From the IMG/VR virus record IMGVR_UViG_3300034093_003369, positions 1 through 23,545 of that record: a stretch of DNA of 23,545 nt. One strand, written 5' to 3'. This document shows positions 1 to 23,545 of the stretch, in pieces (positions within the stretch are counted from its first letter, which is position 1; each line of letters begins with the position of its first letter). The notes below the pieces were generated by a model. It was not told where the DNA came from. It ran no database searches and was given only the letters and a program-made list of their open reading frames with translations. The position numbers and the translations under genes were made by a program. The DNA is from a virus.

Positions 1-1
1 T

Positions 2-1072
2 GTTTCTGGTAATATCGCTACGCTGAATCGTGTTATTCTGCCGGTGATTCGACGTGTTATGCCAACTGTTATTGCCAACGAAATTGTTGGTGTACAGCCC
101 ATGACAGGTCCTGTAGGTCAGATTCACACTCTACGTGTGCGTTATGCATCTACAATGACAGACCAAACAGCAGCCGCTACTTCTGTAGTTGCTGGTGAAG
201 AAGCATTGTCACCATTCAAGATCGCTGTTGCATACTCTGCTGGCGCTCGCGGTGCTGATAACGCTGCCACTACACAAACTGCCGCCCAAGGTTACGCTGG
301 TTCGCCAACTGCTACCATGGAAGGTAACGGTGGTCGTCAGATCTCTGTACAGATCTTGAAACAAGCTGTTGAAGCCAAGACTCGCAAATTGCAAGCTCGT
401 TGGACTTTTGAAGCTGCTCAAGACGCACAAGCCATGCATGGTATCGACGTTGAAGCAGAAATTATGGCTGCTTTGGCACAAGAAATTACTGCTGAAATTG
501 ACCAAGAGATCCTATTGAGCTTGCGCTCATTGGCTCAGACTGAGTTCACATACAACCAGGCTACCGTTTCAGGTACAGCTACATTCGTTGGTGACGAGCA
601 TGCCGCATTGGCAGTTCTAGTTAACCGTGTTGCTAACTTGATCGCTCAACGCACACGTCGTGGCGCAGGTAACTGGGCTGTTGTTTCTCCAGCATCTTTG
701 ACAGTATTGCAATCTGCTACAACTAGCGCATTTGCACGTACTACAGAAGGTACATTTGAAGCTCCTACAAACACCAAGTTTGTTGGTACATTGAACGGCG
801 CTATGCGTGTGTTCGTTGACTCTTATGCATCTGACTCAACACCTGTGTTGGTTGGTTACAAAGGTTCAAGCGAAGCTGACGCAGCCGCTTTCTACTGCCC
901 ATACATTCCTTTGATGAGCAGTGGTGTTGTACTTGATCCAACTACATTTGAACCAGTCGTGTCATTTATGACTCGTTATGGTTACATTGAGTTGACAAAC
1001 ACTGCATCTTCATTCGGTAACGCCGGTGACTATGTTGGTGAGATCGCTGTATCTAACTTGTCTTTCTCTTAA
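2..1072 (+). CDS. 23: Major capsid protein gp23, 5'-truncated by window edge
   Basis: This is the C-terminal part (356 residues visible) of a T4-type major capsid protein, which forms the hexamers of the phage head. The reading frame is open from base 2 with no stop, so the true start lies upstream; the GTG at 44 is internal. Recognisable gp23 signatures are IANEIVGVQPMTGPVG near the visible N-terminus, the helix IDVEAEIMAALAQEITAEIDQEIL, RGAGNWAVVSP, the GTLNG...RVFVDSYA strand, VGYKGSSEADA and FYCPYIPL, and the late MTRYGYIEL segment. T4 gp23 is about 520 residues, so roughly the first quarter to third is missing here. TAA stop at 1070-1072 is followed within 25 bases by a strong terminator, which fits a highly expressed gene. 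The family assignment rests on remembered sequence similarity and is very secure; the organism-level placement is less so. Confidence 0.95.
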   Translation, partial: VSGNIATLNRVILPVIRRVMPTVIANEIVGVQPMTGPVGQIHTLRVRYASTMTDQTAAATSVVAGEEALSPFKIAVAYSAGARGADNAATTQTAAQGYAGSPTATMEGNGGRQISVQILKQAVEAKTRKLQARWTFEAAQDAQAMHGIDVEAEIMAALAQEITAEIDQEILLSLRSLAQTEFTYNQATVSGTATFVGDEHAALAVLVNRVANLIAQRTRRGAGNWAVVSPASLTVLQSATTSAFARTTEGTFEAPTNTKFVGTLNGAMRVFVDSYASDSTPVLVGYKGSSEADAAAFYCPYIPLMSSGVVLDPTTFEPVVSFMTRYGYIELTNTASSFGNAGDYVGEIAVSNLSFS

Positions 1073-1093
1073 TCAGAGATTGTACCAAACAAG

Positions 1094-1115
1094 AACCCGC
1101 TTCGGCGGGTTTTTT
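1094..1115 (+). terminator. Rho-independent terminator after gene 23
   Basis: A perfect 7-bp stem AACCCGC / GCGGGTT (1094-1100 with 1105-1111) closes a TTCG tetraloop and runs directly into six T residues (1110-1115). It lies 22 bases after the capsid stop codon. The C(TTCG)G loop is an unusually stable type and common in intrinsic terminators. Confidence 0.93.
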
Positions 1116-1120
1116 GTTGG

Positions 1121-1128
1121 ATTAAATA
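1121..1128 (+). promoter_or_regulatory. Possible T4-type late promoter box, very close to ATG
   Basis: ATTAAATA resembles the T4 late promoter box TATAAATA. It ends only 4 bases before the ATG at 1133. A T4-like start site 6 bases after the box would fall at or just inside the start codon. No Shine-Dalgarno sequence lies between terminator and ATG. It could be a leaderless promoter or a chance AT-rich match. Confidence 0.4.
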
Positions 1129-1132
1129 CATT

Positions 1133-1795
1133 ATGCCCAATACATTTTATACTCCACCAGGATACTCTGGTTCGGCGCAGTTAACTGCATCAACTGGACT
1201 TAACATCAATGCCCAGGGTCGTTGGCGATTTAGTCAACAAGGTTATAATGATAGAATTACTTTTGGATTAAGCCTTGGTTGGCCAGACACAGCATATAAC
1301 GGTGAATTTGATTATGGATCACCAGGTGCACAAGTTAAACCACTGAGTGGAGGACTATTAAGTTTGTCAGCAACAAACTGGACTATTCCAGTAATTGGCA
1401 ACACTTTACAAAGCTACACAGATCCAGACACATTAATAACATATCCAGCAACTCAATGTCGAATTCAAATACAGGGACAATGGCAGGTTACTCGTCAACA
1501 AAATAGCAACAGCTATAACAGCTTTGGTGTAATCTATGATGGATTAACTGAGACTGATCTGGGCAGTAGAATATCAAAGCCCAATTTGTTATCTTACAAT
1601 ACAACTTACGCAACATATACAATTCAAGGTGCAGACGTCACTGGAGGCGCAATAGATACGTTTTCGGGGCATGAATTTTTTTGTCGTGTCACTGAAGCTA
1701 CATCTAGCAAAAACAGCAACAATGAATTTCAAAGCAATACTGTAACCTCTCCAGTATTTGCTTACACTTACAGCATGAGTTGGGAAATACTTTAA
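1133..1795 (+). CDS. Unknown protein, probably virion-associated
   Basis: I do not recognise this 220-residue protein. It is rich in Ser, Thr, Asn, Gln, Tyr and Gly, has no membrane segment or signal peptide, and alternates polar and aromatic residues (RWRFSQQGY, CRIQIQGQWQV, YSMSWEIL) in the way of all-beta virion proteins. Two internal stretches, GRWRFSQQGYNDRITFGLSLGW and a later YNSFGVIYDGL, suggest a beta-sandwich, but this is inference. It follows the gene 23 terminator and has only a late-promoter-like box 4 bases ahead of its ATG and no Shine-Dalgarno site. Its 3' end overlaps the convergent glycosyltransferase gene by 4 bases (1792-1795), each gene using the same TTAA for its stop. 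Possible roles are head decoration or fibre accessory protein; no function can be assigned. Confidence 0.8.
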   Translation: MPNTFYTPPGYSGSAQLTASTGLNINAQGRWRFSQQGYNDRITFGLSLGWPDTAYNGEFDYGSPGAQVKPLSGGLLSLSATNWTIPVIGNTLQSYTDPDTLITYPATQCRIQIQGQWQVTRQQNSNSYNSFGVIYDGLTETDLGSRISKPNLLSYNTTYATYTIQGADVTGGAIDTFSGHEFFCRVTEATSSKNSNNEFQSNTVTSPVFAYTYSMSWEIL

Positions 1796-2940
1796 ATTTT
1801 GTAAAGTCGAAGATGTTGATTAAGTTTGGTTAACACTGAATCCCAGTTATCCATGCTATCTTGTCTGAACAACACTGCTGATGGATACCACCTGGTGGTG
1901 TTTTTGTCTATTAACCATCTCCAATCAACTGCATAGTTGTTCAGCATAATCCATACCGGCTTAGATAGTGCACCTGCTAGATGCGCAGTTACAGTATCAA
2001 CTGAAATTACCAAATCTAAATGATGCATTAACGCAGCCGTGTCGGCAAAGTTTTTGGTTGACCCAGGATATACTTGTACTCCGGCAGCAACTAACTTGGT
2101 GGTCTCTTCGTCAGTTGCATCAGCTTGTAAATTTATCCATTCATGTTCAGGATGCTGTTCAATTAATTTTAGTATGTATTCAAACGGCATGCCTTTGTGA
2201 CCATTCAACCAGGAGTCTCTGCGTCCACTCCACCCAAATCCCACTCGAATTTTTTTCTTTGCACCTAATATCTTTGCCCACTCGGCCACTCGGCCAGCCT
2301 CGGCTCCAAGATAACCCAGTATCTTTGGCAGGGTTTCTAATGTTATTCCCAGTCGACCAGGCAAGCTCATAATAGGAACCCAATAATCAAACTCGCCAGG
2401 ATCCTCATCATATCCTCCTACCCAACTCAACAGATTAGATTGATTCAACAATGGAATCAATGGTTCAGTGACTTGTAATTTCACTGTCGCACCGGCAGCA
2501 TGTAAATTAAAAATAAATCTTACAAATTGTACATTGTCACCGTGCCCTTGTTCGCCAACAACTAAAATAGTTTTGCCTTTGAGATCTTCACCACGCCACT
2601 GTGGCTGAGTAAATTTAGGTAAAGTTCCTGCTAAATGCTCGTAGTTCCATCGACTTTCATAGAGTTGCCAACCACGTTGCAAGTTGCCACTGAGTAAATT
2701 TGCTATAGCCAAATTAAATTGCGCTGTGACATAAGTTGGTGCTAGTTTAACAGCATATTCTAAAAAAGGAATTGCGCCTTCGGGGTCTCCAACTTCGCGC
2801 AATACATTGCCATAGTTGTTGAATGCCGCTGGATTTTTTCGATCCAGGGTAAATGCTTGTGCATAACAAGCAAGTGCTTGTTCGGGTTGGCGTAATCCGC
2901 GTAGTTCGTTGCCTTGGTCTATTAGTTCGTTTGCAGTCAT
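1792..2940 (-). CDS. TPR-repeat protein with C-terminal glycosyltransferase domain
   Basis: The 382-residue product has an N-terminal TPR array (about residues 4-98) with NNYGNVLREVGDPEGAI and FNLAIANLLSGNLQRGW as clear units. A GT-B-like domain follows: KTILVVGEQGHGDNVQFVRF (122-142), VGFGWSGRRDSW (233-244) and DLVISVDTVTAHLAGAL plus KPVWIMLNN (309-335), then DWRWLIDKNTTRWYP. These motifs are typical of bacterial TPR proteins whose C-terminus relates to the heptosyltransferase/GT9 and GT41 groups. Some such TPR proteins glycosylate a protein bound by the TPR domain, for example flagellin. The sugar donor and target here are unknown. It is alone on the minus strand between plus-strand virion genes, behind its own late-type box, and looks like cargo acquired from a bacterium. 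No frameshift or missing segment is visible. No Shine-Dalgarno is apparent, but no other in-frame ATG would keep the TPR array. Confidence 0.88.
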   Translation of the reverse strand: MTANELIDQGNELRGLRQPEQALACYAQAFTLDRKNPAAFNNYGNVLREVGDPEGAIPFLEYAVKLAPTYVTAQFNLAIANLLSGNLQRGWQLYESRWNYEHLAGTLPKFTQPQWRGEDLKGKTILVVGEQGHGDNVQFVRFIFNLHAAGATVKLQVTEPLIPLLNQSNLLSWVGGYDEDPGEFDYWVPIMSLPGRLGITLETLPKILGYLGAEAGRVAEWAKILGAKKKIRVGFGWSGRRDSWLNGHKGMPFEYILKLIEQHPEHEWINLQADATDEETTKLVAAGVQVYPGSTKNFADTAALMHHLDLVISVDTVTAHLAGALSKPVWIMLNNYAVDWRWLIDKNTTRWYPSAVLFRQDSMDNWDSVLTKLNQHLRLYKI

Positions 2941-2945
2941 GCTAA

Positions 2946-2953
2946 TATTTACA
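2946..2953 (-). promoter_or_regulatory. Late promoter box for TPR-glycosyltransferase gene
   Basis: On the minus strand the sequence reads TGTAAATA, then TTAGC, then ATG (2940-2938). With T4 geometry (box at about -13 to -6) transcription would start exactly at the A of the ATG, giving a leaderless message. The box differs from TATAAATA at its first two positions. Confidence 0.5.
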
Positions 2954-2985
2954 GACTTTACTGTGCGGCAAAATATTTGTTTGAC

Positions 2986-2993
2986 AATAAATA
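2986..2993 (+). promoter_or_regulatory. Late promoter box for the 227-residue virion-type gene
   Basis: AATAAATA preceded by TTGAC and followed by CATG matches the T4-type late box. It is 93 bases upstream of the ATG at 3087 and would give a leader of about 90 bases that ends in a strong AAGGAG ribosome site (3073-3078). It is back to back with the minus-strand box at 2946-2953, so this 146-base gap is a divergent late promoter region. Confidence 0.6.
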
Positions 2994-3086
2994 CATGTCA
3001 ACGCAATTCTGTGTTTTATGCTGATGATTAAACCCAACAGCGTAGCGGCTAGAACCCGCATCGGACTTCTTTAAGGAGAAAACAAA

Positions 3087-3770
3087 ATGGGTCGTCCTCT
3101 AAAAATTAAAAAAACAACAACCAAAGATATTGGTTTCAACAGCTTTGATCAGCTAGAAAACCCAGTGTATCCGGCAACTCTTAATACCACACAGTTTTTA
3201 GGTGTAGTTGGCGGAGCAAATGCAATCGGTGGCAGTAGTGTAGCTACCAGTACCAACCCCGTGGTACGTGTGCAAGTTTATATTGCCGAAGATTCAGAAG
3301 AACGAGCTGGATTTATTATCACACAAAAAGGAGCCACCAAATATTTGGTAGCTGCCAATGTGGCAGTAGCCGACGAAGATTTAGTTGTGGGCAATAGTTA
3401 TATTATTGCAACCGTGGGCTCAACCAACTGGACTCAATGCGGTGCATCAAAATCCACACCTGGTGCCGGTGATATATTTACAGCCACTGCTGCTGGATCA
3501 GGCACCGGGACTGCATTCCTGGTTGGAGTATGCACATTGGCCAACGAGGCCACAGCATCATTAACTTCAGGTAACATGAACATTGCAATGTTTAATGGTG
3601 ACAGCACTGACATTTTAATCAGCAAGCTCACCAACAAGTATGCGCAAGACTATTCAACTCCACCTGTGCGATATCTAACCAACTTCTTCACAGATGAGGG
3701 AACAGAAATCAAATCTGGCACCACTGGCACAACAGTACCGTTGGCTATTGTAGAAAACTACACAAGCTAA
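3087..3770 (+). CDS. MGRPL-type structural protein of T4-like phages, with an inserted module
   Basis: The 227-residue product starts MGRPLKIKK and carries NPVYPATLNTTQFLGVVGGAN (25-45), GFIITQKGATKYLV (75-88), and ISKLTNKYAQDYSTPPVRYLTNFF (178-201). From memory this layout is a recurrent small conserved protein in marine T4-like phages, generally annotated as hypothetical or virion-associated. Residues about 96-144 (DEDLVVGNSYIIATVGSTNW to GSGTGTA) look like a self-contained beta module that many phage fibre proteins carry; here it separates KYLVAA from GVCTLANEA, which would otherwise be adjacent. The start is supported by AAGGAG 8 bases upstream and by the conserved MGRPL. A terminator overlapping the next gene's ribosome site follows. 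The precise role in the particle is unknown. Confidence 0.85.
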   Translation: MGRPLKIKKTTTKDIGFNSFDQLENPVYPATLNTTQFLGVVGGANAIGGSSVATSTNPVVRVQVYIAEDSEERAGFIITQKGATKYLVAANVAVADEDLVVGNSYIIATVGSTNWTQCGASKSTPGAGDIFTATAAGSGTGTAFLVGVCTLANEATASLTSGNMNIAMFNGDSTDILISKLTNKYAQDYSTPPVRYLTNFFTDEGTEIKSGTTGTTVPLAIVENYTS

Positions 3771-3790
3771 TCAAAATTACACTAGCCTGC

Positions 3791-3822
3791 AACCTTCCTG
3801 GTACATACTAGGGAGGTTTTTT
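3791..3822 (+). terminator. Terminator hairpin whose 3' arm holds the next gene's ribosome site
   Basis: AACCTTCCT (3791-3799) pairs with AGGGAGGTT (3810-3818), nine pairs with one G-T wobble, around a 10-base loop. Six T residues (3817-3822) follow and abut the ATG at 3823. The 3' arm contains GGGAGG (3811-3816), which is the only Shine-Dalgarno site for that gene. The element therefore can end transcription or, in read-through RNA, hide the ribosome site. Confidence 0.82.
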
Positions 3823-4407
3823 ATGACAGCATTTGTGTTAGGCAACGGAGTAAGTAGAAACTCAATATCAATAGATCAACTGTTGAAATTGGGTCCTGTC
3901 TATGGGTGCAACGGATTATATCGTAATCACACAGTCACAGCCTTGGTGGCAACAGATAAACCAATTGCTCAGGCAATTCAACAGTCGGGTTACAGCACCA
4001 ACAACAGATTTTATACTCGACGTCCATTGCCAGGGTTGGGTGCACAGGTAGTTCCAAAAAAGTATTTTGGGTTTAGTTCTGGCCCCATTGCTACTGCAAT
4101 TGCCGCAGAAGATCGCCAGCCTGTGATTTATTTGTTGGGATTTGACATGGGCCCAGACACGGATGGCAAATTTAACAATCTCTACGCTGATACTGAGTTT
4201 TACAAAACAACTGGAGCACACCCAACCTACACTGGTAACTGGATAAAACAACTGGTACAAGTGGTGCAAGACTTCCCAAAGCAACAATTTATTCGGGTCA
4301 AGGGCGAAACCACAGCAGATATACAAGAGCTTAATAATTTGCCAAACTTGAAACATTTGCCGCTTGCAACCTTCCTACAACGAATAAATACTGGAAAGGA
4401 TTTATAA
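3823..4407 (+). CDS. Small Rossmann-like protein, weakly DUF115/Maf-like
   Basis: The 194-residue protein is unlike its neighbours: it is a soluble alpha/beta sequence and not a fibre. It opens with FVLGNGVSR (4-12), a glycine-rich strand-loop, followed by VYGCNGLYR (26-34), LVATDKPIAQAI (41-52), SSGPIATAIA (85-94) and VIYLLGFDMG (101-110). This succession resembles the DUF115/Maf and sialyltransferase-like fold, where an early G-N-G-x-S loop, a conserved Asn and a late G-x-D motif line the nucleotide-sugar site. That match is by eye and weak, so the enzyme call is tentative. The start at 3823 has GGGAGG 6 bases upstream, embedded in the preceding terminator hairpin. The gene's last bases hold the late-type box for the next fibre gene. 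It may be a nucleotide-sugar enzyme; alternatives are an uncharacterised Rossmann protein. Confidence 0.8.
   Translation: MTAFVLGNGVSRNSISIDQLLKLGPVYGCNGLYRNHTVTALVATDKPIAQAIQQSGYSTNNRFYTRRPLPGLGAQVVPKKYFGFSSGPIATAIAAEDRQPVIYLLGFDMGPDTDGKFNNLYADTEFYKTTGAHPTYTGNWIKQLVQVVQDFPKQQFIRVKGETTADIQELNNLPNLKHLPLATFLQRINTGKDL
4383..4390 (+). promoter_or_regulatory. Late promoter box inside the end of the preceding gene
   Basis: AATAAATA followed by CTGG matches the T4-type late box. It lies in the last codons of the upstream gene and 17 bases before the ATG at 4408, with GGAAAGGA between them as ribosome site. This spacing equals that of the other boxes that precede fibre genes (17-21 bases). Confidence 0.6.
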
Positions 4408-5061
4408 ATGTCTACCACCAAGAGAATCACCGGCGATTACAATATCATTAGCTTAAACCCCTCTGACGGCGACAATGTTAATATCACCACGCATACTGTA
4501 AACGTTACTGGAAACTTATCAGTTCAAGGAAATCTTACCTACATTGATGTAACCAAGCTTGAGGTAGGGGATCCGTTTATCACAGTTGCTGCCAACAACA
4601 CTGGTACAATAGGTACCGCAACGTACCAACAACAGGGTTTGGTAACTCAAACATCTAATTCTACCTATGCTGGATTGAGATTTAATAATTCTACATTAGA
4701 ATGGGAAATCTCTCCAGCAGTTGACAGTAACGGGGCACCACTTACAGCGTATCAAGCTATTGGTACCTCAGTTGCTGGATCAGTTGCTGGCCCCAACGCC
4801 AGCATTCAATTTCATGATTCAGGTAATGTGTTTGGTGGCAATGCATCGCTGACATATGATTTGGCCAATAGTCAATTAAGAATTCGTGGATCTCAACTGT
4901 TTGGTAATATTGGAACAACCCCGGCAGCTTTAGCAAATTCAGTGACAGTCTACAGTAAGGCACAGGGCTCGGGCGGCACTGGGTTGTATGTTATAAGCCC
5001 CACAGTCGATGACGAGCTGGTCAGCAAAAGCGCCGCCATAGTTTTTTCAATAATATTTTAA
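4408..5061 (+). CDS. Fibre-type structural protein (217 residues)
   Basis: The N-terminal half contains the common phage fibre module VTGNLSVQGNLTYIDVTKLE followed by VGDPFITVAANNTG (about 33-65), the same module seen in the 1325- and 2004-residue fibres. AGLRFNNSTLEWEISP (about 91-106) is a typical strand pair. The C-terminal part, with GNIGTTPAALANSVTVYSKA and a final DELVSKSAAIVFSIIF, resembles the C-terminus of short virion proteins in marine T4-like phages. There is no signal peptide or membrane segment; the hydrophobic end is probably a buried strand or trimer contact. Start chosen from GGAAAGGA upstream. Likely a short tail-fibre or baseplate-associated protein; which one cannot be said. 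Confidence 0.82.
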   Translation: MSTTKRITGDYNIISLNPSDGDNVNITTHTVNVTGNLSVQGNLTYIDVTKLEVGDPFITVAANNTGTIGTATYQQQGLVTQTSNSTYAGLRFNNSTLEWEISPAVDSNGAPLTAYQAIGTSVAGSVAGPNASIQFHDSGNVFGGNASLTYDLANSQLRIRGSQLFGNIGTTPAALANSVTVYSKAQGSGGTGLYVISPTVDDELVSKSAAIVFSIIF

Positions 5062-5070
5062 GGAATCAAG

Positions 5071-5385
5071 ATGACAATTGCAACATCTAATGTCTCAACA
5101 ACTACTAGTCCAATATACACAAGTTCAGGGAACACCGCTATAACTTGGCTAAGTCTTGCTAACTACGGAGTTAGTAATGTCACTGCCAATGTGCACGTAG
5201 TGCCCAGTGGGGAAACAGCCAACAGTGTTAATACAATATTGGCAAGTATTCAAATTAATACACTTGACACCTATCAATTGTATTCTGGCGCAGAAAAATT
5301 GTTACTTGGCAATGGCGACACAGTTCAGGTCAACGCCAGTGCTAATTCTGCAATTGGTGCAGTTACTAGTTACACAACAATCTAA
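5071..5385 (+). CDS. Small beta-rich virion-type protein (104 residues)
   Basis: The product is a compact all-beta domain: ITWLSLANYGVSNVTANVHVVPSG, then NTILASIQIN and EKLLLGNGDTVQVNASANSAIGAVTSYTTI. The LGNGD-x-V-x-V-x-A pattern with a final x-SYTxI strand is common in small phage head or fibre accessory proteins with an immunoglobulin-like fold; this is a family resemblance and no name is secure. AAGGA lies 8 bases before the ATG. The stop overlaps the start of the next gene by one base (TAATG), so the two are probably translationally coupled and made in similar amounts. Confidence 0.75.
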   Translation: MTIATSNVSTTTSPIYTSSGNTAITWLSLANYGVSNVTANVHVVPSGETANSVNTILASIQINTLDTYQLYSGAEKLLLGNGDTVQVNASANSAIGAVTSYTTI

Positions 5386-5783
5386 TGGGCTACTACGTTA
5401 AAAACCGACAATTACAGTCGGGATCATCGGGAGTTGTGTTACCAGCTGGTAGTTCAGCAGTGCGACCATTAGCACCTAGTTTTGGTCTTATTCGTTACAA
5501 CACTGATTTAGCAAATATTGAATTTTTTAATGGTACGGAGTATTTACCCTTGGCGTCATCTGGTGCTCTCAGTTATACAATTGATAGCTTTACCGGTGAC
5601 GGCAGTACTGTACAATTTACAATGTCTATACAAGAAAGCTCAGCAGCTCAAATTATGGTTTTTGTGGGATCAATTTATCAAGATTCTACTTCAGCTTACA
5701 CTGTTAACGGTGGCTACGATATTACATTTACATCAGCCCCACCAAGCGGTGAGCCAATCTCAGTAATACACAGCTCTACCTAG
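5385..5783 (+). CDS. Short fibre protein with RYNT..IEFFNG and GDGS modules
   Basis: This 132-residue protein consists almost entirely of two exchangeable modules. Residues about 30-56 (RPLAPSFGLIRYNTDLANIEFFNGTEYLPL) match the fibre motif that in the 420- and 1325-residue proteins reads IRFNTGSTDVEVWDGTQW and VRFNTSVNNLEFYDANSW. Residues about 68-130 (FTGDGSTVQFTMS, IMVFVGSIYQ, YTVNGGYDITFTSAPPSGEPISVIH) match the GDG..T.FTL module of those same proteins. The start ATG shares its A with the preceding TAA. A late promoter box begins two bases after the TAG stop. It could be a separately made tip or adaptor unit. Confidence 0.8.
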   Translation: MGYYVKNRQLQSGSSGVVLPAGSSAVRPLAPSFGLIRYNTDLANIEFFNGTEYLPLASSGALSYTIDSFTGDGSTVQFTMSIQESSAAQIMVFVGSIYQDSTSAYTVNGGYDITFTSAPPSGEPISVIHSST

Positions 5784-5784
5784 T

Positions 5785-5792
5785 CATAAATA
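5785..5792 (+). promoter_or_regulatory. Late promoter box before the 700-residue fibre gene
   Basis: CATAAATA followed by TCC matches the T4-type late box. The ATG at 5811 is 18 bases downstream, with AAAGG as ribosome site (5800-5804). Confidence 0.68.
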
Positions 5793-5810
5793 TCCAAGCA
5801 AAGGTATTAG

Positions 5811-7913
5811 ATGGCTATTAATCGTATTTCCGGTAATATTTTACAGGACAATTTAGTTCGTGGCGCCAACCTGGCCATTCAAGGCAACTTATTTTTTGTA
5901 GACGTTGTCAACACTCGCCTTGGCGTAAACACTAGTTCAACCACAGCCACATTGACCGTTGCTGGCAATGCTGCCATTTCTACAACTCTTAACGTAAGCG
6001 GAAACGCCACTGTTGGTAATTTGCAAACGTCTGGGTTATTGACTGCAACTGGTGGATTAATTGCAACTGGTAATGTCACTGGTAATGGCGTGACCCTGTC
6101 AGCCAATGCCATCTCGGCAGCATCTGGTGTACTTAACTTAGGATCCAGTGCAAACATTAAAATTACTGGCGGATCTGCAGATTATGTGCTTGCCACTGAT
6201 GGATCTGGAAATGTATCCTGGATCGCTGGCAATGCCATTGTTGGAGTATTAGGCAATGTCATTTCTATGGGAACCAACTCTCTTGGCAATCTTGTTAGTA
6301 ATGCAGTTACATTGACTACATCAACAACTGTAACTGATGGTATTACACAACTAAACACAGTACTTGGTAAACTAGTTCCGGCTAGTCCAACAAATTTTCC
6401 TGGTAGTCCAGGAACTCTAGCAATTGCTAGTGTTAGTTCATATCGCATGACTAACATTACTCAAACAGATAACACACCCGGTGCCAATAAAAACGTAGCT
6501 GCTGGAACCACAGTGTCAACTGTGCGCAGAGCCACAACATACACAACTAACACTTTTACTAACCTTGGTCCAGGTGACACTGGCACAATTACAGCGGTGC
6601 GTAACGGTGCCAACGTAGGTACAGTAACTTTGAACACTGGCGCTAGCCCAAGTGGCAACGGTACTTACGGCGGCAATCTTGTGATTACCAACAACTACGA
6701 TTATAACGTAGCCAATGCAAACATAGCCGCAGGATTTTGGTATGTGTTTACTTCTACTATTTCTGGAACTGCATCGCCTACCGGTTGGAATGAAATTTAT
6801 ATTGCTGACAGTGCTACATCAAATACATCAACTGCTGTGTGGTACTACGACAATTCAAGTCCAAGCACACCAAGTTTTAGTTCAACAACAATGGCAGTAG
6901 GCGGGTCTACTACACTGCTATACTCAAGCACGATCCCGCACTATACAAATGCCACCCAGTTTAACATTGGGACCACTGTAGCCAATGCGTCTGGTAACAT
7001 GTATCCAACCTCAAATACATTGGCATCAGGCACAGCCGCTGGTGCGTTTGCCGCACCAGCCAGCGTGAACTACAACGCAAGTAACGTGGGTAGCAACACC
7101 CTCAATTCATTTCAGTCAGCAAGTTTTACAACCACAGCCAACGTGACCACAGGGTTTGGCGCCAGCTCTACAGGGCCACAACTCAGCGTAAACAACAGTT
7201 ATTCAACAGGAACACTGACTCTAACTACAGCATTGGCTAACACAGTATTATGGAAATCAGGAACAGCCACTGCCATTGATGAAGGCAACATTGTTATAAC
7301 ATCCGTGGGCACAGGATCTGGAAATGCAGTGCGTATCATTAATCCAGGAACAGGTAATAATCCAGGATACACAGCCAATGCCACGTCATTCAACAGTCAA
7401 AGTTCAACACTACAAACTTATGATGCCACTGTGGTTGGATCAAGTAGTCAAGGCGTGTTAAAACACGATCAAACAAATTATTCAACTGGCTATTTGCCAG
7501 CTGGCCCAGATTTAAGTGCAGGACGATCGGGCACACAGTATTTTACATTTAAGTTTGTGCGAACAGACGTGAGTAAATTTGATATTACCTATGCAGGCAA
7601 CGTGGCCGGAATGTGGGTGGCACTACCTGGAAGTGTGATTGACGCTAGTTCAGGCGCCAATGGCTGGATCGATATGTCCGCGGCCTATGGCGGCGCAGGA
7701 TACCCGGGTGTTAACAGCCCAGGCAATGGGTCAGATGGTTGCAGCCTTGGTGGAGTAGTAACGCTCAACGTAAACACAGCGTCTGTTAGCAAAACATGTA
7801 CCTTTGGCACAGTGTCAAGCTCAAGCACCGCCACCAACGAAATTTACGTTAGAATTGCTCTAACGTCAGGCCAAACAGTGACTGGCCTATCACTCAAGGC
7901 AGCGAGTAACTAA
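5811..7913 (+). CDS. Tail-fibre-like protein (700 residues)
   Basis: The N-terminus MAINRISGNILQDNLVRGANLAIQ then LFFVDVVNTRLGVNTSSTTATLTVAGN (about 1-55) is the standard start of many marine T4-like fibre proteins. Next come fibre repeats (NATVGNLQTSGLLTATGGL, TGNVTGNGVTLS) and ADYVLATDGSGNVSWIAGN (about 124-142). The middle, from VTDGITQLNTVLGKLVP, is a large Thr/Ser/Asn-rich beta region without repeats. The last ~120 residues (KFDITYAGNVAGMWVALPG, GWIDMSAAYGGAGYPGVNSPGNGSDGCSLGG, then EIYVRIALTSGQTVTGLSL) resemble a C-terminal domain recurrent in these phages, a plausible receptor-binding or trimerisation head. The stop overlaps the next start (TAATG). No frameshift is visible. Fibre identity is secure; its position on the virion is not. 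Confidence 0.86.
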   Translation: MAINRISGNILQDNLVRGANLAIQGNLFFVDVVNTRLGVNTSSTTATLTVAGNAAISTTLNVSGNATVGNLQTSGLLTATGGLIATGNVTGNGVTLSANAISAASGVLNLGSSANIKITGGSADYVLATDGSGNVSWIAGNAIVGVLGNVISMGTNSLGNLVSNAVTLTTSTTVTDGITQLNTVLGKLVPASPTNFPGSPGTLAIASVSSYRMTNITQTDNTPGANKNVAAGTTVSTVRRATTYTTNTFTNLGPGDTGTITAVRNGANVGTVTLNTGASPSGNGTYGGNLVITNNYDYNVANANIAAGFWYVFTSTISGTASPTGWNEIYIADSATSNTSTAVWYYDNSSPSTPSFSSTTMAVGGSTTLLYSSTIPHYTNATQFNIGTTVANASGNMYPTSNTLASGTAAGAFAAPASVNYNASNVGSNTLNSFQSASFTTTANVTTGFGASSTGPQLSVNNSYSTGTLTLTTALANTVLWKSGTATAIDEGNIVITSVGTGSGNAVRIINPGTGNNPGYTANATSFNSQSSTLQTYDATVVGSSSQGVLKHDQTNYSTGYLPAGPDLSAGRSGTQYFTFKFVRTDVSKFDITYAGNVAGMWVALPGSVIDASSGANGWIDMSAAYGGAGYPGVNSPGNGSDGCSLGGVVTLNVNTASVSKTCTFGTVSSSSTATNEIYVRIALTSGQTVTGLSLKAASN

Positions 7914-9175
7914 TGGCCATATCAATAGCACAATATGTTGACTTGCTGTTTAAAAAGCTACAAGGGGTAGCTAAAACAGCCAACAGCACAGTCAAAGGTG
8001 CCAGCAATGAAAGTATTGCTAGTCCAGCGTTTTTACGTGGAGACATTGTATGGGTGGAATCAAACCAAATTGGAAACACTGCTCAGGCAATTGCAGGAAT
8101 TTCCACTGCCTACAGAAACGGCAGCGCAGTAGAATGTGTAGCAGATACCACAGTGCCTCCGATTGGCGGCATCCGTCCCACTTGGTTAACTAACGAAACA
8201 TATTGGATACCACAAGAATTTGGCGCCACCTGGCTGCCAAAAGTCTTTGTTGGGCCAAGTGCTGCCGCCAACATTGAAGCCACTGGTACACAGATATTTT
8301 CTGCTGGTATTGGTGGAGTTGGTGAATATTACTTTGACACACAAGCTGGAGTATTGAACTTTATCGGGGAAACCATACCCACAGTACTTACAGCAGGCAA
8401 TGTTGTTTATGTAGCGGGTTATCAATATTCAGGATTGCTTGGGACCACAACCCTGCCAGGCAATACCACAATTGGTAACTTGGTAATAGCAAATACAACA
8501 ATAACTACCAATCAAGTAACTGGTAACATTAATTTAGAACCAACTGGTAACGGAGTTGCCATTATCGATACTACAACAGGATTGGTGTTGCCAACAGGAA
8601 ATACAACCCAACGTCCAGCAAGCCCAGATCAGGGCACAATACGATTTAATACCGGGTCAACAGACGTGGAAGTTTGGGATGGCACTCAGTGGACAGGAAT
8701 TGGCGGAGCATCTGCCGCCATCACCAATCAGTACATCACCGGGGACGGAAGTAACACCGTTTTTACACTTGACCAGGATACTAGTGCCGCAGCCATTATT
8801 GTCAGCACCAACGGTGTGGTACAGTTCCCAGATGTGGCATACACAGTCACTGGCAACCTGATCACATTTGCTGAAGCACCAACCGCAACCGATGTCATTG
8901 ATGTTAGATTTACTGCAATGCTGAACACAGTCAATGCTATCACCAATGCAACTGGACAAGAGCTGACAATTACTGTGCCCGGGGTGGTAAATATCACAAA
9001 TACACACAGCCTACAGTTGCCAACATACACAGTGAGTCAGGCCACTTCATTGGGCAATACTGCAACAGGGCAGGTTATATATGTATCCAATGGTGACAGC
9101 GGTAATCCTTGCCTGGCTGTTTATTCGGGCAGCACCTGGAAAAGAGTGGTTTTAGGTGCCACTATCAGCACATAA
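7913..9175 (+). CDS. Conserved virion/fibre protein (420 residues)
   Basis: The first ~175 residues (MAISIAQYVDLLFKKLQGVAKT, VKGASNESIASPAFLRGDIVW, YWIPQEFGATWLPKVFV, TGTQIFSAGIGGVGEYYFDT, AGVLNFIGETIP) match, from memory, an N-terminal domain conserved in marine T4-like phages next to fibre genes. It is followed by GNTTIGNLVIANTTI (about 181-196), the RFNTGSTDVEVWDGTQWTG module (about 243-261), the GDGSNTVFTLDQDTSAAAIIVSTNGVVQF module (273-330), and a C-terminal TATGQVIYVSNGDSGNPCLAVYSGSTWKRV segment. Translation is probably coupled to the upstream fibre through TAATG. The N-terminal domain may be the particle anchor and the rest the exposed part; this is inference. Confidence 0.84.
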   Translation: MAISIAQYVDLLFKKLQGVAKTANSTVKGASNESIASPAFLRGDIVWVESNQIGNTAQAIAGISTAYRNGSAVECVADTTVPPIGGIRPTWLTNETYWIPQEFGATWLPKVFVGPSAAANIEATGTQIFSAGIGGVGEYYFDTQAGVLNFIGETIPTVLTAGNVVYVAGYQYSGLLGTTTLPGNTTIGNLVIANTTITTNQVTGNINLEPTGNGVAIIDTTTGLVLPTGNTTQRPASPDQGTIRFNTGSTDVEVWDGTQWTGIGGASAAITNQYITGDGSNTVFTLDQDTSAAAIIVSTNGVVQFPDVAYTVTGNLITFAEAPTATDVIDVRFTAMLNTVNAITNATGQELTITVPGVVNITNTHSLQLPTYTVSQATSLGNTATGQVIYVSNGDSGNPCLAVYSGSTWKRVVLGATIST

Positions 9176-9223
9176 TTATTTCTTTTAATTTACAATCCCA
9201 GCAGTGGAGTTTTTGCCAGACAC

Positions 9224-9231
9224 CATAAATA
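9224..9231 (+). promoter_or_regulatory. Late promoter box before the 1325-residue fibre gene
   Basis: CATAAATA followed by GGTGG lies in the 77-base gap after the previous gene, 21 bases before the ATG at 9253. GGAG at 9241-9244 serves as ribosome site. No clear terminator precedes it. Confidence 0.7.
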
Positions 9232-9252
9232 GGTGGATATGGAGAACTCATC

Positions 9253-12200
9253 ATGGCCGTGACTAGAATTAAAAATAATCAGATTACCGACGCAACCATC
9301 AATGCGGCGGCAAAGGTAACCAGCTACAGTATTACATCGGGCCTGCTGGCCAATAGTCTTACATATGGATCAGACTTAACAATTACTGGAAACTTAACAG
9401 TTAACGGTAGTTCCACAACAATCGACACAGTTGACTTGATTGTTGAAGATCCCATAATTATCCTGGCGGCAAACCAAACTGGTGCACCGTCAGTAGACAT
9501 TGGTTTTATTGGAAAACGTGGCACAAGCACCAACGTGGCGTTTGTTTGGGACGAAAGTGTTGGCGCATTTTTAACCGCCTTTACCAACACAGCGGCAACA
9601 AATACAGCCATCACAATTAGTTCGTATGCTGACTTTCAGGCAGCAAACATCACATCCAACACCAACTTGGCAGTGACAGGCACAACCAGTCTTACTGGAA
9701 ATATCACTGTTGGCAACTTGTTTGTGGGCACTAGTAAAACAATTAATGTTGGTAACAACGTCATCACCAATGTTGCAACCCCAGTTGGCAACAGCGATGC
9801 AGCCACAAAAGAATATGTTGATGGCATTGCCAGCTCAGGATTCACAATTGAAGATGATACCGCAAATACCACTGTGGTTAGTAGCGGCGACACACTAGAA
9901 TTAAGAGGCACCGCAAACGAAGTTGGTGTGTACATTACCGGCGTAGATCAAATTACTTTTGGCTTACCTGACGATGTCACAGTTACAGCAACACTCACAG
10001 CCGGTAATTTGAGCACAGGTGGTACTGCAAATGTAACCGGCAACATCACTGGTGGTAACTTGAGCACAGCCGGGCAAGTGAGTGCCACAGGCAATGTCAC
10101 AGCTGGCAACTTGATCACTGGTGGATTGATTAGTGCAACTGGTGCAATCACAGGTGGCAGCACAATATCGGCAGCTGGTAATGTTACTGCCGGTAACGTA
10201 CTGACAGGCGGATTAGTCAGCGCGACTGGCAATGTTAACGGTGGTAATTTAATCAGTGCGGCGTTGGTACAAGGCGTTACTGTCAGTGCAAGCGGCAACA
10301 TCACTGGTGGTAATTTAATATCTTCAGTTGTTACTAACTCAACTGCAATGACCATCAGCACCGCGTCTGGCAATCTTAACCTCCAACCCACTGGTAACAT
10401 TGTATTAAACAGCAAGTATATTAATGGTGTAAACCAGCCAGTGCAAGACAACGATGCGGCTTCTAAGATCTATGTGGACAACATGGTATCAACTCAGTTG
10501 GCGTATCACGAAGCTGTTTTGGCAGCCACAACAGGCACATTGGCCGCAGCCACAGGTGGTACTATTACGTACAACAACGGAACTGCTGGTGTGGGTGCTA
10601 CACTGACAGTAGCAGGCGGTACGTTCAACTTGATTGATACTGCCAACGTTCAAACTGCAGGCACACGTATTCTGGTCAAGAACCAAGCTGACGCCACACA
10701 AAACGGTGTGTATGAATACACCAGCTCAACTGTTATCACTAGAACAACAGACGCTGACACATATGGTCCTAACAGTGCAACTGACTTGAGCATTAACGAC
10801 TATTTCTTTGTGCAAAGCGGAGATGTCAATAAAGGTTCTGCATATATTGTTGATGCACCGTCAGGCGTTATTACTTTTGGTACTAGTAACATTGAGTTTG
10901 CTCAATTCTCAAGCTCACAGACCTACACAGCCAACACCAGTGCTGGTCTAGTATTAAACAGCACTGTATTCAGTGCCAAGGTAGACAACAATACCACAGC
11001 ATTTGACGGTGGTGGCAACATCAGCATCAAAGTTGGTGCAAACTTGACAACACCAAACATTGGTGCGGCAACTGGTACAAGTCTAAGTGTCACAGGCAAC
11101 GTAGATGGTGGTAACTTAAATACCGGTGCTCAAGTAGTGGCAACTGGTAATATCACTGGTGGTAACTTGATCACTGCTGGTTTGGCTACTGTAACTGGTA
11201 ATGTTAATACCAGTGCAGGTGTACTGGCAACTGGCAACGTAACAGGTGGTAATGTCAACACAGCTGGATTGATTACTGCAACTGGCAACATCACTGGTGG
11301 CAATTTGATCACAGGTGGATTGATTACTGCTACTGGCACTATTACTTCTACTGCCAATATTGCAGGTGGCAACTTAACTACTGGTGCTCAGGTATCGGCA
11401 GGTGGCAACATCACTGGTGGTAACTTAATTACTGTTGGACTAACCACAGTAACTGGTAACATCACTGGTGGCAATTTGATCACAGGTGGATTGATTACTG
11501 CTACTGGCAACGTAGATGGTGGTAATGTCAACGCAGCCGGTAACGTCACTGGTGGCAACATTACCACAGCTGGACAAGCCAATCTAGGCAACATTCGTAT
11601 CAGTGGCGACACTATTACTGGTACAAATGGTCGTGTAAACATTAATTCGGCAGCAGCTGACGTTGACTTTTCAGTCAGTGGCACAGCAGCCAATGTGTTC
11701 TACATAGATGCCGGGACAAATAGTGCTAGTTTTGGTAATGCCACTCAGATAACTAACGCAATTGCATCGTTCCAGACCACAACTTCTATTAAAGTTCCAG
11801 TGGGCACCACTGGACAACGTCCAGGCGCTGGTGTTACTGGTATGGTACGTTTCAACACCAGCGTCAACAACTTGGAATTCTACGATGCCAACAGCTGGCA
11901 AACTGCAGGTAGCCAGTTCACTGTTATCACAGCTAATACGCAATCTGGTGACGGAGTGCAGACAGCATTTACTTTGCCGGCAGCAAGTACCACAGCTGGC
12001 ACCATTGTTGCTATCAACGGTGTGGTACAGATTCCGGTAACTGCGTACTCGGTGGCCAATACCACATGTACATTTACTGAAGCACCAGTCAGCACCGACG
12101 TCATTGATTTCCGTGTGTTGGCAACAACATCAACTGTGACTGGCTTGTCTAGTTCCAGCGGTGCAATTGTAGAATTGAATCCAACTCTAATAGATGTTGA

Positions 12201-13230
12201 TCTTACTGGTAATATAATTCCAACTTCAAATGTTGCATACAATTTAGGTAATACAACAAATAGATTTAATGACTTGTATTTGTCAGGGTCAAGCTTGTAT
12301 CTAGGCAATGTTATTATGAAGACTGCAACTGGTAACACAATTGCATTCTTCCAACCAGATGGAACAACACCAGCTACTATTGCGGCATCCAGTGTAGACA
12401 CTACACAGATTGCCAGCGGCACATCGGGTGTAGCTGTTGTTTCGTCAGGTGGCAACATTCGTGCCAACGTTGCTGGCACAACTGTACAAACTATCAGTGC
12501 AGGATTGGTGGCAATTACAGGCGACTTGAGTGTGACCGGCAATGCAACACTGAGTGGTAACATCCTAGGCGACAGAGTACAAAACGGTACAACCAGTTTT
12601 GACATTCAAACACCGAACGGAAATGCCAACATCACAGTGGGCGGTACTAGCAATGTGGCTGTATTTGCTACAACTGGTGCTTTTGTAACTGGTGTACTAA
12701 GTGCAAGTGGCAACGTAACTGGTGGCAACTTGAGTGTTAGCACAGGAACCATCACTGGTGGCAACATTGTCAATGCCAACGGCAACGGCATTGGTAACAT
12801 TGGTAGTTCCAGTGTTTACTTCAACACTGTGTTTGCCAAAGCAACAAGTGCACAATACGCTGACTTGGCAGAGAAATATGTTGCTGACGCAGAGTACGCA
12901 CCAGGAACAGTGTTGGCATTTGGTGGTGACCAGGAAGTTACGCTAGCAACAGACGCTGGGTCAACTCGTGTGGCAGGTGTTGTTAGTACAAACCCAAGTT
13001 ACATCATGAACGCTGGGCTAACTGGCGAACATGTGGCAATGGTGGCACTACAAGGTCGTGTACCATGTCGAGTAGTTGGCGCAGTTGCCAAAGGTGACTT
13101 GATGGTGGCTGCCGGTAACGGTGCTGCCAAAGCTGATAACACGGCACGTGCAGGTACTATCATTGGCAAGGCCCTGGAAAACTTTGATGGTGCAGAAGGC
13201 ACAATTGAAGTTGTAATTGGTCGAAACTAA
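9253..13230 (+). CDS. Large modular tail fibre with C-terminal AEKY-type domain (1325 residues)
   Basis: Modules in order: anchor-like MAVTRIKNNQITDATI; TGNLTVNGSSTTIDTVDLIVEDPIIILAANQTG (45-77); DAATKEYVD (182-190); GNITGGN-type repeats (about 250-385); DAASKIYVDN (about 399-408); a collar-like module with AGTRILVKNQADATQNGVYEYTS (about 420-556); a second repeat block (about 610-790); FNTSVNNLEFYDANSW and GDGVQTAFTLPAAS (about 866-966); NVAYNLGNTTNRFNDLYLSGSSLYLGNV (about 990-1017); and a C-terminal domain from FNTVFAKATSAQYADLAEKY to IEVVIGRN (about 1185-1325). That last domain recurs in phage fibres and may relate to the G2 intramolecular-chaperone group, though I cannot see catalytic residues well enough to claim cleavage. 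Its paralogue ends the gene at 19382. A double hairpin follows the stop. Confidence 0.88.
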   Translation: MAVTRIKNNQITDATINAAAKVTSYSITSGLLANSLTYGSDLTITGNLTVNGSSTTIDTVDLIVEDPIIILAANQTGAPSVDIGFIGKRGTSTNVAFVWDESVGAFLTAFTNTAATNTAITISSYADFQAANITSNTNLAVTGTTSLTGNITVGNLFVGTSKTINVGNNVITNVATPVGNSDAATKEYVDGIASSGFTIEDDTANTTVVSSGDTLELRGTANEVGVYITGVDQITFGLPDDVTVTATLTAGNLSTGGTANVTGNITGGNLSTAGQVSATGNVTAGNLITGGLISATGAITGGSTISAAGNVTAGNVLTGGLVSATGNVNGGNLISAALVQGVTVSASGNITGGNLISSVVTNSTAMTISTASGNLNLQPTGNIVLNSKYINGVNQPVQDNDAASKIYVDNMVSTQLAYHEAVLAATTGTLAAATGGTITYNNGTAGVGATLTVAGGTFNLIDTANVQTAGTRILVKNQADATQNGVYEYTSSTVITRTTDADTYGPNSATDLSINDYFFVQSGDVNKGSAYIVDAPSGVITFGTSNIEFAQFSSSQTYTANTSAGLVLNSTVFSAKVDNNTTAFDGGGNISIKVGANLTTPNIGAATGTSLSVTGNVDGGNLNTGAQVVATGNITGGNLITAGLATVTGNVNTSAGVLATGNVTGGNVNTAGLITATGNITGGNLITGGLITATGTITSTANIAGGNLTTGAQVSAGGNITGGNLITVGLTTVTGNITGGNLITGGLITATGNVDGGNVNAAGNVTGGNITTAGQANLGNIRISGDTITGTNGRVNINSAAADVDFSVSGTAANVFYIDAGTNSASFGNATQITNAIASFQTTTSIKVPVGTTGQRPGAGVTGMVRFNTSVNNLEFYDANSWQTAGSQFTVITANTQSGDGVQTAFTLPAASTTAGTIVAINGVVQIPVTAYSVANTTCTFTEAPVSTDVIDFRVLATTSTVTGLSSSSGAIVELNPTLIDVDLTGNIIPTSNVAYNLGNTTNRFNDLYLSGSSLYLGNVIMKTATGNTIAFFQPDGTTPATIAASSVDTTQIASGTSGVAVVSSGGNIRANVAGTTVQTISAGLVAITGDLSVTGNATLSGNILGDRVQNGTTSFDIQTPNGNANITVGGTSNVAVFATTGAFVTGVLSASGNVTGGNLSVSTGTITGGNIVNANGNGIGNIGSSSVYFNTVFAKATSAQYADLAEKYVADAEYAPGTVLAFGGDQEVTLATDAGSTRVAGVVSTNPSYIMNAGLTGEHVAMVALQGRVPCRVVGAVAKGDLMVAAGNGAAKADNTARAGTIIGKALENFDGAEGTIEVVIGRN
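10000..11620 (+). repeat. Two GNITGGN-type repeat blocks within the 1325-residue fibre
   Basis: Degenerate repeats of about 36 bases encode variants of TGN-[I/V]-T-GGN-L-[I/S/N]-T-x-G. One block spans about 10000-10400 and the second about 11080-11620, separated by the collar-like module. The periodic Gly-Asn turns suggest a beta-helical or triple-beta shaft. The DNA copies differ mostly at third codon positions. Confidence 0.75.
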
Positions 13231-13233
13231 ACA

Positions 13234-13262
13234 ATTTGATAAGGGCTTGTCCCTTATCAAAT
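13234..13262 (+). other. Strong hairpin without T tract after fibre gene
   Basis: ATTTGATAAGGG (13234-13245) pairs perfectly over 12 bp with CCCTTATCAAAT (13251-13262) around a CTTGT loop. It begins three bases after the stop codon and has no T run behind it. It stands 6 bases ahead of a proper terminator, so it may protect or process the 3' end of the transcript. Confidence 0.8.
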
Positions 13263-13268
13263 AATTAC

Positions 13269-13296
13269 AAACAGGACTCTTAGTAGTCCTGTTTTT
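13269..13296 (+). terminator. Rho-independent terminator after the 1325-residue fibre gene
   Basis: AAACAGGACT (13269-13278) pairs over 10 bp with AGTCCTGTTT (13285-13294), loop CTTAGT, and the 3' arm runs into TTTTT (13292-13296). The late box for the next gene starts 4 bases later. Confidence 0.9.
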
Positions 13297-13299
13297 CTG

Positions 13300-13307
13300 A
13301 CTAAATA
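13300..13307 (+). promoter_or_regulatory. Late promoter box before the 2004-residue fibre gene
   Basis: ACTAAATA matches the last six bases of the T4-type late box. The ATG at 13328 is 20 bases downstream with AAGG as ribosome site. The same variant ACTAAATA occurs at 19353, with nearly the same spacing. Confidence 0.6.
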
Positions 13308-13327
13308 TACAATAAGGCAAAAATACC

Positions 13328-16300
13328 ATGGGTTTAACTAGGATATCGGCACAACAAATTTCAAACATTGATTACAAGCAATCAGTGCGTGTGGTCACTG
13401 TGAGCAATATTACGTTAAGTGGCGGCGCCCCGGCCACAGTTGACGGAGTTAGTCTTGTTGCTGGCGACAGAATATTGGTTACTGGGCAGTCAACCAGCAG
13501 TCAAAATGGGTTATATTCCGTCACAGTTTTGGGTGTGGGTAGTAACGGCACCTGGGCTAGAACCGGCGACGGCAATGAAACTGGAGAAATTGACAGCGGC
13601 ATGATTGTCATGGTCACTGAAGGCACAACCTATGCTGATACTCAATGGAAACTCACAACAAATGATCCTATAACAATTGGTACAACTGGGTTGACGTTTA
13701 CGCAGAATTATTCTGCCAACTCTATTTCCTCGGGCACCAGCAATGTAGTTGTGTCTAGTAATGCCAATGTGTCAGTTGCTGTGGCCGGCAGCAATGTTGC
13801 GGTATTTGCATCAACTGGGGAATATGTCACGGGCATACTAAGTGCAACCGGCAACATCACAGGTGGTAATTTAATCACCGCAGGACTAACCACAGTAACT
13901 GGTAACGTTAATACAAGTGCAGGTGTATTGGCCACAGGTAACTTAACTGGTGGCAACGTCAACACTGCTGGATTAATTTCAGCAGCTGGTAACATCACCG
14001 GTGGCAATTTAATATCTGCCGCATTGGTACAAGGCGCCACATTAAGTGCAACAGGTAACATCACCGGTGGTAACTTAAACACTGGCGGTTTAGTTTCAGT
14101 TACAGGCAACATCACTGGTGGTAATTTACTAACCAGTGGCAACATTGTTGATACAAATGCATTGTCAATTATCACAGGTTCAAGTGGTAATATCAGTTTG
14201 GCTCCTAATGGCACCAATGTATTAGTTGCTACTACCACAGGTGCCAACATCACTGGCACACTCAATGCCACTGGCAACGCCAACGTGGGCAACTTGGGTG
14301 CCGCAACTGTGACGGCTACTACACTAACAGGCACATTATCAACTGCGGCACAAACAAACATAACTTCAGTGGGCACTCTGGGTAGTTTGGCTGTTACAGG
14401 TAACATCACTTCAGGTAACCTAAGTGGCACAAATATTGTGGGCACATTGACCACAGCGGCACAAACCAATATCACAAGTGTGGGCACTTTGGGATCATTG
14501 GCAGTAACTGGCAACATCACTTCAGGTAACTTGAGTGCTACAAACCACACAGGAACCACTGTAAGTGTCACAGGTAATATCACAGGTGGTAACCTAAGTG
14601 GCACAAATATTGTGGGCACATTGACCACTGCCGCTCAAACTAATATCACAAGTGTGGGTACTTTGAGTGCATTATCAGTGACTGGTAACATCACTGGCGG
14701 CAATTTAAGCACAGCTGGTAACGTAACTGGCAGCTATATTTTAGGTAACGGTGCATTTTTATCTGGTGTTATTACCAGTGTAGCAAATATCAACAACGGT
14801 ACCAGCAATGTTACTGTAGTAAGCTCAGGTGGCAACGTCACTGTTGGAGTTGGTGGAACATCAAACGTGGCAGTATTTGCCACAACAGGTGAATATGTAA
14901 CTGGTGTTGTAAGTGCTAGTGGTAACGTAACTGGCGGCAACATTACCACTGGTGGATTGGTAACTGCTACAGGTAATGTTAATACAAGTGCAGGTGTGTT
15001 GGCTACAGGCAACATCACAGGTGGTAACTTACTAACGGGTGGCTTAGTCTCAGCTACGGGTAATATCACTGGTGGCAATCTATCAGGTACCAGTATTGTG
15101 GGTACGTTGACCACAGCCGCACAAACCAATATCACAAGTGTGGGCACTTTGGGTAGTTTGGCAGTCACAGGTAATATCACAGGTGGTAATTTAAACACAG
15201 GTGCTCAAGTAGTGGCAACTGGCAACGTCACAGGTGGCAATTTAGTAACTGCTGGACTAATTTCAGCAACTGGTAACGTAAGTGGTGGAAATTTAAATGT
15301 CACAGGTAATATTGTTGACACTGGAGCATTGACAATCATCACTGGTGCAAGTGGCAATGTTAATCTAGCACCCAATGGCACAAACGTCGTAGTTGTGACC
15401 ACAACTGGTGCTAATATTACAGGTACTCTCAATGCCACTGGTAATGCCAATGTGGGCAATCTAGGTGCCGCAACAGTGGTGGCAACTACGCTAACTGGTA
15501 CATTATCAACTGCCGCACAAACAAATATTACTAGCGTGGGTACACTGGGTAGTTTGGCAGTTACTGGCAACATCACAGGTGCTAATATAATTGCCACACT
15601 CAATGGAAGTGGCGCCAATGTTACTAGCATCAGTGCCACAAACATCAGTTCAGGCACACTGGCACAAGCAAGATTGGCAAACTCAGCAGTGACACTAGGC
15701 TCAACAGCACTCACACTTGGTGCAACGGTGACCACAGTGGCTGGCTTGACCAGTGTGACATCAACTACATTCGTTGGTGCATTAACTGGGGCAGCCACCA
15801 CAGCAGCCACAGTGACCACTGCGGCACAACCTAATATTACGTCAGTTGGTACATTGACAAGTGTTTCTTCTTCAGGCAATGTCACAGGTGGTAATTTAAT
15901 CACAACTGGACTTGCTAGTGTTGGCACAACACTAGACGTAACCGGCAACGCCAACGTGGGTAACCTAGGAACGGCAGGTCAGATCACAGCCACAGGTAAC
16001 ATTACTGGTGGTAATTTATTAATTAATACTAATGCTGTTATCACAGGTAACTTGACAGTTCAAGGTAATACCACAACTATTAATTCTAATACAATTACCA
16101 CCAACGATTTGAACATCACTGTTGGTAACAATCAAAATACAGGTACGGCACTAAACAATGCCGGTATTGATGTTGGTAACAATAACCTTGCCACCTGGAG
16201 ATTCAATAACGCAACCACGTCATGGCAGAGCAACATTGCTGTGATGCCAACAGCCAATGGTACATTGGCACTGGGAGGCACAAGCAATTATTGGGGTGCA

Positions 16301-19300
16301 GCCTATGTAACCACATTAACAGCCAGTGGTAATGCCAACGTAGGCAATTTGGGTGCTACTGCTGTTGTTGCAACTAACTTAACAGGAACGCTACAAACTG
16401 CCGCACAAACCAACATTACTTCGGTGGGTACTTTAGGTAGTTTAAGTGTAACCGGTAATATCACAGGTGGCAATATCTTAGGTGGTGCCAATGTCAATGC
16501 CACAACTCACACAGGAACCACAGTTTCGGTAACCGGTAATATCACAGGTGGCAATATCTTGGGTGGTGCCAATGTCAATGCCACAACTCACACAGGAACC
16601 ACAGTTTCGGTAACTGGCAACATCACAGGTGGTAACATACTCGGTGGTGCCAATGTCAATGCCACAACTCACACAGGAACCACAGTAAGTGTCACAGGCA
16701 CAATTACCGGTGGTAATCTTAATATTTCGGGAAATGCGGCTGCTGCCACACTTTTATCTGTGACAGATACAGCACCACAGGGATCCAGCAAAACAGTTAA
16801 TATTGTTAATGGTACAAACGGCCTTGCAGTTGTGGCCAACATTACCAATGGTTCTTATAACAGTTTACAATCTACTGGCGATATAGCATTGCTGGCTACT
16901 GGTACTAGCATAGGTAACGTAGGACTTTCAATTATACCTTGGGCAGCCGCCACTAGTGGTATAAAAATGAACACAGTATCAAATGTGACCACTATAACAC
17001 TAGCGGCAACAACAGTGTCAATTGTTGGTAACGTCACAGCTGGCACTGGTAACATTACTGGTGGTAATTTAATCACAGCCGGGCTAATCACAGCAACTGG
17101 TAACGTCAGTGGCGGAAACTTGAATGTAACAGGTAATATTGTTGACACAGGTGCATTGACAATTATCACAGGCGCAAGTGGCAACGTTAGTTTGGCACCC
17201 AATAGCACAAATGTATTGGTTGCAACTACTACTGGTGCTAATATCACAGGTACACTCAACGCCACCGGTAATGCCAACGTGGGTAATTTAGGTGCCGCAA
17301 CAGTGGCGGCTACCACACTAACAGGTACGTTATCAACTGCGGCACAAACCAATATCACTTCGGTGGGTACATTGGGCAGTTTGGCAGTGACTGGTAATAT
17401 CACTTCGGGCAATCTAAGTAGCACAAACATTGTGGGAACATTGACCACAGCCGCACAAACCAATATCACTTCGGTGGGTACATTGGGTAGTTTAAGTGTT
17501 ACAGGCAACATCACAGGTGGCAATATCTTGGGTGGTGCCAATGTCAATGCCACAACTCACACAGGAACCACTGTGAGTGTAACTGGCAATGTAACTGGTG
17601 GCAACTTAACCACTGCTGGATTAATTACAGCTACTGGCAACATCACCGGCGGTAATATAAGTGGCACAAATATTGTGGGTACGTTGACCACTGCGGCACA
17701 GACCAATATTACTTCATTGGGTACATTGGGATCATTGAGTGTCACTGGCAACATCAGTGGCGGTAATTTATCAGGTACTAGCATTGTGGGTACTTTAACC
17801 ACAGCCGCACAAACTAACATTACTAGTGTTGGCACTCTGGGCAGTTTGAGTGTGTCTGGCAACATCACAGGTGGTAATATAACCACAGCTGGTAACTTGG
17901 CAATTCCAACAGCAACTGCCAACACCAACACAACACAGGCTGCAACCACAGCATTTGTGGTGGGCCAGGCTGGTGTGCTAACTCCAGTAACAATTGGCAC
18001 AGCCGCAGTTGGCACAAGTTTAAAATATGCCAGAGAAGACCACACACACGGAGGTGTTGGGTCAGCTGTGGCAGGTACTGGTATTTCTGTAAGTGCGGCA
18101 ACAGGCGCAGTTACTTTCACCAACTCTGGAGTGACCAGTGTTGTAGCAGGCACAAATATTGCAGTCAGCGCCGCAACTGGTGCAGTCACAGTCAGCGTTA
18201 CTGGCACAGTTCCAACAGCCACCACAGCTGGCACTGTGACCACAGCGGCACAACCAAATATCACAAGTGTTGGTACACTGACAAGTATTTCTTCTTCGGG
18301 TAATGTCACAGGTGGTAATTTAATCACAGCCGGGTTAATCACAGCAACTGGTAACGTCAGTGGTGGAAACTTGAATGTCACAGGTAATATCGTTGACACT
18401 GGAGCATTGACAATTATCACTGGTGCAAGTGGCAACGTTAGCCTGGCACCCAATGGAACCAATGTGTTGGTGGCCACAACCACAGGTGCCAATATTGCAG
18501 GCACACTCAATGCCACCGGCAATGCCAATGTGGGCAATCTGGGTGCCGCAACAGTGGTGGCAACTACACTAACAGGTACATTATCAACTGCCGCACAAAC
18601 AAATATTACTAGCGTGGGTACTTTGGGTAGTTTAAGTGTGTCAGGTAACATCACAGGTGGCAACTTTGTTGGAATCTTAAATGGATCTGGGGCCAACGTT
18701 ACCAGTATCAGTGCCACTAATATCAGTTCGGGTACTTTGGCACAAGCACGACTGGCTAATGCCGCAGTGACACTAGGCTCAACAGCACTCACATTGGGTA
18801 GCACAGTAACCACAGTGGCTGGTTTGACCAGTGTAACGTCAACCACATTCGTTGGTGCGTTAACTGGAGCAGCCACCACAGCAGGTACAGTAACCACAGC
18901 CGCACAACCTAACATCACAAGTGTTGGCACATTGACAAGCATTTCTTCTTCAGGCAACGTCACTGGTGGTAATTTAATCACAGCTGGTGTTGCGTCAGCA
19001 ACTGGTAATATCACAACCTCCAACTTTTTTGTGGGCAATGGTGCGTTTTTGACAGGAATTAGTGCGGCGGTTTCGGTATCAAAAATTGAAAATGGTAACT
19101 CAAATGTTCAGATACAACCCGCTAACAGTAACGTTACAGTTACTGTGGCTGGACTTGCAAACATTGCAACCTTTACTACTGGGTCGTTAACACTGGTTGG
19201 TGGATTTGCAAATCCAAAAACTATTTCGTTAAATATTTCACTGCCCGCAAGTGTCAATGCCATGTTAGTTGGGCCAATTACCATAGCTAACGGAGCAAGT

Positions 19301-19342
19301 TTAACAGTTCCAGACTCGTCAAGTTCTTACATTTATATGTAA
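13328..19342 (+). CDS. Giant repeat-rich tail fibre (2004 residues)
   Basis: The protein starts MGLTRISAQQISNIDY, then carries a collar-like module (VDGVSLVAGDRILVTGQ, SSQNGLYSV, WARTGDGNETGEI, about 20-128). From about residue 170 to 1900 it is largely repeat: about thirty GN[I/V][T/S]GGN units and fourteen TAAQ[T/P]NITS[V/L]GTL units. Islands of non-repeat sequence are GNLTVQGNTTTINSNTIT with WRFNNATTSWQSNIAV (about 906-1005), a region with GLSIIPWAAATSGIKMNT (about 1145-1236), and NTNTTQAATTAFVVGQAG with LKYAREDHTHG (about 1529-1576). The C-terminus (SLPASVNAMLVGPITIANGASLTVP) is a natural-looking fibre end, so the gene is intact and not cut off. It lacks the AEKY-type domain that ends the two flanking fibre genes. 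Probably a long trimeric shaft; which fibre it forms is unknown. Confidence 0.87.
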   Translation: MGLTRISAQQISNIDYKQSVRVVTVSNITLSGGAPATVDGVSLVAGDRILVTGQSTSSQNGLYSVTVLGVGSNGTWARTGDGNETGEIDSGMIVMVTEGTTYADTQWKLTTNDPITIGTTGLTFTQNYSANSISSGTSNVVVSSNANVSVAVAGSNVAVFASTGEYVTGILSATGNITGGNLITAGLTTVTGNVNTSAGVLATGNLTGGNVNTAGLISAAGNITGGNLISAALVQGATLSATGNITGGNLNTGGLVSVTGNITGGNLLTSGNIVDTNALSIITGSSGNISLAPNGTNVLVATTTGANITGTLNATGNANVGNLGAATVTATTLTGTLSTAAQTNITSVGTLGSLAVTGNITSGNLSGTNIVGTLTTAAQTNITSVGTLGSLAVTGNITSGNLSATNHTGTTVSVTGNITGGNLSGTNIVGTLTTAAQTNITSVGTLSALSVTGNITGGNLSTAGNVTGSYILGNGAFLSGVITSVANINNGTSNVTVVSSGGNVTVGVGGTSNVAVFATTGEYVTGVVSASGNVTGGNITTGGLVTATGNVNTSAGVLATGNITGGNLLTGGLVSATGNITGGNLSGTSIVGTLTTAAQTNITSVGTLGSLAVTGNITGGNLNTGAQVVATGNVTGGNLVTAGLISATGNVSGGNLNVTGNIVDTGALTIITGASGNVNLAPNGTNVVVVTTTGANITGTLNATGNANVGNLGAATVVATTLTGTLSTAAQTNITSVGTLGSLAVTGNITGANIIATLNGSGANVTSISATNISSGTLAQARLANSAVTLGSTALTLGATVTTVAGLTSVTSTTFVGALTGAATTAATVTTAAQPNITSVGTLTSVSSSGNVTGGNLITTGLASVGTTLDVTGNANVGNLGTAGQITATGNITGGNLLINTNAVITGNLTVQGNTTTINSNTITTNDLNITVGNNQNTGTALNNAGIDVGNNNLATWRFNNATTSWQSNIAVMPTANGTLALGGTSNYWGAAYVTTLTASGNANVGNLGATAVVATNLTGTLQTAAQTNITSVGTLGSLSVTGNITGGNILGGANVNATTHTGTTVSVTGNITGGNILGGANVNATTHTGTTVSVTGNITGGNILGGANVNATTHTGTTVSVTGTITGGNLNISGNAAAATLLSVTDTAPQGSSKTVNIVNGTNGLAVVANITNGSYNSLQSTGDIALLATGTSIGNVGLSIIPWAAATSGIKMNTVSNVTTITLAATTVSIVGNVTAGTGNITGGNLITAGLITATGNVSGGNLNVTGNIVDTGALTIITGASGNVSLAPNSTNVLVATTTGANITGTLNATGNANVGNLGAATVAATTLTGTLSTAAQTNITSVGTLGSLAVTGNITSGNLSSTNIVGTLTTAAQTNITSVGTLGSLSVTGNITGGNILGGANVNATTHTGTTVSVTGNVTGGNLTTAGLITATGNITGGNISGTNIVGTLTTAAQTNITSLGTLGSLSVTGNISGGNLSGTSIVGTLTTAAQTNITSVGTLGSLSVSGNITGGNITTAGNLAIPTATANTNTTQAATTAFVVGQAGVLTPVTIGTAAVGTSLKYAREDHTHGGVGSAVAGTGISVSAATGAVTFTNSGVTSVVAGTNIAVSAATGAVTVSVTGTVPTATTAGTVTTAAQPNITSVGTLTSISSSGNVTGGNLITAGLITATGNVSGGNLNVTGNIVDTGALTIITGASGNVSLAPNGTNVLVATTTGANIAGTLNATGNANVGNLGAATVVATTLTGTLSTAAQTNITSVGTLGSLSVSGNITGGNFVGILNGSGANVTSISATNISSGTLAQARLANAAVTLGSTALTLGSTVTTVAGLTSVTSTTFVGALTGAATTAGTVTTAAQPNITSVGTLTSISSSGNVTGGNLITAGVASATGNITTSNFFVGNGAFLTGISAAVSVSKIENGNSNVQIQPANSNVTVTVAGLANIATFTTGSLTLVGGFANPKTISLNISLPASVNAMLVGPITIANGASLTVPDSSSSYIYM
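15221..15915 (+). repeat. Long duplicated cassette, copy 1
   Basis: This stretch of about 695 bases recurs at 18299-18993 at a constant offset of 3078 bases. Landmark positions (15257/18335, 15314/18392, 15873/18951) keep exactly the same offset, so there is no net insertion or deletion. It encodes VSGGNLNVTGNIVDTGALTI, ASGNV-x-LAPNGTNV, TAAQTNITSVGTLGSL, NGSGANVTSISATNISSGT, LAQARLAN and TFVGALTGAATTA. A shorter relative covers about 17085-17400. Confidence 0.85.
16448..16690 (+). repeat. Perfect-frame tandem repeat, three units of 81 bp
   Basis: Units begin at 16448, 16529 and 16610; each encodes the same 27 residues, from VTGNITGGNILGG through ANVNATTHTGTTVS. Units 1 and 2 differ by one base (TTA/TTG, both Leu). 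Unit 3 differs from unit 1 in nine codons, all synonymous. A fourth, dispersed copy lies at 17498-17578, 1050 bases after the first. Confidence 0.93.
17498..17578 (+). repeat. Dispersed fourth copy of the 81-bp unit
   Basis: It encodes the same 27-residue unit in frame and differs from the tandem units at a few third positions, for example GTT ACA GGC at its start and ACT GTG AGT at its end. It lies outside the tandem array and follows a TAAQTNITSVGTLGSL unit, just as the first tandem copy does. Confidence 0.88.
18299..18993 (+). repeat. Long duplicated cassette, copy 2
   Basis: This is the downstream partner of 15221-15915, shifted by 3078 bases, which is a whole number of codons. The two copies keep the same length and most of the same residues; small changes include ANITGT/ANIAGT and LGATVTT/LGSTVTT. 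Confidence 0.85.
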
Positions 19343-19352
19343 CTGGATCTAA

Positions 19353-19360
19353 ACTAAATA
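19353..19360 (+). promoter_or_regulatory. Late promoter box before the 283-residue fibre gene
   Basis: ACTAAATA followed by CTTTAAC lies 21 bases before the ATG at 19382, with AAGGA as ribosome site. It is the same box variant as at 13300. No terminator is visible between it and the previous gene. Confidence 0.58.
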
Positions 19361-19381
19361 CTTTAACAAGGAAAAAACAAA

Positions 19382-20233
19382 ATGCCATTAATTTTAGACG
19401 GCACAACAGGTGTATCAGCTTCGGGCAACGTTACCGGCGCATTTCTATTTGGTAACGCAAGCACACTCACTGGTATCAGTTCAAGCAGAATTTTCAACGG
19501 TACAACCGAAGTTAACGTGGGAACTTCTGGCGGCAGCGCCAACATCAGCGTAGGTGGCACGTCGAACGTGGCTGTGTTTGCCACAACTGGTGTTACTGTA
19601 ACTGGGGTGGTTTCAGCTACTGGTAACGTCAGTGGCGGCAACTTAAACGTAACTGGATCAATTGTTGACACAGGTGTCTTGGAATTGATTTCTGGATCCA
19701 ATGGTAACATCGCTTTGAGTCCAAACGGAACAGGTGTTATTGTGGCCAACAAAGACATACGTAATGGTCAGGCCAACGGCGTGGGCAACATTGGCACAGT
19801 GGGCGGATTTTTCAATACAGTTTTTGCCAAATCAACTTCAGCCCAGTACGCTGACGTCGCTGAAAAATATCTAGCAGATGATGACTATCCTGTTGGCACA
19901 GTGTTGTCGATTGGCGGAGCCAGTGAAGTAACTGCATCTAAAACCTATCATGGATCTGATGTAATTGGCACTGTTAGCGATAAGCCAGCCTATGTCATGA
20001 ATTCAGGCCTAGGTGGAAACTTTGTTGCTGTGGTGGCCTTGTTGGGTCGAGTACCTGTTCGAGTAGTTGGATCTATCAATCCAGGAGACTTGCTGGTAGC
20101 AAGTAGGCAGCATGGCATTGCAACTGCGTTAGATCGTGACAGTTATCAACCAGGTTGTGTTATTGGCAAGGCCTTGGGAAGTTACAATAGTCAAGAACCT
20201 GGTGTAATTGAGGCAATCGTGGGTCGCATTTGA
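19382..20233 (+). CDS. Short fibre or fibre tip with AEKY-type C-terminal domain (283 residues)
   Basis: The first ~135 residues are fibre modules: MPLILDGTTGVSASGNVTGAF, LFGNASTLTGISS, VGGTSNVAVFATTG, SATGNVSGGNLNVTGSIVDTG and LSPNGTGVIVANKDIRNGQ. The last ~143 residues (FNTVFAKSTSAQYADVAEKYLADDDYPVGTVL to IEAIVGRI) are a paralogue of the C-terminus of the 1325-residue fibre, with GTVSDKPAYVMNSGL and RVPVRVVGSINPGDLLVAS as matching landmarks. Because the intervening 2004-residue protein lacks this domain, this gene may supply a separate tip. Start is supported by AAGGA and by MPLILDGTTG, a common fibre start. The stop lies inside a terminator hairpin, and the 3' end overlaps the convergent Nudix gene by 43 bases. 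Confidence 0.86.
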   Translation: MPLILDGTTGVSASGNVTGAFLFGNASTLTGISSSRIFNGTTEVNVGTSGGSANISVGGTSNVAVFATTGVTVTGVVSATGNVSGGNLNVTGSIVDTGVLELISGSNGNIALSPNGTGVIVANKDIRNGQANGVGNIGTVGGFFNTVFAKSTSAQYADVAEKYLADDDYPVGTVLSIGGASEVTASKTYHGSDVIGTVSDKPAYVMNSGLGGNFVAVVALLGRVPVRVVGSINPGDLLVASRQHGIATALDRDSYQPGCVIGKALGSYNSQEPGVIEAIVGRI

Positions 20234-20637
20234 TCTCTGACTAGATCAATTTTGTTCATAACAACATCAAAATTCACAGTGTTCCAAAGGCCAGGATGCA
20301 TGGGCTTGGGCCATGCTGTAGTGTCAATCCAAGCGTACCCTAGGTGTTCGTGATTCAAGCAAGGTTGGAACTCGTGCTCAACACAACAGAAAAATGTGTG
20401 ATACACAAAGTTATTGTCTTGACTGGTGAATTGTTCAATTGGCACCAACCGCACATAGTTGGGCATTGATCCCAGTTCTTCCCGACACTCTCTATTGATT
20501 GCGTCAAGCAAACTTTCTCCTGATTCAACTTTACCACCAGCTAGTCCCCAAGTCATTGGATACTTGGCGTCATTTCGCATCAAATAAAGATATCTTTGTG
20601 TATCAAGACTATAAAACCATACACCAACTGCATTCAT
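20191..20637 (-). CDS. Nudix hydrolase
   Basis: The 148-residue protein carries a near-complete Nudix box at residues 35-57: G-x5-E-x7-REcrEElG, written GKVESGE then RECREELGS. The only departure is a Ser where a hydrophobic residue is usual at the end. Nudix enzymes hydrolyse nucleoside diphosphates linked to another group, and the Glu residues bind the metal. The substrate is unknown; phage examples include NTP cleaning, NADH or ADP-ribose hydrolysis and RNA decapping. The start at 20637 is chosen because ATGA overlaps the gene 15 stop and MNAVGVWFYSLDTQRYLYL is the natural beginning of the fold; a longer frame to 20706 would need TTG and add unrelated residues. Coupling to gene 15 makes it a late product. 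The 3' end overlaps the convergent fibre gene by 43 bases. Confidence 0.9.
   Translation of the reverse strand: MNAVGVWFYSLDTQRYLYLMRNDAKYPMTWGLAGGKVESGESLLDAINRECREELGSMPNYVRLVPIEQFTSQDNNFVYHTFFCCVEHEFQPCLNHEHLGYAWIDTTAWPKPMHPGLWNTVNFDVVMNKIDLVRDQMRPTIASITPGS
20230..20253 (+). terminator. Terminator at the end of the fibre island
   Basis: TTGATCT (20230-20236) pairs perfectly with AGATCAA (20243-20249) around a CTGACT loop, followed by TTTT (20250-20253). The stop codon TGA (20231-20233) is part of the stem. The whole element is also coding sequence for the C-terminus of the Nudix protein on the other strand. Confidence 0.7.
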
Positions 20638-22016
20638 AATACCAATGTCCACTCGCCACCTGGATATAAACCTTCGTAACTCTTGACCCACTCTTGACCA
20701 GTCCAACGGTATTGAAGACCAGTTGTGATGTTTGTTACAAATTGTATGTTATTGTAATGTACTCCGGCTGCAAATGCAACCACCCAAGAGGATCCGTCAA
20801 ATTCGACTATGTCGTTGGCTTCGGCAACCAAGTCACCCCAGGCCAAGGCTGGAACAGGATTGTCTAGATCGCCAATGGCATTCAACACAAGATATCGTTG
20901 TCCTGTTGAAGCATTGGGAAGACCACTACCTGGGCCACTCAGCAATGGATCAATCACAGCATTTATAGCCGGTAATGTATTTTGTGGAATTGTGTCTGTG
21001 TCAACGTCAAACAACATAAATCTATCATCAGTTGGATCAAATGTCACATGACCAATAATCTCGGTAGTAGTATCCCAGGGATTGGTAAGTCGTATTTGAC
21101 TAATACCAGGTCTCAATACTCCGTACATGCCAGCAATGGCTCCCCAGAACTCGTTGCTAGGGGGACTAACTGGTGGCTGTACACTGGCATTGGTTGGATT
21201 GACCACAGCAGATACTTTTAATGCTTGCAGTTTGTTCCCAATCAACAGCACCTGATATCCAAACGGCGTAAAAGCCTGTCTAGTACCCAGTAACAAATCA
21301 TTGTTGGCAATAGCATTAACAGCATCACCGTTGCTGTCATGGATGGATGCAATAATACGTTCAATCACACCCAGCTTTTTAACCTTGGCTGGACTTGATA
21401 TCCAGATTGGCAAACTAAATCTCATGGTCATGATGTCTATGGGATCATCAGTTCCTACTGGGATTGATCGACTGGACCATGTGACTTGATCTAGTTCAAC
21501 CACACTCAAACTGGTCCAGTCAAGATAATTATCGGTGCTTTGTACTTCAAGTGCAGGGTTAAACAGCGTAGAAATTTGCTCAAACAATTGAAATTTTTGA
21601 TTGGTGTTGCTGGTCCAGATATCGCAATTGATACCCATTTTGTAAGGAACTGGCATCAAGCGTTCAATCGTGAATGCATTGCCCTGTGAGGTCTCGTATG
21701 TTTCTGAATCAGGGTCATACGATCTTTGTCGAACTTGAATATTGCTAACAAAGTAAGGATCCTGCATTCGCGGACGATCGTATTCCATGCCATTGATATA
21801 AAATGTTATCAATGGTGTGCTGGGCAAACTACTAGATGAGTTTTGTTGTAGAACCGTTTGTACTTGACGAGTGGAGTCACCATATCTCACTGGCACACGT
21901 AACAAAGTAGGAGCCCCAGCGGCATCTCGACCGTATTCTACTTGAAAGTTTGAAAAGATTCTTGTAAACTGTAACAAGAATCTTCGTATCTGTTCGTCAT
22001 AAAAGAACTGTTGCAT
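20634..22016 (-). CDS. 15: Tail sheath stabiliser / completion protein, gp15-like
   Basis: The 460-residue product has a gp15-like core in its first ~225 residues: FFYDEQIRRFLLQFTRIFSNFQV (4-26), RVPVRYGD (40-47), FYINGMEYDRPR (72-83), MPVPYKMGINCDIWTSNTNQ with FQLFEQISTLFNP (121-154), and MRFSLPIWISSPAKVKK (198-214). These match the T4 gp15 pattern of FYN..FRRY, RVPI.Y, P.PIKM.YELSIFT, F.IVEQILPYF.P and a final F...GW..PP. T4 gp15 sits at the top of the tail, where it seals sheath and tube to the neck. T4 gp15 is about 270 residues; here ~190 extra residues form a C-terminal extension with YLVLNAIGD and FDGSSWVVAF and YRWTGQEWVKSY segments. It follows gene 14 by three bases, with AGGAAG as ribosome site. 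Confidence 0.87.
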   Translation of the reverse strand: MQQFFYDEQIRRFLLQFTRIFSNFQVEYGRDAAGAPTLLRVPVRYGDSTRQVQTVLQQNSSSSLPSTPLITFYINGMEYDRPRMQDPYFVSNIQVRQRSYDPDSETYETSQGNAFTIERLMPVPYKMGINCDIWTSNTNQKFQLFEQISTLFNPALEVQSTDNYLDWTSLSVVELDQVTWSSRSIPVGTDDPIDIMTMRFSLPIWISSPAKVKKLGVIERIIASIHDSNGDAVNAIANNDLLLGTRQAFTPFGYQVLLIGNKLQALKVSAVVNPTNASVQPPVSPPSNEFWGAIAGMYGVLRPGISQIRLTNPWDTTTEIIGHVTFDPTDDRFMLFDVDTDTIPQNTLPAINAVIDPLLSGPGSGLPNASTGQRYLVLNAIGDLDNPVPALAWGDLVAEANDIVEFDGSSWVVAFAAGVHYNNIQFVTNITTGLQYRWTGQEWVKSYEGLYPGGEWTLVL

Positions 22017-22019
22017 TTA

Positions 22020-23384
22020 TTATCTTCCTGGGGGTCTTGGATTTGGCGGCAAATTGCCACCGTCATCACCATTGTCAGCTCTGGGTTTGAGTAGTTCACT
22101 AAGGCTCTGACGACTTGGTATATTACCAAGATCTGTAGTTGGTACAGTGTATGTATTGTTAACAAAGCTTGAGCGCAATGTTTTGTTGTTAGGACCATTG
22201 TTGAGGTCAGTTCTAACATTGTCCTCAATCTTGACCCAGGAACCGCCATTGAATCTAAACAATCGATTGGGGAAGTAATCCAATCGAAGAGCATACTGAC
22301 CCTCTCTTGGATTAGCCGGAAAACTCACACCTGGGGTAACTGGCAATCCGTTGGGCGCAATCCCATCCCCAGTCAAGTAACCCATGGTGTAGCCATCGCT
22401 AGTTGGAGTCTGCGATGCATCACTAGAATTTATATCCTGCGATGCATTGATTACCGATGAATCCGCAGTGGGCCCGCCAGGGTTGGCCGGTGATCCATCC
22501 GGATTGGTTGGGAAAATATAAAACTTCACAGTGTCGTATCCTGATAGCGGAACTTCGATGTCTGCTTGTAACAGGATTGAATCATTGATTTCGTAATCGC
22601 GTGGACGTGTGCTTGCACGGTCAGCAGTGGTTGGTGGATCTATTTCCAGCCAGTATTCAGTATTGGTAATATCAGTCCCCACAGGTGTGCTCTTTAGAGA
22701 TTGATAATACACATCACCAGCATTGACAATACTGCCCGGTGGATAGAAATTACCAGAATCCCATATTTGTTCACTAACAAATGGTTTGTTCACAATCTCT
22801 TGATATTCCTGTGCATTGACCATTGGTGTGGCCTTGATGCGCCACAAGTGTGGCATCCAGGTTTGGCTAAAACCTTCGCTGGCAAAGGCAGCATCCTGAA
22901 CCACATAGTAACGAGGTAATGCTCTGGGAATAGCAGCATCTAGAGGATTGATGTCTCGTAGGTTTGGAATTTCCAAAACATCACCACTCATGAGCTTACG
23001 TCCAATGGTGTCGATCATGTTGTTGTAATGAAATGTAATAAACAACGTGTCGTTGTTCAAGAACAATCCAAATTGACTTAGATCAAAATCAACATCTTGG
23101 GCTCGATAAACACCACGCATTTGGTAAATGTCTGGATCATATGCACGATCTCTATTTTCCAACAACAGCAAGTCTTGAATAAACAATGGGTTCTCTTGAC
23201 TGTACACCGGCTGAGTAGCATCGTAATTACCACTTTCAGCTGAATCCTCGCCCCCAGTTTTTGGTCCCAGGTATTTGTGGATATAGATATCCACCCCGCC
23301 CACAGTGTACATTTCTGCAATGGTTCGATCAAAAAATTGGTAATCGTTTGTGCGATTTGGGCGATAAAGTGACAGTCTTGGCAT
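22020..23384 (-). CDS. 14: Neck protein gp14-like
   Basis: The first ~200 of 454 residues match the gp14 neck protein of T4-like phages: MPRLSLYRPNRTNDYQFFDR, DLLLLENRDRAYDPDIYQMRGVY (71-93), FDLSQFGLFLNNDTLFITFHYN (100-121), KLMSGDVLEIPNLRD (130-144), and YYVVQDAAFASEGFSQTWMPHLWRIKATPM (159-188). T4 gp14 has the same order around QMRGVE, FSNFGMQVQDEVTLSI and EGDLIYFP and is about 256 residues. It joins the DNA-filled head to the tail. The ~250-residue extension includes QYALRLDYFPNRLFRFNGGSW (about 355-380) and ends in a Gly/Pro-rich tail NLPPNPRPPGR. The order 14-15 is as in T4. The late box lies 7 bases from the ATG and no ribosome site is visible. Confidence 0.87.
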   Translation of the reverse strand: MPRLSLYRPNRTNDYQFFDRTIAEMYTVGGVDIYIHKYLGPKTGGEDSAESGNYDATQPVYSQENPLFIQDLLLLENRDRAYDPDIYQMRGVYRAQDVDFDLSQFGLFLNNDTLFITFHYNNMIDTIGRKLMSGDVLEIPNLRDINPLDAAIPRALPRYYVVQDAAFASEGFSQTWMPHLWRIKATPMVNAQEYQEIVNKPFVSEQIWDSGNFYPPGSIVNAGDVYYQSLKSTPVGTDITNTEYWLEIDPPTTADRASTRPRDYEINDSILLQADIEVPLSGYDTVKFYIFPTNPDGSPANPGGPTADSSVINASQDINSSDASQTPTSDGYTMGYLTGDGIAPNGLPVTPGVSFPANPREGQYALRLDYFPNRLFRFNGGSWVKIEDNVRTDLNNGPNNKTLRSSFVNNTYTVPTTDLGNIPSRQSLSELLKPRADNGDDGGNLPPNPRPPGR

Positions 23385-23391
23385 AGTATAC

Positions 23392-23399
23392 TATTTATG
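23392..23399 (-). promoter_or_regulatory. Late promoter box for the 14-15-Nudix operon
   Basis: On the minus strand CCATAAATAG, then TATACT, then ATG. The box CATAAATA ends 7 bases before the start codon; T4 geometry puts the first transcribed base about 2 bases before ATG, so the message would be nearly leaderless. Confidence 0.65.
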
Positions 23400-23405
23400 G
23401 ACAGG

Positions 23406-23434
23406 TTGACCGATAATTCCAGAAGTGCTACAAT
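23406..23434 (+). promoter_or_regulatory. Sigma70-like promoter with extended -10
   Basis: TTGACC (23406-23411), a 17-base spacer and TACAAT (23429-23434) with TG one base before the -10 form a good host-type promoter. Start of transcription 7 bases after the -10 would be the A of the ATG at 23441. It points away from the late box at 23392, in a gap of only 56 bases. Confidence 0.72.
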
Positions 23435-23440
23435 ACGGGT

Positions 23441-23545
23441 ATGAAAGTAGTTAAATTAAACCGCAGATTCCGGCAGTTCAAAGAACATGGGCACACAGTT
23501 GCATTGCGATTTGAAGGCTGGACCAAAAAAGCAACCGAGGTTGAA
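23441..23545 (+). CDS. Unknown small protein, 3' end beyond window
   Basis: An open frame of 35 codons runs to the window end without a stop. It begins MKVVKLNRRFRQF and continues KEHGHTVALRFEGWTKKATEVE, a basic, mixed sequence. I recall similar short starts in conserved hypothetical proteins of marine T4-like phages but can give no function. It is driven by a sigma70-like promoter whose predicted start coincides with the ATG, and no Shine-Dalgarno site precedes it, so it is probably an early or middle gene with a leaderless message. Only a part is visible, so length and family are open. Confidence 0.68.
   Translation, partial: MKVVKLNRRFRQFKEHGHTVALRFEGWTKKATEVE

Follow-up and report, generated by a model that had tools for sequence, protein, structure and literature searches.

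Two genes that lie between the major capsid gene and the fibre genes of this T4-like phage may form a late-expressed protein-glycosylation module acting on virion proteins, a reading to which we give about an even chance. One gene encodes a TPR protein with a glycosyltransferase domain (TPR-GT), and the other a stand-alone 194-aa DUF115-type protein. Regarding the chemistry, we infer catalysis, a donor and a virion protein as acceptor, whether fibre, orf3087 or a capsid-side protein. Both TPR-GT enzymes and the glycosylation of phage virions are known already, while no earlier description of the TPR-GT/DUF115 pairing in T4-like phages was found in the literature.

Layout and conservation of the locus

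Features are listed by position in the window, the whole stretch of 23,545 nucleotides that was analysed.

2..1072, + strand: 3' part of the gp23 major capsid protein gene (PF07068, 9.4e-99), truncated by the window start
1133..1795, + strand: orf1133, function unassigned, adjoining gp23 in part of the clade; late core at 1122-1128
1792..2940, - strand: TPR plus GT9-like (GT-B fold) glycosyltransferase, 382 aa
2946..2952, - strand: GTAAATA, core of a T4-type late promoter, located 5 nt ahead of the TPR-GT start codon
2987..2993, + strand: ATAAATA, late promoter core ~95 nt before orf3087
3087..3770, + strand: orf3087, 227 aa, function unassigned, between both GT-like genes
3791..3818, + strand: terminator-shaped hairpin with loop TACATA and a U-run, containing the Shine-Dalgarno of the 194-aa gene
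3823..4407, + strand: 194-aa stand-alone protein of the DUF115/Maf_flag10-GT42 superfamily, candidate glycosyltransferase
4408-5061, 5071-5385 and 5385-5783, + strand: three small fibre-operon ORFs
5811..20233, + strand: repeat-rich fibre-type ORFs of 700, 420, 1325, 2004 and 283 aa, candidate acceptors

The order gp23, TPR-GT (on the opposite strand), orf3087, DUF115 protein and fibres recurs in relatives; the phage group is a large set of uncultured T4-like phages. The sequence-only reading had treated the two genes as a pair, and their linkage proved to be fixed, the DUF115 gene standing directly behind orf3087 in all 103 distinct TPR-GT genes for which the region is visible. Both proteins are full-length and conserved (36-96% identity) across more than 100 loci, so the pair is not a product of chance. 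The DUF115 gene is the more widespread of the two: of 73 loci, 23 have it but lack TPR-GT. Co-occurrence with repeat fibres, which had been anticipated for related phages, was also observed: a repeat fibre lies downstream in 47/53 loci with TPR-GT vs 7/14 without it, counts that ignore shared ancestry. In the window, fibre-type ORFs span 4408 to 20233, and the stop codon of the 194-aa gene directly adjoins the start of the fibre-operon gene that follows. The three small ORFs that follow (4408..5783) stay together in many relatives, and one of them matches tail-fibre PHROGs.

Neither a Pfam nor a PHROG match was obtained for orf1133. As for orf3087, which the sequence-only reading had left unnamed, it is part of the unit and intervenes between the two genes in relatives as well. 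Its sole family match is a weak one to phrog_18079 (7e-4), a diverged homologue had no relative in the phage collection searched, and no pattern between its length and the presence of TPR-GT was seen by eye. It is presumed to be a virion protein and is a candidate acceptor.

Domains and fold of the two proteins

In TPR-GT, the TPRs occupy residues ~3-99 and the GT domain residues ~118-382. A Pfam search returned TPR_16 (1.5e-10) and Glyco_transf_9 (PF01075, 3.1e-5), the latter at 23.9 bits and thus reaching the curated cut-off of 22; the GT41 profile PF13844 was absent from its matches up to E 1. PF01075 was likewise matched at E<=0.001 in 11 of 15 homologues. The AF2 model (pLDDT 87.5) has a GT-B fold, for which Foldseek identified the GT9 heptosyltransferases 1psw (8.7e-9) and 3tov (5.8e-8), together with fold matches to TPR-carrying OGT/SPINDLY. 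The TPR plus GT-B-like gene described beforehand is therefore confirmed, with a fold of the GT9/GT41 type. The EQGxGD motif contains G134-D135, invariant across 15 homologues; D135 was aligned by eye and ungapped with D13 in the SSMGD motif of WaaC from E. coli, a match of motifs rather than a 3D superposition. Judged by this alignment, the N-terminal GD motif that carries the catalytic Asp of GT9 enzymes would be present in TPR-GT, and the donor-side motif SVDTxxAHLAGALxxP is retained. The domain is an intact GT-B of GT9 type, presumably catalytic.

Mycobacteriophages have glycosylated capsids and tail tubes, and phage-encoded transferases modify their virion proteins; in that other phage group we know of no TPR/Maf pair. 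FlmG of Caulobacter crescentus is a TPR plus GT-B enzyme that O-glycosylates flagellins (PMC7591256). The fusion of both domains, as in TPR protein O-glycosyltransferases, is present in the phage protein, with N-terminal TPRs and a C-terminal GT-B domain as in FlmG; the action of FlmG on a repetitive filament protein is counted as a further likeness. However, FlmG is a 596-aa protein whose TPRs take up ~313 aa, whereas those of the 382-aa phage protein cover ~100 aa. The Pfam match of the phage protein is to GT9 instead of GT41, and flagellin plays no part in the phage case. TPR-GT9 proteins of bacteria (Comamonadaceae, Chlorobiaceae, Xanthobacteraceae and others) have an identical architecture, mostly also the same length, and 32-39% identity to the phage protein, and their genes neighbour TPR, GT41 and FkbM genes. 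In the tree, TPR-GT proteins of this phage clade group together (SH-aLRT 93), and a recent host donor is not visible.

The motifs FVLGNGVSR and LLGFDMG, assigned beforehand to a small protein between gene 23 and the fibres, were located in the 194-aa ORF. The weak DUF115/Maf link suggested for it is real at the superfamily level. Aligned by hhalign with bacterial DUF115 domains, the family gave a probability of 92.5 (E 5e-7, 114 columns), compared with 1.5 for the GT9 control. Scores against PF01973 were 10.7-16.3 bits, below the curated cut-off of 34.6, with matches at E<=1 in 11 of 34 homologues (best 0.0037). The CST-I profile (PF06002) was matched in 8 of the 34 (best E 0.0015), and Cst-type PDB profiles gave weak matches (E 0.0018-0.077). 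A search for CST-I in 12 bacterial genomes returned no match anywhere, the controls being likewise silent. Foldseek of the model against the PDB found no match at E<=0.001, only weak Rossmann-like ones, and against viral structures found DUF115/MptE-annotated proteins. Judged from these profile comparisons, the protein is related to DUF115/Maf_flag10 at the superfamily level and appears weakly related to the GT42/Cst sialyltransferases.

The Maf_flag10 domain itself (PF01973), found in Maf flagellin glycosyltransferases, resembles Cst-II (PMC11339370). Unlike Maf with its three-domain architecture, the phage protein is a single domain that has neither the N- nor the C-terminal Maf domain. With Cst-I and Cst-II it shares collinear GNGxS, CNxxY, SG and GxD motifs, but it is 65-100 aa shorter. 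Cst-type GT42 enzymes use a histidine, whereas the 34 sequences of the phage family contain no invariant or near-invariant His.

Late promoters and the hairpin

The sequence-only reading had placed both genes in a late context. For TPR-GT this holds: a TAAATA late core is found upstream of it in 102/102 distinct homologous regions, where 7.5 would be expected. In 95 of 97 the core is 4-5 nt away from the start codon, and the mRNA is predicted to be near-leaderless. The 194-aa gene differs in having no motif of its own in excess (8 of 134 upstream regions; 9.3 expected) and is presumably expressed from the orf3087 transcript. Upstream of orf3087, NTAAATA occurs in 84 of 89 distinct regions, nearly all at -100 to -90, and ATAAATA at 2987..2993 is the presumed promoter of an orf3087-DUF115-fibre transcript. 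The core of orf1133 lies 4 nt before its start. Late timing is supported by the conserved TAAATA cores upstream of TPR-GT and orf3087, and the late context of TPR-GT, orf1133 and orf3087, as far as promoter motifs indicate it, is real.

Moreover, the hairpin before the DUF115 gene has a stem of at least 7 pairs in 128/128 distinct upstream regions vs 43/128 shuffled ones, and no conserved counterpart turned up ahead of other genes in 2.0 Mb. RNAalifold predicted no pairs because MAFFT had placed both arms out of register, and an arm-swap control was substituted. Among 17 non-redundant sequences the arms covary, the native stem being 9.8 bp vs 5.67 +/- 0.71 after swapping of the arms. A hairpin loop hides a late promoter in the T4 genes soc and e. 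Such a role was considered here and rejected: across 117 loops, TACATA occurs in 78 and TAAATA in 6, and the late sites of this group are TAAATA.

Acceptor, donor and rival explanations

The main reading covers any of these acceptors, and in one variant of it the target is a capsid-side protein (gp23, orf1133 or orf3087) and not a fibre. It is rather unlikely on balance, even with these three as the nearest structural neighbours, orf3087 between both genes, and the TPR-GT of the unrelated phage ctDrO704 lying three genes past the capsid gene, accompanied by an FkbM methyltransferase. The repeat fibres downstream of most TPR-GT loci argue against it, as does the position of TPR-GT near tail fibres in two other unrelated phages, BUCT-ZZ01 and S-SRM01. 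In all three unrelated phages TPR-GT thus neighbours structural genes, which speaks for the virion-glycosylation reading as a whole. The fibre is nevertheless only a candidate as the specific acceptor, given that the pair is equally near the capsid-side genes, that the DUF115 gene is also found in loci lacking TPR-GT, and that its family has no conserved histidine. This last point, with the wider distribution of the DUF115 gene, the abutting fibre-operon gene and the inclusion of pterin diphosphokinases in PF01973, would also fit a scheme in which TPR-GT is the only transferase and the 194-aa protein either represents another kind of nucleotide-binding enzyme of DUF115 type (e.g. MptE-like) or serves as a fibre-operon accessory. 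We consider that unlikely, given N- and C-terminal motifs collinear with Cst enzymes and the presence of a DUF115 gene beside TPR-GT in 103/103 cases. On the donor side, nucleotide-sugar epimerase/dehydratase genes are present in 12 of 13 large relatives; neither a CMP-sialate-type donor gene (CTP_transf_3), as the GT42 route would involve, nor an RmlA-type nucleotidyltransferase was found in these 13, all possibly incomplete.

Alteration of host LPS or capsule sugars by the transferases, blocking superinfection, has a small probability. Most GT9 enzymes whose function is known are LPS heptosyltransferases, and the GT9 membership of TPR-GT agrees with such a role, as do the GalE, GMD-like and aminotransferase genes in relatives' genomes. 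Sugar gene clusters of jumbo cyanophages have been interpreted in this way, but those surface-sugar clusters are sporadic and polymorphic (PMC7824862), whereas the layout here hardly varies across a large clade. The genes also lie within the late structural block, with late promoters for TPR-GT and orf3087, and the TPR module suggests a protein acceptor. T4 glucosyltransferases are GT-B enzymes too, and DNA-base glycosylation in their style would be conceivable on that ground; it is very improbable for a late-promoted GT9 protein with a TPR domain that falls outside the T4 glucosyltransferase family.

Under the virion-glycosylation reading, TPR-GT would be expressed from a late promoter of its own on the opposite strand as a soluble, cytoplasmic GT-B transferase, its short TPR region probably docking a phage structural protein to which the enzyme would transfer sugar supplied by a nucleotide donor. 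The 194-aa gene would be transcribed together with orf3087 and the fibres and supply a minimal, likewise cytoplasmic transferase domain of the Maf/GT42 type; its output may be throttled by the hairpin, and this second enzyme would modify, ahead of assembly, either that structural protein or a different one of the virion. More tentatively, and at less than even odds, the locus may be a dedicated, long-established module in which a TPR-GT9 and a minimal Maf/GT42 enzyme jointly glycosylate a late structural protein, the second enzyme being limited by the hairpin via its start site. If the virion-glycosylation reading is true, phages of a widespread uncultured group would add sugar to their own particles by means of an architecture that has until now been known from the modification of flagellins. 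This would have a bearing on host recognition and particle stability, and a small DUF115-type family, unannotated in many uncultured phages, would receive its first function.

Gene order around the two glycosyltransferase-like genes

Both glycosyltransferase-like genes are real, full-length open reading frames: TPR-GT (1792-2940, minus strand) encodes 382 aa and its companion (3823-4407, plus strand) 194 aa. The window is a contig of an uncultured virus, assigned to a T4-like phage because gp23 (9.4e-99) occupies its left end and a gp15 homologue its right. Related contigs reach 352 kb, so that some phages of this group are jumbo phages. Approximately 16 kb of repeat-rich fibre-type ORFs follow the 194-aa gene, which is separated from TPR-GT by orf3087, a presumed virion protein gene. 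One arrangement recurs among the inspected virus loci: gp23, TPR-GT on the opposite strand, orf3087, the 194-aa gene and then the fibres. Where this region is visible, the 194-aa gene lies directly after orf3087 for 103 of 103 distinct TPR-GT genes. It is also the broader of the two: among 73 distinct cases whose upstream sequence is long enough, 50 have TPR-GT. Downstream, a repeat-fibre ORF is found in 47 of 53 loci with TPR-GT vs 7 of 14 without (raw counts, uncorrected for kinship), bearing out the co-occurrence with repeat fibres anticipated by the sequence-only reading. In other phages, TPR-GT relatives with 26-27% identity are found near tail fibres (BUCT-ZZ01 and S-SRM01) or three genes downstream of the capsid gene (ctDrO704).

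In relatives L152, L026, L123 and L182, the interval from gp23 to TPR-GT/orf1133 (the gene beside gp23) is hypervariable: it takes insertions of 0-3 kb whose ORFs are unrelated, and some of these ORFs resemble, by eye, homing endonucleases or small fibre proteins. A YADLAEKY-type domain is common to the fibre C-termini at 19382-20233 and the end of 9253-13230, each of which matches phrog_22593; one has a weak Peptidase_G2 match (0.012). Between fibres and gp15, a NUDIX hydrolase gene (20191-20706, minus strand; PF00293, 1.7e-17) overlaps both neighbours.

Fold and family of the two proteins

TPR-GT matched TPRs (1.5e-10) and Glyco_transf_9 above the family cut-off in Pfam, and 11 of 15 homologues share the GT9 match. 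In a structure search, its AlphaFold model (pLDDT 87.5, pTM 0.85) matched GT9 heptosyltransferases (1psw, 8.7e-9) and the TPR-bearing OGT and SPINDLY. Partial matches such as these (TM-score to query <=0.51) are what a two-domain protein should give. The GT-B-like character noticed earlier is thus upheld by both profile and fold. With the EQGxGD motif, including D135 (aligned by eye with WaaC D13), and the SVDTxxAHLAGALxxP motif kept, the catalytic frame appears intact. Bacterial homologues of the same architecture are common (32-39% identity), neighbored by other TPR proteins, GT41 enzymes and FkbM methyltransferases. The TPR-GTs of phages in this clade fall into a single group (SH-aLRT 93) with a long branch, and so show no sign of recent capture; the tree comes from a quick search and has many weak branches.

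GNGxSR, GCN, D45, SSGP, GFD, NN, GNW and R158 are invariant in the 194-aa family. Single-sequence searches and comparison of the model with PDB folds gave weak matches. PF01973 (11 members) and CST-I (8 members, best 0.0015) recurred among 34 homologues, a PDB profile search with the family placed Cst sialyltransferases on top with two collinear motifs, and a viral structure library returned DUF115- and MptE-annotated proteins (~1e-5). Moreover, comparing the family profile with that of 20 bacterial DUF115 domains yielded a probability of 92.5 (E 5e-7) vs 1.5 for an unrelated control, placing the DUF115/Maf link, previously considered weak, on firmer ground. The DUF115 and Cst links point to one superfamily, since Maf_flag10 is reported to be similar to Cst-II (PMC11339370). 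No conserved histidine was found in the family; a Cst-like mechanism is therefore without support.

More distant extra copies of the family occur in two large phage genomes (G004:C1:24093-24365, G004:C1:114639-115124 and G005:C1:176600-176881). Pelagibacter phage HTVC008M has three matching places, and genes annotated as curli transport (CsgF, CsgG, CsgB; L062:7562-9557) lie a few kb from one family gene.

Late promoters and the hairpin

T4 late promoters (TATAAATA) have NTAAATA as their core. The control elements are as follows.

2946-2952, minus strand: late-promoter core, 4-5 nt from the TPR-GT start codon, conserved in relatives
1122-1128, plus strand: late-promoter core, 4-5 nt from the orf1133 start codon, conserved in relatives
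3791-3818: covarying hairpin with the Shine-Dalgarno of the 194-aa gene in its 3' arm, a TANNTA loop and a U-run to the AUG

The late context proposed for TPR-GT was recovered throughout, NTAAATA being upstream in 102 of 102 distinct regions (7.5 expected) and 4-5 nt before the start codon in 95 of 97. The same short spacing was observed for orf1133 in 18 of 19, and orf3087 carries the motif at about -95 in 84 of 89. Such spacing predicts near-leaderless late mRNAs for TPR-GT and orf1133 in this T4-like clade. No NTAAATA-type motif precedes the 194-aa gene. Its hairpin has the TANNTA loop in 117 of 121 cases, and native arms pair over a mean of 9.8 bp vs 5.67 (sd 0.71) after 200 swaps among 17 non-redundant sequences; arm-swapping is the fair test, because paired-position counts are biased by picking the best stem first. 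In 2 Mb of related loci, no other gene was seen to have a conserved hairpin of this kind in front of it. Shine-Dalgarno-masking helices are described for T4 e, soc, 49 and I-TevI (PMC3014915), and the hairpin likely keeps expression of the 194-aa enzyme low relative to orf3087.

Probable target of the pair

Of 13 large relatives, 12 carry genes for nucleotide-sugar epimerases or dehydratases, GalE and GMD-like enzymes among them, with DegT-type aminotransferases adjoining some; CTP_transf_3 or NTP_transferase genes were seen in 0 of the 13, a negative limited by contigs that may be incomplete. The transferases may instead modify the host surface, or the 194-aa protein may have a non-transferase role; both are live alternatives. 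Modification of a virion protein is the best single reading, with a roughly even chance of being correct, because of late timing, the fixed place among structural genes, the TPR-GT architecture, for which FlmG is a protein-modifying precedent (PMC7591256), and the Maf-type partner. The candidate acceptors, namely the fibre, the orf3087 product and capsid-side proteins, are all encoded adjacent to the pair.

Follow-up and report, generated by a model that had tools for sequence, protein, structure and literature searches.

The window, by which we mean the whole 23.5-kb IMG/VR virus record analysed here, opens with a gene for a Gp23 major capsid protein (PF07068, E = 9.4e-99), which also matches phrog_138 (major head protein). 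A series of repeat-rich structural genes follows on the plus strand, and the window closes on the minus strand with tail-sheath-related and structural genes, the former at 20634–22016 (phrog_11196, tail sheath, 2e-86; phrog_227, tail sheath stabilizer, 2.8e-22). Possessing both a Gp23-family capsid protein and contractile-tail structural genes close by, the virus belongs to the T4-like (Gp23-type) phages. Its closest Gp23 relatives among annotated phages, at 67–71% identity, are those of the large phages Phosso (469 kb), Vibrio phage 2.275.O (349 kb) and PA5oct (287 kb). Two further minus-strand genes were noted. One (20191–20706) encodes a NUDIX-domain protein (PF00293, 1.7e-17), and its frame overlaps the ends of both neighbours. 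The other (1792–2940), opposite in direction to the structural-gene run, encodes a 382-aa protein that, by the appearance of its sequence, may consist of a TPR-repeat-like part followed by a glycosyltransferase-like one.

Between gp23 and a relative of the tail-sheath-stabiliser gene, an open frame on the plus strand (13328..19342) encodes a repeat-built, virion fibre-like protein of 2004 aa. The whole protein has no match in Pfam, PHROG or PDB (phmmer against PDB chains found none at E ≤ 0.1). Its first 150 residues match phrog_11518 (tail fiber, 1e-31) and phrog_2647 (head decoration, 2e-28). The N-terminal domain (approximately residues 17–126; 13376..13705, plus strand) has tblastn matches in 70 phage records and is similar to a solved capsid decoration protein (PDB 9nx3, 7.5e-7); it is common to annotated fibre and decoration proteins. 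Repeated modules make up most of the remainder of the protein, in which 30 boxes of the TGNITGGN type occur.

Three of these modules stand in tandem as 81-bp units on the plus strand (unit 1, 16448..16528; unit 2, 16529..16609; unit 3, 16610..16690), as seen from translation and independently from TRF (period 81, 3.0 copies), and a dispersed fourth copy, recognised by translation, lies on the same strand at 17498..17578. All four copies translate to the identical 27-aa peptide VTGNITGGNILGGANVNATTHTGTTVS. A single silent base (TTA/TTG, codon 11) separates unit 1 from unit 2. Unit 3, about 85% identical to unit 1 at the DNA level, differs from either by 12 bases in nine codons, and all of these changes are silent, including TCG/AGT at codon 27. 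The dispersed copy has 9–10 silent differences from the tandem units. The initial annotation, which reported three tandem units with synonymous differences only and the same base counts, is confirmed in both respects. Of the single substitutions that could strike the unit at random, only 28% would be silent; without constraint, 12 silent changes out of 12 would have a probability of about 2e-7 if the changes are treated as independent. A Nei–Gojobori pN of 0.037 among the four identical peptides is an artefact of the mutational paths between the TCG and AGT serine codons. The other modules tested in the gene show the same low pN/pS (0.09–0.16), and the 81-bp trio is not exceptional inside its own gene.

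We asked whether the peptide is equally conserved in other phages. Loci were chosen either by the left part of the unit or by its right end, and only the codons not used for picking were tested. Over 69–134 loci obtained by such unbiased searches, dN/dS of the unit was about 0.06–0.11: for loci picked by the left half, the right half gave about 0.08–0.10, and for those picked by the right end, the left part gave about 0.06–0.11. Moreover, 151 of 255 left-anchored copies end exactly in ANVNATTHTGTTVS, ANVNA is almost invariant, and peptide variation in relatives is confined to a few positions (THTGT to THTGA, LFTGT or TLTGT), which is far from a peptide that varies freely. Since codons outside the search anchors show low dN/dS and the peptide remains mostly the same, the strong constraint that had been proposed for the 27-aa unit is real.

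The silent differences themselves are unevenly distributed. Among the four copies in the window they fall only in codons 1–4, 8–11 and 25–27, and codons 12–24 (39 bp) are DNA-identical in all copies of the window and of its sister contigs. An invariant run of 13 codons is longer than expected by permutation (p = 0.0004, or 0.0009 with codons weighted by their variability between phages). Such a core might reflect selection acting directly on the 39 bp, perhaps because they are a signal for recombination or packaging, and its sameness in every one of these copies fits that idea. However, in the fetched loci the core has about 170 distinct DNA spellings among at least 244 copies, and between loci the silent sites of the core are about as variable as those of the flanks. 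A DNA-level constraint on the core was therefore rejected, and we give it hardly any credence. As the core codons do vary between phages, recent common descent or conversion explains their identity in the window best.

The flanking blocks point in the same direction. Codons 3–4 read either GGTAAT or GGCAAC, and codons 8–11 read either GGCAATATCTTA/G or GGTAACATACTC. All four combinations of these two blocks are seen, in the window copies starting at 16448, 16610 and 17498 and in a copy at position 2782 of L269, within the downstream part of this sister contig. Two blocks in all four combinations are a classical sign of recombination. The initial annotation held that the DNA had simply drifted, and in its fuller form this account would comprise an old tandem duplication, purifying selection and independent silent drift, with one recent duplication or conversion of units 1 and 2. 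It agrees with the silence of every difference and with the low dN/dS across phages, and in many relatives silent divergence within a locus (pS 0.47) is nearly as large as between loci (0.60). On the other hand, it does not fit silent differences that are clustered around 13 consecutive codons that are the same in four copies yet free to vary between phages, nor two blocks seen in all four combinations. We regard this account as improbable, and the idea of simple drift is not supported as stated. Given the clustering and the four combinations, TCG/AGT and the other changes are better read as exchange between copies than as independent point mutations. The unit copies thus appear to have recombined or been converted, which makes simple drift an incomplete account. 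The copy at L269 (2782–2862), the fifth in our comparison, is a mosaic of silent blocks resembling those of unit 1, unit 3 and the dispersed copy. We also considered whether serine codons of the TCN type mark internal units and those of the AGY type terminal ones, and rejected this, as arrays show no such pattern.

Sister contigs provide a second view of the array. Contig 3300042889_001381 agrees with the window at every base compared, from 5100 to 18286, where it ends; 3300042992_001180 is identical over 15842–18286 and diverges afterwards. Both carry the three-unit array letter for letter. A third contig, 3300044634_003983, has a different upstream sequence and only two units: unit 2 is absent, and a unit with 2 silent differences from unit 1 is directly followed by an exact unit 3. 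From within its array this contig shares 1725 bp with the window (16562..18286, plus strand) without a mismatch, and from the right edge at 18286/18287 its downstream sequence is diverged. Its upstream sequence is that of 3300044640_001789, to which it is identical over 648 bp; the latter contig has a gp23 89% identical to that of the window, and most of its other aligned stretches are 67–75% identical. The unit number (2 vs 3) and the switch of upstream sequence at the array are read from assemblies only. The simplest reading of these sequences is that two co-circulating phage types recently shared a 1.7-kb piece of the gene, one edge of which lies in the array, and that one type gained a unit or the other lost one. 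The sister array, in which one unit-1-like copy directly precedes unit 3, also supports the earlier suggestion that units 1 and 2 were recently duplicated.

Could short-read assembly of two co-occurring phages with repeats in common have created the unit number, or the joins seen at the array and at 18286? Contig ends do cluster: 18286 is the end of one contig, 18160 or 18173 the start of others, and L306 ends at 16677, inside unit 3. In addition, an assembler would collapse extra identical units. The contig end at 18286 and the start at 18160 form a 127-base overlap like that of an assembly-graph branch, so the upstream and downstream joins could be mis-phased. Within this segment (18160–18286, 127 bp) several contigs of different samples end or begin, and it has two alternative continuations. 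Against an artefact, the three-unit array recurs unchanged in contigs of two other samples, and the first unit of the two-unit allele has private silent differences common to two contigs of different samples. Furthermore, 3300042900_000855 (L072) runs unbroken across 18286, covering 17000–22233 in one piece at 99.96% identity. Taken with these contigs, an assembly origin seems rather unlikely, slightly more so than the drift account.

We next looked at how far the unit extends beyond the window. A degenerate search found the core peptide in at least 120 IMG/VR stretches, which, with the window, makes at least 247 copies from 121 sources. Judging from these sequences, the 27-aa unit is a module with a wide distribution among uncultured phages, occurring in more than 100 other contigs. 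The fetched loci contain 252 single units as well as arrays of two (n = 40), three (n = 11) and four (n = 4). The exact core was absent from 84,980 bacterial and archaeal species genomes, and neither blastn nor tblastn detected homologues of the array in annotated phage records, although the BLAST low-complexity filter may hide some. Nor does the unit have a significant Pfam or PHROG match. With no significant entry in the libraries searched, the repeat family appears to be undescribed. None of the loci picked by gp23 (L129–L207) has the unit, most of them stopping short of that downstream position. One of the closest gp23 relatives, G001 (97%), has a syntenic gene with the same N terminus and without the unit, so the unit is dispensable.

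To get an idea of the structure, we generated an AlphaFold2 model of the monomer from 30 aligned arrays. The model has a regular strand pattern in each unit, with pLDDT of about 70–77 inside the repeats; taken as a whole, its confidence is moderate (mean pLDDT 63, pTM 0.53). It has no significant structural match in PDB or in the viral library. A beta-rich shaft is plausible on the basis of this model. Together with the preceding results, it leads us to propose that the unit is probably a recombining 27-aa beta-strand repeat, one of several interchangeable modules (17, 27, 36–37 and about 70 aa) from which a T4-like phage would build the shaft of a very long fibre or decoration protein on its virion. 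Each unit presumably adds one beta-rich shaft segment, and if so, the peptide would be held by the needs of folding and stacking. At the common VTGNITGGN boxes, units could be added, removed or swapped through unequal crossing-over, gene conversion or template switching, both within one genome and between co-infecting phages. As a result, the length of the fibre and the domains it carries might change and the repeat would stay intact. A bolder idea, which we put forward tentatively and consider less likely than not, is that this single 27-aa repeat serves many uncultured phages as a shared recombination cassette: selection would hold the peptide, its DNA copies would keep being duplicated, converted and passed between co-infecting species, and the repeat would be a natural joint for making new fibres.

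The array falls into a class already known, that of fibre-type phage proteins whose tandem repeats recombine. Tetart et al. (1996, J Mol Biol 258:726) reportedly described duplications of a small domain in the T4 long tail fibre adhesin gp37. The present case likewise involves a small repeated fibre domain of changing copy number in a T4-type phage. However, the domain duplicated in gp37 reportedly lies near the receptor-binding tip, with a change of host range, whereas the 27-aa unit sits in the middle of a protein of 2004 aa, and the two are likened by description, not by sequence.

Three other systems are comparable in part. Tandem repeats of BACON domains occur in tail-associated proteins of crAss-like phages and evolve as single domains are duplicated or horizontally transferred (PMC6949934). 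These too are tandem domain arrays in uncultured phages, but the BACON domain has a name and relatives in bacteria, unlike the unit described here, with its lack of Pfam and PHROG matches and of exact cores in the bacterial and archaeal genomes searched. The Periscope Proteins of bacteria have near-identical tandem repeats in a stalk of variable length, for which intragenic recombination has been proposed (PMC8201768). Repeat number may vary here too, to judge from the two versus three units in our sister contigs (assemblies only). Periscope repeats, however, are folded domains on the bacterial surface that are highly identical at the DNA level, and here this is true only of units 1 and 2; unit 3 (about 85%) and, with a pS of about 0.47 inside a locus, most relatives are strongly diverged at silent sites. 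Finally, schizotequatroviruses, which are large T4-like vibrio phages, have recombination hotspots at long-tail-fibre genes (PMC12028318). Both cases concern large T4-like phages and fibre sequence exchanged between co-circulating phages, but there the exchange has been described for genes or alleles and here for a 27-aa repeat module. As an example, the array is clean and countable: it illustrates how phages can make fibre genes longer or re-assort them with the repeat protein sequence unchanged. The short peptide tag GANVNATTHTGTT can be used to find such genes in uncultured phages. If the exchange between the sister phages is real, fibre-module recombination would be directly measurable in nature.

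Some features around the array were also recorded. Two neighbouring genes (9253–13230 and 19382–20233) share a related C-terminal domain (YADLAEKY..PGTV) that matches phrog_22593/6427 and bears a weak likeness to the Peptidase_G2 autoproteolytic domain; one of the two, coding for a protein of 1325 aa, is likewise made of TGNITGGN repeats. Upstream of the array lies a non-repetitive domain (16001..16333, plus strand; haplotype 'A' upstream) with relatives in 42 IMG/VR loci, and in the 12 more diverged of these that were inspected, the NATTHTG[TAS]T unit was not found in frame. The domain immediately 3′ of the array (16718..17032, plus strand) has a diverged relative, L369 (69%), which also has three tandem 27-aa units a short way upstream.
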